From contig JAGBEM010000027.1 of NCBI GenBank assembly GCA_017936985.1, positions 1 to 55,407 on the forward strand: a DNA stretch of 55,407 nucleotides, read 5' to 3'. Below are positions 1-55,407 of the stretch, one piece after another. A program made the translations under genes and the position numbers. The notes below the pieces were generated by a model. That model saw only the letters and a program-made list of their open reading frames with translations. It had not been told where the DNA came from and ran no database searches. Each line of letters begins with the position of its first letter. Position 1 is the first letter of the stretch. Origin of the DNA: Oscillospiraceae bacterium (lineage in GTDB: Bacteria > Bacillota_A > Clostridia > Oscillospirales > Oscillospiraceae).

Positions 1-1244
1 ACCTTTTCTTCCTGACCCTTAACCTTGGGAGCAATGGCCATGGAGTAGCAGGGAGCGGCATAGGGAATACCCTTCAAGCTGACCACCTTACGGGGATCGC
101 ACAGAGTATCGCCGGTCTTGACCTTATCCATCTTGCCAATGGCGCCGATGTCGCCGCAGTTCAGTTCCTTGATCTCGGTGCTCTTCTTGCCGCACATAGC
201 ATACAGACGACCCAGCTTTTCAGTCTCACCGGTACGGGAGTTGACCAGTGTGGTGTCAGAATTGATGGTACCGGACAGCACTTTGATGAAGGAGTACTTG
301 CCGTACTGATCGGAAACGGTCTTCCAAACGAAGGCAGAGGGAACACCGCCGGGAGAAACAACGAACTCTTCGGTGGTGCCGTCAGCCAAAGTAGCCTTGT
401 GGTAGTTGCCTTCCACAGGGTTGGGAAGCAGGTCGATGATATGATCCATCAGCATCAGGCTGCCCAGGCAGTTGACACCGGAGCCGCACAGAACGGGATA
501 CAAGGTATGATCCAGAACGCCCTTGTGCATGCCCTTGATCATTTCCGCATAGGTGAAGTCCTCACCACCAAAGAACTTGTCCATAAACTCTTCGCTGGTC
601 TCGGCAACGGACTCCTTCAGAGCATCGTTAAACTCTTCGATGACGGATTCCTTATCTGCGGGAACTTCGATCTCCACGCGCTTCAGGTTCTGCATCTCGT
701 AGGCGCGCTTATTCAGAACATCGATGATACCAGTGATCTTCTTGGAAGCATCCCAGATAGGAGCGACCACGGGAGCGATCTTGTTGCCGTACTTTTCACG
801 CAGTGCATTGTAGGTAGCATTGTAGTCGGAGTTTTCCTCGTCTACCTTGGAGATGTAGATGAAGCGAGGCATATTCCGCTCTTCACAGTACTTCCAGGCT
901 TTCTCGAAACCGACGGTGATGCCGTCCTTGGCAGAGATGACCAGGATCGCAGCATCGGCAGCACGGAGTGCTTCCATAGCAGCGCCGGAGAAGTCAAAGC
1001 CACCGGGGGTATCCAAAAGGTTGATCTTGCAGTTGTGATACTCCAGAGGGATCACGGAAGTGGAAATGGAAATATTACGGCGGGTCTCTTCGGGGTCGAA
1101 GTCAGAAACCGTATTGCCGTCGGCGTTTTTGCCCATGCGGACAATAGCACCGGTCATATAAAGCAGGCTCTCAGCCAGAGCGGATTTGCCGCTGCCGCTG
1201 TGGCCCAGCAGACATACGTTACGGATAGAATTCACTGTGTACAT
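1..1244 (-). CDS. EF-G-type translational GTPase, N-terminal part (runs off left edge)
   Basis: Translating the minus strand from the ATG at 1244 gives about 414 residues of an elongation-factor-G-like protein. The P-loop GHSGSGKS lies near residues 14-21, the G3 motif DTPGG follows at about 80, and the G4-like segment SKVDEE lies near 130. Domain II follows, with a GTINSDTTL strand. EF-G proteins drive ribosomal translocation with GTP. The GHSGSGKS P-loop (instead of GHIDAGKT) and the FDPEE switch region fit the EF-G2-like paralogue group common in Clostridia better than canonical FusA. An AAAGGAG ribosome binding site precedes the start, with a consensus promoter further upstream. Domains III-V lie outside the window, so a ribosome-protection relative cannot be fully excluded. 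Confidence 0.85.
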   Translation of the reverse strand, partial: MYTVNSIRNVCLLGHSGSGKSALAESLLYMTGAIVRMGKNADGNTVSDFDPEETRRNISISTSVIPLEYHNCKINLLDTPGGFDFSGAAMEALRAADAAILVISAKDGITVGFEKAWKYCEERNMPRFIYISKVDEENSDYNATYNALREKYGNKIAPVVAPIWDASKKITGIIDVLNKRAYEMQNLKRVEIEVPADKESVIEEFNDALKESVAETSEEFMDKFFGGEDFTYAEMIKGMHKGVLDHTLYPVLCGSGVNCLGSLMLMDHIIDLLPNPVEGNYHKATLADGTTEEFVVSPGGVPSAFVWKTVSDQYGKYSFIKVLSGTINSDTTLVNSRTGETEKLGRLYAMCGKKSTEIKELNCGDIGAIGKMDKVKTGDTLCDPRKVVSLKGIPYAAPCYSMAIAPKVKGQEEK

Positions 1245-1321
1245 GGTGTTTACAATCTCCTTTCGGGAAGGGTATTCCCCTCCTCTTCTTGCTCTCCGGT
1301 GCAAAGCACCGCAATACAGAC

Positions 1322-1350
1322 ATTATACACGAAGCGCCAAGAGATTTCAA
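1322..1350 (-). promoter_or_regulatory. Sigma-70-type promoter for the EF-G-like gene
   Basis: On the minus strand TTGAAA (1345-1350) and TATAAT (1322-1327) are separated by 17 nt. It lies about 80 nt upstream of the EF-G-like start codon and downstream of the SLOG gene, so the GTPase gene has its own promoter. Confidence 0.7.
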
Positions 1351-1463
1351 TGCTTATTTTCGTCAGAATGCAAAATTGGCGAAATTGGCAGACGGACACT
1401 TGTTTCTCTGTGCAAAACAGACAAATTGCTTGCTCATTCCACAGCAACTTACCCAAATGCTCA

Positions 1464-2039
1464 TTACACTCCCTGCCTGTCTATCCGCCTCTTCAGAACC
1501 TTGTGTATCGCATTGTATGTATCATCCGTCAACAAGCAAATATTGTTGCGCTCATTACGCAGCATTCTTTCCAAAATCCTGGTTGGTAGAAATTCATAAT
1601 CCTCGCCCGTGATATTGATCACTGTCTTTCCCTGTCTGTGCGCTTTTTCAGCAAACTGCGCCGCACCGCCAAATTGGTGGGTAATGTGCGTTACCACATA
1701 ATCCGCACGTTTCAGCATCCAGTTGTTTCGCCAGGTAATGGCATATTTGGGATGCACCGCTTCGACCCCCTCCGGCACCATGGTGTCCTCATAATTCACA
1801 TATTCCTGGGTATGTCCCGGCACATAGGGCAGCACCACCGCATAATATATGTAGGAATGCACATCCATCAATTCGCTAAGAACACAGCGCACATACGCAT
1901 CAAAACGCCCCTGATTGCCCACATAAATCACACTAACGCCTTCCTCAATGATCATGTCCTCCAGCAAAGCCATCAGAATCGGTTTAACCGTCTCCGGACA
2001 GTCCTTATGCCCAAAGAATGTACAGACTTTCATACCCAT
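1464..2039 (-). CDS. SLOG-type (Rossmann-like) protein of unknown role
   Basis: A 191-residue cytosolic protein beginning MGMKVCTFFGH. The N-terminal KVCTFFGHKDCPE strand-loop, the YVGNQGRFD segment and the later WRNNWML and FGGAAQFAEKA segments match the widespread family of short SLOG/YpsA-like proteins. SLOG domains bind nucleotides or nucleotide-derived ligands, but this subfamily has no assigned function that I know of. The ATG at 2039 was chosen because GAGGTG precedes it by a suitable distance; an in-frame upstream start at 2048 lacks one. It is divergent from the ribbon-helix-helix gene at 2141, with overlapping promoters. Confidence 0.75.
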   Translation of the reverse strand: MGMKVCTFFGHKDCPETVKPILMALLEDMIIEEGVSVIYVGNQGRFDAYVRCVLSELMDVHSYIYYAVVLPYVPGHTQEYVNYEDTMVPEGVEAVHPKYAITWRNNWMLKRADYVVTHITHQFGGAAQFAEKAHRQGKTVINITGEDYEFLPTRILERMLRNERNNICLLTDDTYNAIHKVLKRRIDRQGV

Positions 2040-2088
2040 ATAAAACACCTCTGTTTTGACGCATTAATTTCGTCTTTTTTTACAAAAT

Positions 2089-2124
2089 ATAATATCGCAA
2101 TGCTATAATTTTATCAACATTGCG
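2089..2124. promoter_or_regulatory. Overlapping divergent promoters with an inverted repeat
   Basis: Leftward (minus strand): TTGATA (2112-2117), 17 nt, TATTAT (2089-2094), serving the SLOG gene. Rightward: TATAAT at 2104-2109, with a poor -35, serving the ribbon-helix-helix gene. CGCAATG (2096-2102) and CATTGCG (2118-2124) form an inverted repeat that brackets the rightward -10. This is a plausible operator for the adjacent ribbon-helix-helix protein, but that link is inference. Confidence 0.55.
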
Positions 2125-2140
2125 TCAGAGGTGAGTCAAT

Positions 2141-2317
2141 ATGAGTGATAACCTGCCCCGCTATACCTTGCGAATTTCTCAGGATTTATTGGATAAGATT
2201 GGTTACATTGCAAGCTATGAGGGTCGTACAAAAAACAAAGAAATTGAGCAGCTTATCAAGAAACGTATTGCGGAGTATGAAGCGCAGCATGGTAGTATTG
2301 AAGCGGAGAAGAAATAA
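2141..2317 (+). CDS. Small ribbon-helix-helix (Arc/CopG-like) DNA-binding protein
   Basis: A 58-residue protein beginning MSDNLPRYTLRISQDLL. A basic N-terminal beta strand (PRYTLRIS) is followed by two helices (QDLLDKIGYIASYEG, then TKNKEIEQLIKKRIAEYE). This is the Arc/CopG/Arc-like RHH layout, in which a dimeric strand pair inserts into the DNA major groove. GAGGTGAG precedes the ATG at 2141, and a strong terminator follows the stop. As a stand-alone gene divergent from the SLOG gene it probably represses its own promoter region. No toxin partner is visible. Confidence 0.8.
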   Translation: MSDNLPRYTLRISQDLLDKIGYIASYEGRTKNKEIEQLIKKRIAEYEAQHGSIEAEKK

Positions 2318-2325
2318 TATTCCGA

Positions 2326-2359
2326 AAAACGGGCGCGTTCGCATGAACGCGCCCGTTTT
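2326..2359 (+). terminator. Terminator after the ribbon-helix-helix gene
   Basis: A perfect 15-bp inverted repeat (2326-2340 with 2345-2359) with a GCAT loop and a T-rich right arm. Its A-rich left arm makes it potentially bidirectional. Confidence 0.8.
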
Positions 2360-2411
2360 GTATGTGAAGTTCAGTTTAGTGGTGCGTCGATTGCTGTGGC
2401 GCGGCAGCGCC

Positions 2412-2574
2412 AAATGGCTTCCCCTGGGGGAAGCTGGCAAAAATCTTTGATTTTTGACTGATGAGGGCAAACCATGAAGCCATTTTTCTGAGATGTTGTA
2501 GCAATCAGTGTAAGGCTAACCCTCATCCGCCCCAGTGTGCGCACTGGGGCACCTTCCCCAAAGGGGAAGGCTTT
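2412..2574. repeat. Palindromic MITE-like repeat element
   Basis: The ends are imperfect inverted repeats: the left has CTTCCCCTGGGGGAAG and the right, read on the minus strand, has CTTCCCCTTTGGGGAAG. Both are followed inwards by short G/C-rich or A/T-rich hairpins and then by GATGAGGG facing CCCTCAT. No ORF lies inside. Elements of this build are dispersed in gut Oscillospiraceae as I recall them, and probably move by a transposase supplied in trans. It fills most of the gap between 2318 and 2622. Confidence 0.6.
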
Positions 2575-2587
2575 ACCCTGTTCACTG

Positions 2588-2620
2588 CAAAAAGCGGAAG
2601 GAACTTCCCTTCCGCTTTTG
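2588..2620 (-). terminator. Terminator downstream of the P-ATPase-like gene
   Basis: A 12-bp inverted repeat (2590-2601 with 2608-2619). Read on the minus strand it ends in a T run directly after the stop codon of the gene ending at 2623. Confidence 0.75.
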
Positions 2621-2622
2621 TA

Positions 2623-4653
2623 TTATACAGACCTGGTCCACTCGGTGATCAAAAATCCAGGAATCAGCCAAATCAGCTCATACAGCAGTACATTTCCCGG
2701 GGTCAGCAGATATTCCGCGCCCAAAATTGCCAAAAGCAGCATCATCACAAGACCCAGAATACCGCCCAGCATATGCACCGTTACACCCAGGCGGCAGGCA
2801 GACCGCAACGCTCTCGCGCCGGTAACCACAAACGCTGGACCGGAAAGGCCCTCATTGGTTGTCAGTGCCAGAACCGGTGTACCCTCCTCCGGCTGCTTAT
2901 CCGCCAGTTCCAGACGAACAGGCCGCTCCGGGAAGGCAATGCGCCGGGTGTTGACACCGAATCGGCTGCGGATAAAGCTCTCCGTCAGCATAAAATCAGA
3001 AGTGGTCAGTACCGGCATCAGTCTTCTGTAGGCACACAGGGTTGTCAGCGCAGCAGCCGTAGCCTTTACCTTGCCATAGGTAATGGCAAACACGCCGCCC
3101 AGCTGGCCGTCGATGGCTACATACACCGCCTGATTGACTTTCGTACCGGCAGGCATATCCACGCCCATATCCTGCATGAATTTCAGCGTACCGGCCAACA
3201 CGGATTCTCCGTTGACCTCACCGCCGACACCACCGGCAGGATAGCTGCGCAGCTCCTTGGCAGAGTAGTGATAGCCGTTGCGGCTGTCCAGCAGCGCACT
3301 GAACAGAGGTGCCATACCACCGCCGCAAGCGGTGATCAAGGCAGTGCCGTAAGCCACCACGGTATCCGGATCCCGGGTGCCATAGAATTTGACACCGTTC
3401 ATCTTGGCAGAGCCAGCAGGAAACAGATCCGTATCGTTCAGCGGAAATACGCCGCTTTTGCTCAATCCCTTTACACCCTGCCAGCCGCAGATCACCGCGC
3501 CCAGCTTATGCAACCGACGCTCCAGAACCGCCGCAGGACGGCTCAGTGTAATGAAGCTGGAAGCAGGAACGGAAACCAAAAGTGCAGCAGAGAAAGCCTG
3601 GATGCCCAGTTCAAGCCCATGGAGCACACCGGCAGTGACCGCAATTCCTATACTGATGACCAGCGCCACCAGTGCGTATACGGACAAGACCTTTTCCGGG
3701 CCGGAAGGCACATGATAGGTGTCCATAAAGTCCTCTACCTGGCCCTCACTGCGCAAAAATCCGGTACGGCCCTCGTAGTAATCTGCAGCAGCCACAACGC
3801 TGTCCAGCCGGGTGGCTTTTCGCATGGTATCCATTTGTCCCATTTCTGTGTTGCGTTTCTGATAAGTGCTCCACAAAGACATGGTCATATGCAGGCTGAA
3901 TACGGCGCAACAAGGCACCCGCAGGCTCTGCAGGCACAGCAATCCATCCACCAAACAGGCAGCCAGGCTAAAGATCAGCAGGCTGTTCAAAGAAAACCGC
4001 AGACGGACCATATCACCAAAGCCCTCCATCAGCTGATAGCTGCCCAAAAGGCCGGACAGCAGCAGCGTCAGAAATTGGCCGAAGATCAGCAAACGGATCC
4101 GCCCTTCGCCGATCATGTTCATCGTATACAGCGCCGTAGCAGCGGCAGAGAGCAGCGCAACGATCAGATTCAGAAGGATCGCCAGCTGCAACTTGCCAAG
4201 GCCCAGTTCCGTCAAGGCATAGTACCGCTTCTCCGGGCCTGCCACCAATTTCTTCTTCAGTTCCCGCAGCCGGGATTTGGGATGGTAAACGATGGGCTCC
4301 GGAGGAATATAGTCATTGATGGGCTGCTCATACTCCGGCTCCCATTCGTCAGAATAGGGTTCTGCTTTCGGCGGTTCCTGCACAGGCATCGGAGGATTCT
4401 CTTCTTCCTCTTGCCCAACAGGGGTAAAGGCCATGGTCTGCTCCAAATCTGCACTTTGCTGGCGGACGACCTTCGTGATCTCATCCAAACGGACAGTATC
4501 CTGGGGAAAAGGTGACTCACTGCCCACACCCTCCGGAATGCTGCCGTCCCAGATCAGTACATCTTCCTGTTCCTGGGGCTGGATGCTTTCATAGCCGAAT
4601 TCCTTGAGAATATCCTCAAGGCTAAATTCGCCGGTATTTCGTTTTTCGTCCAT
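2623..4653 (-). CDS. Membrane protein resembling a degenerate P-type ATPase
   Basis: 676 residues. The N-terminal ~130 are acidic, proline-rich and probably cytosolic. Paired hydrophobic segments lie near 155-215 and 225-260, another pair near 330-390, and a last pair near 615-670. The order resembles heavy-metal P-type ATPases: LLVSVPASSFITLSRPA sits where the CPC helix would be, GVKGLSKSGVFPLNDTDLFP where the DKTGT phosphorylation loop would be, and AIDGQLGGVFAI resembles a P-domain strand. The catalytic DKTGT aspartate, TGD and GDGxND motifs are absent, so pumping is unlikely. The family call is my inference from layout and short motifs. It ends 4 nt before rlmB begins on the same strand, suggesting one transcript from the rlmB promoter. 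Confidence 0.55.
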   Translation of the reverse strand: MDEKRNTGEFSLEDILKEFGYESIQPQEQEDVLIWDGSIPEGVGSESPFPQDTVRLDEITKVVRQQSADLEQTMAFTPVGQEEEENPPMPVQEPPKAEPYSDEWEPEYEQPINDYIPPEPIVYHPKSRLRELKKKLVAGPEKRYYALTELGLGKLQLAILLNLIVALLSAAATALYTMNMIGEGRIRLLIFGQFLTLLLSGLLGSYQLMEGFGDMVRLRFSLNSLLIFSLAACLVDGLLCLQSLRVPCCAVFSLHMTMSLWSTYQKRNTEMGQMDTMRKATRLDSVVAAADYYEGRTGFLRSEGQVEDFMDTYHVPSGPEKVLSVYALVALVISIGIAVTAGVLHGLELGIQAFSAALLVSVPASSFITLSRPAAVLERRLHKLGAVICGWQGVKGLSKSGVFPLNDTDLFPAGSAKMNGVKFYGTRDPDTVVAYGTALITACGGGMAPLFSALLDSRNGYHYSAKELRSYPAGGVGGEVNGESVLAGTLKFMQDMGVDMPAGTKVNQAVYVAIDGQLGGVFAITYGKVKATAAALTTLCAYRRLMPVLTTSDFMLTESFIRSRFGVNTRRIAFPERPVRLELADKQPEEGTPVLALTTNEGLSGPAFVVTGARALRSACRLGVTVHMLGGILGLVMMLLLAILGAEYLLTPGNVLLYELIWLIPGFLITEWTRSV

Positions 4654-4657
4654 AGTA

Positions 4658-5440
4658 TTAACCTCCCAGGCGCTGACGGACGGCTTCGTAAAGAAGAATG
4701 GATGCTGCCGCAGATGCGTTCAGCGAAGAAATACGGCCCTTCATGGGAATATGCACGATCACATCGCAATTTTTCCGGACCAGAGGGCTCATGCCATCAC
4801 CCTCATTGCCGATGACGATCGCTGCAGGGATAGTCAAGTCTGCTTTATACATCGGAATAGAGCCTTCCGCAGCAGTGCCGAACACCCAAACGCCCTTTTC
4901 CTTCAGATCTGCAATTGCATTGTTGATATTGGTGACCCGGGCCACCTTCATATATTCCACTGCACCGGCAGATGCCTTGGCAACAGTAGCAGTCAACCCA
5001 ACGCTGCGGCGCTTGGGAATGATCACGCCATGGGCACCGGCACACTCTGCGCTGCGCATGATCGCACCCAGATTATGGGGATCGGTCAGCTCATCACAGA
5101 TCACGATCAGCGGTGCCTCGCCCCGGTCTGCAGCTTCCTGCAGAATATCATCGATGGAGGCATATTCATGGGCAGCCGCCAGTGTGATCACGCCCTGATG
5201 GGCATGGGTCGTACTCATAGCATCCAGCTTCCGCCGGTCCACAGGCACTACCACCGCACCGGCTTCCTTTGCCTGGGCAGCCAAGCGCTGCAGCGCCCGG
5301 TCAGTCTCACCGGCGGCGATAAAGACCTTGTCAATGGTCCGCCCGCTGCGCAGGGCCTCTGTCAACGCATTACGGCCCTCCAGCTGGCCTTCGATCTCCT
5401 CTGCAGGTGCAGGTGTATTACGGCGATGCTTCTCATTCAT
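4658..5440 (-). CDS. rlmB: 23S rRNA (guanosine-2'-O-)-methyltransferase RlmB, SpoU family
   Basis: 260 residues from MNEKHRR. The N-terminal substrate-binding part includes LEGRNALTEALRSG (about 20-33), and the C-terminal SPOUT methyltransferase domain forms the trefoil knot. Knot motifs are visible: CDELTDPHNLGAIMRSAE, IVIGNEGDGMS and IPMKGRISSLNASAAASI. RlmB methylates the ribose of a conserved guanosine (G2251 in E. coli) in the 23S peptidyl-transferase P loop using SAM. AGGAGAG precedes the ATG at 5440; the longer frame back to 5512 would run through the promoter. It heads a transcript continuing into the P-ATPase-like gene. Confidence 0.92.
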   Translation of the reverse strand: MNEKHRRNTPAPAEEIEGQLEGRNALTEALRSGRTIDKVFIAAGETDRALQRLAAQAKEAGAVVVPVDRRKLDAMSTTHAHQGVITLAAAHEYASIDDILQEAADRGEAPLIVICDELTDPHNLGAIMRSAECAGAHGVIIPKRRSVGLTATVAKASAGAVEYMKVARVTNINNAIADLKEKGVWVFGTAAEGSIPMYKADLTIPAAIVIGNEGDGMSPLVRKNCDVIVHIPMKGRISSLNASAAASILLYEAVRQRLGG

Positions 5441-5485
5441 AACAAATCTCTCCTGTCGGTAATGGCATCTATACATATTTTTGTT

Positions 5486-5514
5486 ATTATAGCAGATTCT
5501 TTTCCCGTCCACAA
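5486..5514 (-). promoter_or_regulatory. Sigma-70-type promoter for rlmB
   Basis: On the minus strand TTGTGG (5509-5514), a 17-nt spacer, then TATAAT (5486-5491), about 45 nt upstream of the rlmB start. Confidence 0.7.
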
Positions 5515-5585
5515 CTGCTATTTTCCAAATTTTCCACCATAAATTGTATTCATAAAAAATTCACCGCAATACAGCTTTTTCCGTC

Positions 5586-5613
5586 TTGCGTCTGTCAATT
5601 ATTTTGCTATAAT
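5586..5613 (+). promoter_or_regulatory. Sigma-70-type promoter for the phosphoglycerol transferase gene
   Basis: TTGCGT (5586-5591), a 16-nt spacer, TATAAT (5608-5613), 35 nt upstream of the start at 5649 and divergent from the rlmB promoter. Confidence 0.7.
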
Positions 5614-5648
5614 GGAGGCAGCTTAAATTTTATGGAGTCAATCACCTT

Positions 5649-7193
5649 ATGAATACAAACATCAAAACAAAGCGCGCCAAAGCTGCAAAGATCCGGCGCA
5701 TCCTTACTGTGTGCTTCACCAGCTTGCTGCTTTTGGTGGCTTTTTTATGCTTCTTCTCTGCCCTTTGGTATGTCGATACTTTCGGCCGGACCGGCTTTGA
5801 TTCAGTGATCTATACCCTGTCCTCCGGTTTCAGCGGTGTCCAATCTGGGCTTCTGCTCTCCTATTTGGTAGGCGGTGCTTTGCCGGCGGTACTGTGCGGC
5901 GGGCTGACTGCTCTGGTGCTGTTCTTCCCCGAAACCAAGACTTTCTGTCTGAAGCTGTTCGGTAAAATGCGTCAGGTTTTTCCTATCCGAAACGTCATTG
6001 CCGGCTTGCTAGGTCTGGCGCTGAGTCTGGGGCTTATTACCCACGCCGCTTTCAATGTAGAATTGGTAGACTATATCGCCAGCCAGTTTCAGACTTCTGA
6101 GCTGTACCAACGAGAATACCGGGATCCCAAGGATGTCACCGTAACATTCCCGGAGAAAAAACGAAATCTTGTCTATATTATACTGGAATCCATGGAGACC
6201 AGCTATCTTTCCGCAGATCAGGGTGGTGCGCTGGCGCATAATCTGATTCCGGAACTGTATGATTTAGCACAGACTTATACCAACTTTTCCCACAACGATA
6301 CGGTTGGCGGTTTTTCCCAGATCAGCGGTGCCAGCTGGACGGTGGGCTCCATGGTCGCCCAGACCGGTGGCGTACCTTTGATCACCCCTGTTGGCGTTTC
6401 TGATGTGCAGAACGGCTACGGTAAAAACGGTGTTTTCCTGCCAGGGCTGACCACAATGCAGAATATTCTCCACAAAAACGGCTATTACCAGACCCTAATG
6501 GTAGGTTCTGACTCCCGGTACGGCGGTCGGAAAACCTACTACAGCACCCACGATGTGGACAAAATCTATGATCTGTTCACCGCCCGGGCAGACGGGCTTG
6601 TGGCAAAGGATTATTCCGTCTGGTGGGGATTTGAGGATCTGTATCTGTTTGAATACGCTAAGGAAAAGCTGACGGAAATCTCCCAGCAGGAGCAGCCCTT
6701 CGCCTTTACCATGCTCACCGCTGACACCCACCATGTAGGCGGCTATCCCTGCAAGCTGTGTAAGCGAACCTATAAAGAAAACTATGACAACGTGATCTCC
6801 TGCTCCAGCCGGCAGGTATATGCCTTTGTTCAGTGGCTCATGGAGCAGCCTTTCTACGAGAACACCACCATTGTCATCACCGGCGATCACGAATCCATGG
6901 ATGCCGGATATTTCCAGCGGAATGTGGCAACCGACTATCAGCGGCATATGTATAACTGCTTCATCAATGCTGCTGCAGAAACCGACCACGCCAAAAACCG
7001 CCAGTTTACCGCCATGGATCTATTCCCTACCACTCTGGCTGCCATGGGCTGCACCATAGAAGGCAACCGGCTGGGACTGGGTGTCAATCTGTACTCTAAC
7101 CTGCCCACACTGACGGAACGGCTCGGATATGATTATCTCAATGAAGAGCTGGGAAAACGATCTGTTTTTTACAGCCATTTCTACAACGAATGA
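5649..7193 (+). CDS. LTA-synthase/OpgB-type phosphoglycerol transferase (sulfatase fold)
   Basis: 514 residues. Membrane segments lie near 19-42, 68-92 and 117-135, followed by an extracytoplasmic alkaline-phosphatase/sulfatase-fold domain. ILESMETSY (about 178-186) supplies the metal-binding glutamate. GASWTVGSMVAQTGGVPL resembles the nucleophile region of OpgB/MdoB-type enzymes. ITGDHESMD (near 412) and the preceding THH carry further metal ligands. Family members transfer glycerol phosphate from phosphatidylglycerol to a glycolipid anchor or glucan. Only three membrane helices are evident, fewer than the five of LtaS, and the sequence is closer to the OpgB branch, so the acceptor is uncertain. 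It is monocistronic, with its own promoter and terminator. Confidence 0.85.
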   Translation: MNTNIKTKRAKAAKIRRILTVCFTSLLLLVAFLCFFSALWYVDTFGRTGFDSVIYTLSSGFSGVQSGLLLSYLVGGALPAVLCGGLTALVLFFPETKTFCLKLFGKMRQVFPIRNVIAGLLGLALSLGLITHAAFNVELVDYIASQFQTSELYQREYRDPKDVTVTFPEKKRNLVYIILESMETSYLSADQGGALAHNLIPELYDLAQTYTNFSHNDTVGGFSQISGASWTVGSMVAQTGGVPLITPVGVSDVQNGYGKNGVFLPGLTTMQNILHKNGYYQTLMVGSDSRYGGRKTYYSTHDVDKIYDLFTARADGLVAKDYSVWWGFEDLYLFEYAKEKLTEISQQEQPFAFTMLTADTHHVGGYPCKLCKRTYKENYDNVISCSSRQVYAFVQWLMEQPFYENTTIVITGDHESMDAGYFQRNVATDYQRHMYNCFINAAAETDHAKNRQFTAMDLFPTTLAAMGCTIEGNRLGLGVNLYSNLPTLTERLGYDYLNEELGKRSVFYSHFYNE

Positions 7194-7197
7194 CTCC

Positions 7198-7233
7198 AAA
7201 ACCGCCCGACAGCCAACTGTTGGGCGGTTTTTG
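7198..7233 (+). terminator. Terminator of the phosphoglycerol transferase gene
   Basis: AAAACCGCCC (7198-7207) pairs with GGGCGGTTTT (7222-7231). The stem continues inwards (ACAG with CTGT) to a short loop and ends in five T. Confidence 0.9.
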
Positions 7234-7277
7234 CCGGAAATTAACAGAAAATTTACGGCATTAGCAGGAAAGATTCA

Positions 7278-7306
7278 TTGCTTGCCGCAGAAAAATATGA
7301 TATGAT
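7278..7306 (+). promoter_or_regulatory. Sigma-70-type promoter for ftsH
   Basis: TTGCTT (7278-7283), a 17-nt spacer, TATGAT (7301-7306), 36 nt upstream of the ftsH start. Confidence 0.6.
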
Positions 7307-7342
7307 GTGGAAAAATGAATCCCAAAGGAGAGCTTATCGCCT

Positions 7343-9232
7343 ATGGAACCAAATCGTAACGACCCCCAAACCAGCAAACCCGGGGACAACAAGCGCCCTA
7401 AGATGAATATCTGGGTCACCCTGCTCATAGCGGTTGCCATCGTGCTGCTGATCAGCACGGTTTACCATGCCATCGCCAACAGTCAGTACACCCAGACCAA
7501 TTACTCCGATTTCCGCACAGAAATGGAAAAAAGCAATCTGGCAGAAGTCACCATTTCCTATGACCGGATCATCTATCTGACCAAGGAAGAAGCCGCAAAG
7601 CCTGCAGCCCAGCAAAAAGCCTGCTTTACCGGTATCCCCAGTTATGCTGACACACTGGCACTGATGGACGAACTGGATGCACTGGGTGTCAAGGTGGACT
7701 ATCCCATCGTTGAGGATAATTCCGGCATCATGATGATCTTGTACTATGTGCTGATGATCGGCGGCATTTTCCTGATGATGCGTTTTCTCACCAAGCGTCT
7801 CAGCGGCGACGGTGTCATGGGCGGTTTTGGTCAGAGCAAGGCCAAGGTCTATATGGAAAAGCAGACCGGTGTTACCTTTAAGGATGTAGCCGGTCAGGAC
7901 GAAGCCAAAGAATCTCTGCAGGAGATCATCGACTTCCTGCACAACCCCAAAAAATACACAGACATCGGCGCAAAGATGCCTAAGGGCGCTCTGTTAGTAG
8001 GCTCTCCCGGTACCGGTAAGACGCTGCTTGCCAAAGCAGTGGCCGGTGAAGCAGGTGTCCCCTTCTTCTCCATGTCCGGTTCTGACTTTGAAGAGATGTT
8101 CGTCGGTGTGGGTGCCAGCCGTGTCCGTGACCTGTTCCAGCAGGCCACCAAGGTTGCCCCGTCCATCGTATTCATCGATGAGATCGATGCCGTTGGCCGC
8201 ACCCGGGACTCCCGGTTTGGCAACAACGACCAGACCCTGAATCAGCTGCTGGGCGAACTGGACGGCTTCGATTCGTCTAAAGGCGTTGTGATCCTGGCAG
8301 CAACCAACCGTCCGGAAATTCTGGACAAGGCACTTCTTCGTGCAGGTCGTTTTGACCGGCGGATCATTGTGGACCGTCCCAATCTTCAGGGCCGACTGGA
8401 TACCTTGAAGGTCCACACCCGGAAGATCAAGCTGTCGGAAGATGTGGATCTGCGCAAGATCGCCCAGGCCACTGCCGGTGCAGTGGGTGCTGACCTGGCT
8501 AACCTGGTAAACGAGGCTGCGCTGCGGGCTGTCCGCAACAACCGGCAGGCGGTCAACCAGGAGGACCTGTTGGCAGCCTTCGAAACCGTCATCGCCGGAA
8601 CAGAAAAGAAGAACACTGTCCTGACCGATGTAGAAAAGCGGCTGGTCGCTTACCACGAAGTGGGTCATGCACTGGTAGCCGCATTGGAAAAGAAGACCGA
8701 TCCTGTGACCAAGATCACCATCGTTCCTCACACCTCCGGTGCTCTGGGTTATACCATGTACGCCCCTGAGGAAGAAAAGTTCCTGTCCACAAAAGAAGAG
8801 CTGTTGGCAGACCTGCGCTCTACCCTGGGTGGCCGCGCAGCAGAGCAGGTAGCATTTTCCACCATGACCACCGGTGCTTCCAACGATCTGCAAAAAGCCA
8901 CGGCTCTTGCTAAGCATATGGTCGCTTTGTACGGAATGAGTGAGGAGCTAGGTTTGATGGCACCTGCCGTGATCGAGAATCAGTATCTGGATGGGCAGGC
9001 ACATATGGACTGCTCCAACGAAACCGCAGCCAAGGTGGATGGCGCCGTGCAAAAACTGCTGAACGACAACTACAATGCCACGGTAAAGCTGCTGATCGAC
9101 AATCGGGCGCTGCTTGATGAGATCTCTGAGCATCTGCTGCTCCGGGAAACCATCACCGGCGAAGAACTGATGGCCTATGTCAACGCCGATCAGAAGCAGC
9201 CTGAAGAAGCGGAAGAAACCGCAGAGGAATAA
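7343..9232 (+). CDS. ftsH: ATP-dependent zinc metalloprotease FtsH
   Basis: 629 residues, within the usual size range. Two membrane helices (about 22-44 and 128-150) flank an external domain. The AAA+ module has Walker A GSPGTGKT (near 220), Walker B FIDEID, the pore-loop region around [12 protein letters not shown] and the second region of homology. The M41 peptidase domain has HEVGH (near 438), with the third zinc ligand expected in the ASNDLQKAT segment. FtsH degrades misassembled membrane proteins and short-lived regulators at the inner face of the membrane. AAAGGAG precedes the ATG. It has its own promoter, and a strong terminator follows before tRNA-Arg. Confidence 0.96.
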
Positions 9233-9238
9233 ACATTA

Positions 9239-9271
9239 CAGGCAGGGCACACCGCCCTGCCTGTCATTTTT
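9239..9271 (+). terminator. Terminator of ftsH
   Basis: CAGGCAGGGC (9239-9248) pairs perfectly with GCCCTGCCTG (9254-9263) around a 5-nt loop and is followed by TCATTTTTT. Confidence 0.93.
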
Positions 9272-9298
9272 TGATGCCATATTTTTTCATTTTTCCCC

Positions 9299-9327
9299 TT
9301 TACAAATGGGAGAAACCTTGCTATAAT
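9299..9327 (+). promoter_or_regulatory. Promoter of tRNA-Arg
   Basis: TTTACA (9299-9304), a 17-nt spacer, TATAAT (9322-9327), 20 nt upstream of the tRNA 5' end. Confidence 0.75.
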
Positions 9328-9347
9328 AGCTTGGCTGTAAAGCAAAT

Positions 9348-9423
9348 GCACCGGTGGCTCAATGGATAGAGCATCGGATTCCGGTTCCGAGGGTTGGGGG
9401 TTCGAGTCCCTTCCGGTGTACCA
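9348..9423 (+). tRNA. tRNA-Arg (anticodon CCG), 3' end supplied by the prophage
   Basis: The cloverleaf is complete. Acceptor arm GCACCGG pairs with CCGGTGT, and a D arm is present. Anticodon stem TCGGA/TCCGA carries loop TTCCGGT (anticodon CCG, reading CGG). The T arm has TTCGAGT, and CCA is encoded. Pair 1-72 is G-T here, whereas the sequence at attR (44478-44496) continues ...CCGGTGCG and then a T run. Joined to that original chromosomal end, the acceptor stem becomes perfect (G1-C72) with discriminator G and a terminator. The prophage has therefore replaced the last bases and added CCA. Confidence 0.93.
9403..9418 (+). repeat. attL core of the prophage
   Basis: The 16-bp sequence cgagtcccttccggtg, in the T arm and acceptor stem of tRNA-Arg, is repeated exactly and in the same orientation at 44478-44493. 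The sequences diverge immediately after it (TACCA here, CGTTTTTT there), which marks the left prophage junction. Confidence 0.88.
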
Positions 9424-9476
9424 ACAGTTATTGTCACAAGCGGCTATGTCCGCATCACAGTGGCAAGATAAGACGT

Positions 9477-9503
9477 CCCTCCTGTTAACACAGGAGGGAT
9501 TTT
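9477..9503 (+). terminator. Terminator just inside attL
   Basis: CCCTCCTG (9477-9484) pairs with CAGGAGGG (9491-9498) around TTAACA and is followed by ATTTTC. It lies 54 nt after tRNA-Arg and probably replaces the tRNA's own T-run terminator, displaced to 44494 by integration. It may also stop late phage transcription from the right. Confidence 0.6.
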
Positions 9504-9523
9504 CTATCCTCAAAAGAAATGCA

Positions 9524-9553
9524 GCCCCTCCCCGGGATAATCCGGAGAGGGGC
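9524..9553 (-). terminator. Late-operon terminator
   Basis: A stem of about 12 bp with one mismatch (9524-9535 with 9542-9553) just after the holin-like gene in the minus direction, followed by TGCATTTCTTTT. It is the expected end of the lysis/late transcript. Confidence 0.7.
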
Positions 9554-9560
9554 ATTGTTA

Positions 9561-9893
9561 TTATCGTGCGAAACCAATGGGGTTCATTTCATCAGAATCG
9601 GGCGGATGTACTTCATTGGCAGTGGCTCTATCCACTATTCCGTGCGCAATCTCCGTAGCATCGATCGCCGGCTGAACTGTCTCGCCCTCTGTGGAGCCGG
9701 GATAGGTCGTGGTGGCGTTCTTCTCGCTCTGGGTGCCGAAGTAGAAGGCGATGACCACCGTGAACACGGTGAGAAAATCAGCGCCGGAAATAACGCCGGT
9801 CAGCGCCAAGGCGCAGAACACGATGGTCAGCATCAGAGTGACGATGGTCTTGACCTTCAGCAGAGCTGCCAGGTTAGTTTTCACTTTTTCCAT
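9561..9893 (-). CDS. Holin-like small membrane protein
   Basis: 110 residues with two hydrophobic segments (about 15-35 and 38-54) and a polar, acidic C-terminal tail. As the last gene of the late operon, in a block with the endolysin and an XhlA-like protein, it fits a phage holin, which makes the membrane lesion that releases endolysin. GGAGG precedes the ATG. Holins are too diverse for a family name, and the call rests mainly on position and topology. Confidence 0.7.
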   Translation of the reverse strand: MEKVKTNLAALLKVKTIVTLMLTIVFCALALTGVISGADFLTVFTVVIAFYFGTQSEKNATTTYPGSTEGETVQPAIDATEIAHGIVDRATANEVHPPDSDEMNPIGFAR

Positions 9894-9905
9894 TGTTTTT
9901 CCTCC

Positions 9906-10175
9906 TTAGTTTGTGGGTGTGGGTTTGTGGAACAGCTCCAGATCCTGAATGCGGTGGTTGATGACCTTGATCTGCTCTTCCACCACCGGCATCCGCTGGG
10001 CAAAATTGTTATGGGAGCGCACCTCCCGGGTCAGCTCATCGATCTTGGTATCGGTGACTGCCTGGGCAACCGCTGCGGCCTTCTCGCTCTTCTTGGCTGT
10101 GGCCAGGCAGGTGACCACCACGCCGGCGAGGGACAGGCCGCCGGTGATCAGCGCCACGATAATCGCTTCACTCAT
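9906..10175 (-). CDS. Small XhlA/holin-associated-like protein
   Basis: 89 residues from MSEAIIVAL. One N-terminal membrane helix (about 4-24) is followed by a long predicted coiled coil (TDTKIDELTREVRSH... to VINHRIQDLELF). The layout resembles haemolysin XhlA and other holin-accessory proteins encoded beside phage endolysins, although in classical XhlA the helix is C-terminal. The ATG at 10175 was preferred over an upstream GTG because GAGGTGG precedes it. Confidence 0.6.
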   Translation of the reverse strand: MSEAIIVALITGGLSLAGVVVTCLATAKKSEKAAAVAQAVTDTKIDELTREVRSHNNFAQRMPVVEEQIKVINHRIQDLELFHKPTPTN

Positions 10176-10185
10176 GGCCGCCACC

Positions 10186-10956
10186 TCACAGGCCCATCAG
10201 GGCGGACATGGTAGCAGGACCGACAATACCATCAACCTCCAGGGCCTTGGCCTTCTGGAATCTCTTGACGGCACTTTTTGTGTCGGAGCCGAAATCACCG
10301 TCTGCGCCATACTTGCCGCAGCTGTAACCTCTGCCGATCAATAGAATCTGGAGGGCACGAACATCCTCGCCCTCACATCCCTTTTTCAGATACCGCATTT
10401 CCATAGTGTAATCCCCCTTGGTAGTGTTAGAAGTGATTTTAGAGCCGTTATCCAAAACAACGACGGTGTGCCCAGAGACAGGTGTGCAGAGAATGTCTCC
10501 GCGCAGCAGGTAATCGCCGGATTTGCAATACTTGTCCTCGGTCAACTTCTCGAACAGCCCGGTCTTGACCAGTGCAGCCGGCTCAGAGACCGTGCGGATG
10601 TTCCCGGCCTTATCCTCGCCGTATGCGTAGGCGATGCAGACACGTACCAGGGCAGAGCAGTCTGTCTCCACGGCTTTGGTAGTCTTGGACGGATCAAAGC
10701 CGTTCCCCTTAACATTGTCGAATAAAGTGTTGCGCTGATACTGGTCGTAACCGATCTGCGCATTGTTGCACGCCTTTTCCATGGCTTCTGCGATCCGCTC
10801 GCGCTTATCAGCATCCTTACAGCGCAAGACCACCCAGCCCTTGGAATGTAAATAGTAGTTGGAGATTTTTACCTCCTTGCCGGACTGATCGCCTGCCGTG
10901 CCACCGTGGGCCTTGCTGTTTTCATCGATGCTGGCGTGTCCAATTCTTACAGTCAT
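10186..10956 (-). CDS. Endolysin: NlpC/P60-like peptidase with C-terminal peptidoglycan-binding domain
   Basis: 256 residues. The catalytic part (about 1-175) has Cys100 in DCSALVRV and His163 in SGHTVVV, the usual Cys/His order of papain-like NlpC/P60 and related amidases. Residues 188-256 form a PG_binding_1 domain (KKGCEGEDVRALQ, DGDFGSDTKSAVKRFQ, VDGIVGPATMSAL). There is no signal peptide, so exit depends on the holin. It would cleave a peptide bond in host peptidoglycan at the end of infection. The exact bond is unknown. Confidence 0.85.
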   Translation of the reverse strand: MTVRIGHASIDENSKAHGGTAGDQSGKEVKISNYYLHSKGWVVLRCKDADKRERIAEAMEKACNNAQIGYDQYQRNTLFDNVKGNGFDPSKTTKAVETDCSALVRVCIAYAYGEDKAGNIRTVSEPAALVKTGLFEKLTEDKYCKSGDYLLRGDILCTPVSGHTVVVLDNGSKITSNTTKGDYTMEMRYLKKGCEGEDVRALQILLIGRGYSCGKYGADGDFGSDTKSAVKRFQKAKALEVDGIVGPATMSALMGL

Positions 10957-11027
10957 ATGTAGTGTCCTCCTTATGTGGTAGCACCATCTAACTGACAGTG
11001 CATAAGTTCAGTCTTTCGCCGCCGTTG

Positions 11028-13220
11028 TTAGACCGGGTTCAGCGGCACTGCACTCAGGGTGCCATCGTCAGCAACACTCAGCACATACCTGGTTCCGTTG
11101 GGAGAAGTAAGTGCCACCGCTTCACCCTTCACCTTGTGGTCGGTAGACGAATCGTAGCTGAACTCGATAAACTGCTTGACCGCATCCTCGATGTAGTACA
11201 ATGCAATTTTGATCTCATTCAGCGGTGTGGTAATCGCTCGAGTCCACAAAATAAAACCAATCCGGATATATGCGGTATTTGCGGCGAGCGCAAAGCCAGT
11301 TGTACTGGCTGTGAATGTGGTCATAGATTGCCGTGCAACAACAATGTTTTTATCCTTATCATACTGCACCACATAGATACCGAGGCCCTTGTTGTTGTCG
11401 TTCCACTCTGCGGCGTCGTAGTAACCCGTGATCGTTCTGCCACCCTCGACCGGGAGGTATTCGACGGATCGGAAAGATTGCGACCCATACGAGCCTACGT
11501 ATTCAGCCCCGTCCGCATTAAAATAGCCGGCTTCATAGGTACAGTTATTGAAATTTACGCCCGGTGTCAGCACTTCTACGGTGTCCACCATATCCATCAG
11601 CACTCTGGGCATCTCGATGTTCCGGGTGGGCGCTTCCACCGTGCGCTTGCTGTTCGCTGTTCCGAAGGGTGTTACGAAGCAGATGTCCTCAATGGTGCTT
11701 CCATCGAAGTCTGTTACATAGTTTCTCGCATCGTTGGCAGATTCTGCATAACTCGACAGATTCTTAATGACCCTCTTATTGAAGTAGTCATTGTCTGCAT
11801 CGGTGGGAATGTTGCACTTAATAATCAAGCCCTTGACCGTGCTGCCTTCGCCGATGCTGATAACAGCGTTGGGATGCACATAGTCGGAAGTGCTGTCAAG
11901 CACATTCGCATTGACATTCACGACATCAATTTGACCGCCAAACACCTGCGTGTTCGGAGCGATGGAAATGTAGGAGCAGAATTCGTAATCCGCAGCCGGG
12001 ATCGTTTGCAGATTGAAGTCGTTGCTGCGAGAATAGGCATTCTTCGTTGCCACTCTGCCCATGCAAGCGGTGGCTTGTCCCAGGTGGATGTATGTGTTGC
12101 CGCCACCGTAGTGGATCAGCGAGCCTACGCAGTAGTCGCCGTCGACATTCACCAGAAGGCACTTGCCGTTCCAGCACTCGATAAGATGCTTGCCCACAGA
12201 GTCGCCACGAATATTCGTTGCGGAGGCGAGCTGTCCTCTCAGTTCGATACCTGTCATAACATTCCACACTTGAACAGTGTTGATTTTGATATCGTTACCG
12301 ACAGAAATACCGACTTTGCACTGGCGAACATCCACGTGGGAAATGACAGAGTTGCCAATTCCAGCATAGATGCCGTAGGTGAAGTTCCGTAGGCGGACAT
12401 TCTGGATTACAAAGCCCCAACCGTTGTCTGTGTTTATGCCATATGTTGTACCGGTATCCACCAGCGTAATAGTGGGACTCGGGTTGCTGGAGTCGCCCCT
12501 GTCTATGCTGACATCGCAGACACTTGCATTACCCACAATACCGATGTCCTGGACAACGCCACCCACAAGTTTGATTGCCGATTCACCGTCAGCAAGGTTC
12601 GGGAAGTGCAGATATGTGCCATAGTTTACATCACTGGTTGCGACAGTGGCATTTGTGCAAACGCCTTTCACCATTGCATATGTCTCAAAGGTGAGAGGTT
12701 CTGCAAAATAGTATTGACCGCTTCCGAAAGAAAGGGTATAGCCGTTCTGCAAAACCGCCGTCAGCTTGTTCATAATTGCAGAGTTTTCTTCTGCATAGGT
12801 GTTGGTGGCGCTGCCGGGTCTGACACCATACCACTCGGGTTTAATGTCTCTTACATGCTCTGTAACCGGGACAGCACGAATGAACATATTGCCGTAGGGA
12901 ATACACAGGTTGCCCTGTGTATTTCTTACGACATAGGTGCAACCGAAACCGTCATTCTTGCTATGATAACCCCGGGTTGTAAAGGTTGCCCAGTTACTCA
13001 TGGCGTTTACCACAGCTTCAGATGGGAAGGTGTCAAAGGTAAGGCCGTAGAATTTTGTGCCTACAACCTCAGCCATTTCGGAAAGCTGTTCGTCAGTAAA
13101 ATCTTCATAGGTGAACGGGTCACCTTTATCGCCCTGGGGACCTTGAGGCGCGACAAACTGTAGGCTTTTCGTGCTACCATCACTCAACCCAAAGTCCAGA
13201 CGGTATATTTTATCCGCCAT
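11028..13220 (-). CDS. Tail spike/fibre with collagen-like neck and beta-helix region
   Basis: 730 residues. The first ~25 (MADKIYRLDFGLSDGSTKSL...) match the start of the next protein upstream and probably dock to the tail. Then comes a short collagen-like GPQGDKGDP neck, followed by DIKPEWYGVRPGS, a frequent entry motif of phage spikes. Residues ~140-480 are rich in short hydrophobic/Asn repeats typical of a right-handed beta-helix (pectate-lyase-like fold), with a beta-rich C-terminal part. Such proteins bind and sometimes depolymerise surface glycans. I cannot identify catalytic residues, so enzyme activity is unproven. Confidence 0.78.
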   Translation of the reverse strand: MADKIYRLDFGLSDGSTKSLQFVAPQGPQGDKGDPFTYEDFTDEQLSEMAEVVGTKFYGLTFDTFPSEAVVNAMSNWATFTTRGYHSKNDGFGCTYVVRNTQGNLCIPYGNMFIRAVPVTEHVRDIKPEWYGVRPGSATNTYAEENSAIMNKLTAVLQNGYTLSFGSGQYYFAEPLTFETYAMVKGVCTNATVATSDVNYGTYLHFPNLADGESAIKLVGGVVQDIGIVGNASVCDVSIDRGDSSNPSPTITLVDTGTTYGINTDNGWGFVIQNVRLRNFTYGIYAGIGNSVISHVDVRQCKVGISVGNDIKINTVQVWNVMTGIELRGQLASATNIRGDSVGKHLIECWNGKCLLVNVDGDYCVGSLIHYGGGNTYIHLGQATACMGRVATKNAYSRSNDFNLQTIPAADYEFCSYISIAPNTQVFGGQIDVVNVNANVLDSTSDYVHPNAVISIGEGSTVKGLIIKCNIPTDADNDYFNKRVIKNLSSYAESANDARNYVTDFDGSTIEDICFVTPFGTANSKRTVEAPTRNIEMPRVLMDMVDTVEVLTPGVNFNNCTYEAGYFNADGAEYVGSYGSQSFRSVEYLPVEGGRTITGYYDAAEWNDNNKGLGIYVVQYDKDKNIVVARQSMTTFTASTTGFALAANTAYIRIGFILWTRAITTPLNEIKIALYYIEDAVKQFIEFSYDSSTDHKVKGEAVALTSPNGTRYVLSVADDGTLSAVPLNPV

Positions 13221-13223
13221 AGC

Positions 13224-13640
13224 TTACACCTCGGTAATCGTAATGCTTGTAATACCAACACCATCTGCGCCTGTAGCGCCCTGGGGACCCTGCGCGCCGG
13301 TATCGCCCTTATTACCCTGGGGACCTTGGGCGCCGGTGTCACCCTTTGCGCCTTTTAGATTCTTAAAAGCAAAGGCAAAGGTACGGGCAGCACTCGTTCC
13401 GCCAGGTGTCACGGTAACACTGGGCGTTCCCACATTGGCATCTACCGTGGCAGTAGCTCCGGTGATCGTGGCGTTTGTACCGGCAGCGCCGGTGGCACCA
13501 GTATCGCCCTTGTCACCTTTTTCGCCCTTCTCACCCTGAATACCCTGAATGCCCTGGGGGCCCTGGGGCGCGGTAAACTGGACGCTCTGCTCTGTGCCGT
13601 CGCTCAATTCAAAAGTCAGTTTGTAATTCTTGTCAGCCAT
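13224..13640 (-). CDS. Collagen-like tail fibre protein
   Basis: 138 residues. The N-terminal docking segment ([20 protein letters not shown]...) is paralogous to that of the 730-residue spike. Two Gly-X-Y tracts follow (about 26-53 and 95-127: [20 protein letters not shown]..., [17 protein letters not shown]...), separated by a small beta-rich insert. The protein ends [10 protein letters not shown]. Collagen-like tracts in phage fibres form trimeric stalks. It is coded between the spike and the upper baseplate genes on the late transcript. Confidence 0.78.
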
Positions 13641-13642
13641 TT

Positions 13643-14086
13643 TTATACCTCCGCAATTTTAATTGATAAAATTTGTGCATTGGCGGCACCGCCGCCGGAT
13701 TGCTGCAGATCCTCGATTTGCGCCTGCAGCTGTGCCCATACAGGCAAGTCCGGGTTTGTTGACGGATCACCGGAAGGGTTAACACCAACACGGACCTCAC
13801 CCAGGTCTGCCCAGATGGTAGGCAGTTGAAGGTCTCCCTTTGTACCAAATACGCCAGCTTCCAGCCGCACACCAGGTTTTTTTATAAGTTCCGCAGGGAT
13901 GATGCCGGTTTTTTGCACATCAACCCTTACTTTAAATCCGACACGGAACAGATAGCCCCTGGTCCAACCGTCCCAAGTCTCGTCAAATTCAAAAGCCACC
14001 GTTGCACCGACAGTGCCGGAGGTGATCATTTTTAGGTCCTGCACTGTGGCTCGATTCTCAGAAATTAAAACTTTTGCTACTTGCAT
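13643..14086 (-). CDS. Tail/baseplate appendage protein of unknown detail
   Basis: 147 residues beginning [17 protein letters not shown]. It is beta-rich, has a [12 protein letters not shown] segment, and ends in a short coiled coil ([14 protein letters not shown]) and a small tail (ILSIKIAEV) similar to the C-terminus of its collagen-like neighbour. The position between baseplate and fibre genes suggests a baseplate-upper-protein-like adaptor. No catalytic motif is visible. Confidence 0.6.
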
Positions 14087-14098
14087 ATCGCCATCTCC

Positions 14099-14875
14099 TT
14101 ACGCCACGCGTTTCCACATATATACAGCTAAATAAGGTGGCATGTTGTTATGTGCAGATGCTCCCGGGCTGCTTACGATAACTCTGTTTTCAAAAGTGGC
14201 GCTGTCGGTAAGACCAAGACCTTCCGTTTCGTTATCTGCAGCATAAAAAGGTGTTTCGCTTACAGTCAGCGTGTGGGATTCTTCACCACCGGTTTCGCCC
14301 GCCGGATGCTTATTGCTGGCGGAAAGGAGGAAAGCTCCCTCGATGCGCTCCCATGTGCCGCCAAACAAAACAGCCGGGGATACGGCGCTGACCGACATAT
14401 AGATATATCCCACAGGGAAAATGTTGAGAATATCGAATTTCGCTGCGGCCGCTTCCGCTCTGGCGGCACTGCCTGCAGCTTTTGCCGCAACCTCGCTAAA
14501 CGCGGTGTAGTACAGTGCTGCCGGGTCGCTGTCCATGCCCGGGACGTGCTCGACCTCATAAGGAATGTTCCAGGAGGCCAGCTGCAGTCCTTCAGCGGTC
14601 ATGATCAGGCACAACTTACCTGTGCCGGGATTGGTCAGCATCTGGGTGATCAGCTCCACGGTGACGGTGTTGCCGCTGACAGCGAAGGCGCTGCGGTCAC
14701 CGATGGCGGTATAGTTGCCCTCGCCGCTGGTGCCGTAATACCAAGCGGAGAAGGCCACGCCATCCGGGATGCCGTCGGCAAATTCCACCTGGAACTTCCG
14801 CCCCACATCCCCCTGCTTGGCATGCAAAACCGGGATGATCGATTTCTTATGGAGATATAAGTTGATTGTTTGCAT
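14099..14875 (-). CDS. Baseplate protein with C-terminal collar/receptor-like domain
   Basis: 258 residues. The first ~110 resemble baseplate upper protein (BppU) N-terminal domains. An Ala-rich helix follows (FSEVAAKAAGSAARAEAAAAKF). The C-terminal part starts FPVGYIYMSVSAVSPAVLFGGTWERIEG and ends NNMPPYLAVYMWKRVA, a recognisable pattern of phage tail-collar/fibre-tip domains. It is a structural component that links host-binding proteins to the baseplate. Confidence 0.7.
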   Translation of the reverse strand: MQTINLYLHKKSIIPVLHAKQGDVGRKFQVEFADGIPDGVAFSAWYYGTSGEGNYTAIGDRSAFAVSGNTVTVELITQMLTNPGTGKLCLIMTAEGLQLASWNIPYEVEHVPGMDSDPAALYYTAFSEVAAKAAGSAARAEAAAAKFDILNIFPVGYIYMSVSAVSPAVLFGGTWERIEGAFLLSASNKHPAGETGGEESHTLTVSETPFYAADNETEGLGLTDSATFENRVIVSSPGASAHNNMPPYLAVYMWKRVA

Positions 14876-14890
14876 TGTGTCACCGCCTTT

Positions 14891-16492
14891 TTAAGATCCA
14901 ACAAGTGTCAGTACACCGTTGACCGTCTGCCAACTAGCAGTTCTGCCGAGAATTTTTACATTTCCGACCGGACTGTCAATAGATACCGCATCGCCTACAA
15001 TTTCCGTACTTGCTTCAGATGTACCCAGCGTCAAGACACCACTTGTTGCTGCAATCAGTAGACCAACGCTTTCCAGCCAAGCATTGTTGACTATTCCGGT
15101 CGGCTTCCCTCCGACCCCCAAATCAAGGCTCAACACATGCTCCATATTGCCCTCTGTATCCTCGCCATATCCTTGCAAACCCGAAGAAGATAGCTTTAGC
15201 TGTGTCTTATATCCGTCACGCTCTCCATCGATCGTCACAAAATTATTGGCAAGATCCACTTTCACAGAACCATCTACAGAAGCAAGAATACCGGTCAAAA
15301 TAGCACTAGCCTTAACAGCCAGCCGACCATCATCTGTCAGATAAAGCGCATCATCGACCCACTCCTTTGTGAGCCTTTTCAGCAACTCAAGTTGATTCAA
15401 CTTGCCGTTTTCTAAGTCGGTGTACCGCTTCGCCTGCACCGTAGCACGCTGGATCTGTTTTTTTACAGTTCCGGCGCTGTTGGTGGTCTCGGCCTGGCCG
15501 CTTGCTGCCACCCGGGTAATGATACCGCCGTCATATTCGTGGGTGATCTTCATAACCGGCACTTTGATGGTTGCTCCGGAGAGATCTTCCACTGTAAGAA
15601 TGTCACCGGCATCGATCAGCGGATTGCCAAAGAAGGACAGCTCCGTTACCGGAGTATAGGAGAAGCCCTGCAGTTTGTCCCACAGATCTGCCAGGATCGC
15701 ATTGGTCATCCATATGCTTTCCAGATAGATGCCCTGGCTAGCTGCAGTATCGCCCATGATCATGGTCAGATCTACAGCCTCGTTGTAGCACTTGAGCCAC
15801 TGGACGGAAAAAGTGTAATCTGCCTTCTCCAGTCCACCTTCGTAGTAGTCATCCGGGGTCACCTTGGCGCTGCATTCGGTATAACAGCGAATGCGGAGAA
15901 CACCGGTGCGGTCAACAACAGCAAAACCGCCATTGAGCGCCGCGATAAATCCAATGATCTGGCGCTCTGTGAAGCCGTCAGGCGCGACTTTCAGAGAAAC
16001 GTCAACCAGGTTACTTGTGTCAACTTCAACGCCGCGCCGGTCACAGAGTGCCTTAAGGAAGGCCACAGAGGAAACACCGGCGTCAAAGGAGAAACCCGGA
16101 AGAGGTTCATATTCTCTTTCAAACTTGGAGCCCAGGGCATCGTAGGCCGTCACCGTCAGCAGGTCGTCATCTGCTCGGGGTTCGGTCACGTAGTAGACGC
16201 CCATGGGAAGCGATTCCGCGTCGATCGCCAGTTCCACTTTGATCTGCCGGCCGGTAAACGGGCAACTGACCTTGTCCTTGTTCAGAACGATCTCCACTGA
16301 TGCAGACACCGTGCCGCCAAGGGTGAAGCCGTCATTATTACTGTTGGCGCCGCCACGGAAAGTGATCTCATTGACAGGATCTTCCAGGTTACTCGGATCA
16401 CTCAAAATCACGTCCTTACCGTCCAGCGTGATCTTAGCGCTGTACGGACGGTTTACCATCGCCGCAGCGAAGGCATCAGATACTTTATACAT
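14891..16492 (-). CDS. Tail protein, baseplate hub/endopeptidase-tail type
   Basis: 533 residues beginning MYKVSDAFAAAMVNRPYSAKITLDGKDV. The first ~330 residues have the beta-rich hub layout (gp27/Tal-like) of the phage tail protein encoded after the distal tail protein. The remainder includes an alpha-helical link (KKQIQRATVQAKRYTDLENGKLNQL) and a repetitive beta-structured C-terminus. It forms the tail tip that contacts the cell. I see no clear peptidase motif. Confidence 0.75.
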   Translation of the reverse strand: MYKVSDAFAAAMVNRPYSAKITLDGKDVILSDPSNLEDPVNEITFRGGANSNNDGFTLGGTVSASVEIVLNKDKVSCPFTGRQIKVELAIDAESLPMGVYYVTEPRADDDLLTVTAYDALGSKFEREYEPLPGFSFDAGVSSVAFLKALCDRRGVEVDTSNLVDVSLKVAPDGFTERQIIGFIAALNGGFAVVDRTGVLRIRCYTECSAKVTPDDYYEGGLEKADYTFSVQWLKCYNEAVDLTMIMGDTAASQGIYLESIWMTNAILADLWDKLQGFSYTPVTELSFFGNPLIDAGDILTVEDLSGATIKVPVMKITHEYDGGIITRVAASGQAETTNSAGTVKKQIQRATVQAKRYTDLENGKLNQLELLKRLTKEWVDDALYLTDDGRLAVKASAILTGILASVDGSVKVDLANNFVTIDGERDGYKTQLKLSSSGLQGYGEDTEGNMEHVLSLDLGVGGKPTGIVNNAWLESVGLLIAATSGVLTLGTSEASTEIVGDAVSIDSPVGNVKILGRTASWQTVNGVLTLVGS

Positions 16493-16496
16493 TTCC

Positions 16497-16877
16497 TCAC
16501 CTCTCTATGGCATCTACTGTCGCATCGATGCATTTCAAGACACCGCCGATGAGATCCCACTCCGTGTAGGAAGGAGTGCCAAAATAGCACTCCATTTCCT
16601 TCACCGTGCCATCCGGACGGCGCACCCTTAGTATGTGGAAAGGCACAGACGCATCACTGACCAGGGATTCAATCAGATCCTGCTCCTCCTGTGTAAGCGG
16701 AGGCCATTTCAGGGAATAAGTATGCTTGATCCCCTTGATGGTGCCTTGCATCTTAAGCGATGCTGTTCTGCCAGTATTCTTGGACCAAATTTTTTCTGAT
16801 TTCTTTGTCATGCCACGGATTTTTGCAGCAGGAACTGCAACATTGTCAATGGTCATTTCAATGGGATAATGGGGCAC
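16497..16877 (-). CDS. Small tail-tip protein, distal-tail-like position
   Basis: 126 residues, beta-rich, beginning MPHYPIEMTIDNVAVPAAKIRG, with HTYSLKWPPLTQEEQDLIESL. It sits between the tape measure and the tail hub, where distal tail (Dit-like) or tail-completion proteins are coded. It is shorter than a classical Dit, so the exact class is inferred from position. Confidence 0.6.
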   Translation of the reverse strand: MPHYPIEMTIDNVAVPAAKIRGMTKKSEKIWSKNTGRTASLKMQGTIKGIKHTYSLKWPPLTQEEQDLIESLVSDASVPFHILRVRRPDGTVKEMECYFGTPSYTEWDLIGGVLKCIDATVDAIER

Positions 16878-16889
16878 TTCTCCACCTCC

Positions 16890-19181
16890 TTACACATTTA
16901 TGGGGCATACGCCGTTTTCTTTGGCGATCTGATTGATGTCCTTGACCACATACTCTGTGATCTTTCGATTGCCAAGATAGAACTGGAAGGTAGCAGAGCC
17001 ACCTGTGGCGCCGCCACCGCCGGTCTTTGCGGACAGCTTGGATGCCAAGACATCCAACCACTCCGTATGCTTTTCCAAAGGCACAACCGCTTCGGTGCCG
17101 TCCTCGCCCACCGTCAGATCGGTGGCATGGTTCACAATGGTGCCGGTAGCGGCTTTGGGAAGGATCTGGGAAACAAATCCGTTGATCTTCTTCTCAGGAA
17201 TTATCGCTGTGAAGCCTTTAGAAAAAGGCTCAAAGATATTATCAGTAACCCACCCCCATGCATTGGACGCAGCACTCTTAATATCATCACCAAATTCACT
17301 CCAGGGGGCATTGCGCTCAATTTTATCTGCAAAGTAATCCCAAATGTCTTTTACAACATCATCAATGAATCCATAGATTGCAGACACACCTGCCGCAAGA
17401 GCCGATCCGAGGGATTCAAACAAACCGGATGCGAGTTCCGAATAGTTTACACTCTCAATAAAGGTTGCGATGCTGTCACCAAACTTTACCCAATCCGTCT
17501 CCTGCAGCCATCCTGAAATCGGCTTTAGCGCTTCGCTAAGACATTCACTCAGAGATTGTGCAAGGACCTTAAAGTCCGTCGCTAAGACAAATGCGCTCAG
17601 CGTTTCAGGAAGTGCCACGATCACTTCGCCGATCGTTCTTCCAGCAAGGCCCCAGTCAACGGTGTACACCGCTTCTGAAAACTGCTTACCCAATGTATCG
17701 CCGAGCTTAGAGAAATTGATCGTTGTAAACAGGCTGTGAATCGAGGTCATCGCAGAATTGACGAAGGCGCCAACCTTCTCGCCAATATCAATATCATTCA
17801 GTACATCGAACGCACTATTGATACCATCACCAACGATTTGCCCTAAGCCCTTCCAGTCACCTGCCATAAACGCATTTTTGATCTGTTCCAGCCATCCTGT
17901 CAGCTGCTTCACCCACGTGGGCGTATCAGTCAGCTGATCAGCGGCGCCGGTGCTTGTGCCAGAAGTATCGGACTCCTTGGTGATTTGATCAAAGCCGTAG
18001 AGGCTGTCGGCGGTCTCATTAATGGCATTTGACGTGGTCTTTATGTTGCCAAAAAGCCTTGTGAAGATGTAGTTAATACCGTTGGACACTTTTGTGACGA
18101 TCGGCATAAGCCGCTGCATAGCGGCGATGACAATGTTGATCGCCGGTGCCAGGGCTTGTCCCATCTGATCCTTCATCGTCTCAATAGACTGGTTCAGCTC
18201 TTCGTTCTTGCTGATGTAATTATTGACGATGGAGCGCAGCTCACCAAACACGACACCAAACGCGCGCATTCCCAGCGAAACAATACCGAGATTTCGTATG
18301 GATCTAACCATGCGATTCAGGCCGCCGCTGCCAGAGGAGGCGCTCCTTCCTATCTCTCGAAGCCTTGCCGGCAAGGATGTAATCTTTCGTCCTACGGCGC
18401 TGCCAAGTTTCTTAATGCCCCGCCATAGCGAACCCACACCGTGTCCTGCTGCGTATGCGGCAGCTGTTCCGATCTGCTGAACCGTCATCCTCAGCCGAGG
18501 GGCAACGCCCATGGATTTGAGTGTTCTTCCAGTCTCCTCCGCCGTCATTCTCGTGATCTTCAGACTGTTCTCTGTCTCGCGGATCTCCTGCTGCAGCTGA
18601 TCTAAACCTTTCGCAGATGCATAGCCAATATTCTCTGTACCGAGCATATCAGCACGACGATCCAAATCTGCCAATCTTGCCTCGGCAAAGCGAGATTTTT
18701 CTGCCAACTGCTCCAGTTCTCTTTGAATCGGAGCCGCCTTTTTAGAGCTAGCAGCCTTCGGACCATTGTTCAATTCGTTTAGCTCTGCTTCCAGCTTTCT
18801 GCGACGGGACTCAATGGCTGTCAGCGACTTCTCCGCATCCACCATCAGTTCCGAGAACGGCTTAGAGAGATCTAAGCCTGCAGTTGCATTTTTTACAGAA
18901 TCGTAAATGCCTTTCAGCCTGCTAATCTCTCCCTCCAGCTGACCAATGCTTTGCTTGGCAGTCTGATGGGTCTCTCTCGTTTTGGTGATCTGAGCAGAAT
19001 ACTCTTTGATTGATGTAACAGAGGAAGAAAACGCCTCCCGGATAGAATGTTTCGTCTGTGCCGAAGATTTCTTGATGCTTCTCTGCGCCCCGGCGCCAGC
19101 ATTACTGGCATCCGTAAAACCTTTCACGGCCGCTCTGGCGTCAACACCAATTCTTACAAACAGATTTCTTACCGCTCCCAT
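16890..19181 (-). CDS. Tail tape measure protein
   Basis: 763 residues, the longest tail gene, placed between the tail chaperones and the tail-tip genes. The N-terminal half is strongly coiled coil (about 50-225; SIGQLEGEISRLKG, ESRRRKLEAELNEL). A hydrophobic region follows (about 295-335), and a C-terminal repeated amphipathic part ends around the ATGTIVNHATDLTVGEDG stretch common in tape measures. The protein sets tail length and passes through the tail tube at DNA ejection. Its ATG overlaps the stop of the preceding gene by 1 nt (TAATG), implying coupled translation. Confidence 0.88.
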   Translation of the reverse strand: MGAVRNLFVRIGVDARAAVKGFTDASNAGAGAQRSIKKSSAQTKHSIREAFSSSVTSIKEYSAQITKTRETHQTAKQSIGQLEGEISRLKGIYDSVKNATAGLDLSKPFSELMVDAEKSLTAIESRRRKLEAELNELNNGPKAASSKKAAPIQRELEQLAEKSRFAEARLADLDRRADMLGTENIGYASAKGLDQLQQEIRETENSLKITRMTAEETGRTLKSMGVAPRLRMTVQQIGTAAAYAAGHGVGSLWRGIKKLGSAVGRKITSLPARLREIGRSASSGSGGLNRMVRSIRNLGIVSLGMRAFGVVFGELRSIVNNYISKNEELNQSIETMKDQMGQALAPAINIVIAAMQRLMPIVTKVSNGINYIFTRLFGNIKTTSNAINETADSLYGFDQITKESDTSGTSTGAADQLTDTPTWVKQLTGWLEQIKNAFMAGDWKGLGQIVGDGINSAFDVLNDIDIGEKVGAFVNSAMTSIHSLFTTINFSKLGDTLGKQFSEAVYTVDWGLAGRTIGEVIVALPETLSAFVLATDFKVLAQSLSECLSEALKPISGWLQETDWVKFGDSIATFIESVNYSELASGLFESLGSALAAGVSAIYGFIDDVVKDIWDYFADKIERNAPWSEFGDDIKSAASNAWGWVTDNIFEPFSKGFTAIIPEKKINGFVSQILPKAATGTIVNHATDLTVGEDGTEAVVPLEKHTEWLDVLASKLSAKTGGGGATGGSATFQFYLGNRKITEYVVKDINQIAKENGVCPINV

Positions 19182-19492
19182 TAGGACTCCTCCTCTCCTC
19201 CAAAAATCGCGTTAAGTACTTTGACCTTTGCGTACATTGCTTCATCCGACATCTCGCCGGACTCTACCTGTTCCACATCGAATCCCGGAAATGCCTCAGA
19301 GAATCGCTTCATCTGTCCACCTGTGAACAGGCTTCCAATAGAATTCGTTAAGAGGGCGGCGGCATTGTACAGTGCTACCGCCCTCTTTTTTGCTCGGTCA
19401 TTCTCCCGCCGTATGTAGGCATCCACAATTTCCAAGCCCTCTCCCCAAGTCCAATCCCAGGACTCTTGCGGACTGACCCCCGCCATGTGCAT
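19181..19492 (-). CDS. Tail assembly chaperone, second ORF (gpT-like), -1 frame
   Basis: 103 residues. It lies in the -1 frame relative to the preceding chaperone gene, and that frame stays open upstream across the end of that gene (translating ...DPLTIESLRQR before the annotated ATG). In lambda-like phages the equivalent region is made as a gpG-T fusion by -1 frameshifting and loads the tape measure. No canonical X XXY YYZ heptamer is visible in the overlap, and the ATG at 19492 has no good ribosome binding site, so the mode of expression is unresolved. Confidence 0.65.
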   Translation of the reverse strand: MHMAGVSPQESWDWTWGEGLEIVDAYIRRENDRAKKRAVALYNAAALLTNSIGSLFTGGQMKRFSEAFPGFDVEQVESGEMSDEAMYAKVKVLNAIFGGEEES

Positions 19493-19515
19493 CCGCTGAC
19501 GAAGGCTTTCAATTG

Positions 19516-19983
19516 TTAAAGGGTCTGCATGGTCATCTGAGGGTTGTCCGAGCCTTCGCCGCCCTCCTCATCCTCGGAAAGGTCAAAGAATTCAGGCTCT
19601 TCCCCAAACATGCTGTCGATACCCTTTTTGAACTTCGCCACGATGCCGCGGTAGATCTGCTTCCGTTCATCGTCATTGATCAGTCCGGCATTGTGAGCGA
19701 TATTCAGCACCAGATCCGCAAAGTGATCGGTGCCGCACTTACCATCATCGACCATCAGGTCATACAGCTTTGCACCCTCGGTGATGGCGTTCTCGCTGCC
19801 TTCCCAGTTCAGAGCCTCGGTCAGCAAATTTTCCATGTCCTGGGGATCATCGATAGCGCTCATGACCAGCGCCATAACGGAAACATCCGGATTTTTGGCC
19901 ATCAGATTCTTCTGGCCCGCCAGCGTCAGACGGAGCTTGAACTCCCCACCGCCGGCTTTAACAATGTAACTTCTTCTGCCCAT
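19516..19983 (-). CDS. Tail assembly chaperone, first ORF (gpG-like)
   Basis: 155 residues beginning MGRRSYIVKAGGGEFKLRLT, mostly helical, with an acidic C-terminus (FFDLSEDEEGGEGSD). Position between the tail tube and the tape measure, size, and an out-of-phase partner directly downstream are the usual marks of a gpG-type chaperone. It should bind the tape measure during tail assembly and be absent from the virion. Confidence 0.75.
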   Translation of the reverse strand: MGRRSYIVKAGGGEFKLRLTLAGQKNLMAKNPDVSVMALVMSAIDDPQDMENLLTEALNWEGSENAITEGAKLYDLMVDDGKCGTDHFADLVLNIAHNAGLINDDERKQIYRGIVAKFKKGIDSMFGEEPEFFDLSEDEEGGEGSDNPQMTMQTL

Positions 19984-19997
19984 GACTCATTGCCTCC

Positions 19998-20420
19998 TTA
20001 CTGCGCTGCAGCTGCAGCAGTAGCCCCCAGAGTAGGCTTACCGGAGACTTTGATAGCTGCAGAGAACTTGACAGCATCGTTAACAGCTACGCTGGTAGCG
20101 AACTTGGTGACAACACCCTTAAAGGTCCAGGTTTTGCCGATCGCCTGGGGAAATACAATAGCGAAGTTGTGCTCTTCCTGGTCCTCCAGAGCGGCATACA
20201 TGGCTTCCTGGCCGGCATCAGCACCATCCAGGAAGCCTTCCAGCGGCACATCGCCGCCGTCTTTAAAGCCGCCGACATACTCCTTATAGCCGGAAGTATT
20301 ATCGAGAGCGGTCACTTCCGTAGGGTCAGAAGAGACTTCCACACCGCCGATGCTGGACAGGCCGCCCACAGCTTTTGAGTCAACGGTAAACTTGGTACCC
20401 ACAGATCTGGATTTAGCCAT
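19998..20420 (-). CDS. Major tail tube protein
   Basis: 140 residues beginning MAKSRSVGTKFTVDSKAVGGL. A beta-rich protein with a loop region (DPTEVTALDNTSGYKEYVGGFKDGGDVPLEGF) typical of phage tail tube proteins of the phi13/TP901-1 group, and an Ala-rich end. It polymerises as hexameric rings forming the tail tube. It follows the head-tail completion genes on the late transcript. Confidence 0.8.
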   Translation of the reverse strand: MAKSRSVGTKFTVDSKAVGGLSSIGGVEVSSDPTEVTALDNTSGYKEYVGGFKDGGDVPLEGFLDGADAGQEAMYAALEDQEEHNFAIVFPQAIGKTWTFKGVVTKFATSVAVNDAVKFSAAIKVSGKPTLGATAAAAAQ

Positions 20421-20422
20421 AA

Positions 20423-20830
20423 TTACATATCCTCCTTGATTTGATATTGAATCGTAACTTTGTATGTCCTACGGAACAGCTGCACGCGGTCCTCGTAAAT
20501 ATCTCTGGACGCCAATGCAACAGTGACCTCCTCGATATACAGAGCACCCTCGGCATACTGCCGCAGGGCTTGAATGGTTCGCTTGATCTGCTCAGCGAGC
20601 AGACGCATTTTTTGATAAGTACCATGCAAAGCATGGATCTCATAGACGGCGGTAGACATACCAGTCAGTCCGTCAATGGCGTTTTCTTCCGACTCGTCCT
20701 GCTGGCCAAATACAGCTAAAGGGCCGGAACTCTTTTGAATATCCTGTATTGGACACACCCGGCCGGAGAGTCCATCGACTGTTTGCAGTGCCGCCACCAG
20801 GGTTTTCTCCAACAGTAATCCGTTTTCCAT
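20423..20830 (-). CDS. Tail completion/terminator protein (DUF3168-like)
   Basis: 135 residues from MENGLLLEKTLVAAL. The frame extends back to 20878, but the ATG at 20830 immediately follows the stop of the upstream gene and gives the family-typical start. LEKTLVAALQTVDGLSGRVCP and the beta hairpin near YEIHALHGTYQKMRLLAEQIKRTI resemble DUF3168/tail-terminator proteins that cap the tail tube at the head-proximal end. Confidence 0.7.
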   Translation of the reverse strand: MENGLLLEKTLVAALQTVDGLSGRVCPIQDIQKSSGPLAVFGQQDESEENAIDGLTGMSTAVYEIHALHGTYQKMRLLAEQIKRTIQALRQYAEGALYIEEVTVALASRDIYEDRVQLFRRTYKVTIQYQIKEDM

Positions 20831-20831
20831 A

Positions 20832-21335
20832 TCAGCCTCCATACTCCTTTGCGATATCATCCAGCAGGGTCTTAGCAATCAAATTCTTGGCCGTTTCACC
20901 GGCAACCTCGGCTCCGGTACGCATATAGTGCTTTCCCGGCACCTTATCCATGGTTGCCTGACTGCCATCGCTCCGGACATAGGTCATACCGCCACCGGGA
21001 CGCCGGGTGAAATAGCCGTATTCCTGGGAAGCCGGGTAATAAGCATGCGCGGATTTGCTCTGCACCGGATTTTTGATAGGTTTCTGGAAGATAGGGTTCT
21101 TCTCCCGAGCTGGTGTGATCTGATAAACGGCCTTCCCCTTGGTTCGGGACTTTTCCTTCACCAAGATCAGACCATCCCGCAGTTCGCCGGTATCTTCTGG
21201 CGCAGCTGCCTTAATAGCCTGCTGTACGATCTTAGCGCCCTGCTTTACCGCTCGGGTCAACTGTGGTCCCTGCAGGCTTTGAGCCAGCCCATTACAGGCG
21301 CGGATAAAATCCTCAAACCCTTCTACTTCCTTCAT
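20832..21335 (-). CDS. HK97 gp10-like head-tail protein
   Basis: 167 residues beginning MKEVEGFEDFIRACNGLAQSL. RAVKQGAKIVQQAIKAAAPEDTGELRDGL is the hallmark segment of the HK97 gp10 family, and PGKHYMRTGAEVAGE is also typical. It is a structural/assembly factor at the head-tail junction. Its start overlaps the head-closure gene by 4 nt (ATGA), indicating translational coupling. Confidence 0.82.
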   Translation of the reverse strand: MKEVEGFEDFIRACNGLAQSLQGPQLTRAVKQGAKIVQQAIKAAAPEDTGELRDGLILVKEKSRTKGKAVYQITPAREKNPIFQKPIKNPVQSKSAHAYYPASQEYGYFTRRPGGGMTYVRSDGSQATMDKVPGKHYMRTGAEVAGETAKNLIAKTLLDDIAKEYGG

Positions 21336-21649
21336 GGCACATGCTCCTCACACATGATGGTCAAGCCCTCGTTTCGCTCATCCCAGTTAAGGATCGAAAT
21401 GATACGGAAGATCCTGTCCTTGAACTTGATGCGCATCCGGGGTGTGATCCCGGCACGGTACCGACAGTAGATCTTGTGGGTGACCATGGTTTCCCGCACC
21501 TGCGACAGATACTCTTTGCCGGAAACAGGGCTGATCTGCGCCCACACTGTGCAAACATCCAGCCAATCGTCTTTATAACCGGCAAAGATGTCCTTCTCTT
21601 CGGTAGGCCGCTGGAAGGTGATGCGGTGCTGCATTTTTCCTATGTTCAT
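21332..21649 (-). CDS. Head closure protein (SPP1 gp16-like)
   Basis: 105 residues beginning MNIGKMQHRITFQRPTEEKD. The opening MQHRITFQRP and the later W...ISPVSGKEYL pattern mark the phage head-tail adaptor/closure family, a small beta-barrel ring that seals the portal side after packaging. Confidence 0.82.
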   Translation of the reverse strand: MNIGKMQHRITFQRPTEEKDIFAGYKDDWLDVCTVWAQISPVSGKEYLSQVRETMVTHKIYCRYRAGITPRMRIKFKDRIFRIISILNWDERNEGLTIMCEEHVP

Positions 21650-21655
21650 GCCATA

Positions 21656-21955
21656 TCACTCCTTCGGTATTAGATTGACGGAATACCGATTGATGATGTC
21701 CACAACCACTTGATTCAGCTTGTCCGCATCAACAGTCACTGAACGGTTATCATACATCTGCACACACAGCGCACAAACAGCCACCGCCACATCCGGATGC
21801 ATATCCATGTCATCCTCTGTCATCCCGGTATGCTGCATCATGTACTCTTCGGCTGCAGGCAAAAACATACTCTCCAGCAAGTTGACATCCGGAGCATCAT
21901 CGTCGATCCTGCCAAAGCTCATGATCGTTTCTTTATTTAAACTTCTCACATTCAT
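21656..21955 (-). CDS. Head-tail connector (gp6-like)
   Basis: 99 residues, helical, with MTEDDMDMHPDVAVAVCALCVQMYDNRS, typical of the HK97 gp6/phage QLRG-type DNA packaging adaptors that form a ring under the portal. AAAGGGGTGA precedes the ATG. The 80-nt gap to the capsid gene holds two short inverted repeats (AAGGGG...CCCCTT and TCCCAAGCGCTTGGGA), perhaps mRNA-stabilising or partially terminating hairpins after the capsid gene. Confidence 0.75.
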   Translation of the reverse strand: MNVRSLNKETIMSFGRIDDDAPDVNLLESMFLPAAEEYMMQHTGMTEDDMDMHPDVAVAVCALCVQMYDNRSVTVDADKLNQVVVDIINRYSVNLIPKE

Positions 21956-22035
21956 CGGATCACCCCTTTTGCACTCCCAAGCGCTTGGGAATTTGCAGCA
22001 AGGGGCACGATTGTACCCCTTACTGCTTATCAGTA

Positions 22036-23172
22036 TTAGGCCATAACCAGCTTGGAGAGCTTCTGAGTGTGCTCCACTTTGGCATCGGCAGCAACCCAGC
22101 CCACAACGCCCAAAGCGTGCTGAGTGGCGAACTTTTCGCGCAGCACCTGGATGTTCACATCCTCAGCGATCTTCAGTGCCAAGCCAGACATATCGCCGTA
22201 GAAGATAGTGGTGTTGCCGGTGGCAATGTCCTTCATATTTTCGGATACGTATACATCCTTGCCCAGCAGAGTATAACCCCACTTAGCAGACACATCCCTG
22301 TTCAGGAGGTAGTTGCCCTCATTGTCCTTCAGCTTGCGAATCGCCTTCCGGGTCTTCCGGGACATGATCCAGATAGCGCCCTTCTGGAAAATGTCGGGCA
22401 CTTCTTCCTGAACATCGATCAGCTCATCAGCAGTGATCTTGTCGACAGCTGCTGTAGTGACTTTCTGAGTGACGCCAGTGTCCATACCTTCGATCTTGTC
22501 CTGAGTGCCGTACAGCAACTCCTTCTCCAACCACTTTGCGATAGCCTCAGCCATCTTGCGGACCACAAAAGAGGTCAGGTCGAAGTTGGTCTTCTTAGCA
22601 AGACTCTTGGAAATCTTTGTCAGAGCGCCTGCCAGGAAGTCCTTCAGCTCCACAGACAGGAATTTGCCAGCCTTGGACTCGAGCTCCACAAATTCATCTG
22701 CGTATGCCACGGAGATGCTCTGGGTCTCTTCGTCATACTTAGGGATGATGAGGTTACCCGCCACATTATAGCGGCTAGCCAGGGCAGCCAGAGGGCTGAT
22801 TTCGTAGACCTTTTCGATGATCTTCTTGGCAACCGTGGTAGGAATCACGGCACCGTTGTCACCCTGGGTCATGTTGACATCTGCACGAGTCTCAACGACA
22901 CCGCGGATGTAATTGGCAAATGCACGGGACTCCTGCTCTTCCTTCTTCTTATTTTCCTCGGTACCGGAAGCAGGATCTTCCTCAGTGGCACCTGCCTCTT
23001 GGCGGCGCTTGGCTGCATTGATAGTCTCCAGCAGTTCCTTTGCCGCTGCCTCCAGGGCATCAAACTGCGTCTTTTCCTCGGGAGTAAAGGCGCGATTCTC
23101 CTCCTGGGCCTTCTTCAGCAGGTCATCCATCTCCTGTAGCTTCTGGTTTCTGGTTTCGATCAGTTTCTTCAT
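22036..23172 (-). CDS. Major capsid protein, HK97 fold
   Basis: 378 residues. The N-terminal delta/scaffold domain is coiled coil and charged (MKKLIETRNQKLQEMDDLLKKAQEE... to about 80). ESRAFANYIRG marks the usual cleavage/transition zone, followed by the HK97 fold (NGAVIPTTVAKKIIEKVYEISPL; GKDVYVSENM; VGWVAADAKV). The delta domain is normally removed by the prohead protease encoded just upstream. It forms the icosahedral shell. Confidence 0.92.
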   Translation of the reverse strand: MKKLIETRNQKLQEMDDLLKKAQEENRAFTPEEKTQFDALEAAAKELLETINAAKRRQEAGATEEDPASGTEENKKKEEQESRAFANYIRGVVETRADVNMTQGDNGAVIPTTVAKKIIEKVYEISPLAALASRYNVAGNLIIPKYDEETQSISVAYADEFVELESKAGKFLSVELKDFLAGALTKISKSLAKKTNFDLTSFVVRKMAEAIAKWLEKELLYGTQDKIEGMDTGVTQKVTTAAVDKITADELIDVQEEVPDIFQKGAIWIMSRKTRKAIRKLKDNEGNYLLNRDVSAKWGYTLLGKDVYVSENMKDIATGNTTIFYGDMSGLALKIAEDVNIQVLREKFATQHALGVVGWVAADAKVEHTQKLSKLVMA

Positions 23173-23175
23173 TTG

Positions 23176-23745
23176 TTATTCCTCCAATTTTAATCTTTTG
23201 ATTCGATATGCGGCCATTTCGGTCGCAGGATCGGTGTGTTGTACTTCCGGCGCATCCTCAATGCTCCGGATCTCGGACGCAGTTCCTTCGCTGCGTGCTT
23301 CGATGCTAGTGGCGATGTATGCGGGGGCAATCGTAAGAATAGACACCTCTGCAAGATCAATGTCTTTCAGTGTGCGCTTGCGTACTTCCGTCCCTTCCTG
23401 TTGCTCATAACAGGGCGCCCGGTCACTAAACCCAAAGGACCAGCCTGTCAGATGACCAGAACGCGCTTCCCGGACTGTTTCCGCATCTGTTACTGTCGCC
23501 TCCGCATACAAGCCAACAGCATCCTCTCGGAGCTTTAGATTTCCTTCACCCACAGAGCCAATGTCGCGGCCATGATTCAGCTTGAGAAAAACATTCGTAG
23601 CGCGGTCAAGTGCTCGCTGAAATACGCCAGATTCCGCTCGTTCCACAAAAGGCCCTTCCTGGCCATGCAGCACTTTGGAGTCGCGCTCGACAGCGTTGAC
23701 ATAACCGCTAATACACACCTTGTCGCCCCTAACTTCCACTTTCAT
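23176..23745 (-). CDS. HK97-family prohead protease
   Basis: 189 residues. His in FLKLNHGRDIGS (near 57) and Ser in GHLTGWSFGF (near 102) fit the catalytic pair of U35/herpesvirus-assemblin-like prohead proteases, with DLAEVSILTIAPAY as the conserved C-terminal motif. It cleaves scaffold/delta domains in procapsids. The gene overlaps the portal gene by 17 nt. Confidence 0.9.
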   Translation of the reverse strand: MKVEVRGDKVCISGYVNAVERDSKVLHGQEGPFVERAESGVFQRALDRATNVFLKLNHGRDIGSVGEGNLKLREDAVGLYAEATVTDAETVREARSGHLTGWSFGFSDRAPCYEQQEGTEVRKRTLKDIDLAEVSILTIAPAYIATSIEARSEGTASEIRSIEDAPEVQHTDPATEMAAYRIKRLKLEE

Positions 23746-25006
23746 TACCTTCGCCTCCTTCCTGATGATTTGTTTCCACTGTCGCCATGTTCACAGCCTC
23801 ACCTGTATTGGGTACAAAGAACTTTTGGCTGTTAATGTCGTAAACAACATCGCCCAGGGACATAGACACCACATCCAAGCCCGGAATGGGTTTGAACTTT
23901 TCCTTGTAGCGAATCTCGTTTTTCGACAACCAGCCAGCCCGGCAAGCAGCTGTATAGGCGTTGTAGCGCTTGAGCATATCTCCGCTTTCCATATCCCGGG
24001 TATCGCAAGCAAAGTGCATGGAGTCCTTTTCCGATTCCAGGAGCAGCGTGCGGTTAATGGCTTTATCAAATCTGTCCAGCAAAGGCAGCACATTGATTTT
24101 CAGCGCCTGGGAAAATTCGTCCAATGACGCTTTGCCGGTCACAATGGACACAGAGAGCGGGAACAACGAGCATATTTCCTCACGGTTACGCTCTTTGTTT
24201 TCCGCTAATTGCATTTCGACGGATGTAGCTTGTGCAGCGGTCCAGCTCAAGCCCTCGTTCAGCACCGTAACGCCATCGTAGCTGTTGCCATACATCTTCT
24301 CGAAACTGGTTTTTAGTTCTTTCAGTGCATCATTGCTCAACCGGTGCTTTGACTGCAGAAAACCTCTTCGATTGCCGCCAGCCCGAACAACTGCATTTTC
24401 GAACTCGATATAGTTCAAACCAAGGGCAAATTGCATTCGTGCCTGTTCCAGAAGCCCTTCGCCACGGACACCGTTTCTGGTATTCCTGGCCATGTGGATA
24501 AATTGGTGCGGATAATATGTACGGCCATGAACTGAGATTACAGCAGACTTGAAGATCGGGTCTTCGTTCATGGATACAGAAACCGCCTCATCGTCTACAT
24601 AATGCAGACTCTTCAGGCGGTTTAATTCCATATTCTGATAAGCCCAGGCTCTGCCGTAGAGAAAGTAGTCCATGAAAAACGCTTTTTTCCACTCCGGACC
24701 TGTCAACAGATCTCCTGTATCGTCATTCAAAATTCTAAGACGGGGATCATCGACAATCTCCTCTTCTTTATCTGCGCCTATCCGATACAGTTTTACAGGA
24801 ACAGATGCAGCAATTCCGCAAATAAATTCCATACATCCGGCAAGTGCCGGTATGCCCATTGCTTCCTCACGGGAAATAATGCGGTTGAGTGCTATGCTGT
24901 TAAAAAAAGCCTCTAGCACGCCTTCCGCTTCCAGCATCTGCTCCGTCCGTTCCTCGGGGGCGGCGCGAATCTCCTGCATTTTTTCCTTCTTTTTGAACAG
25001 TCCCAT
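23729..25006 (-). CDS. Portal protein (HK97 family)
   Basis: 425 residues beginning MGLFKKKEKMQE. GIPALAGCMEFICGIAASVPVKLYR and DYFLYGRAWAYQ are characteristic of HK97-type portals, as is the FPLSVSIVTGKASLDEFSQALKINVLPLLDRF segment. Twelve copies form the vertex through which DNA is packaged and ejected. It lies between terminase and protease as expected. Confidence 0.92.
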   Translation of the reverse strand: MGLFKKKEKMQEIRAAPEERTEQMLEAEGVLEAFFNSIALNRIISREEAMGIPALAGCMEFICGIAASVPVKLYRIGADKEEEIVDDPRLRILNDDTGDLLTGPEWKKAFFMDYFLYGRAWAYQNMELNRLKSLHYVDDEAVSVSMNEDPIFKSAVISVHGRTYYPHQFIHMARNTRNGVRGEGLLEQARMQFALGLNYIEFENAVVRAGGNRRGFLQSKHRLSNDALKELKTSFEKMYGNSYDGVTVLNEGLSWTAAQATSVEMQLAENKERNREEICSLFPLSVSIVTGKASLDEFSQALKINVLPLLDRFDKAINRTLLLESEKDSMHFACDTRDMESGDMLKRYNAYTAACRAGWLSKNEIRYKEKFKPIPGLDVVSMSLGDVVYDINSQKFFVPNTGEAVNMATVETNHQEGGEGNESGS

Positions 25007-25017
25007 ATTCTTTCCTC

Positions 25018-26757
25018 CTAGATGCTCTGTACAACCCAGTCCATCTGCTCACCGAAATACTCATTCTGCTGTAGCAGATAAACTGCATTGATCAGTGCCA
25101 CGACCATATCGACCTTGCCGTTTGATCGCTTTTTGTTCACATATCTGTTTTTGTTTGTATCGAATGTACATCTGGCATTTTCAAAATTGATTTCCAAAAG
25201 TTGGTTTTCCTCATACTGAAAATTGCCTTCCATAATCAGCTCATATAGCAGTTTCGTAGGTGGATGCAAGGTATCTGAATGCTGTCGCACAACGACCGTC
25301 TGGTAGCCTGCATGTTCCGGGTGCTGTGGTGTTGCCGAGCGGCCGCGTTCCCAGCGTTGGGCACTGGACATTGCATTGAACCGGTCATACGCAATCCCCG
25401 CCACGCTGACTCCATATTTCTCTTCAATGTCGAAAACAAAATCTTCAATCACACCATAGTCAACAATCTTGCCGCCACAGGCCACGCATTTCATTGCATC
25501 GATGAACCTGCGGTAATCGATGTGCTCTGCTGCGTTTTTCTCTTCTATGCGATCCTCCGGGATGAAAGCGATTACCTCAGCCCAAACTTTATCGTGACTT
25601 CCCATTCCTACCATAGCGACAGAACAGTTATCATTGCTTATGGCAAGGTCGCAGCCGAGATATACATTCATGCCAGTCCAGTCTAGCTTTTCCTCAGCTT
25701 TACAGGCACGTACCGCATCAATGGCAATATACGCCTCTGTTCCAATGCCCTGATAGGTGATATTGCAGTGCTTGCACAAGAAGTTCTCTCGCTCAGACTC
25801 TACCTCAATCGCACGATTGCGTTTCTTTAGAAGATCTTCCCATATCTCCGGGATCTCCAGAGCCGCAGGATTAGCATGCATGAGCACCGTATCATCGGTC
25901 ATCCAATCCTTCGGGTTATCCGGCTCAAACAAGAGCGCAAACACCGTCTTGTCCTGAATGACACCATCCAACACCCGCTTTGCGTAACTTACTTCATCCT
26001 CAAAGGGATTCTGTGTATTTGGGTACTTGGTTGATATGATCACACCCAGCTTGTTCCGTATGGTCAGCTGACCGGAACGCATAGCCTGTATGGCATATGG
26101 ATTTGGCAACGCTCCGGCTTCATCTGCAAGAAACGCAGACGGAAGTCGACCGTCTAGGCGGCTGTTGGAGTAATTCAGTGGGATATACAAAATATCCTTA
26201 GGCTTAAATGTGATGTCATTGAGCCGGATCTTGAAGTGGCGCTCCGGTTCTTCCTCCGGCCGCAGGGCCGGACTCGCCTTGATAATCTCCTCTATAGCAG
26301 ACTTAACTTCTCGGGACAGTGTGCCGTCTGGCGCAACAGAGAAGAACTTCGAAAACTTTGGTTCCAGGAAAAACAGCAATATAAACAGCACCGCAATGGT
26401 ATATGTCTTAAAGTTCTTTCTGGCAATCTCCAACACAGCGGTTTCATACTTCCGGCGCTTTGGATCTTCCCGGTACACCACGCTTAATGTAGCTATATAA
26501 AAAAGCCACTGATATCCGACGGATGCAGCATAAATGCTTTGCCCAGCTTTCAGACCCTTGGGCATTACCATCAGTTTCAGTAGCTTATCTATTTTGTTGA
26601 CGATCTTTGGGTTAATGCAGAACTCCGGATCAGAGCCATCTGCAATCGTTATGAATTCTTTTGCCTGCAGACATACATACTTTGGCGCCCGAGCCTCACC
26701 GGCCGCGACCTTGGCTGCATAAAGGTAACTGGGATGGGTTTTAATCTCCATCTTCAT
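25018..26757 (-). CDS. Terminase large subunit
   Basis: About 579 residues. The ATPase has a Walker-A-like ARKNFKT (about 113-119) and Walker B FLADEAG (about 210-216). The C-terminal RNase-H-like nuclease begins VYLGCDLAIS and continues with GVIEDFVFDIEEKYGVSVAGIAYDRFNA, supplying acidic metal ligands. It translocates DNA into the procapsid and cuts concatemers. Starts at 26760 (GTG), 26757 or 26751 are all possible. It overlaps the small subunit gene, so translation is probably coupled. Confidence 0.92.
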   Translation of the reverse strand: MKMEIKTHPSYLYAAKVAAGEARAPKYVCLQAKEFITIADGSDPEFCINPKIVNKIDKLLKLMVMPKGLKAGQSIYAASVGYQWLFYIATLSVVYREDPKRRKYETAVLEIARKNFKTYTIAVLFILLFFLEPKFSKFFSVAPDGTLSREVKSAIEEIIKASPALRPEEEPERHFKIRLNDITFKPKDILYIPLNYSNSRLDGRLPSAFLADEAGALPNPYAIQAMRSGQLTIRNKLGVIISTKYPNTQNPFEDEVSYAKRVLDGVIQDKTVFALLFEPDNPKDWMTDDTVLMHANPAALEIPEIWEDLLKKRNRAIEVESERENFLCKHCNITYQGIGTEAYIAIDAVRACKAEEKLDWTGMNVYLGCDLAISNDNCSVAMVGMGSHDKVWAEVIAFIPEDRIEEKNAAEHIDYRRFIDAMKCVACGGKIVDYGVIEDFVFDIEEKYGVSVAGIAYDRFNAMSSAQRWERGRSATPQHPEHAGYQTVVVRQHSDTLHPPTKLLYELIMEGNFQYEENQLLEINFENARCTFDTNKNRYVNKKRSNGKVDMVVALINAVYLLQQNEYFGEQMDWVVQSI

Positions 26758-27208
26758 CACCGCCTAGCACAGCCGCCAGAGGATCTGTTTCCTTTGCTTT
26801 GTTAGCTGCCGCCACAATACCGAGCTTTGCTCTGGCCTGCGGAGATAATCCCAGTTCATTGCAGCCCTGGCGGAAGTCAGACCAGTATTTTCCACGAACA
26901 CCGGCGGTATCTTTGTCCATCATCATCGCCGGATTTTTGTTTACCATGACATCAATCTCAGCGATCCTGTCCGCCGCCACGGCAGTTGCTGTCAGCACAT
27001 AGGCATCCAGCTCACCGAGTACACCTGCTTCCGCAAGGATCTTGCGGATCGTGTTGAAAATTTTGCGCTGATTGGTGGTCAATTTATAGGCCGGTTGCAC
27101 GTTCTTTGCATTACCCTTTAGCTTATTTTCAGCCGTTTTTCGGTCACTTTTTTCCTGTTTTCCGATCTTGCCTGTACCGGCTTCTGCCGGCTTTGCTGGT
27201 CTTGCCAT
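26741..27208 (-). CDS. Terminase small subunit (P27 family)
   Basis: 155 residues. Basic N-terminus (MARPAKPAEAGTGKIGKQEKSDRKTAENKLKG), then helices with TTNQRKIFNTIRKILAEAGVLGELDAYVLTATAVAADRI and the C-terminal LGLSPQARAKLGI, typical of P27-type small terminases. It recognises packaging sites (cos-type phages commonly use this family) and recruits the large subunit. Confidence 0.88.
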   Translation of the reverse strand: MARPAKPAEAGTGKIGKQEKSDRKTAENKLKGNAKNVQPAYKLTTNQRKIFNTIRKILAEAGVLGELDAYVLTATAVAADRIAEIDVMVNKNPAMMMDKDTAGVRGKYWSDFRQGCNELGLSPQARAKLGIVAAANKAKETDPLAAVLGGDEDGD

Positions 27209-27380
27209 AGCATTTCAACTCCTATCGTAAAATACTTTGTATTTTAATTTTTCTAAACACCTCACCTGGCAAGATCGGATTTTCAGAACCCACCACGGTT
27301 CTTTCCTGAAATTTTATTTCTGGCACTTGCATTCTTCCGAGTGGCACGGTGGGTGTCGAGCAACGGTCTCTCCCTCTGGT

Positions 27381-27420
27381 AGAGGGCCCCCGGGGGGGTG
27401 CCTCCGCGCCCCTCGACCCC
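27381..27420. other. Candidate cos/packaging region
   Basis: Between the HNH gene and the small terminase gene lies about 215 nt without ORFs, with an unusually G/C-rich stretch (GGGCCCCCGGGGGGGTG) next to A/T-rich DNA. HNH-cos-terS-terL is a common order in cos phages. The exact nick sites cannot be read from the sequence. Confidence 0.35.
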
Positions 27421-27423
27421 CGG

Positions 27424-27795
27424 TCAACCGGGCAGCTTCGGCAGGGTCATGGCCAGCTCATGCAGCAACTGTCGGTCGTGCTGTCCTGCGTCTGCTTCTC
27501 TGTGATGCGGATCGCAAAGAGTAATGCACCACTCTGGATCAGCTGCGTGGTCCATGGATTCTTCCAGCGGCACGATGTGATGGGTAGACAAGTCATAAGG
27601 CATCAATGCTCCTGCCGCCAGGCACAGCCGGCACAGGTGCAAATCCCTCGCGTTCACAACCTGTCTTGTCCGCTTCCAAAGTCCAGTGTTCCGAAATCGC
27701 TGCGCCCTAGTATTCTTTCTGTGTGGCTGCGGCTTCATTGGGCAAGTAAAGCCCAGTGGATGGATCCGGCCGCACCACTTGCACGACTGCTGCAT
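27424..27795 (-). CDS. HNH endonuclease (terminase-associated)
   Basis: 123 residues from MQQSCKWCGRIHP. Zinc-binding CxxC pairs (CKWC; CRLC) and the HNH signature STHHIVPLEE ... CITLCDPHHREAD are clear. HNH proteins beside terminase genes assist DNA cleavage during packaging in several phages. GGAGGTGA precedes the ATG at 27795; a longer version from 27813 would include it. Confidence 0.85.
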   Translation of the reverse strand: MQQSCKWCGRIHPLGFTCPMKPQPHRKNTRAQRFRNTGLWKRTRQVVNARDLHLCRLCLAAGALMPYDLSTHHIVPLEESMDHAADPEWCITLCDPHHREADAGQHDRQLLHELAMTLPKLPG

Positions 27796-27859
27796 TTCCT
27801 CACCTCCGGGCATAAAAATACCGCCACAGGAAATCCCATGACGGTTTAGGCATTAAAGA

Positions 27860-27947
27860 AGGGCACATTGCTGTGCCCTAAGCAAATGTCCGGATTTCAA
27901 CCGGAGCCCCGGCTAACACCGTGTACTCACCCTATACGACTATTTGC
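27860..27947 (-). ncRNA. Candidate structured RNA element upstream of the HNH gene
   Basis: On the minus strand GCAAAT (27942-27947) pairs with ATTTGC (27882-27887). It encloses a T-arm-like hairpin TCCGG-TTGAAAT-CCGGA and further G/C-rich segments, followed by an 8-bp hairpin with GCAA tetraloop (27860-27879) and TCTTTAA. The element starts at the stop codon of the preceding gene. It is not a valid tRNA (no anticodon arm). It could be a leader, attenuator or packaging-related RNA; I do not recognise its class. Confidence 0.4.
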
Positions 27948-28323
27948 CTTGCTTATTATACCAGGTTTTCAGGACGAAAGCAACCATCGCTTTTTCTTTT
28001 GCTGACAACCCCGTTGTTCCGCCTTCGTCATGTTCATAACCGTAATGCGTATGAGGTCGCTTTCCATCATGCGAATGCGATAAATCAATGGATTTTTTAC
28101 GCTTACCTTCGTCTGTATAGTAGGTAATCGAAACCGGTTTGTTTTTCTCGTTAATTGTGACATAGACCCGACCTTTAGTCTTTGTCTCCTGGGGTGTTTT
28201 TGCAGCAGTACTATCGTTGTACCGAACAAACTTTATGTTCCCCTCCGTTAGGAGCGTGGTGTATTCTGTGCCATAAATTTTACCCTTTGTAGAAATCCCA
28301 CTCGACGAACCTCTACCACCCAT
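27940..28323 (-). CDS. Small protein with toxin-like C-terminal domain, unknown function
   Basis: 127 residues beginning MGGRGSSSG, the sequence with which many phage head-associated proteins and their toxin-tailed relatives begin. It then has a basic beta-rich region (KGRVYVTINEKNKPVSITYYTDEGKRKKSIDLSHSHDGKRPHTHYGYEH) rich in His, reminiscent of the small RNase-like domains at the ends of polymorphic toxins and MuF proteins. No signal peptide is seen, and no immunity gene is recognisable nearby. The toxin idea is weak inference. Confidence 0.55.
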   Translation of the reverse strand: MGGRGSSSGISTKGKIYGTEYTTLLTEGNIKFVRYNDSTAAKTPQETKTKGRVYVTINEKNKPVSITYYTDEGKRKKSIDLSHSHDGKRPHTHYGYEHDEGGTTGLSAKEKAMVAFVLKTWYNKQGK

Positions 28324-28945
28324 CGCATAACGCCTCCCGCATCTCCTCTGAGAATGATTTTACCCGCACTATATTTTGTCTGCACTCATCTGGAACTTGT
28401 CCATAGAACAATATGGACTGCGGACGAAGCTTGTCTATCATAACCTCATAACCTTCAAGAAACAGTCTCTTTCGTTCTTTACTGTTCTGGGTGCCAATAG
28501 ACGACACGGCAACCACAGCGCCGACAGGCTCTCCATCAAAGCACCACGAGAAACTTTCCCGGGTGCTCCAGCTGATTGTAGGTATCACTGTCATTCCCAT
28601 GGATTGCCAGTAAGCCCCAAGCCAATGCTTGCGGTAGTGATTGTAGATCTGCAATGCCGTGGGCATGTCTGTGTATGTAGAGAAGTCAGGCGAACAGATA
28701 GCAGCAAAGCGGCTGAGCATCTGCAAATATCTGTCCGGTTGATTCCAGCAACGGGCAAACTGATAGTCATCCACAAAGAAGTGCAGCCCTTTGCGCTCCG
28801 GACAAGCCTCTGTTTTTGCGTAATTGAACGACCGCCACTCCGTTGGCAGCGACAATGTCACCGGTCGAATCTGCGGAATGTCGTAATTTCCAGCACCCGG
28901 AAAGATGGCTTTTTCAAGATTCTCTAGTCCCTTGATCACTGCCAC
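28313..28945 (-). CDS. DUF4417-like phage protein
   Basis: 210 residues. FPGAGNYDIPQIRP near the start, FFVDDYQFARCWNQPDRYLQML, and SPDFSTYTDMPTALQIYNHYRKHWLGAYWQ are recognisable DUF4417 segments. The family is frequent in Firmicutes phages and mobile elements, and its function is unknown. It overlaps the start of the downstream 127-residue gene by 11 nt. Confidence 0.75.
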   Translation of the reverse strand: MAVIKGLENLEKAIFPGAGNYDIPQIRPVTLSLPTEWRSFNYAKTEACPERKGLHFFVDDYQFARCWNQPDRYLQMLSRFAAICSPDFSTYTDMPTALQIYNHYRKHWLGAYWQSMGMTVIPTISWSTRESFSWCFDGEPVGAVVAVSSIGTQNSKERKRLFLEGYEVMIDKLRPQSILFYGQVPDECRQNIVRVKSFSEEMREALCDGW

Positions 28946-28975
28946 CCCTCCTATCCTCAGCCTCTCACACTATCT

Positions 28976-29458
28976 TTATATCACAGATTTTTGGCTCTGG
29001 GAGTCCGTAATTTCATTCCCCATGTCTTTTGAGAGATGAGAATTGTATTCATCCGCCGAAAGGAAGCCGTATGTATGCCCCACAAGCAGGACAAACTGCC
29101 ATCTGTATCTTCGCGCTGTTCTGTCAGATATGTTCAACGCCTGCGCTGCACCCGCAATGCTGTATGAATATCCCCAAAGGGTCAGCTTGACAACATCCAG
29201 TCGCAGCTTTCCGTCCGGAAGGATCTTTGTTTGCCTTATTGCTTCGTGTACAGCATCATATTCCTTTTGCTCTTGCCTGGGTAACTGACGTAGAGCGACA
29301 TTCTCAATGGTTCTGGATGCGCCACCACCCATAGGCATACCGCTTATATTGACTGTGATCCTCTGCTCGTGCAATTCTTTCAAGGCAGCTCGTTTAGCCG
29401 GATAGTCACGAATGATATTCAGCACAAAAGGCCACCAGTTATATCTAGGCTTGCTCAT
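28976..29458 (-). CDS. Putative late-gene transcription regulator (ArpU/DUF722-like)
   Basis: 160 residues with a predicted helix-turn-helix near 104-124 (SYSIAGAAQALNISDRTARRYRWQF). It sits as the last early gene before the packaging genes, the usual place of ArpU/RinA-like activators of late transcription. Family assignment is from position and the HTH only. Confidence 0.6.
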   Translation of the reverse strand: MSKPRYNWWPFVLNIIRDYPAKRAALKELHEQRITVNISGMPMGGGASRTIENVALRQLPRQEQKEYDAVHEAIRQTKILPDGKLRLDVVKLTLWGYSYSIAGAAQALNISDRTARRYRWQFVLLVGHTYGFLSADEYNSHLSKDMGNEITDSQSQKSVI

Positions 29459-29518
29459 ATACGCAACACTCTCCTCTCATTTCGGGTTTTGTTCTAAAAC
29501 TTTACACATTTCCAAGGC

Positions 29519-30304
29519 TTAATCTAACCGGCCCGCATGCCGGTGTTGCTCGCTCTTTTCTTTTCGTGAAGTTTTAGGAATTACGACATATTTAAAATAG
29601 ATACAGCCATATTTCGTGGCCTTAATGTCCACCAGCTTGTACCCCTTTGGTGCAACAGGCGGTCTTTTTTCAGAGTAGCCGCCACGGATATGGACTTCCG
29701 TTGCAGGCTCCTTATCCGGCTTCCGTGCGTTTTTTGTCCGAAAGTACCGGTGTCCGCCTACCTCTTCTGTCCAGTGATTAAACAGGTAGTTTGCCAACCC
29801 CGTGTAGTCCTGTCCGTGGTCTACGCCATCGTACCAGCAATGCTCCCGCAAATGCTCGGGGTGTCGTACCTGTCCATATTTCCACTTCTTTTTAATAAAC
29901 TCCTCTGGGATGCCTTCTGACACCATGTGAAAGTGGATTCTGTTTGTGGATTTTCCCCTACCCATATAGAGAAAGATCACGGCATCCGGATAGGCTCGCT
30001 TTAATGCTTGTACAAACCGCTTGCGCACAATTTTGGCTTCTTCAAATGTATGTACCTCCCACTCATCGTCAAATGTGGGAGTGCAGTATATAGATGTAGG
30101 TGAGAAATTGGCATGGAACTGGCGCAAATGATTCCGACGCGAGATCTCAGTTTTGAATTTGAGATATGCTTCTTCGCTTTCAAACCGATCCTTACGGATT
30201 TTTTCCGGATCGTACTCCTCGATGTTTTTTACTCCATCTGACACATTATGAACGACCTGCTCACAGATCGCTCCCATAAAGAAACGGCGCTTCATTTGTT
30301 TCAC
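29519..30304 (-). CDS. HUH-type (rolling-circle-like) replication protein
   Basis: 261 residues. Motif-1-like TSIYCTPTFDDE, the metal-binding HUH motif RIHFHMVSEG, and a later conserved YTGLANYLFNHW (motif-3-like, with candidate nucleophile Tyr) follow in the order found in Rep/HUH endonucleases. Such enzymes nick one strand through a tyrosine-DNA bond to start replication. The GTG at 30304 with AGGAGGG was taken as start. It may initiate phage replication. The downstream catalytic Tyr is an inference from spacing. Confidence 0.7.
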   Translation of the reverse strand: MKQMKRRFFMGAICEQVVHNVSDGVKNIEEYDPEKIRKDRFESEEAYLKFKTEISRRNHLRQFHANFSPTSIYCTPTFDDEWEVHTFEEAKIVRKRFVQALKRAYPDAVIFLYMGRGKSTNRIHFHMVSEGIPEEFIKKKWKYGQVRHPEHLREHCWYDGVDHGQDYTGLANYLFNHWTEEVGGHRYFRTKNARKPDKEPATEVHIRGGYSEKRPPVAPKGYKLVDIKATKYGCIYFKYVVIPKTSRKEKSEQHRHAGRLD

Positions 30305-30385
30305 AGGAATACCCTCCTTTTTCTCTTACCGCAGATTCCGACATAGGCCTGGAATCCCAGGCCCATGGCGCAGGCTGCGCTTTTA

Positions 30386-30601
30386 TCAATGCTTTGTTTT
30401 ATGCAGCACTCTGTTTTTCTCTGTCAATTGCTCAGGATAAAATACTTCTCTGGATTTTCCAATCGGCCCGTCAAATTCTAAAACGACATAACGTCCTTTA
30501 GGATGTATGTAAGCCACTTTTCCCACCAGCGATACGCTCGGCCCTTCTTTCATTTTTGCAAATACCGGCTTCACTCTGTAGCACTGATTCAGTTCAACCA
30601 T
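30386..30601 (-). CDS. Small hypothetical phage protein
   Basis: 71 residues from MVELNQCYRVKPVFAKMKEG. The predicted fold is mostly beta strands (VGKVAYIHPKGRYVVLEFDG), compatible with a small SH3/OB-like barrel. GGGAGG precedes the ATG at 30601, and it overlaps the end of the DUF1064 gene start region by about 2 nt, so the two are probably translationally coupled. No function recognised. Confidence 0.6.
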   Translation of the reverse strand: MVELNQCYRVKPVFAKMKEGPSVSLVGKVAYIHPKGRYVVLEFDGPIGKSREVFYPEQLTEKNRVLHKTKH

Positions 30602-30603
30602 TC

Positions 30604-31128
30604 TCAAACCTCCCTGATGACATAGCCCTTATCAGCCATCATCTTATACTTATTGATATACACTCTGGTTCTGGTTCCTTTGGCCTTAACATCTTCGATT
30701 ATCCGCTCTCCCAGATGTGTGCGCCAATAAGCCATATCGTCAAAAGACACTGTTGTTGGGATATATCCCCCGCTCCAAACCACCGTGTATGTGAAATCTG
30801 CTTTATACCGTATGGCTTGAATCCGTTCTCCGCTGGATGTGGTATATGCCTCCTGCAGAGTAAAATCTTGTTGTAGGCGTAGATCTGCTATAACGCCCTC
30901 CCGGAGTGCATCCAGCAAAGCCACAAAACGTTTTGCTTCTTTTTGAGAATCGAAGGTAATTCCATTGACCTCCGTTTTCTTGTTGCCATATTTAGTGCTG
31001 CCCGCCACCGAGGCAGATTTCGCAGATGATGCCATAATTTTAACCGCCACCTGCTGCCGCATCCCTGCCGGCAGATCTGACATACTATCGTATCTTAATC
31101 CACCCATTCCTTCGCTCTCCTGTTCCAT
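30604..31128 (-). CDS. DUF1064-family protein (putative phage resolvase-like nuclease)
   Basis: 174 residues from MEQESEGMGGLRY. KYGNKKTEVNGITFDSQKEAKRFVALLDALREGVIADLRLQQDF, then YKADFTYTV and VEDVKAKGTRT match DUF1064, whose members share a restriction-endonuclease-like core and are often annotated as Holliday-junction resolvases. GGAGG stands 7 nt before the ATG at 31128; the longer frame back to 31191 lacks this. It overlaps the Lar-like ORF. Confidence 0.75.
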   Translation of the reverse strand: MEQESEGMGGLRYDSMSDLPAGMRQQVAVKIMASSAKSASVAGSTKYGNKKTEVNGITFDSQKEAKRFVALLDALREGVIADLRLQQDFTLQEAYTTSSGERIQAIRYKADFTYTVVWSGGYIPTTVSFDDMAYWRTHLGERIIEDVKAKGTRTRVYINKYKMMADKGYVIREV

Positions 31129-31345
31129 GCATCGACCTCCAACTTTGGTGTGGAGTGCATTTCCGTAAAGGCCGTACCGCAACAGGGACAATCAGGATCT
31201 TCGCCGGCAACAAAATACTCACCGCAGCAGTAACCCAAACGGGGCACCCTTCTGCACCGAGGACATGGGCGCAGTCCCCAGAGACTTTGCAGCAGGCAAT
31301 TGCAACCAGCACTGCAAAGACGATCACAGCAATTATGTACCCCAT
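31085..31345 (-). CDS. Small membrane protein overlapping a Lar-like ORF
   Basis: 86 residues starting MGYIIAVIVFAVLVAIACC, a strong N-terminal membrane helix. Its ATG lies 2 nt after the stop of the small Cys-rich gene with GAGGA upstream. Only the first ~25 residues look natural. The rest is the out-of-frame reading of the zinc-ribbon ORF on the same strand, so the native protein may once have been shorter or the two genes may have been joined by a deletion. Confidence 0.45.
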   Translation of the reverse strand: MGYIIAVIVFAVLVAIACCKVSGDCAHVLGAEGCPVWVTAAVSILLPAKILIVPVAVRPLRKCTPHQSWRSMHGTGERRNGWIKIR

Positions 31346-31355
31346 AATCAAGCAT
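31095..31355 (-). CDS. Lar-like zinc-ribbon protein, start unclear
   Basis: From about residue 28 the frame reads LRPCPRCRRVPRLGYCC...DCPCCGTAFTE...LEVDAWNRRAKEWVD. This is the Cys-Xaa2-Cys ribbon and terminal AWNRR motif of Lar/restriction-alleviation-like proteins of Gram-positive phages. No ATG, GTG or TTG sits just before the conserved part; only the ATG at 31355 (next to, not downstream of, a GAGG) or CTG codons are available. It is either a translationally coupled overlapping gene or a decayed one. Confidence 0.45.
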   Translation of the reverse strand: MLDYGVHNCCDRLCSAGCNCLLQSLWGLRPCPRCRRVPRLGYCCGEYFVAGEDPDCPCCGTAFTEMHSTPKLEVDAWNRRAKEWVD

Positions 31356-31476
31356 CCTCGGTATCTGCCTGTTCCATGCATTGCAGGCAGGTCTTGCCGT
31401 GTTTCTCGCAGTCAGCCTGCTGATGCTCCGCAACATCTTCCAGTGGGCAATCCCACCACTTACAATAAAATGGCAT
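31348..31476 (-). CDS. 42-residue Cys-rich phage protein
   Basis: MPFYCKWWDCPLEDVAEHQQ followed by a Cys-rich end. Cysteines at 5, 10, 23, 30 and 33 plus histidines suggest a zinc-binding micro-domain. AGGAGG lies 8 nt upstream of the ATG at 31476, and the gene begins 2 nt after the reverse transcriptase stop codon, so it is likely on the same transcript. Confidence 0.6.
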   Translation of the reverse strand: MPFYCKWWDCPLEDVAEHQQADCEKHGKTCLQCMEQADTEDA

Positions 31477-31477
31477 T

Positions 31478-32509
31478 TTACTTTCCTCCTAATATTTGAT
31501 TGATTTTCTCATCCATTGTCTTTCCCAAGCGATAGCAGTTGCCATGGGAGATGTGGTTTTTGTACGCCCCGTAGGATGCGCAGAATTTCTTCTCCGGCAA
31601 CTTTCCATCGGCTACCAGCTTCGCCATCCGCACGAATTTACGCTGCGCATTCCGTTTATTTTGGTTCCTGACTTTCCGAATCACTTTGCCTTCTTCGGTA
31701 ATGTAGGTGTGGAAACCCAAATAATTGACGCCATTCTTAAACGGGAAGATCTGCGTCTTTCCATTTAAGGTCAGATCCAGCGTTTCCAGATACGCCGTTA
31801 CGGCTTCCAGGCAATCCTGTAGATACTCTTTGCTTGGGTAGATCAGCCAGAAGTCGTCCATATACCGGCCGTAGTATTCGATCCCCAGTTCGTGACAGAT
31901 CAGCTTATCCATGCCGTCCAGGTACATAAGCCCGAAGGCTTGGCTGATTTGATTACCCAGCGGCACTCCCTTGCCCTCTGTGCTGTCAATGAACTGATCG
32001 CATAGCCAGCAGATGTCCGGGTCGTACCCGAAATGATAGTGCACAATATCCTTCAGCTGATCGTGGGATATGCTGTAAAAGAATTTGCGGACATCGCACT
32101 TGAGAATGTACCCCGCCATACCATAGCGGGAATAGAATTGCTGCATCTGCTCGCTGAGCCGGTCCAGGCCGAATAAGGTGCCTTTCCCCTTCTGGCCAGC
32201 GCAGTTATCGTAGAGAAATACGCTCTGCAGTCTCGGTAACAGTACATTGTCACACAGACTGTGCTGTATGACCTTATCTTTAAAGGAGGAAGTCTGGATA
32301 ATACGCTCCTTCGGCTCATACACCTTAAACTCAGCATAGCCGGACACCCGGTAGTTCTTATTCCGGAGCTGAGCGATCAGTAAATTTACGCCATCCAGTG
32401 CTGCCAGGTTAAACCGGGCGGCACTTTTCTTATAGCCTTTGCCGCACTTTGCTTTGCGGAAAGCCCGGTACATATTATGAAAATCCGTTACCTTCTCGAA
32501 ATCGGTCAT
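31478..32509 (-). CDS. DGR reverse transcriptase
   Basis: 343 residues. RT motifs: LKCDVRKFFYSI with catalytic Asp139; GVPLGNQISQ (181-190), the L/I-G-x-x-x-SQ form characteristic of DGR and related RTs; YGRYMDD (213-219) with the catalytic Asp pair; and NGVNYLGFHTY as the thumb-proximal motif. The protein has RT plus thumb only, without maturase or endonuclease domains, as in DGR RTs. It would copy the template RNA (32613-32679) into cDNA with errors at adenines, together with the Avd-like protein. AGAGGG lies upstream of the ATG. Confidence 0.95.
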   Translation of the reverse strand: MTDFEKVTDFHNMYRAFRKAKCGKGYKKSAARFNLAALDGVNLLIAQLRNKNYRVSGYAEFKVYEPKERIIQTSSFKDKVIQHSLCDNVLLPRLQSVFLYDNCAGQKGKGTLFGLDRLSEQMQQFYSRYGMAGYILKCDVRKFFYSISHDQLKDIVHYHFGYDPDICWLCDQFIDSTEGKGVPLGNQISQAFGLMYLDGMDKLICHELGIEYYGRYMDDFWLIYPSKEYLQDCLEAVTAYLETLDLTLNGKTQIFPFKNGVNYLGFHTYITEEGKVIRKVRNQNKRNAQRKFVRMAKLVADGKLPEKKFCASYGAYKNHISHGNCYRLGKTMDEKINQILGGK

Positions 32510-32612
32510 ACAGCATAGCCCTCTTTGTTTATCCTCGCGGAAAGGTTGTGCGTTCTTTTGATGTGGCGTATGGATTTCGGCTTATGCCTACTCTGTCGAA
32601 CATTCCATCAAT

Positions 32613-32679
32613 ACGGGCGCACGCCGTTGTCGTTGTTGTTGTAGTGGTTGTTGTTGATGTAGCCAGACGGCGAAACGCA
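32613..32679 (-). repeat. DGR template repeat (TR)
   Basis: In coding orientation it would read CVSPSGYINNNHYNNNDNGVRP. It is full of AAC codons, the codon best placed to yield 15 amino acids when both adenines vary. All 19 adenines lie in the central 36 nt. The flanks (TGCGTTTCGCCGTCTGGC and GGCGTGCGCCCGT) have none and are identical in both VRs; the G/C-only right flank is the likely initiation-of-homology (IMH-like) site. It lies 104 nt upstream of the RT gene in non-coding sequence. Confidence 0.95.
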
Positions 32680-32710
32680 AAGGAAAAATACAACGCACAG
32701 CCTGGGTATC

Positions 32711-33079
32711 TTATTGCCGTTCCTTGGTCCTCCAGGCGATGGACATATATTTCACATCCTGCACCATCTTTGACCAGCATTCTGCTGACTTATCATTCAG
32801 CAGTTCCAGCATCATGGACAGCTCTATGTAAAACAGCAGCTCATCGCAGAGGGTGATTGCCCGGGTGATCATCTCGCACCGCTCCCGTTTGTGGGTTGCG
32901 TTGTTGATGCGGTTCGCTTCAAGCAGCGTTTCGTAGATGTCCAGGCTTTTGATCTGGATGCGGTCGACCAGGGAGTGGCGATACTTCTTAGGGTATCGGT
33001 TGCAGTTAGATGTCAGCTTGAAGGAATGAACCGCAAGGTCTTTCGCCTTGACGATTACCTTCAGGTCGTTATCTGCCAT
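32711..33079 (-). CDS. avd: Avd-like DGR accessory protein
   Basis: 122 residues, almost all helical (DLKVIVKAKDLAVHSFKLTSNC; SLVDRIQIKSLDIYETLLEANRINN; RCEMITRAITLCDELLFYIELSMML), basic in the first part. This matches the four-helix-bundle Avd family, a pentameric barrel that binds the RT and template RNA. Location between target gene and TR is the standard Avd position. GGAGAA precedes the ATG, and the start is 2 nt after the stop of target gene 1. Confidence 0.85.
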   Translation of the reverse strand: MADNDLKVIVKAKDLAVHSFKLTSNCNRYPKKYRHSLVDRIQIKSLDIYETLLEANRINNATHKRERCEMITRAITLCDELLFYIELSMMLELLNDKSAECWSKMVQDVKYMSIAWRTKERQ

Positions 33080-33081
33080 GA

Positions 33082-33636
33082 TCAGTTCTCCGAAGATTCA
33101 AAGATAGAAGAATTTAAGATCAAAAACGGGCGCACGCCGCTGTCGAGGTAGTAGTAGCGGTGGCGGTAGATGTAGCCAGACGGCGAAACGCAAACAATCC
33201 ACTTAGGTGCACTATGGGGCTGGGCGGACTCCGGCGTAGCGAGCCACCACCATTCGCCCACCTGGTACTTGTCGAAAAACTCCACATGCTCCCGGTAAAA
33301 GTCCAGGGTCACCAGACTGATTTTGGACTCCATCGTGCCGTAAGGCTTTAGACCATCCAGAGCGGTAAGGTCTGTCTGGAAGAACAGGACATTTTCCTCG
33401 CCAACGGCAGCAATGATCTCAGGGAGGATGTCATTCTGCATCTTCGCCAGCACATTACTGCTGCGAAGATCGTTATTATCACCGAACCGGGAAGAAAACG
33501 CGATGTCACGCATGACTACCGGGGTCTTGCCATCGATACTGGGGAATTTGATAAACTCCATGTCGGCGATCCGGAAGATCTCACCATCCTTGACGCCGGG
33601 GAAGCCGGCCACCTTGTTTTTTACTGCTGTACTCAT
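33082..33636 (-). CDS. DGR target protein 1 (variable C-terminus, DUF6273/CLec-like)
   Basis: 184 residues from MSTAVKNKVAGFPG (AAAGGAG precedes this ATG; the frame extends to 33663). N-terminal part to about 125, then EWWWLATP (about 128-135), WIVCVSPSGY and the variable stretch at about 157-166 before SGVRPFLIL. The WWWLAT...GVRPF framework is that of DUF6273/formylglycine-enzyme-like C-type-lectin folds used as DGR scaffolds. There is no signal peptide, membrane helix or tail-docking domain. A ligand-binding role is inferred from the fold. Confidence 0.85.
   Translation of the reverse strand: MSTAVKNKVAGFPGVKDGEIFRIADMEFIKFPSIDGKTPVVMRDIAFSSRFGDNNDLRSSNVLAKMQNDILPEIIAAVGEENVLFFQTDLTALDGLKPYGTMESKISLVTLDFYREHVEFFDKYQVGEWWWLATPESAQPHSAPKWIVCVSPSGYIYRHRYYYLDSGVRPFLILNSSIFESSEN
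33126..33192 (-). repeat. DGR variable repeat 1 (VR1)
   Basis: 67 nt aligned without gap to TR. Ten differences, all at TR adenines. The encoded residues at the variable codons are Y R H R Y Y Y L D S where TR encodes N N N H Y N N N D N. The repeat ends 42 nt before the stop codon of target gene 1, so a constant tail of residues follows. Confidence 0.95.
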
Positions 33637-33649
33637 AATTGTTCTCCTT

Positions 33650-34258
33650 TCAGTTAGATACAAAGATATCAGATTTTAAGATGCAAAACGGGCGCACGCC
33701 GTAGTCGTAGTCGCTGAAGCGGTCGTAGTAGAAGTAGCCAGACGGCGAAACGCATTTGACCCAGTGATCATCGTCATGGACAGGTGTGCTAAAGGCGGTA
33801 GCAAGCCACCACCAGTCGTCCGGTTTGTGCTTGTCCAGAATGTAGACATATTTGCGATACAGATCTGCAGTCAGCAGGGATGCAAACCGCTTAACAGAGC
33901 CATAGTCCTTCAGGCCATCATCGGAAGTCAGATCCACCTCATGTAGGATCACATTATCCTCACCGGCGATCTTGGCAATAGCCGTCGCAAACTCGATGCA
34001 GGCCTTGTCCGCATTGGAGCCGTCGTAGTTATTGCTGGTACCGAATGTGCAGGTGTCGATAAATTCCTTACAGATCAGCAACGTAGCACCATCGATGTGA
34101 TCCAGCACGATCATTTCATGCTCGCCGACCTTAACGACATCACCTGCCGCCGCATCACCAAGGCGGATGTCCTTTTCCTGCAGCCCCGCCTTGATCCGCT
34201 CGGCTTGTTCCTCGGTCAGCTCGATTTTCTGACCTTTGATTACGATGTAGTTTGACAT
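33650..34258 (-). CDS. DGR target protein 2 (variable C-terminus, DUF6273/CLec-like)
   Basis: 202 residues. An N-terminal module (MSNYIVIKGQKIELTEEQAERIKAG, to about 45) is absent from target 1. A shared region follows (VDLTSDDGLKDYGSVKRF..., matching TDLTALDGLKPYGTMESK in target 1). Then come WWWLATAF (149-156), KCVSPSGY, the variable residues at about 176-187, and YGVRPFCIL. Head-to-tail with target 1 and about 13 nt apart, it looks like a tandem duplication whose N-termini have diverged. Like target 1 it has no secretion signal. Confidence 0.85.
   Translation of the reverse strand: MSNYIVIKGQKIELTEEQAERIKAGLQEKDIRLGDAAAGDVVKVGEHEMIVLDHIDGATLLICKEFIDTCTFGTSNNYDGSNADKACIEFATAIAKIAGEDNVILHEVDLTSDDGLKDYGSVKRFASLLTADLYRKYVYILDKHKPDDWWWLATAFSTPVHDDDHWVKCVSPSGYFYYDRFSDYDYGVRPFCILKSDIFVSN
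33688..33754 (-). repeat. DGR variable repeat 2 (VR2)
   Basis: 67 nt aligned without gap to TR, with ten differences, all at TR adenines. Codon changes include ATC to TTC and TAC to TTC, so variation reaches one codon further than in VR1. VR1 and VR2 differ from each other, consistent with independent mutagenic events from the same template. Confidence 0.95.
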
Positions 34259-34270
34259 ATTTAATTCCTC

Positions 34271-34423
34271 CTATGTTTTATCTTCCACGCGCTGAATCAG
34301 CACGGTATCACAGCCGGCGCCGTTCTTTTCAATCCACGCCAACAGTTTCGGCATACTAGGCATCTCCACCAAGTGAGTCACCCGGCCAGCCTTTCTTTTG
34401 AATGTAATGAGATATTTAGTCAT
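34271..34423 (-). CDS. Small hypothetical phage protein (50 aa)
   Basis: MTKYLITFKRKAGRVTHLVE and a further 30 residues. The pattern beta-strand, strand, helix (SMPKLLAWIEKNGAG), strand (DTVLIQRVE) suggests a small alpha/beta fold. The ATG at 34423 follows GGGAGAA and overlaps the end of the preceding Cys-rich gene by 8 nt. No function recognised. Confidence 0.6.
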   Translation of the reverse strand: MTKYLITFKRKAGRVTHLVEMPSMPKLLAWIEKNGAGCDTVLIQRVEDKT

Positions 34424-34751
34424 GTTTGGATTTCTCCCGGTAAAATGGACACTGAGTATGTTCTTTAGAGCAGACATTGTACCAAACATTGCCAGGTAGG
34501 AGCTCGCCCGCGGCAATACACTCGACGGAGCCAGCACCCCCACAGAGCCAGAAGCCTTTGTAATAGGGGCACTGACTCTTATACAAACTGGCAACAACGG
34601 TGGCTTTCAGCGTTGCAGGATGTTTCAAATCCACCACATGGGTGGGCCATTCGTGTGGAAGCCCCTTGCTCTTTAGGTAATCAATATCCTTCTGGATACC
34701 CAGCTCCGCTATATATTTCCGCCACACCGATTCCTCTTCAAAGAAGAACAC
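34416..34751 (-). CDS. Cys-rich hypothetical phage protein
   Basis: 111 residues from a GTG start with GGGAGC upstream, 2 nt after the stop of the DUF3102 gene. The C-terminal half has Cys-Pro-rich motifs (SQCPYYKGFWLCGG; VCSKEHTQCPFYR), probably zinc-binding. Unknown function. Confidence 0.65.
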   Translation of the reverse strand: MFFFEEESVWRKYIAELGIQKDIDYLKSKGLPHEWPTHVVDLKHPATLKATVVASLYKSQCPYYKGFWLCGGAGSVECIAAGELLPGNVWYNVCSKEHTQCPFYREKSKHD

Positions 34752-34753
34752 CG

Positions 34754-35758
34754 TCAGCTCCCGGCAATCATGACACGCATCTTATCGATGGTATCCAGTA
34801 TTGCGATCTGCAATTTGCTTCCAGTATTGGGATCAGACTGCTGAACTTTCAGCAATTGACCATGTACACGGTTAAACTCATCCACAAGCCGATTGCTAAG
34901 GGCTTGGAACACCGCTGTTTCAGGATTCGATAATTTCACCGCTTTTTGAGCCGCCGCCAGTTTCTGTTCTGCCTCTTGTGCCTTGGCAGTCGCTGCTGCC
35001 ACCTGCTGTTCTGCGGCGTTAAGCTGTTTCTGCAGATCCTCTGTAGCCTTTTGGGCAGCAGTAGCGGCCACTTCCTGGCGAAGCTGCTCCATAACGGCTT
35101 CCGGCACATCCGGGTTTTCCTTGGCCTTAGCCAAAGCCTCCTGTGCTGCCTTTTCATTTTCTTTGGCCTTTGCAACCTGCTTCTGCAGTTTCTCAAGTTT
35201 TTGTGCGGCAGCAGTTTGTTCTGCCTGCGCCTTAGCTATAGCAGCACGCAGTCGTTCGGCCTCTTCCTCAGCGCGCTTAGCAGCTTCTTTCTGCTGCTCA
35301 GCCCGTTCCTCTGCATCTGCCTGGGCGCGTTCTGCGTCTTGTTGTGCTTGCAAGGCTTCGTCCCTCTCCCGGATCGCCTGATGCAGTTCCCGGGTGGACA
35401 TATTCTCCACATCGTGGGTCTGCACAAACTCATCCCGTTCCTGTGCAGGTAATGCAAGCAATTCCAACGCCTGTGTAGGACTTAGATTCGCAAGCGCCTG
35501 CGAATTTCCAAACAGAGAGATCTGCTCACCGCCCAATTCCTTATAAAGGCGCATATAGTTATTCGCCCAGGAATGGGAGAACGGCAGCTCCTCCGCCACA
35601 TATTGCATCCAGCCGCCCGGATCAACCATCGCCTTTGCTTCAAAAAGCAGGCGCCCAATCTCGATGGCATCCATCAGGAACTGCCCCGTTTTAATCCGAA
35701 TATCCCGGGTTACCTCTGCAATACCGCGCTGATAGTTCGGTACAATCATTTCACTCAT
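34754..35758 (-). CDS. DUF3102-family protein with long coiled coil
   Basis: 334 residues. Residues ~10-110 match DUF3102 (ITRDIRIKTGQFLMDAIEIGRLLFEAKAMVDPGGWMQYVAEELPFSHSWANNYMRLYKE), a domain common in phage and plasmid DNA-processing genes. A long Ala/Glu/Lys/Gln coiled coil (about 125-280) follows, with a short helical end. Function unknown. It lies in the early operon between PcfJ and the small genes before the DGR. Confidence 0.8.
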   Translation of the reverse strand: MSEMIVPNYQRGIAEVTRDIRIKTGQFLMDAIEIGRLLFEAKAMVDPGGWMQYVAEELPFSHSWANNYMRLYKELGGEQISLFGNSQALANLSPTQALELLALPAQERDEFVQTHDVENMSTRELHQAIRERDEALQAQQDAERAQADAEERAEQQKEAAKRAEEEAERLRAAIAKAQAEQTAAAQKLEKLQKQVAKAKENEKAAQEALAKAKENPDVPEAVMEQLRQEVAATAAQKATEDLQKQLNAAEQQVAAATAKAQEAEQKLAAAQKAVKLSNPETAVFQALSNRLVDEFNRVHGQLLKVQQSDPNTGSKLQIAILDTIDKMRVMIAGS

Positions 35759-35773
35759 GCTGTTTTCCTCCTA

Positions 35774-37828
35774 TTAAGCAGCCTTATTAGCCTTCTTTTT
35801 CTTGGGCTTTTTCGTTATTCTCTTGACCCATTCATCGATGAAGGCTTTTACCTCCTCATTTTGTGAATAGTCCTCATTGTGTGTTGTTCGGCACTGCTGA
35901 ACTTTGCCGTTTAGCCATTCCAGTGTGTAGAAAGGCTTGTCCGGCTCATCAACGCGGCGAACCAGCAAGATCGTCGTTTTCCCATTGGCCATTCTGTCGA
36001 CATAGCCGCCAACGCAGTGGTGCAGGTAAGCTCCCTCTGCTGTCAGCTCATCTCCATCCACCGGCAGGCGAATCATCAAGCCGTTTTTTTGCCATTCCAT
36101 CCAGCTGAGGCGTTTCACCTCTCGCAAAAATGCTTCGCGACTCAATTCGTTTGCCTTGTGCTTCACTTGGGCAATCGTCCTTGCGTGTGCGGCGTTCAGA
36201 TCTTGGGGAAATAAAACCGCACGATCATCGAGGTCTAAATTCAATTTGACACAATCCGCCAAATAATCACGATATGTATGCGGGGTGTCAAATGGTTTTC
36301 CGCCCCAGTAACACTTACCCTCTCGCTTTGCTTTCTCCGCTTCGATGCGGCGGCACTCACGTTCTTGTTTGACACACTCCCCCACATATTTCAGAATTTT
36401 ATGGATACTCGCGTGCCCAATTGCGTCCTTGATGTCTGCCAAAGTCGCCATCGATTCTGCCATTTCTGGTAGATCTCTCTCCGGAAGTTCGCCCGACTCG
36501 ACTTGCTTCCATAAGCCCGCCACCTTTGCAAAATCATGCATTGTCCAGTCTTGTGGCTCGTGGATTTTTAGAAACCTCGCAGGAAAGCGGAGCGCAGATT
36601 TTATACTATCCTTGCTCCAGCGGATCGTGTGCTGTGTTTCCTTGTTGAGTCCCCAAATGCGCTCAGAAACAACGCCTTTGTATCCTGCCTTCCAAAACTT
36701 CTCGATTGCCGGATACCTGACCCAGTCTAAAAGGAAGCGGATCGTGTTGCGGCGGGTCATGTAGCCATTTTTCATATGCGCCACATATTCATCCACCGGG
36801 CAGTACTGCAAGCTGGTTTCGCTGATGATTTGGCGCCAGTTTTGTGGCAGGTAAAAATAGTAGCGATCATCATATACAGCTGTTACGGATTCAAACTTTG
36901 TCCAGTTATTTAGTTTGTATCTCTGTGCGCTGCCGTACCAATTCGTTTTGGCTTCAAGCTGCCATTTTGCAACGCGGTCCCCTCGAATAGCATACCTGCA
37001 TATTTCCTCCAAAAATGCAGGTATATCTTCCCACTGTGCACTTGGGTCCCGGATCAAATGCCACTGCCTGAGAAAGACCGTTTTCCCGTCCGTCCCCTTC
37101 TGCAGCGTCACGATATCCTCCACATAGTCAACTCGGAATCTGTCGCTGGTACCCAGCAGCGCAGAGACCTCTTGGCCACAGTTTGGGCACTTGACTCTGT
37201 TGCCTTGCGTGAACCGCTCACTTCTTGCCCGCACTTCCCGTCGGCACAGATAGCAAGTCCCGCGTACATTTCCCTTTTTGTAAATGAGCACATCATCCTG
37301 TGGCAGAACATTCTGCTCGATGTAAGCAATCAGACCGTCCGGCAGCTCTTCGGGGCACAAAAGCACGTCTTCATCCCGGAGCTCGCCGCGAGCATCCCGC
37401 TCTTTTTGGGTTTCCGATTCCATAGCTTGCTGTACCCACTCGCACAGCTTCGGCACAATGCTCTTTGTGTCCGTGTTATCCTTCATATCAAGCCATTCCA
37501 GGAGTGCTGCTTTATCCTCCTTGCTTATTTTGGGAATATCACTATTGGGATAGAAACAGATCTCTCTCAATGCATACTGGGGCAACTGTCGTTGAGCAAT
37601 CCGGGAATCTCTATAAAGGAGTGCGGCTGTATTGTGTTCTTTGGAACATACAAGGCGAAAGTCCTTGCCGGTCCGCCATATGTATTTGCCCGAGTTTCTG
37701 GTAAATGCCGCCACCAGCAATTTTTCGCCGTGGATCACAGGCCAGTGCAGAGTTATTAATGCATCGTATTTCTTGCTCTTGAATTCTTGCGGCCACGGCA
37801 GCTCTTTGATACTTTTGTCGATCCTCAC
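35774..37828 (-). CDS. PcfJ-like protein
   Basis: 684 residues from a GTG (with GAGGGC upstream) at 37828; the frame continues to 37909 but would overlap the PcfK-like gene. A CxxC zinc ribbon sits near 195-240 (GTCYLCRREVRARSERF; KCPNCGQEVSAL). The C-terminus has the PcfJ hallmark GAYLHHCVGGYVDRMANGKTTILLVRR and FYTLEWLNGKVQQCRTTHN. Named after the pCF10 conjugation region, PcfJ proteins are widespread in phages and conjugative elements with unknown biochemical role. It pairs with the PcfK-like gene immediately upstream. Confidence 0.85.
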   Translation of the reverse strand: MRIDKSIKELPWPQEFKSKKYDALITLHWPVIHGEKLLVAAFTRNSGKYIWRTGKDFRLVCSKEHNTAALLYRDSRIAQRQLPQYALREICFYPNSDIPKISKEDKAALLEWLDMKDNTDTKSIVPKLCEWVQQAMESETQKERDARGELRDEDVLLCPEELPDGLIAYIEQNVLPQDDVLIYKKGNVRGTCYLCRREVRARSERFTQGNRVKCPNCGQEVSALLGTSDRFRVDYVEDIVTLQKGTDGKTVFLRQWHLIRDPSAQWEDIPAFLEEICRYAIRGDRVAKWQLEAKTNWYGSAQRYKLNNWTKFESVTAVYDDRYYFYLPQNWRQIISETSLQYCPVDEYVAHMKNGYMTRRNTIRFLLDWVRYPAIEKFWKAGYKGVVSERIWGLNKETQHTIRWSKDSIKSALRFPARFLKIHEPQDWTMHDFAKVAGLWKQVESGELPERDLPEMAESMATLADIKDAIGHASIHKILKYVGECVKQERECRRIEAEKAKREGKCYWGGKPFDTPHTYRDYLADCVKLNLDLDDRAVLFPQDLNAAHARTIAQVKHKANELSREAFLREVKRLSWMEWQKNGLMIRLPVDGDELTAEGAYLHHCVGGYVDRMANGKTTILLVRRVDEPDKPFYTLEWLNGKVQQCRTTHNEDYSQNEEVKAFIDEWVKRITKKPKKKKANKAA

Positions 37829-37838
37829 GGCAGTGCCC

Positions 37839-38213
37839 TCAAATGAAGTCTTCCAGATTGAGAATAAGCCCGCCACCGGTCGGGGCCTTGGCGTCGCCGG
37901 CGGCATCACCGATCAGATCGATGGTCATTTGCATCTGGATCTTCGCACCCGGGAAATAGAACTGCACTGCCTTCTTGTAGGCGTCCAAATCCGAAATGTA
38001 GCTTCCAACGCCCTTGGCTACGGACTTCATGCAGTCAGCAAAGGTACCACCCTGCACGATTGCCTGCGCAAACTCCTCGTCCTGCAGGCAGAAATCCTTT
38101 ATCGCCGCCACAACTGCATCTGCCATGGCCTTCTCTTTCTGACCGGCAACCGCAACCTTTTCTTTCTCCAGCTTGGCCACAGCTTGCGTAGCCCAGTTGT
38201 TCATTGTGATCAT
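37839..38213 (-). CDS. PcfK-like protein
   Basis: 124 residues from MITMNNWATQAVAKLEKE (GGAGG precedes this ATG at 38213). MADAVVAAIKDFCLQDEEFAQAIVQGGTFADCMKSVAKGVGSYISDLDAYKKAVQFYFPGAKIQ is the PcfK-like core. It and PcfJ occur as a pair here (about 10 nt apart) as in other mobile elements. Function unknown. Confidence 0.85.
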   Translation of the reverse strand: MITMNNWATQAVAKLEKEKVAVAGQKEKAMADAVVAAIKDFCLQDEEFAQAIVQGGTFADCMKSVAKGVGSYISDLDAYKKAVQFYFPGAKIQMQMTIDLIGDAAGDAKAPTGGGLILNLEDFI

Positions 38214-38232
38214 ATAAACCTCCATTTTCTTC

Positions 38233-38261
38233 TTGCCGAAAACGGAGCTGTATGCTATAAT
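38233..38261 (+). promoter_or_regulatory. Promoter on the plus strand opposing the early operon
   Basis: TTGCCG (38233-38238), a 17-nt spacer, TATAAT (38256-38261). No plus-strand gene follows for 1.6 kb, but an intrinsic terminator lies 40-75 nt downstream, so it would drive a short RNA. Confidence 0.6.
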
Positions 38262-38267
38262 AATCAC

Positions 38268-38338
38268 ACAGCCCCAATCGGCTGGCTTTTTGAAATTGTG
38301 CGGCACCCTGCTTTGGTCGGTGGGGGTGCCGCCTTTTT
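38268..38338 (+). ncRNA. Candidate phage small RNA (about 70 nt)
   Basis: Starts about 7 nt after the TATAAT at 38256 and ends in a terminator: GCGGCACCC (38300-38308) pairs with GGGTGCCGC (38324-38332), followed by CTTTTTA. The sequence lies between two minus-strand early genes and is antisense to the leader of the PcfK-like gene. No ORF of note. A role as an antisense or trans-acting regulator is inference. Confidence 0.5.
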
Positions 38339-38909
38339 ATGTCTGCGCCCAGGTGATTGTCTCCAGGTGCTTGATCTTCCCTGCCGCTGTGCCTTCAGCA
38401 ACCCGAAGCACCCACAGCTCACTGATCTCTCCCTGCACGTACAGGCCGTTGCCCACTTCCCATACCTCTTCCGCTTTGGGATCGATGAGAACGGAATAGC
38501 GCGGATCAATCATATAGATTTCTTTGCCGGGAAGCCCCTGCCACAACTGCATACCGTTATAGGTCAACGGTGTGTGCAGCATCATAGGCGGGTTGGCTTC
38601 TTCCCATGCCGTATCTCGCTCACTGTGCATTGTTTGCATGGGCTTCACCGCATCAGACAGCATCTGACTCTGCGTGAACGGTCCTTCCTTGGTCTTATAG
38701 ACGCGGTAGGCCTGTCCCTCTTTGGGTACATCACGGATATGGCCCGCCAGAACGCTCAGCAGATTGCTGGGCACATTCTTTTCATCGATGCTTGCCAGCC
38801 AATAGCCGTTGCTCAGCATCATTCGGCCGCCCTGGACCGCCACTGTGTAACCGCCTGTCTTGTAGGCCTCTTTCACTTGGCACACCAGGGCCTTTTCATT
38901 GATTACCAT
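38337..38909 (-). CDS. Hypothetical phage early protein (190 aa)
   Basis: 190 residues beginning MVINEKALVCQVKEAYKTGGYTVAVQ. Mixed alpha/beta with repeated short beta segments (GGRMMLSNGYWLASIDEKN; GKEIYMIDPRYSVLIDPKA). No recognised motif. It overlaps the small gene upstream by 14 nt and belongs to the early operon. Confidence 0.65.
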   Translation of the reverse strand: MVINEKALVCQVKEAYKTGGYTVAVQGGRMMLSNGYWLASIDEKNVPSNLLSVLAGHIRDVPKEGQAYRVYKTKEGPFTQSQMLSDAVKPMQTMHSERDTAWEEANPPMMLHTPLTYNGMQLWQGLPGKEIYMIDPRYSVLIDPKAEEVWEVGNGLYVQGEISELWVLRVAEGTAAGKIKHLETITWAQT

Positions 38910-39078
38910 TGGTTACCCTCCTGTTCTTACATATCATGATTTCATTGCGGCTTTTCAGATGCAGCAGGCACAACCGGTCCTTATCATCAAAGGTCACCGC
39001 ATATCCTGCCGGCTCTATGCCGCATTCCTGAAGCAATTTTCTTTGCTCCTGGTTCGGTACCGTAAAACCACACGTCAT
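38896..39078 (-). CDS. Small hypothetical phage protein (60 aa)
   Basis: 60 residues, MTCGFTVPNQEQRKLLQECG and a basic C-terminus. AAAGGAG precedes the ATG. It resembles small phage proteins seen upstream of early operons, with no function known to me. Confidence 0.6.
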   Translation of the reverse strand: MTCGFTVPNQEQRKLLQECGIEPAGYAVTFDDKDRLCLLHLKSRNEIMICKNRRVTNGNQ

Positions 39079-39099
39079 ACCGCTACACTCCTTTTCCGT

Positions 39100-39228
39100 T
39101 TACAAATGGTGCATCAAAGGATGCACCATATTTTTTCTTTCAGCCACCCCACCGTTAGCTGTCTGCTGCGCCGCTTCCGCGACCCGCTCCCGTCCCGGAC
39201 TTATAGGAATCATCCAGGGCACTCTCAT
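39100..39228 (-). CDS. Possible 42-aa protein
   Basis: MRVPWMIPISPGRERVAEAA and 22 more residues. AAAGGG lies 8 nt upstream of the ATG at 39228. Part of its 3' end coincides with the hairpin at 39107-39128. It may not be translated; listed because it fills part of an otherwise gene-free stretch (39079-39392). Confidence 0.3.
   Translation of the reverse strand: MRVPWMIPISPGRERVAEAAQQTANGGVAERKNMVHPLMHHL
39107..39128. terminator. Hairpin between small early genes
   Basis: TGGTGCAT (39107-39114) pairs with ATGCACCA (39121-39128), followed on the plus strand by TATTTTTTC and flanked on the minus strand by A-rich DNA. It may terminate plus-strand transcription or separate the tRNA-like element from the early operon. 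Confidence 0.5.
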
Positions 39229-39231
39229 ATT

Positions 39232-39262
39232 CAGAGCCCTTTGGCGCAGGCTCTGCTTTTTT
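39232..39262 (+). terminator. Terminator-like hairpin on the plus strand
   Basis: CAGAGCC (39232-39238) pairs with GGCTCTG (39249-39255), followed by CTTTTTT. No plus-strand gene precedes it; it could limit antisense transcription from the right arm. Confidence 0.45.
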
Positions 39263-39293
39263 AAGCCCCACAGGTGCGCCGCCTGTATCGGGG

Positions 39294-39368
39294 TGGAGGG
39301 CAAGGCCGGATTCGAACCGACTGCCTCCCGCTGTGCTACGGGTATGCTTCCTGAAGCACCTCTCGCCC
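39294..39368 (-). tRNA. tRNA-like element with abnormal anticodon arm
   Basis: 75 nt. Acceptor GGGCGAG pairs with CTTGCCC (one G-T), the discriminator is T, and CCA is encoded. D arm GTGC-8 nt-GCAT. T arm GTCGG-TTCGAAT-CCGGC. The anticodon arm is odd: CCCG pairs with CGGG across an 8-nt loop TAGCACAG that lacks a normally placed T33. The element is too complete to be chance but would not make a standard tRNA. It could be a phage tRNA under decay, an unusual (frameshift-type) tRNA, or a tRNA mimic. Confidence 0.5.
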
Positions 39369-39392
39369 GTATCACCCCTTTACTTTGTGGGG

Positions 39393-39602
39393 TCATACGC
39401 GCCAGTGTTTACCCCGTCTTGCCTCGCCCCAGCCAAGCAGAAACACCAGCCGGAACAGCGACAACGCTACCGCCACCTGCGCCACCCAGCCAGCAATCTG
39501 ATGGGTCACACCCAGGATCAACGCCAAAAGGATCGTGGCAAGGTAAACCGCCAAGGTTACAAGGATGCGCCGATCAGACGCTTTCATTTTCTTAGTTTCC
39601 AT
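39393..39602 (-). CDS. Small membrane protein (69 aa)
   Basis: From METKKMKASDRRILVTLAVY. Two hydrophobic segments (about 11-28 and 32-53) with positive flanks. AAGGAGA precedes the ATG at 39602. Overlaps the preceding 53-residue gene by 11 nt. No family recognised; could be a small phage superinfection or holin-like protein. Confidence 0.6.
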   Translation of the reverse strand: METKKMKASDRRILVTLAVYLATILLALILGVTHQIAGWVAQVAVALSLFRLVFLLGWGEARRGKHWRV

Positions 39603-39753
39603 ATGTATCTCCTTCTTTGTCCGTATTGAATATCTCAGGATGCTTCTGTGCATAAAGCTTGACAATAATTGCCCACACAGCATCCTTCTGTTCCTGCGTA
39701 ATTTCCGGTGCGGAAATTATTTTGCCAGTTTTCCGGCTGACTACGATAGGCAT
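39592..39753 (-). CDS. Small hypothetical phage protein (53 aa)
   Basis: MPIVVSRKTGKIISAPEITQ and a helical segment (EQKDAVWAIIVKLYAQKHPEIF). AAAGGAAG precedes the ATG at 39753. First gene of the leftward early operon in this part. Function unknown. Confidence 0.55.
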   Translation of the reverse strand: MPIVVSRKTGKIISAPEITQEQKDAVWAIIVKLYAQKHPEIFNTDKEGDTYGN

Positions 39754-39870
39754 GTTCTTCTTCCTTTCTGTTTGTGGTGGATAGATGCTCCACAATATAT
39801 TGTGATAAATAATTCTGTGCGCTTGTTTTTTCCAATTCCTTCTGGTAGAATCATCTCGAAAGGGGGTGAC

Positions 39871-40248
39871 ATGATGTATGATTTCCAAGGTCTTGACATA
39901 AACCCGATTAATTCTGCGGGTTTCGAGATCAGACCTCTTCCTGTGGTCTACAGCTACTCTGATACCCAAGTAGACTTAATCAAGCACTATGTTCTAGAAT
40001 TCCAAAATTCCTTGGATCCAGATCGTGATGTGGCACTTCTGTTGACACACTTTGGCAACTCAATTCTGATGGAAGTAACACACATCGGATATGAGGAATC
40101 CGTCTTGATTATCTTTAAGGGTTATGTAGATGGCAGAGAGTCTACATTAATTCAACATGTAAGTCAGCTGAATTTCCTTTTGACCTCTGTTCCCAAAGAT
40201 CCCGATCAACCTCGGCGAAAAATTGGCTTCACCGTGCCGGAGGACTAG
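39871..40248 (+). CDS. DUF6173-like phage protein
   Basis: About 125 residues beginning MMYDFQGLDINPINSAG (GGGGG just upstream; ATG 39871 or 39874). It has an alpha/beta pattern including VALLLTHFGNSILMEVTHIGYEESVLIIFKGYVDG. One of the few plus-strand genes in this area. A promoter-like TTGTTT-TAGAAT pair lies just upstream. Family call is tentative, function unknown. Confidence 0.6.
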   Translation: MMYDFQGLDINPINSAGFEIRPLPVVYSYSDTQVDLIKHYVLEFQNSLDPDRDVALLLTHFGNSILMEVTHIGYEESVLIIFKGYVDGRESTLIQHVSQLNFLLTSVPKDPDQPRRKIGFTVPED

Positions 40249-40408
40249 GAATTTCCCAAAGATCGCTAGCCTTCTTGCCAGTGAGCCTTGCTGATTGGTA
40301 TTCATCAAGCATCCGTAAGAATACTGCCGACTGAATTTCTGGTAGCCGTTGAAGTAACGATTCAATGGCTGCCAGTTTTTCCTTAATTTCTCGTAATTCT
40401 TCTGGCAC
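40229..40408 (-). CDS. Small helical phage protein (59 aa, GTG start)
   Basis: Reads (V)PEELREIKEKLAAIESLLQ, a coiled-coil start, then EIQSAVFLRMLDEYQSARLTGKK. GGAAGG lies 7 nt before the GTG at 40408. It converges with and overlaps the end of the plus-strand DUF6173-like gene by about 20 nt. Confidence 0.5.
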   Translation of the reverse strand: MPEELREIKEKLAAIESLLQRLPEIQSAVFLRMLDEYQSARLTGKKASDLWEIPSPPAR

Positions 40409-40452
40409 CTTAACGCCTTCCTTTCTGTCCGGTTAAACGGACTAATACTGTG

Positions 40453-40650
40453 TTACTCTGTGGGTGCGGATGGAGATAGCAGTTCGTCGACGGTACAGCT
40501 TAACGTCTCCGCGATTTTGGGCAGTTTACGGGGATCGGGCATTGTCTTGCCCGTTTCCCACTGACTCACCGCCGCAGGAGCGACGCCCAGCGCATCTGCA
40601 ACATCCGCCTGAGAAAGCCCCGCTTTCTTTCTTGCAGACAAAAAACTCAA
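40453..40650 (-). CDS. XRE-family HTH regulator (Cro/repressor-like)
   Basis: 65 residues from a TTG at 40650 with GGAGGG 7 nt upstream: LSFLSARKKAGLSQADVADA, then LGVAPAAVSQWETGKTMPDPRKLPKIAETLSCTVDELL. This is a complete XRE helix-turn-helix. It heads the leftward early operon and faces a second HTH gene, the usual Cro/CI arrangement of temperate phages. Which of the two maintains lysogeny is not certain; the rightward one sits with ImmA and integrase and is the likelier CI. Confidence 0.82.
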   Translation of the reverse strand: MSFLSARKKAGLSQADVADALGVAPAAVSQWETGKTMPDPRKLPKIAETLSCTVDELLSPSAPTE

Positions 40651-40876
40651 ATAAATCCCTCCTTTCACTAAGTTTTCGCTTGACAACTTAGTAAGTTTCG
40701 CTTAATATAGGAAGTGCCAACAAACCAAATATTAAGTGCAACCGCTAAGTCGGGGGCGTGTTTCTTGCGCCCTTTGTTAAGCTGAGCTTAGTATAATCAC
40801 ATTCTCGCTTAATGTCAAGCTAAACTTAACATATTTTATATTTTTATGCGGTTTGCACAAAGGGAGGCTTAGTATT
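40651..40876. promoter_or_regulatory. Lysogeny switch region between divergent regulators
   Basis: Repeated operator-like words: AAGTTTTCGCTTGA and AAGTTTCGCTTAA about 20 nt apart, CGCTTAATGTCAAGC, and the palindrome TAAGCTGAGCTTA immediately upstream of TATAAT (40792-40797). A leftward TATATT lies near 40708. The shared CGCTTAA/CTTAG words suggest two repressors competing for several sites. Exact promoters need mapping. Confidence 0.6.
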
Positions 40877-41236
40877 TTGGACGGTTTAGCATTTGTGCAA
40901 ATGGTTGAAATCGAATTAAAGAGGCGCCGTATCCCCAAAGAACAGTTTTACAGGGAAAGCGGCATTTCAAGTGCAACCATGTCTCAGTGGCGGAAACGAA
41001 TCTACTCTCCATCCAGTGCTGCAATCAAAAAAATTGAAGATTATCTCGGAGTAATATTTACCATCGAGCAAAAAGGAAACAAAAAAGCGCCCACCGAAAA
41101 TGGTGAGCGCGATATTCTGGACGATGTAGATGTAGCCTTCTATGGCGATTTTAAGGAATTGAATGAAGATGAAAAAGAGACCGTCCGTGACATGGTGCGA
41201 CTAATGCGCCAGAGAAAGGAGAAGCGGTCTCAGTAA
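40877..41236 (+). CDS. XRE-family HTH repressor (CI-like)
   Basis: 119 residues from TTG at 40877 (GGGAGG 9 nt upstream; the frame extends upstream to 40853). LDGLAFVQMVEIELKRRRIPKEQFYRESGISSATMSQWRKRIYSPSSAAIKKIEDYLG is an HTH; the acidic C-terminus (LNEDEKETVRDMVRLMRQRKEKR) may oligomerise. With the ImmA-like peptidase 10 nt downstream it resembles the ImmR/ImmA pair of ICEBs1, in which the peptidase cleaves the repressor on induction. Confidence 0.8.
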   Translation: MDGLAFVQMVEIELKRRRIPKEQFYRESGISSATMSQWRKRIYSPSSAAIKKIEDYLGVIFTIEQKGNKKAPTENGERDILDDVDVAFYGDFKELNEDEKETVRDMVRLMRQRKEKRSQ

Positions 41237-41246
41237 GGAGGCCGCC

Positions 41247-41666
41247 GTGTTCGATCTGTCACAATTTTATCATTACTGCCAGCAAAACGCGGTGGATGTG
41301 ATCCCTTACACAGGAATGCCCTCCCCCGGTGCTACAATCCGCGACGGAGAAGATACCGCGATCTTTCTGGATTTCTCGGCGATCACCTCTCTGCGGCAGC
41401 TCAATGGTGTATGTATGCATGAGCTGGGCCACGCCGCCACCGGTGCGCTGCACAAGGTCAGTAGCCCATACGAAACCGTGGAACGCAGTGAATATCGTGC
41501 AAACCGCTGGGCAGCACAGCATTGTCTGACGAAAGACTCATTCCGGGAGGCATTTGCTGCCGGTCTCACTGAGCTGTGGGAACTGGCGGAATACTTTGAC
41601 CTGCCTGAGCAGGATATAAAAAACGCCCTGTCCTACTGGACAGAGCGAAGATCAGTTGTTTTTTAA
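41247..41666 (+). CDS. ImmA/IrrE-type metallopeptidase
   Basis: 139 residues from GTG (TAAGGAGG upstream). The zinc motif HELGHAATGAL (near 57) is followed by RSEYRANRWAAQ (about 80-92), with the Glu that usually supplies the third ligand. ImmA proteins inactivate their partner repressor after a signal such as DNA damage. It stands directly behind the CI-like gene and is probably translated with it. Confidence 0.88.
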   Translation: MFDLSQFYHYCQQNAVDVIPYTGMPSPGATIRDGEDTAIFLDFSAITSLRQLNGVCMHELGHAATGALHKVSSPYETVERSEYRANRWAAQHCLTKDSFREAFAAGLTELWELAEYFDLPEQDIKNALSYWTERRSVVF

Positions 41667-41680
41667 TATAGGAGGTTTTT

Positions 41681-42640
41681 ATGCGGGAACATAAAGGAAA
41701 GAGCATCATATCGCTTCCAACAGAATTTATCGTTATTGACACCGAAACCACGGGTCTTGATTATGAACTTTGTGATATCATCGAAGTGTGCGCGCTTCGA
41801 TATATTGGTGACCAATGCGTTGATATGTTTTCTACTCTAGTTAAGCCTCGTGTGCAATATGTAATGGATTCTGAAACAGGAGAATGGACACCTAGATTTG
41901 TTGATAGTTTTATTACAGACCTAACCGGCATAACTAACGAAATGCTATCTGCCGCTCCTGATCCAACCTCAGTCATGCCTGAATTGTGCACTTTTATAGG
42001 AGATTCTGTTCTGCTTGCACATAATGCCAATTTTGATATAAACTTTCTTTATGATGCAATGGAGTTCCATTGCGACACCGCGTTAAAAAATGATTTCATA
42101 GACACCCTTCGTATTGCACGCAAGGTTTTTCCGGAATTGAAACACCACCGGCTGACCGATATAGCTCAAGCCTGTGGAATCACAGTTGATGGATCGCATC
42201 GTGCAGAATTTGATTGCCGTACTACTGCAGAATGTTACTTAAATATGCGCAATCGCATTCTCGATGACTGTTCTGAAGCTGAGTTTGTCGAGCGATGCAC
42301 TTACAATTACACTGGTTCTTTGAAAACCGTTTCTGCTACAGTTTCGAATATTGATACAACCAACCCTATTTATGGTAAGGTTATTGTTTTTACAGGTACA
42401 TTGTCAGCTATGTCTCGTAAAGAAGCCTTCCAGACTGTTGTCAACCTTGGCGGCATCCCTCAGGATTCCATAAACGCAAGCACCAACTATCTCGTAATTG
42501 GCAGTGGCGAATTTGCTAAGTCAGTAAAAGAGGGAAAAACTAACAAAATGAAAAAAGCTGAGACGCTCATGAAAAAGGGACTTGAGCTTTCAGTTATCTC
42601 TGAAACCGCTTTTTTTGATTTAATCTCTCAATATATGTAA
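41681..42640 (+). CDS. DnaQ-like 3'-5' exonuclease with C-terminal BRCT domain
   Basis: 319 residues. DEDDh exonuclease domain: FIVIDTETTGL (about 12-22), LLAHNANFDINFL (about 110-122), and SHRAEFDCRTTAECYL (near 170-185) with catalytic His and Asp. C-terminal BRCT domain: GKVIVFTGTLSAMSRKEAFQTVVNLGGIPQDSINASTNYLVIG (about 233-275). This exonuclease-BRCT combination is found in low-G+C Gram-positive elements. Its presence in the lysogeny block rather than the replication block suggests a lysogen-expressed role, possibly in host DNA metabolism or superinfection exclusion. Confidence 0.85.
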   Translation: MREHKGKSIISLPTEFIVIDTETTGLDYELCDIIEVCALRYIGDQCVDMFSTLVKPRVQYVMDSETGEWTPRFVDSFITDLTGITNEMLSAAPDPTSVMPELCTFIGDSVLLAHNANFDINFLYDAMEFHCDTALKNDFIDTLRIARKVFPELKHHRLTDIAQACGITVDGSHRAEFDCRTTAECYLNMRNRILDDCSEAEFVERCTYNYTGSLKTVSATVSNIDTTNPIYGKVIVFTGTLSAMSRKEAFQTVVNLGGIPQDSINASTNYLVIGSGEFAKSVKEGKTNKMKKAETLMKKGLELSVISETAFFDLISQYM

Positions 42641-42759
42641 AAATACCGCCCTGGTGTTGGCGCACCAGAGCGGCGTGTAGAAAACCACCCACACATCACT
42701 ATAGGGGAAGTCCACCTATTTATGGTAACACATCCCCTCCGAAAAAGCAAGGAGGAAAC

Positions 42760-44442
42760 ATGGCTATCAAACGACAACACGGTGCATTTATCAATGCCCG
42801 CTATTCCACAGATAATCAAAATCCAGACAGCATCGAAGTCCAGGTCGATAAATGCACAGAATGGTGCCGGCAGAACGACATGCCCATTCTGGGTGTTTTT
42901 GCAGATGAAGCCACCTCCGGAATGAAAGATACTCGGCCCCAATACGAAGCTATGATGCAACAGCTCAGGCAGGGCCTTGCGGACACGGTTGTCATTTACG
43001 ATCAGTCCCGCATGTTCCGCAAAATGACCGCATGGTTTGCCTTTCGCGATGAGCTGTCCTCTATGGGTGTCCGGGTGGTGTGCGTTACCCAGCCGATGAT
43101 CGGCAAGGATCTCCGCGATCCCACCAACTTCCTAACCGAAGGCAGTATGGCTTTGTTTAATCAAATCTGGGCATTGCAGACCCGGCAGAAAGTCATGGAG
43201 AAGATGCGCTTCATGGCCCGCAACGGTCTGCACACAGGCGGCAAGCCCGCTCTTGGATATGTTGTAGAAGATGGCCGACTTGTGGTCTGCGAAGAAGAAG
43301 CCGCCACAGTGCGACGGATATTCCGGGAGTACGCTTCCGGCATGTCTTACCGGCAGATTATCGAGGGCTTGAATGCCGATGGTATTAAAACTAAGCGTGG
43401 CAATACTTTCGGCTCCAACAGCCTGCACGATCTTCTACACAACGAGAAGTATATTGGTGTGCTGACCTACGGCGCTATGCCCTACCGGGAGGACGGCACA
43501 CGCAACACGCACAGCAAAGATGGCACCGATGTGATCCGCATTGAAGATGCCATACCGCCCATTGTCGATAAAGACCTCTTCGATCGGGTGCAACAGAAGC
43601 TCAACCTTCGCAAACGCCAGCAAGGCGGCAGGCCGGCCATAAACCGGGAATACCCTCTCAGGGGAAAAGTGTTCTGTGCAGAATGCAAGTCCGCCATGAC
43701 GGTTAGCATCTCCCATCAGAAGTATTATTACTACCGCTGCACCGGCAAGAAACGACTGCATACTTGCGATGCAGCGCCAATCGCTGTTGATGAGCTGGAG
43801 CAAGCTGTGATAGATAACCTCCGCAGTTTCTTCGGCTCGCCCCAAAAGATTGAAGAGTTAATTATCATCCTGCGATCACAGTCACAAGGAATCCAGAACG
43901 ACGCCGTTGCCCGCCTGCAGGTATTGATTGCCCAAAGCAAAGAAATTTCTACCAAGCTGGACAACGCCCTAGATGCCGTTCTGAACGGTCTCGCTAGCCC
44001 TGCGCTGAAAGACAGGATTGTAGATCTGGAAACACAGAAAGCAACTGTAGAAAGGGATATGCGTATACTGAAAGCCAATGTAGATGCCTCCGCACTACCA
44101 GAGCAACGCCTTCGGGAAATCTTGGCAAACATCATTCGCTGCCCTGAAGCAGATCCTTCTGTCCTATTTTCCCTTGTCTACCGCGTGGAAGTAGCCAGCG
44201 ACCGCATCGACATATGGACCATCCTAGATGCAGATCCAGACGGGCATATCGACCTTTCCACAGATGCGGAATTGACAACAACTGTTCAGTTCCCTTCCGG
44301 TGTACCAATAAAAGACGCAGGGGATGATAAAATCCACTGCGTCTTTTATTTATGCAGAGAGGAAGGGACTCGAACGATCAAATCGCAATATGCTGGTGGC
44401 ATATTGCTGCAACCAGTTCAAAAAAACTGGTTGCTACCTTAA
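42760..44442 (+). CDS. int: Large serine integrase
   Basis: 560 residues. Resolvase domain with catalytic Ser16 (NARYSTDNQ) and VVIYDQSRMFRKM. Recombinase domain near 190-300 (GKPALGYVVEDG; IKTKRGNTFGSNSLHDLLHNEKYIG), then zinc ribbon (CAECKSAMTV ... YYRCTGKK ... CDAAP), then coiled coil (DLETQKATVERDMRILKANV). It catalyses attP x attB recombination and sits at the right end next to attR. The last ~27 residues overlap the inverted-repeat region (see 44361-44489). GGAGG precedes the ATG. Confidence 0.92.
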   Translation: MAIKRQHGAFINARYSTDNQNPDSIEVQVDKCTEWCRQNDMPILGVFADEATSGMKDTRPQYEAMMQQLRQGLADTVVIYDQSRMFRKMTAWFAFRDELSSMGVRVVCVTQPMIGKDLRDPTNFLTEGSMALFNQIWALQTRQKVMEKMRFMARNGLHTGGKPALGYVVEDGRLVVCEEEAATVRRIFREYASGMSYRQIIEGLNADGIKTKRGNTFGSNSLHDLLHNEKYIGVLTYGAMPYREDGTRNTHSKDGTDVIRIEDAIPPIVDKDLFDRVQQKLNLRKRQQGGRPAINREYPLRGKVFCAECKSAMTVSISHQKYYYYRCTGKKRLHTCDAAPIAVDELEQAVIDNLRSFFGSPQKIEELIIILRSQSQGIQNDAVARLQVLIAQSKEISTKLDNALDAVLNGLASPALKDRIVDLETQKATVERDMRILKANVDASALPEQRLREILANIIRCPEADPSVLFSLVYRVEVASDRIDIWTILDADPDGHIDLSTDAELTTTVQFPSGVPIKDAGDDKIHCVFYLCREEGTRTIKSQYAGGILLQPVQKNWLLP

Positions 44443-44489
44443 TTTTTGCCCGTCTTATGCAAGGGCAAAAATGCAAACGAGTCCCTTCC
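44361..44489. repeat. Cloverleaf of inverted repeats at attR
   Basis: Outer 12-bp inverted repeat (GGAAGGGACTCG 44361-44372; CGAGTCCCTTCC 44478-44489) enclosing three perfect hairpins: 9 bp (44385-44393 with 44399-44407), 10 bp (44409-44418 with 44425-44434) and 9 bp (44443-44451 with 44463-44471). The right outer arm is the core of attR and matches the tRNA-Arg T arm. The left arm is its inverted copy inside the integrase 3' end. It may be an att-associated structure, a regulatory RNA, or a small palindromic element. Confidence 0.75.
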
Positions 44490-44493
44490 GGTG
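44478..44493 (+). repeat. attR core of the prophage
   Basis: Exact copy of the 16-bp tRNA-Arg segment at 9403-9418. Followed by CGTTTTTT, which restores a perfect tRNA acceptor stem and terminator when joined to the tRNA, showing the pre-integration chromosome end. Confidence 0.88.
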
Positions 44494-44580
44494 CGTTTTT
44501 TCAAAACAATCTATAGAAATATCCTAAAACCTATGCTATACTGGCTATACAAATCAAATCTGAAAACAGGAGTTTGTGTT

Positions 44581-44853
44581 ATGGAAAAATACGCTTGGAA
44601 AGCTATTATTAAGGACGGCTGCTTTGATGCATACTGCAAACGCCATGATGAGATCTGGCCTGAATTGGTTGCGGTTTTGAAAGAAGCCGGCATTTGCAAC
44701 TACACCATCTGGAATATAGGCAACGAACTTTTCGGCTATTACGAAAGCGAACAGGGTGCCGACCACGCCGCCCGGGTGCAGGCGCAAAGCCCTGTTGTTG
44801 ACAAATGGAACGACTATATGAAAGATGTTATGGTCATGAAATGGATCCGGTGA
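44581..44853 (+). CDS. rhaM: L-rhamnose mutarotase-like protein (RhaM/DUF718)
   Basis: 90 residues from MEKYAWKAIIKDGCFDAYCK (CAGGAG upstream). HDEIWPELVAVLKEAGICNYTIWNIGNELFGYYE is the family core with the conserved His, Tyr and Trp residues. The enzyme interconverts the anomers of L-rhamnose. No rhamnose operon accompanies it here; it is the first host gene beyond attR, with a terminator after it. Confidence 0.88.
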   Translation: MEKYAWKAIIKDGCFDAYCKRHDEIWPELVAVLKEAGICNYTIWNIGNELFGYYESEQGADHAARVQAQSPVVDKWNDYMKDVMVMKWIR

Positions 44854-44912
44854 CCGGTGCCCAACCGAAGCTCATAAAAGTTTTTGAGTTGGATTGAAGT
44901 TCACAAAAGCAC

Positions 44913-44941
44913 ATCCACCGGCAGTGCTGGTGGATTTTTTC
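44913..44941 (+). terminator. Terminator after rhaM
   Basis: ATCCACC (44913-44919) pairs with GGTGGAT (44929-44935) and is followed by TTTTTC. The rest of the gap 44854-45167 holds no ORF I can support; only a promoter near its end. Confidence 0.75.
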
Positions 44942-45076
44942 TGTCTTCGTTTTTTGTTTACAAATTGGAATATGGTAACGCATTAGACACATTCAGCCAT
45001 GCAATTAGCGTTTTCATCTCGCGTACATTTTTCTTCAGTTGGGAAACAAATTTATGCTGAAAAACTGCTGAAGGTA

Positions 45077-45104
45077 TTGATTTTTAAATTCATGGTGCTA
45101 TAAT
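45077..45104 (+). promoter_or_regulatory. Promoter for the TasA-like/SipW-like cluster
   Basis: TTGATT (45077-45082), a 16-nt spacer, TATAAT (45099-45104), with about 60 nt of leader before GGAGG and the ATG at 45168. Confidence 0.65.
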
Positions 45105-45167
45105 ACTCTTTAATAAGTGCATCCAGTTGGATCAACCTTATTGACTATCATTTGGAGGTAATTCAAA

Positions 45168-45770
45168 ATGAAAAAGCTTAGCATTCTGGTAGCACTGATC
45201 CTTTGTGTTACCATCGGCGGCGTATACGCCACCTGGACCTACCCCGGTACTTCCGTTGCAGAATACAAGATCCCGCTGACCCATCAGATGGCCGGCGTTG
45301 ATTTCAGCGGCTCCGCCGGTGTGTATGAAGTCACATCCAACACCCTGTCTTATACCATCGACCAGAAGGACACCGGTGATTACACACCTGTCATGCGTTT
45401 GACCGGCAGTGTTTCCTTCACCTTTACTGCTCACGACCAGATCTCTGAGTCTGCCTTGACCGCCGCACTGACACCAACTGTTACTATCTACACCGAGGAT
45501 TTGAGCTCCGCCACATATGACGACAAAGCCATCTTCACGGTTAATTCCAGTTTCTCCTTGACTCTGGATAAAGCCATGTGGACTAAGTCCGGCGATGATG
45601 ATGATGTTTATACATATACCATTCAGGCTTCTGAACTGGCCAACGCCATTACTCTGAACGACGGCTTCTGTCTGGACACCAATGACGAGTACCTGGCTTT
45701 CCAGGCTGCACAGATGAAGGCTATTTTCCGCCTGAATGTCAAGGCTGCTGCAGTCGTCAGCGGAACCTAA
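45168..45770 (+). CDS. Secreted TasA/camelysin-like protein (SipW-dependent type)
   Basis: 200 residues. SipW-type signal peptide (MKKLSILVALILCVTIGGVYATWT), with cleavage probably after VYA. Then a beta-rich extracellular part (SYTIDQKDTGDYTPVMRLTGSVSFTFTAHD) without catalytic motif, in the manner of TasA/CalY/camelysin proteins that form extracellular fibres in Bacillus. The next gene encodes a SipW-type peptidase, supporting this. Fibre formation in this organism is inference. Confidence 0.75.
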   Translation: MKKLSILVALILCVTIGGVYATWTYPGTSVAEYKIPLTHQMAGVDFSGSAGVYEVTSNTLSYTIDQKDTGDYTPVMRLTGSVSFTFTAHDQISESALTAALTPTVTIYTEDLSSATYDDKAIFTVNSSFSLTLDKAMWTKSGDDDDVYTYTIQASELANAITLNDGFCLDTNDEYLAFQAAQMKAIFRLNVKAAAVVSGT

Positions 45771-45792
45771 TAAAATACTACCTTAAGCAGAT

Positions 45793-45823
45793 GCATTATC
45801 CCATGTTTCACATGGGATAATGC
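45793..45823 (+). terminator. Hairpin between the secreted protein and its signal peptidase
   Basis: A perfect 13-bp inverted repeat (45793-45805 with 45811-45823) with a weak T run (TTTA). Probably a partial terminator or mRNA stabiliser that gives more of the secreted protein than of the peptidase. Confidence 0.65.
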
Positions 45824-45841
45824 TTTATGGAGACAAAAACC

Positions 45842-46657
45842 ATGGCAGGATATGACCTTTATGTTTTCCTGCTGTGTCTGATCGTTTTTATAGCACTTAC
45901 CGCACTATTTGGATGTATGCTTTATTACATTATCAAGCAGGCAATGAAAACCATCCGGCACGGTCTGGAAGATGAACGTATCAAAAAAGAATATGTAAAA
46001 GAAATGTCCGCTTCCGTTGGCGGGAAGATCGTCTGCAACACCATTACAATCGTGCTTCTCGTAGCAATCTTTGCCGTTTTCGCCCTATCTGTCGGCATTC
46101 AGCTGTCCAATGATCAGGTAACTGGTCCCATTGCTGTTCCCAAGGTGGTCCTTTCTGAATCCATGTCCTATCAGCACCGGGAAAATACCTATCTGCAAAA
46201 AAACGGACTGAACGATCAGTTTCAGATGTTTGATCTGATCTTTACCGAGGAGCTTCCAGGCGAATTTGAGCTGCAGCTGTACGACATCGTTGTATACGAA
46301 TATCGGGGGGATCTAATCATCCACCGCATTGTCGGCATCGAAGAACCCAACGAAAAGCACCCGGATTGCAGACATTTCCTGCTGCAGGGCGATGCCGTAA
46401 AATACGCAGACGAGTTTCCTGTCCTTTATGAGCAGATGAAAGCCATCTATCGCGGTCAGCGCATCCCCTATGTTGGCAGTTTCTTCGCATTTATGCAGTC
46501 TCCGGCAGGATACCTGTGCATCCTGCTCGTGATCTTCGCCGTTGTTGCCACCCCCATTGCGGAAAAGAAGCTTTGGGAAGCCAAAGTGTCCCGGCTGACA
46601 GAAATCGGATTTCTCCACCAGGAGGAAGCTGTACTCAGCGGCGCGAAAGGAGAATAA
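45842..46657 (+). CDS. SipW/archaeal-type signal peptidase I
   Basis: 271 residues from MAGYDLYVFLL (ATG 45842, GGAG 10 nt upstream; an ATG at 45827 is also in frame). N-terminal helices near 5-25 and 65-90. VVLSESMSY carries the catalytic Ser followed by Met; LIIHRIVGI carries His (Ser/His type like SipW and eukaryotic Sec11, without the Lys); LLQGDAVKYADE supplies the conserved Asp. A C-terminal helix lies near 220-245. It should process the two flanking secreted proteins. Confidence 0.82.
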   Translation: MAGYDLYVFLLCLIVFIALTALFGCMLYYIIKQAMKTIRHGLEDERIKKEYVKEMSASVGGKIVCNTITIVLLVAIFAVFALSVGIQLSNDQVTGPIAVPKVVLSESMSYQHRENTYLQKNGLNDQFQMFDLIFTEELPGEFELQLYDIVVYEYRGDLIIHRIVGIEEPNEKHPDCRHFLLQGDAVKYADEFPVLYEQMKAIYRGQRIPYVGSFFAFMQSPAGYLCILLVIFAVVATPIAEKKLWEAKVSRLTEIGFLHQEEAVLSGAKGE

Positions 46658-46660
46658 TGA

Positions 46661-47773
46661 ATGAAAAGCAGAAGAATTTTCATTGCTCTCCTGGCACTGC
46701 TTGTGATTTTGATGCCGCTGGTGTTTTCTGGAGTATATGCTTCCTGGGTGTATCTGACAAGCCCTGACCCCATGGAAGCGAATATGACCGGAGGGCTTTC
46801 CAATTTTCATTACGGAACGCTGTATATCACGAAGATAGCGGTCACCGGGGGCACATACGACAGTGCTTCTGCCACAAAAAGTGGAGATACCAATATCACC
46901 GCTGACCTGGATTTGACGGCCGCTGCATCCTCGACCGTTTCTGTGGATGTGACTTTCTACAACAGCACAGACGCTATCTATTATTACAATAAAACGGAAA
47001 CGCTGTCTTCGGATAACAACAACATTGTGTACAAAGTCGCAGGTATTGCCCAGAAGGATGCAGTGGAGCCCAAAACCTACAAAACCATAACTGTAACCTT
47101 TTCCTACGACAATACCGCCGCCATTTCCGATACCACGCTGGCAGCTCAGCTCCACTTCAACTTTGTGGTGGACAAGGATTCCATTGGTATCGTGGTAGCC
47201 AAGACTGCGGTAGACAGATTCAGAGAAATTCTGAATAACATTGCCACCCCCAATTCCTATGATACGCTGGACACCGCCATGGATAACCGTAGCGGCTACA
47301 ACAAAGCCTCTGCTGTTACCTACATTGGTAATGTGGTCGGCTCTTCCAGTACCGATTCCAATGTCATTGAGAATCTGTTCGGCAGCGAGTTTATGTCCAT
47401 GGATCTGGATGGCGACGGAAAAGCAGAACCCATCACTATGATGATCAAGCGCGAAGACCTGGATGGCAATACAAAGACCGGTGCAACCTACACCTATACA
47501 AATCGCAACACGCCTTACACCGTTCGGGGCGTTGAAATGACTTTGTATATCACATCCCAAAATCTAACCATATCCAGCGGAACAGTCGTTGTTTACGCTG
47601 CTTCCTTTACCATTCCGGAGGGCGGAAGCGAATGGGTCGATCTAGTGCCTTTGACAAAGGGTACGGCTACTCCGAACAACTATAACGGTTGGGGCAGCAA
47701 CAACTCGTTCAACACAGACACCTGGCGGTCTGATGATAGGAAAACACTGGAAGAACTGGTACTTAGTAATTAA
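46661..47773 (+). CDS. Second secreted SipW-dependent-type surface protein
   Basis: 370 residues with signal peptide MKSRRIFIALLALLVILMPLVFSGVYASW, sharing the YASW/YATW cleavage style of the first protein. Beta-rich extracellular region with many Thr/Asn/Tyr, a DLDGDGKAEP calcium-loop-like motif (near 247) and no anchor. It begins 4 nt after the peptidase stop codon, so probably co-transcribed. It may be a minor fibre or adhesive component. Confidence 0.7.
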   Translation: MKSRRIFIALLALLVILMPLVFSGVYASWVYLTSPDPMEANMTGGLSNFHYGTLYITKIAVTGGTYDSASATKSGDTNITADLDLTAAASSTVSVDVTFYNSTDAIYYYNKTETLSSDNNNIVYKVAGIAQKDAVEPKTYKTITVTFSYDNTAAISDTTLAAQLHFNFVVDKDSIGIVVAKTAVDRFREILNNIATPNSYDTLDTAMDNRSGYNKASAVTYIGNVVGSSSTDSNVIENLFGSEFMSMDLDGDGKAEPITMMIKREDLDGNTKTGATYTYTNRNTPYTVRGVEMTLYITSQNLTISSGTVVVYAASFTIPEGGSEWVDLVPLTKGTATPNNYNGWGSNNSFNTDTWRSDDRKTLEELVLSN

Positions 47774-47776
47774 TGC

Positions 47777-47816
47777 CACAAAAAGTGGATACCCATTTGG
47801 GTATCCACTTTTTGTG
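47777..47816. terminator. Bidirectional terminator
   Basis: A perfect 18-bp inverted repeat (47777-47794 with 47799-47816), with A/T runs on both sides, between the converging secreted-protein gene and the YwaF-like gene. Confidence 0.93.
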
Positions 47817-47819
47817 ATA

Positions 47820-48590
47820 TTAGGAAGCAGCCGCCACTTCTTTTTTCACTTTGTGATCTTTGAGATACCAAGGCAGATATGCCACTGCATACAAAGCCGT
47901 AACCGCTGCTGCCATGATCACAATACGCAATGCGTGATTTGGCGGCAAAATATCGAGGATCGAAGGTGTATCCTCCGGCTTTGCCATGAACAGATAGTTC
48001 GCTCCCGGGCCGATCAAGGCATTTGCCCAGTAGGCAACCATCGCCAGAACGATCAGCGCCACATAGGATTTCGCAGCTGACTTGATCGTCGGGCGCATCC
48101 CATGCACGAAGATCATATAGAAAATAGCCACATAGCCCAGCGTATGCTCCAGCCAGAACTGGTAATACCGGAACCGGGACGGGCCAGTGTATGTAATAAC
48201 CGTTGGGGTGATCAGGGCAAAAATGGAGCCGGCAAACAGCCAGAAATAGGAAATATCAAACAGCGTCTGGGATTTTCCGATCACCATATAGCTACAGAAT
48301 ACAACCGCCCAGCCACACACGGTAATTGGCAGGTGATCCACAGGATTGGGCCCCAGGGACGGAATGGCTACCAACCGCCAGTAGTACGACATTTCGCTGA
48401 TGATCAGCATAAATGCCAGCAAATAGCGAAGTTTTTCTTCATGCTTGCTTTGGCGCAGCGCACCGCGGAAATGCCGGATCAACAAGATCACGCCGACCGA
48501 AATCAAGATCGGTAAAAAATGCGCAAGGGTAAAGTTTGCAAATTCTTCTGTTTTTCCTTCTCCCAGGAAGTAGATCAAAAAATCTTTCAT
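47820..48590 (-). CDS. YwaF/TIGR02206-type membrane protein
   Basis: 256 residues from MKDFLIYFLGEGKTEEFANF (GGAGG upstream of ATG 48590; the frame extends to 48629). Seven or so hydrophobic segments, with the family marks FTLAHFLPILISVG near the start, NPVDHLPITVCGWAV in the middle and WLEHTLGYVAIFYM later. TIGR02206/YwaF proteins are integral membrane proteins of unknown function, widespread in Firmicutes. Confidence 0.85.
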   Translation of the reverse strand: MKDFLIYFLGEGKTEEFANFTLAHFLPILISVGVILLIRHFRGALRQSKHEEKLRYLLAFMLIISEMSYYWRLVAIPSLGPNPVDHLPITVCGWAVVFCSYMVIGKSQTLFDISYFWLFAGSIFALITPTVITYTGPSRFRYYQFWLEHTLGYVAIFYMIFVHGMRPTIKSAAKSYVALIVLAMVAYWANALIGPGANYLFMAKPEDTPSILDILPPNHALRIVIMAAAVTALYAVAYLPWYLKDHKVKKEVAAAS

Positions 48591-48682
48591 ATATGACCTC
48601 CGGTGCTGAATTTGCGCTGAAGCACGCACCCACTATAGCACATACCGGAGAACTGTGCAAGTATTTGCCGCATTTTGTTGAA

Positions 48683-48708
48683 AAAGAGGAGGCGATCGCC
48701 TCCTCTTT
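48683..48708 (-). terminator. Terminator of the SPFH/P-type ATPase operon
   Basis: A 13-bp perfect inverted repeat (48683-48695 with 48696-48708), immediately after the stop codon of the P-type ATPase gene, with TTTTTC following on the minus strand. Confidence 0.88.
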
Positions 48709-48709
48709 C

Positions 48710-50629
48710 TTACATATCTTCTGCCTGCCGTAATATCCGGGAACTGTTGAACAGCACCGCAAACGCGCCGAAATTATGCAGAATACTGCCGGCCAGAGCA
48801 CTGACCAGGCCAAATGCCGACAGCGCGATCATTGTCAGGCTGATACCGATGGATAGCACCATATTCTGATAAATGATCCGCCGGGTCTGGCTTGCCAGTT
48901 CCACTACAAACGGAATATTCATCAGATTGTTGTTCATCAAAGCAATATCCGCCGACTCAATGGCTACATCCGTACCCATGGCACCCATAGCGATGCCCAC
49001 GTCTGCCTCCCGTAGGATCAGTGCATCGTTGATGCCGTCACCTACCACCAACACATGATGGTCTTCTGTATTGATCTGGCGCAGCTTTTCCAGCTTATCC
49101 TGGGGCAGCAAACGGGCGTGGACCGTATCGATGCCTACCTTTTCCCGGATCCGTATAGCTGGGGCCTCCCGGTCGCCGGTCAGCATGACCGTATGGGCCA
49201 CGCCCAACTGCCGCAAAGCCGATACGCTTTCCTCTGCATTTTCCCGGACAGTGTCGTCAAAGCACAAGCAGCCAAGCAACCTGCAGTCCTTGGTCAGATA
49301 ACTGACCGAGCCCACAGCATCTGCCGGGAAGTATTCATCGATGACGCAACCCAGGCTTTCCAGCCACTCTCTTCTGCCAAAACGCAACACACTGCCATCC
49401 GGTGCTATTGCTTCCAAGCCGCCGCCGGAAACCTCGTGGATGCTGTAATTGTGTTCCACACTCACATCGCCGTATGCCCGAACCACAGCCCGGGAAACCG
49501 GGTGATTAGACGCGGACGCCAAAATTGCCGTCTGCTCCAGCAGTGCCTCCGGTGTCAGCGCATCTCCCCAGGGAATGGTATCCGTAAGGTTCAGCTGGCC
49601 CTTGGTAATGGTGCCGGTCTTGTCAAAAACCACTGTATCGATCCGGGTCAGTTCTTCAATAAACTTGGCATTTTTGATCAGCACGCCCCGTTTAGTAGCG
49701 CAGGACAGTGCCGCAATCATCGGCGCAGAGGACACCAGCATCTGTCCACAGGGACAGCTGACCACCAAAGTCGCGATAGCCGTGCCCACATCCCCCGTAA
49801 TCAGCGCAGCGGCTGCCGCTACCGCCAGCACAAAAGGAATATAATAGGTCAAAAACCGGTCAATCAGTCTTGTTTCCGGAACAGAGATATTCTCCGACTG
49901 CTCCAAAAGCTGCAGGATCTTTGAAAAGGTAGTATTTTCGTGTTCCTTTTGGACCTCCACGATCAGCATACCGTCCAGATTAACTGTGCCGGCGTAGATA
50001 TTGTCCCCTTCCTTCACTGCTGCCGGGTGGGGTTCACCGGTCAGGGATTTCTGATCCACATTGGATTGCCCACTCACGATCACGCCGTCGATGGGAATGC
50101 CCATACCGGGTTTGATAATGATCCGCTGACCGACTTTCAGCGTTTTTGCCTCCACTTCCCGCTCTTGATCGCTTTCCAGCAAAATTGCGGTGCGTTGCTG
50201 CATATTCATCAGGTTGTCGATCACATCCCGGCCGCCCATGATGCTTCTTTCTTCCAGCAAGTGGACCGCATTTAAAATCAATGGGATCAGCAGTGCAAGG
50301 ATCAAATCCTGATTGAACACACAGGCTACAATAGCAATGGCCACCAGGATCTCCATTGTGTTGCTGGTATTTTTCGTCAGCAAGCCCTTAATACCTGCAA
50401 CGATCACCGGAACACCTTCTATAAGAAATCCCAGAAAATACAGCAAATTCGGAACAATCGGATGGGGATTCCCAAATACATAGGTATAGATCAAACCTGC
50501 CGCCAGCAAGGATAAGGACGCAATGCCGCAAATAATATCTTTGCGCAGGCGACGGCTTGCCTCTTCTGTCAGATTATCCCGGGAGAGGGCTTCCAGAGAG
50601 TTTCGTGTCATATGATCGATATTCTCCAT
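48710..50629 (-). CDS. Heavy-metal translocating P-type ATPase
   Basis: 639 residues without the usual N-terminal metal-binding domain. Paired membrane helices occupy ~30-120. The A domain has SLTGEPHP; the CPC helix motif is VVSCPCGQML; the phosphorylation motif is DKTGTITKG; MLTGDREAP and VGDGINDALILREADVG follow; two C-terminal helices (~590-635) end it. The CPC motif and organisation fit P1B ATPases of the Zn/Cd/Co or Cu groups. The metal cannot be read from sequence. It is the last gene of an operon with three SPFH proteins. Confidence 0.88.
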   Translation of the reverse strand: MENIDHMTRNSLEALSRDNLTEEASRRLRKDIICGIASLSLLAAGLIYTYVFGNPHPIVPNLLYFLGFLIEGVPVIVAGIKGLLTKNTSNTMEILVAIAIVACVFNQDLILALLIPLILNAVHLLEERSIMGGRDVIDNLMNMQQRTAILLESDQEREVEAKTLKVGQRIIIKPGMGIPIDGVIVSGQSNVDQKSLTGEPHPAAVKEGDNIYAGTVNLDGMLIVEVQKEHENTTFSKILQLLEQSENISVPETRLIDRFLTYYIPFVLAVAAAAALITGDVGTAIATLVVSCPCGQMLVSSAPMIAALSCATKRGVLIKNAKFIEELTRIDTVVFDKTGTITKGQLNLTDTIPWGDALTPEALLEQTAILASASNHPVSRAVVRAYGDVSVEHNYSIHEVSGGGLEAIAPDGSVLRFGRREWLESLGCVIDEYFPADAVGSVSYLTKDCRLLGCLCFDDTVRENAEESVSALRQLGVAHTVMLTGDREAPAIRIREKVGIDTVHARLLPQDKLEKLRQINTEDHHVLVVGDGINDALILREADVGIAMGAMGTDVAIESADIALMNNNLMNIPFVVELASQTRRIIYQNMVLSIGISLTMIALSAFGLVSALAGSILHNFGAFAVLFNSSRILRQAEDM

Positions 50630-50639
50630 AAAGCACCTC

Positions 50640-51575
50640 CTAGGGATCGATAAAGATATTGGTATCGCCCTCCTGGACCACCTTCACAGAGCCGATCTTC
50701 TCCAACATCTGCGTGACCTTTTCTGAATAGACCCGGGTGCGCAGGGCTTGCGGACTGGTTTCGTATTCTTCTACCAAACCCCAGAATTCTGCCAGAGCAG
50801 CCGTTGCGCCGGCAACGGCGGTAGCCTTGTCAGCAGTTGCCTTGGTAACCAACTGTGTTGCCTCTTCCTGGGCGTTGGGAATGACGGTGGAATTGTAGTT
50901 TTCAGCAGCTTCCCGCAATGTGGCTGCATCTACTGTGGCGGCATTGACATTGTTGTACTTTTCCCGTACTTCCATGGCCACACTGACATTGGTCAGCTCA
51001 ATGGTGGTCAATGTCACGCCGATACCGGACTGGTTGATCTTTTCAGAAGCCCTTTGCTGGGCTGCATGGATATAGTTATCCTTGCCGGTGGTCAACAGCT
51101 CATCCACATCCGTACCGGCAGCTTCCGTCATCATAGCGTTGCTGACACAGGCATTGATAATCGAGGAAACATCACTGACATACAGCGCATAGGCTACCGG
51201 GTCTGAAATCACATATTTCACCGATGCGGATAATGTCGCGATATTCTGATCACCGGTGATTACATATTTCGTGGTAGCCGTTTCTGAATTGTCCGTATAG
51301 TAAGTTGTAACGCTTTGTTCAATGACGCTGCTGGTAGGCACCATAACGACCTCGTCGATGATATAGGGAAATGCCAGCAGCAAACCAGGTTGATGGATCT
51401 GCTCACCGGGCGTATCTCCTACAATTTTACCGCAGCGCAGGATCACCGCCACATTTCCGCTTTCCACAATGCGGATACCGGAGCAGCAAATGCCGATGGC
51501 CACCAGGATCACCAATATCAGAAAATATCGGGTCGCTGTGGTCAATATTTCTGAAAAAAGGCTTTTTCGTTCCAT
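50640..51575 (-). CDS. SPFH/Band-7 membrane protein 3 (HflC-like)
   Basis: 311 residues. N-terminal membrane helix (about 14-34), then the SPFH beta-rich domain beginning ESGNVAVILRCGKIVGDTPGEQIHQPGLLLAFPYI, and a long helical C-terminus (LREAAENYNSTVIPNAQEEATQLVTKATADKATAVAG). It starts 9 nt after the stop of the preceding SPFH gene and ends 10 nt before the P-type ATPase. SPFH proteins form large membrane-associated cages around FtsH or other clients. Confidence 0.8.
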   Translation of the reverse strand: MERKSLFSEILTTATRYFLILVILVAIGICCSGIRIVESGNVAVILRCGKIVGDTPGEQIHQPGLLLAFPYIIDEVVMVPTSSVIEQSVTTYYTDNSETATTKYVITGDQNIATLSASVKYVISDPVAYALYVSDVSSIINACVSNAMMTEAAGTDVDELLTTGKDNYIHAAQQRASEKINQSGIGVTLTTIELTNVSVAMEVREKYNNVNAATVDAATLREAAENYNSTVIPNAQEEATQLVTKATADKATAVAGATAALAEFWGLVEEYETSPQALRTRVYSEKVTQMLEKIGSVKVVQEGDTNIFIDP

Positions 51576-51584
51576 AAGCGCTCC

Positions 51585-52694
51585 TTATTCCCCGTCGGTG
51601 ATGCCGTTGTTGTCGGCAGCCTGGTCGATCAGTGCAGACACCGCATCGATCAGCGCAGTGCGATCCTTTTCCGGCAACTGACCCAGAATATAGGACAGGT
51701 CGTTGATCACCGTTGCATTACCTTCAACGGTCATATGCTTGGAATACTCCGTCAGCACATTGAACGGATACTCATTTGCCTTGACCACCAAAATGGTCTT
51801 ATCGTTGACAGAGGCAATCATATTGTCCAGGTTCATCAGGAACTGGTATAGCTCCAGATTGGCCGCCTGAGCCTCTGCATAGATCTTAGCCACTTCCTTT
51901 TCTGCCTCAGCCTTGATGTTGGCAGCTTCTGTGGTGCCGTTTGCAATGATCTCTGCCGCATCCTGATCGCCCTTGGTGGTGATCTGGGTATATTCCAGCT
52001 GTGCATTGGCCAGGATCTCGTCGATCTCCTTCTGACGGTCTGCCTTCATCTGAGAGAAAACACTGTTCAGGTTAGTCTCCGGCAGCGAAAGCCGCAAGAT
52101 GCTCACATCGGATACCGCAATGCCGTAATTTTCCGCACAGGTTTTCTGGACTCTCTGGAAGATCTCCTGCTGGATCTGATCGATACGCAGCGCTTCCCGC
52201 TCCAGGGATACCAGATCTGTCAGCTTATAGCTGCCCAGAATACTGTTCGTTGCGGAAGACACCTGGCTGTTGATATAGGAATTTGCATTTCCCTGAGACC
52301 CAACGCTGTTGTGGTACAGCAGCGGATCCTCCACCTGCCAGACCACATAGGACTGGAGGATGATATTGCGCTTGTCAGAGGTGGTGGTTTCCAGATTATT
52401 CGTCTCCAGATACTGAAGTCTGCTGTCATAAGTAACCACATTTTCAAAGGGCCAGGGCAACTTCAAATAAACGCCGGATTCGGTGATCTCCGCCCGGACT
52501 GCGCCAAAGCGCTGGATCACAGCGCAGCTGCCTTCCCGAACCTCACAAACGAAGCCGAACCAGAACAGTACCAGCAGGACTACCGCCGCCGTCACACATT
52601 TGCCGATCAAGCCCCAAGCCGAAGCTGCTTTTTTTGCTTTCTTAACGGGCTGTACAGTTTCCTGCTCCCGGATATCAGAATTGTTGTTTTTCAT
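51585..52694 (-). CDS. SPFH/Band-7 membrane protein 2 (HflC-like)
   Basis: 369 residues from MKNNNSDIREQETVQPV (GGAGGG upstream of ATG 52694). A basic linker, one membrane helix (about 30-50), then VREGSCAVIQRFGAVRAEITESGVYLKLPWPFENVVTYDSRLQYLE, which matches HflC/HflK-like SPFH domains. Coiled-coil C-terminus (DRQKEIDEILANAQLEYTQITTKGDQDAAEIIANGTTEAANIKAEAEKEVAKIYAEA). Second gene of the operon. Confidence 0.85.
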   Translation of the reverse strand: MKNNNSDIREQETVQPVKKAKKAASAWGLIGKCVTAAVVLLVLFWFGFVCEVREGSCAVIQRFGAVRAEITESGVYLKLPWPFENVVTYDSRLQYLETNNLETTTSDKRNIILQSYVVWQVEDPLLYHNSVGSQGNANSYINSQVSSATNSILGSYKLTDLVSLEREALRIDQIQQEIFQRVQKTCAENYGIAVSDVSILRLSLPETNLNSVFSQMKADRQKEIDEILANAQLEYTQITTKGDQDAAEIIANGTTEAANIKAEAEKEVAKIYAEAQAANLELYQFLMNLDNMIASVNDKTILVVKANEYPFNVLTEYSKHMTVEGNATVINDLSYILGQLPEKDRTALIDAVSALIDQAADNNGITDGE

Positions 52695-52726
52695 ATTTAT
52701 GCCCTCCGTTGACATACCAGCGGTAA

Positions 52727-54520
52727 TTAATATCCTTCTTCCTCTGCCTCGGTTTTTGTATTCGTCTGGCTTTCTGACGAAATAGAACCGATAAACAGAT
52801 TAGAGCTGTCGACTCCTTCGCCAATGATGATCAGTTTGGCATCTGCATAAGCCTTTGTCAGTGCATCAATATATTTGTAATACCGGTATGCATCCCGATA
52901 AGAGCCATCCGCTTCTACACTGGCCATGAAGTCCGCAACTGCCGCTTTTGCAGCAGCAACAGCTTGTTCCCGTTCCACTTTCGCCTTTGATACCAGCGCT
53001 GTTTGGGTCAGCTGCGCCTCCAGTCGGGCGATCTGCGCTTCATTTTCGCCGTTGATCACGATCCGCTCTGCATCGATTCCGGCGCTGATGATCCTCTGAT
53101 AGACCGATGCTACCTCTACCGGCGGATGGATGCTTTCCAGGACTACATCCACCACCTCAAGACCGGTACCGAAGGGTTCCAGTTTCTGTGTCAACTCTTC
53201 CAGGAAGCTCTGAGAAAATGCTTCCCGGTCTGTGGACAGCAGGGTTTCCAAATCGGAACGCACAGTTCTGGAGGTTACAATCTCATAGGCCTGAGCCTGG
53301 AGCAGTGCCGCCGGCTCTGCCGCGGAAGAAATATACTGGTACAGATCCCGGATCCGGTACTGGATCCGCAGATTAATGGACACCATTTCATCACCGCTGC
53401 CCAACAGCAAGCGGTATTCTTCTTTTCCGTGTCCTTCTGTCCAAAGGTTATCACTGTCACCGTCTGCCACATAGCCGATCGTCACCGCATTGATGGATCG
53501 GGTGTCATGCAGTTCTACCCGATCAAAGGGCCAGGGAAGCACAAAATGCATACCCGGCGCCAGTGTTTCGGACTGCAAGGTTCCCATGCGGAACAATGCG
53601 CCTTCCTGATAGGTATCCACCAGCACCACGCTGGTAGATAGCCACAATGTCAGCACCAGGATCACTACCGCCGTAGGAAGCACCTGGCGAATGAACCGAA
53701 TGCTCCACAGAGAGCGCATGGTAATGCCTGTATTCTCCTCCATATAAGTAAGCAAATTCGTGCTACCAAAGGCCTTGCCGGGCAGCGCGATCATCAGCTC
53801 AGGGCTGGTATCCATTTCCTTGCGAATGATCCGGGCTGCCAGGAAAAATGCCAAACTTACCGTCTCATATACGATCAGAACACCCAGGATCACCGCCATC
53901 ACGCCGCAAGTCTCAAACAGGCCAAGCAGCTCCACCAAAGAAGCCAGTAACAGCAAAATCAACAAAAACCTGCTCATCCGCAAAGAGCTTGCCAAGCTGC
54001 GCAGCACCGCCGCAAAGAAGGTGTCGGCCTCTTCAGAAGCAAATCTGCACCACTTTTCCAGGGCAATGCAGCCTACCACCAGCGCCGCCAGGGCCACAGG
54101 TACATAATAGGCAAGCCGGATCACAGCAGCCGCCGGTATCACCAGCCAATAAATGGCATGGATCGCTGCGGTGATTAGGATCAACAACAGAACCTGTATC
54201 GCTATCCGGTTTCGCGCCCACTGCTTTGCTATGGGGCTGCTGCCTTTCCTGGCTGCACGCTTTTTCGCAGGCTGCTCAGGCTCTTCCGGTTCTTCTAAAG
54301 TTTCCACCGGCTCATGAATCCCTTCCCGCTGTCTGGGAAGCAAAATCACAAGCTGCAAAAACGCCGGTAAAGCTATGATCAAAGCCGCAGAAAGCAGCGG
54401 TACATATCCGGTCAGTGCATACAGCATAAACAATGCCAACGCCATGACCTCCAGACAGCCGGTACAGATCACACTGACCGTCTGGCCGCGCTTTCGTTGG
54501 GTTTTGGGGGATGATTTCAT
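52727..54520 (-). CDS. Polytopic SPFH protein 1 (HflK-like with extra membrane domain)
   Basis: 597 residues. Unusual N-terminal part with about seven hydrophobic segments (~15-60, 105-155, 175-225, 270-295) separated by a basic linker. Then an SPFH domain: VDTYQEGALFRMGTLQSETLAPGMHFVLPWPFDRVELHDTRS, with the coiled-coil tail ERIVINGENEAQIARLEAQLTQTALVSKAKVEREQAVAAAKAAVADF. This resembles HflK-like proteases-modulator proteins fused to a polytopic membrane part. First gene of the operon, read from a near-consensus promoter. Confidence 0.82.
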   Translation of the reverse strand: MKSSPKTQRKRGQTVSVICTGCLEVMALALFMLYALTGYVPLLSAALIIALPAFLQLVILLPRQREGIHEPVETLEEPEEPEQPAKKRAARKGSSPIAKQWARNRIAIQVLLLILITAAIHAIYWLVIPAAAVIRLAYYVPVALAALVVGCIALEKWCRFASEEADTFFAAVLRSLASSLRMSRFLLILLLLASLVELLGLFETCGVMAVILGVLIVYETVSLAFFLAARIIRKEMDTSPELMIALPGKAFGSTNLLTYMEENTGITMRSLWSIRFIRQVLPTAVVILVLTLWLSTSVVLVDTYQEGALFRMGTLQSETLAPGMHFVLPWPFDRVELHDTRSINAVTIGYVADGDSDNLWTEGHGKEEYRLLLGSGDEMVSINLRIQYRIRDLYQYISSAAEPAALLQAQAYEIVTSRTVRSDLETLLSTDREAFSQSFLEELTQKLEPFGTGLEVVDVVLESIHPPVEVASVYQRIISAGIDAERIVINGENEAQIARLEAQLTQTALVSKAKVEREQAVAAAKAAVADFMASVEADGSYRDAYRYYKYIDALTKAYADAKLIIIGEGVDSSNLFIGSISSESQTNTKTEAEEEGY

Positions 54521-54558
54521 CGCAGATCCTCCTTGATGCTCAGGTAAAAACTGCTTTT

Positions 54559-54587
54559 ATTATATCGCTGAAGCAGACTTCTGTCAA
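54559..54587 (-). promoter_or_regulatory. Strong promoter of the SPFH operon
   Basis: TTGACA (54582-54587), a 17-nt spacer, TATAAT (54559-54564): full consensus. AGGAGG follows just before the ATG at 54520. Confidence 0.85.
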
Positions 54588-54650
54588 TTATTGACGTTAT
54601 CCACCAGATGATCAATTTTATAAAAAACTGACTGCAGGCCATCGCAGACC

Positions 54651-54679
54651 TTGAAAAGGCAGCCGATCTGTGGTAGGCT
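54651..54679 (+). promoter_or_regulatory. Possible promoter of the DUF5662 gene
   Basis: TTGAAA (54651-54656), a 17-nt spacer, TAGGCT (54674-54679), 32 nt before the ATG at 54712. The -10 is weak. Confidence 0.4.
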
Positions 54680-54711
54680 TATTTCATCATTGATTCGTTA
54701 GAAGGTGTCCC

Positions 54712-55257
54712 ATGAAACCTTGGCAGCATTTTAAAACCATCACCCGGCACAGACTCTGTGTCATGGCAGGATGCTTTCGCATCGGCCTCTACCTACAAGG
54801 TCTGACTCACGATCTTTCCAAATACTCCGCTGTAGAGTTTTGGAACGGCGCCCGGTATTACCAGGGCGTACGCAGTCCCAACGCCGCGGAGCGCGAAAAC
54901 AAAGGCTACAGTGAAGCCTGGATGCACCACAAAGGCCGCAATCGGCATCACTATGAATACTGGACGGACATGAATATGGAAAAGCGGATCTATGAATCCG
55001 TTCCCATGCCGCGGAAGTATCTGGCAGAACAGATCATGGACCGCCGGGCCGCCTGCATCATCTATCAAGGCAAAAACTATACCGACAGTTCTGCTCTGGC
55101 TTATTTTATGAAAAGCCGGGAGCGGGAGCTGATGCATCCGCAGAACCGACAGGAACTGGAATACCTGCTGACTATGCTCAAAGAAAAGGGCGAAAAAGAG
55201 ACCTTCCGGTATCTGAAACAGGAATTTTTGAAAGGGCATCCCCTGCCCTTTGAATAA
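54712..55257 (+). CDS. DUF5662-family protein
   Basis: 181 residues. LTHDLSKYSAVEFWNGARYYQG and WMHHKGRNRHHYEYWTDM carry conserved His/Asp residues reminiscent of HD-type metal-binding proteins, and PMPRKYLAEQIMDRRAA is the third conserved block. DUF5662 proteins are common in gut Firmicutes and function is unknown. AGAAGG precedes the ATG. A 7-bp hairpin (55268-55274 with 55288-55294) follows the stop but lacks a T run. Confidence 0.8.
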   Translation: MKPWQHFKTITRHRLCVMAGCFRIGLYLQGLTHDLSKYSAVEFWNGARYYQGVRSPNAAERENKGYSEAWMHHKGRNRHHYEYWTDMNMEKRIYESVPMPRKYLAEQIMDRRAACIIYQGKNYTDSSALAYFMKSRERELMHPQNRQELEYLLTMLKEKGEKETFRYLKQEFLKGHPLPFE

Positions 55258-55326
55258 AGTTAACAGCTCCCGGGTAAGCTACTGCTGCCCGGGATGAAAA
55301 AACTTTGGAAAAAAGGAAAAAACTGC

Positions 55327-55354
55327 TTGACTTTTTCGCCCCGATGCGTATAAT
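55327..55354 (+). promoter_or_regulatory. Strong promoter at the right edge
   Basis: TTGACT (55327-55332), a 16-nt spacer, TATAAT (55349-55354), as commonly seen for stable RNA genes. Confidence 0.75.
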
Positions 55355-55387
55355 AATATCCGTGCCTAAACGGAGTCGCAAAGATAC

Positions 55388-55407
55388 AGAGGATTAGTGT
55401 AACGGTA
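55388..55407 (+). tRNA. Probable 5' end of a tRNA gene (runs off right edge)
   Basis: AGAGGAT as acceptor strand, TA at positions 8-9, GTGT as D stem and AACGGTA as D loop, 34 nt after a strong promoter. Only 20 nt are in the window, so the identity cannot be read. Confidence 0.45.

What the first reader, a model, noticed from the sequence alone, without database searches (positions are those of the whole stretch)
31478..34258. Complete diversity-generating retroelement with strict adenine-specific variation
RT with YMDD and GNQISQ, Avd-like helical protein, a 67-nt template repeat and two 67-nt variable repeats. Aligned without gaps, VR1 and VR2 each differ from TR at 10 sites, all adenine in TR; 0 of 48 non-adenine sites differ. 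Such a pattern cannot arise by ordinary drift and shows that the system has been active.
Basis: partly seen in the sequence, partly recalled or inferred. Interest (0 to 1): 0.95.

Follow-up and report, generated by a model that had tools for sequence, protein, structure and literature searches.

The report
Phage mutator rewriting early lectin proteins
A likely prophage carries a self-mutating cassette: the ends of two small genes match a nearby template except at its adenines, and because the two proteins, predicted to fold like C-type lectins, are encoded among the phage's replication genes and not its tail genes, they likely bind something inside the infected cell rather than help the phage attach to it.

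Summary
TR (32613-32679, minus strand) and both VRs are 67 nt; each VR differs from TR at 10 of 19 adenines and 0 of 48 other bases. RT, Avd and target genes are open, so this is a diversity-generating retroelement (DGR), a known kind.

They lie in the phage's replication module, about 10 kb from the nearest recognised neck or tail gene. The order T2-T1-Avd-RT recurs in 26 non-redundant relatives, some with unrelated terminases; the RTs form one group (99/98). (2) The template RNA has a covarying helix that closes the TR. (3) Immediately 3' of each VR lies DNA conserved at synonymous sites. All 40 viral-contig stretches that hold its consensus carry these target genes. (4) Orthologs identical outside the VR differ inside it.

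An early, non-tail role is the most interesting inference; it rests on position and domain content and is untested.

The parts
31478..32509 (-). DGR reverse transcriptase (343 aa; LGNQISQ, YMDD)
   Evidence: RVT_1 2.6e-15; phrog_1423 6.6e-106; PDB 8ub7 1.4e-30
32532..32541 (-). spacer hairpin 2 of the template RNA (3 pairs)
   Evidence: 100% of cells paired, 2 pairs with changes on both sides
32543..32554 (-). 3' arm of the helix that closes the TR (spacer)
32579..32588 (-). spacer hairpin 1 (GGC...GCC) in the conserved GTAGGCA..AGCCGAAA block
32613..32679 (-). template repeat (TR), intergenic; 19 A, none at codon position 3 of the VR frame; no A-to-N change can make a stop codon
32692..32703 (-). 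5' arm of the helix that closes the TR (between the Avd stop and TR); 11 of 12 pairs form in the window
32711..33079 (-). Avd (122 aa)
   Evidence: phrog_3206 5.4e-19; NF033474 3e-9, 37.1 bits, below its cut-off of 80
33082..33636 (-). target protein T1 (184 aa from ATG; DUF6273 type, predicted C-type lectin fold)
33126..33192 (-). VR1, T1 codons for CVSPSGYIYRHRYYYLDSGVRP
33095..33129 (-). synonymous-site-conserved element 3' of VR1 (starts in the last VR bases)
33650..34258 (-). target protein T2 (202 aa; DUF6273 type, predicted C-type lectin fold, pLDDT 91.7)
33688..33754 (-). VR2, T2 codons for CVSPSGYFYYDRFSDYDYGVRP
33657..33691 (-). synonymous-site-conserved element 3' of VR2 (ATCT x4, spacing 8/7/8; starts in the last VR bases)
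34754..35758 (-). context: DUF3102 protein, upstream of the targets, same strand
   Evidence: 2.2e-31
35774..37909 (-). context: PcfJ-like protein
   Evidence: 4.4e-33
29519..31191 (-). context downstream of RT: DUF1064/Holliday-junction-resolvase-like (30604-31191), replication initiation protein (29519-30304)
25018..27208 (-). context: terminase large (25018-26760) and small (26741-27208) subunits; portal, head, neck, tail and lysin genes follow down to 10.2 kb
42760..44442 (+). context: serine recombinase/integrase of the likely prophage; copies of the tRNA-Arg 3' end (9403-9424) lie at 44291 (18 nt) and 44478 (16 nt)

Best explanation
This is a diversity-generating retroelement of a likely prophage: two 67-nt variable repeats match one intergenic template everywhere except at template adenines, which the RT-Avd pair is predicted to copy with errors from a template RNA before the copy replaces the repeats at the 3' ends of two target genes predicted to encode lectin folds. 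Shown by sequence: the open gene set, the adenine-only pattern here and in relatives, a covarying RNA helix closing the TR, and DNA 3' of each VR conserved at synonymous sites. Inferred: the helix holds the template for RT-Avd and helps start or end the copy; the 3' element marks the DNA where the copy is taken up, the job that a hairpin does in BPP-1. Inferred from position and domain content: T2-T1-Avd-TR-RT is one early transcript, and T1 and T2 are early, likely cytoplasmic binding proteins whose variable face meets a changing partner in the cell (host defence proteins or a competing phage), not tail adhesins. I put the DGR mechanism at 0.97 and the early, non-tail role at about 0.55; the number below is for the two together with the role stated as likely.
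For: Mechanism: 10/19 A and 0/48 non-A in each VR. 28 of 35 non-redundant loci, the window included, give 49 A-specific pairs with 549/995 A and 11/2412 non-A sites changed; 0 of 35 for C, G or T as mutable base (the finder admits at most 3 non-A mismatches per 60, so the C/G/T runs are the control). RT best in PDB 8ub7. Seven most variable of 202 columns in 116 orthologs are VR residues; 16 ortholog pairs at 95% or more identity outside the VR (not independent of each other) average 63% inside it and 95% in the 22 residues before it. RNA helix: 12 pairs, 94.9% of cells paired, 7 pairs with changes on both sides; all three helices 96.6% against 30-46% when slid. 3' element: in T2 the 7 codons that never vary, of 60 conserved codons with synonyms, all lie at 190-200; 10 of the 60 lie at 190-201, hypergeometric 3.1e-7, mean share of the top codon 0.94 there against 0.53 before the VR; T1 0.92 (7 codons) against 0.56. 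40 of 40 stretches with the consensus in viral contigs are T1/T2 loci, 47 of 49 matches at the gene's 3' end, the other two at contig ends. Position: DUF3102/PcfJ upstream, resolvase-like and replication genes downstream, TerS/TerL further on; TerL 3.1-8.7 kb downstream of RT on the same strand in 12 non-redundant loci and, by PHROGs, in L007 and L055 with another terminase and portal; in L046, L053 and L019 the gene recognised before the cassette is a divergent Cro/C1-type HTH gene, and Sak, RecE-like, NinB or DnaC-like genes follow. No membrane stretch by hydropathy. T1 stop to Avd start 2 nt, T2 stop to T1 ATG 13 nt.
Against: Role: no expression or virion data exist here; position is the only evidence for early expression, and in many loci no terminase or other marker was recognised. 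DUF6273-like folds also occur in viral proteins named receptor-binding, tail sheath or endopeptidase tail, and T1/T2 weakly match a PHROG called Hoc-like head decoration (T2 7.8e-6, T1 0.0046). The nd4/nd12 authors take the like proteins as receptor binders. In L019 the terminase lies beyond the integrase on the opposite strand. An early place could serve the timing of the RT rather than the job of the targets. Mechanism: the RNA fold is not exceptional from the window alone (z 0.36; 53 of 300 shuffles pair as well); the scored structure came from the same alignment, related rows can beat shuffles, and one of five shuffle measures was reached by 29 of 500. The BPP-1-type GC hairpin was not found. 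The consensus of the 3' element was drawn from these genes, so its scan shows specificity, not function.
Confidence: 0.8

Rival explanations
1. T1 and T2 are virion proteins, tail-tip or capsid-decoration adhesins, encoded away from the tail module; the DGR then changes host range or mucus binding as in BPP-1.
For: Previously known phage DGR targets were structural (PMC8008677, abstract passage). DUF6273-only proteins of nd4/nd12 are proposed receptor binders (PMC10743442, section 2.5). Weak match to a Hoc-like PHROG. Viral structure matches include proteins named Receptor Binding Protein and Endopeptidase tail.
Against: 184-202 aa single domains in which no Ig or other attachment domain was found. 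Cassette among replication genes in more than one phage backbone. Same strand as and nearly gapless with Avd.
Confidence: 0.35
2. The early place serves the retroelement, not the targets: RT, Avd and template RNA are made during phage replication because cDNA is taken up best on the lagging strand, and the phage's annealing and resolving enzymes may help; the targets only ride along.
For: Editing prefers targets co-directional with replication in the reconstituted BPP-1 DGR (PMC12875486, passages). Sak, Erf, RecE-like, NinB and resolvase-like genes follow the cassette in several relatives.
Against: Does not explain why both targets lie in the same run of genes, nor why nd4 keeps RT and first target together and its second target 11.7 kb away beside a polymerase gene.
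Confidence: 0.3
3. A once active DGR now decaying: the VR differences are old and the RT is no longer used.
For: Some relatives look decayed: in L023/L052 a T2 fragment abuts the RT and no Avd, T1 or TR/VR pair was found; the matched RT stretch of L005 holds a stop.
Against: Window ORFs open; motifs kept; VRs free of stops; orthologs nearly identical outside the VR differ inside it.
Confidence: 0.08
4. Chance repeats or gene conversion between paralogs without reverse transcription.
For: T1 and T2 hit the same PHROG, so their VRs could share sequence by descent.
Against: The TR is intergenic, and all mismatches fall on its adenines in both VRs (P 3.7e-7 each); 0 of 35 loci for any other base.
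Confidence: 0.01

Closest known systems
Bordetella phage BPP-1 DGR (mtd-avd-TR-brt)
   Same: Gene order target-Avd-TR-RT; adenine-specific change; VR at the target's 3' end; RT related (29% identity); pairing between the sequence 5' of TR and the spacer is also possible there (16 pairs with 4 G-U, no control run).
   Different: Mtd is a tail protein beside tail genes; here two single-domain targets away from them. TR 134 nt against 67. No GC hairpin found 3' of the VR; a conserved ATCT-type element instead.
Phages nd4 and nd12 (PMC10743442)
   Same: RT 42% and 51% identical, two targets, C-type-lectin DUF6273 domains; their second target is a DUF6273-only protein with a C-terminal VR, and in nd4 its VR lies 11.7 kb from the TR in a gene beside one annotated DNA polymerase III alpha subunit.
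   Different: Their first target is a tentaclin (N-terminal lectin plus Ig domains) just 3' of the RT and before the amidase gene. Here no tentaclin was found; RT and both targets sit together among replication genes.
Faecalibacterium phages Toutatis, Lelie, Brigit (DGRs: PMC11792537, passages)
   Same: Related RT (37-39%); TR-closing pairing of another sequence in Toutatis (3 of 300 shuffles as good); DUF6273 targets in Lelie.
   Different: Cassette between baseplate/tail and lysis-type genes.
Quimbyviridae DGR (PMC8008677, passages)
   Same: A phage DGR target away from the structural genes, on the other strand, among defence-related genes.
   Different: There one of two targets is next to the tail fibre genes; here neither is. 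Not compared by sequence here.

Membership tests
Diversity-generating retroelement | RT of the DGR clade with [ILV]GxxxSQ and YxDD (motif recalled) | tested here: met
   LGNQISQ and YMDD; PDB 8ub7 best. YxDD in 50 of 55 relatives with an RT start, copies included; 37 of those 50 have LGNQINQ in place of SQ
Diversity-generating retroelement | TR and VR nearly identical, mismatches at TR adenines | tested here: met
   10/19 A and 0/48 non-A in each VR
Diversity-generating retroelement | Avd accessory protein | tested here: met
   phrog_3206 5.4e-19; the NCBIfam Avd model matches at 3e-9 but below its curated cut-off; Pfam bAvd only 0.055
Diversity-generating retroelement | VR in a C-type lectin fold | tested here: met
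Diversity-generating retroelement | GC-rich conserved 3' end of TR and VR (IMH/IMH*) | tested here: met
   GGCGTGCGCCCGT identical in TR, VR1, VR2, then A in TR against T in VR
Diversity-generating retroelement | Mutagenic retrohoming observed | not testable with these tools
   no reads or cultures; past activity only
BPP-1-type DGR target site | GC-rich hairpin of 7-10 bp with GRNA loop 4-34 bp 3' of VR | tested here: not met
   only 6-nt palindromes found within about 45 nt, DNA fold no better than shuffles; definition from PMC3240598, passages
Tentaclin | N-terminal C-type lectin domain followed by Ig domains | tested here: not met
   184 and 202 aa, VR at the C-terminus, no Ig domain match
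Pfam DUF6273 (PF19789) | score above the gathering cut-off of 23.5 bits | tested here: inconclusive
   17.0 and 15.9 bits for T1 and T2; PF19789 is precomputed for some of the orthologs listed
Phage tail adhesin | part of the virion | not testable with these tools
   no virion data; position argues against

The most novel reading that the evidence does not exclude
A clade of gut prophages has moved the whole DGR into the early operon and turned it on two intracellular lectin-fold proteins: a phage-borne, antibody-like repertoire against changing host defences or rival phages, with a periodic ATCT DNA tag as a new kind of retrohoming target site.
Probability: 0.35. Interest if true: 0.82.

Novelty: new variant of a known kind. 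Interest (0 to 1): 0.58.

Why it matters
Phage DGRs are mostly read as tail-fibre diversifiers. A clade whose only targets found are small proteins encoded among replication genes would extend hypermutation to what happens after DNA entry and give a model for non-structural targets, which I saw proposed for one of two targets in Quimbyviridae and see by position in nd4. The 3' element and the TR-closing helix are short, conserved and testable, and bear on the open question of how the cDNA finds its target.

Tried and rejected
Third VR in the window: none. In the MAG genome of L056 (G001) the TR finds only the TR and its two VRs, but in G002-G004 it found only the TR and missed the known VRs, so that search is not sensitive. 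Host of the window: no whole genome held, so host and reads could not be studied. att sites: one search looked for repeats within each end only and tested nothing; one search compared the ends and found the 3' end of tRNA-Arg repeated near the integrase (18 nt at 44291, 16 nt at 44478). Near-identical DNA pairs with different VRs: the near-100% pairs among loci look like copies of one assembly, so protein orthologs were used. Single-sequence RNA fold: no signal. Strict four-ATCT pattern: 1 match in the window (T2 only), 23 of 91 loci; the broader consensus was used afterwards. Anti-phage defence families: the RT matches many RT and DRT models; no match for T1, T2 or Avd. PDB by sequence for T2: nothing convincing. 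An earlier version of the 3'-element odds used 11 positions; it is 10.

Dropped rows: 17 redundant and 4 distant loci and those with the RT at a contig edge were left out; 7 of 35 without an ungapped hit are L001, L039, L002, L058, L021, L023, L025, of which L001, L039 and L021 show gapped or partial A-specific pairs. L035 left out of the codon tables. Tree labels: rows of the two close RT searches were labelled 'up' although the order is visible only where the contig reaches that far; 'other' rows were not each checked.
Full report
Check of the observation. The three repeats were re-aligned without gaps. TR is 32613-32679, VR1 33126-33192, VR2 33688-33754, all minus strand. VR1 and VR2 each differ from TR at 10 of 19 adenines and 0 of 48 other bases; drawn at random, ten mismatches would all hit adenines with P = 3.7e-7. 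None of the 22 TR codons can become a stop by a change at A, and no A is at the third codon position. The RT (343 aa) has YMDD and LGNQISQ, matches the PHROG RT family at 6.6e-106 and, among solved structures, 8ub7 best (1.4e-30; next 5.3e-9). That 8ub7 and its sister entries are the BPP-1 DGR complex is from memory; the table says only 'Reverse transcriptase'. Avd matches phrog_3206.

Surroundings. PHROG and Pfam calls place lysin, tail, tape measure, neck, head, portal and terminase genes from 10.2 to 27.2 kb, nuclease, replication and resolvase-like genes from 28.3 to 31.2 kb, the DGR at 31.5-34.3 kb, then DUF3102 and PcfJ, a divergent weak HTH match with an IrrE-like metallopeptidase, and a serine recombinase at 42.8-44.4 kb. 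The nearest recognised neck or tail-completion gene ends at 21335 and the major tail protein at 20420, 10-11 kb from the RT. A tRNA-Arg gene stands at 9348-9423; its 3' end recurs beside the integrase; the gene before it is FtsH. So this is likely a prophage of about 35 kb.

Relatives. The RT finds 40 loci in viral contigs and 18 in bacterial MAGs, the latter Oscillospiraceae or other Clostridia; those titles that tell a source name yak, goat, sheep or roe deer gut. In one search, 26 non-redundant loci show T2-T1-Avd-RT in this order; in L031 and L037 T1 lies about 6 kb upstream of T2; others are cut by contig ends or show one target. TerL is 3.1-8.7 kb downstream of RT on the same strand in 12 non-redundant loci; in the rest none was recognised by that profile. 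L007 and L055 carry a terminase and portal of other PHROGs (979/2 and 156) than the window (9 and 12), again downstream. In L046, L053 and L019 the recognised gene before the cassette is a Cro/C1-type HTH gene on the other strand, with an integrase beyond it, and Sak, RecE-like, NinB or DnaC-like genes follow; in L058 the two proteins tested there gave no HTH match. In L019 the terminase lies beyond the integrase on the opposite strand. In a tree of 59 RTs the 33 rows from the close searches, window included, form one group (99/98). Six of the more distant RTs (L074, L076, L084, L085, L087, L090) have a T1- or T2-like match on the far side of the RT, as nd12 does.

Adenine specificity in the family. 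With TR sought in the 330 nt before the RT, 28 of 35 non-redundant loci (window included) give 49 pairs: 549 of 995 A sites and 11 of 2412 other sites changed. The same search with C, G or T as mutable base gives 0 of 35. Changes from A go to G 288, T 230, C 31; the second A of AAC became C at 1 of 333 sites (180 changed), like the imbalance reported for nd4/nd12 (PMC10743442, passage). An earlier count on redundant loci gave 539/1010 A and 18/2466 others.

Activity. The protein search found 3585 T2 homologs, 120 listed. Of these, 116 of suitable length were aligned: the seven most variable columns of 202 are VR residues 175, 177, 178, 180, 182, 184, 186. Two orthologs identical at 180 of 180 residues outside the VR differ at 6 of 22 inside; 16 pairs at 95% or more outside average 63% inside and 95% in the 22 residues before it. 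This shows recent diversification in the family, not in the window's own prophage.

Template RNA. In 34 aligned loci twelve positions 5' of TR pair with the spacer: 94.9% of cells paired, 7 pairs with changes on both sides; two small hairpins in the spacer are 100% paired. The three helices together are 96.6% paired against 30-46% when slid. None of 500 shuffles reaches the pairing, the double changes or the covariation score, while 29 of 500 reach the number of pair types; the structure came from the same alignment, which favours it. From the window alone the fold is not unusual (z 0.36). Pairings of other sequence in the same place exist in nd4 (4 of 300 shuffles as good) and Toutatis (3 of 300), but for the window 53 of 300; BPP-1 can pair 16 positions (4 G-U) between the avd end and the spacer (no control). 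PMC12875486 (passages) says the BPP-1 spacer folds and recruits the RT-Avd complex and that a motif in avd ends the copy; the structure paper was not held, so I cannot say whether this helix is already described there.

The 3' element. Downstream of both VRs the DNA fits CCGTTTTNNATCTTNNANTCTNNTATCTNTGNATC. In T2, of 60 conserved codons with synonyms, the seven that never vary in codon among 30 sequences all lie at codons 190-200 (P, F, L as TTA, S, I, F, V). Ten of the 60 lie at 190-201 (hypergeometric 3.1e-7; the stretch was chosen after looking), with a mean top-codon share of 0.94 against 0.53 before the VR. T1 is weaker: two codons never vary (TCT 175, ATC 177), mean 0.92 against 0.56. 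The strict ATCT-N4-ATCT-N3-ATCT-N4-ATCT form occurs once in the window, none in 100 shuffles. A scan of viral contigs (2.9 million by the tool's text) gave 40 stretches with 49 matches, every stretch a T1/T2 locus; 47 matches lie at the 3' end of a T1/T2 match, the other two at contig ends where the gene is cut. The consensus was drawn from these genes, so this shows specificity only. The element is missing from the TR flank. Since no BPP-1-type hairpin was found, the simplest reading is that this DNA marks the site of cDNA uptake; untested.

Comparison and novelty. It meets the DGR definition. It is not a tentaclin and lacks the BPP-1 hairpin. Two-target DGRs with DUF6273 lectins are known from nd4/nd12 (PMC10743442: outline with abstract, passages, section 2.5) and Faecalibacterium phages (PMC11792537: passages). 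A non-structural target has been proposed in Quimbyviridae (PMC8008677: passages). PMC8144416, PMC12875486, PMC3240598, PMC7981956 and PMC10053308 were seen as passages; other papers as listings only. In nd4 the second target lies far from the RT, a point I did not see in the passages read. New here, as far as I saw: a clade with all targets found among replication genes, the 3' element, and the covarying helix in this clade. My paper searches (titles and abstract starts, plus the passages cited) showed none of the three, which is weak evidence of absence.

Verdict. Ordinary in mechanism, unusual in target and place. New variant of a known kind.

Noticed in passing
window 27852-27950 (-): Match to Rfam SpF41, a Streptococcus sRNA family (59.8 bits, cut-off 52), between the HNH gene and a gene of unknown function upstream of the terminase.
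   Followed up: no
L023/L052 about 7.8-9.0 kb: Decayed-looking cassette: a T2-like fragment abuts the RT; Avd, T1 and a TR/VR pair not found.
   Followed up: partly
L109 and L123 (one 143.8-kb viral contig): A large contig carries T2-Avd-RT and, in another stretch, a T1 gene with the same 3' element, recalling L031 and L037.
   Followed up: partly
RT motif before YMDD in relatives: 37 of 50 relatives' RTs (copies included) have LGNQINQ where DGR RTs usually have SQ; the window has SQ.
   Followed up: no
L005 RT: The matched RT stretch holds a stop codon; described only.
   Followed up: no
window 39294-39368 (-): ARAGORN reports a tRNA-like gene of unclear anticodon, not among the Rfam matches.
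   Followed up: no
window 9403-9424, 44291-44308, 44478-44493: The 3' end of tRNA-Arg is repeated inside and just after the integrase gene; likely attachment sites.
   Followed up: partly
TR 3' end, CGTATTG against CGTTTTG in VR: An A (TR) to T (VR) difference recurs in relatives whose TR reads CGTATT and looks like a boundary mark, not mutagenesis.
   Followed up: partly
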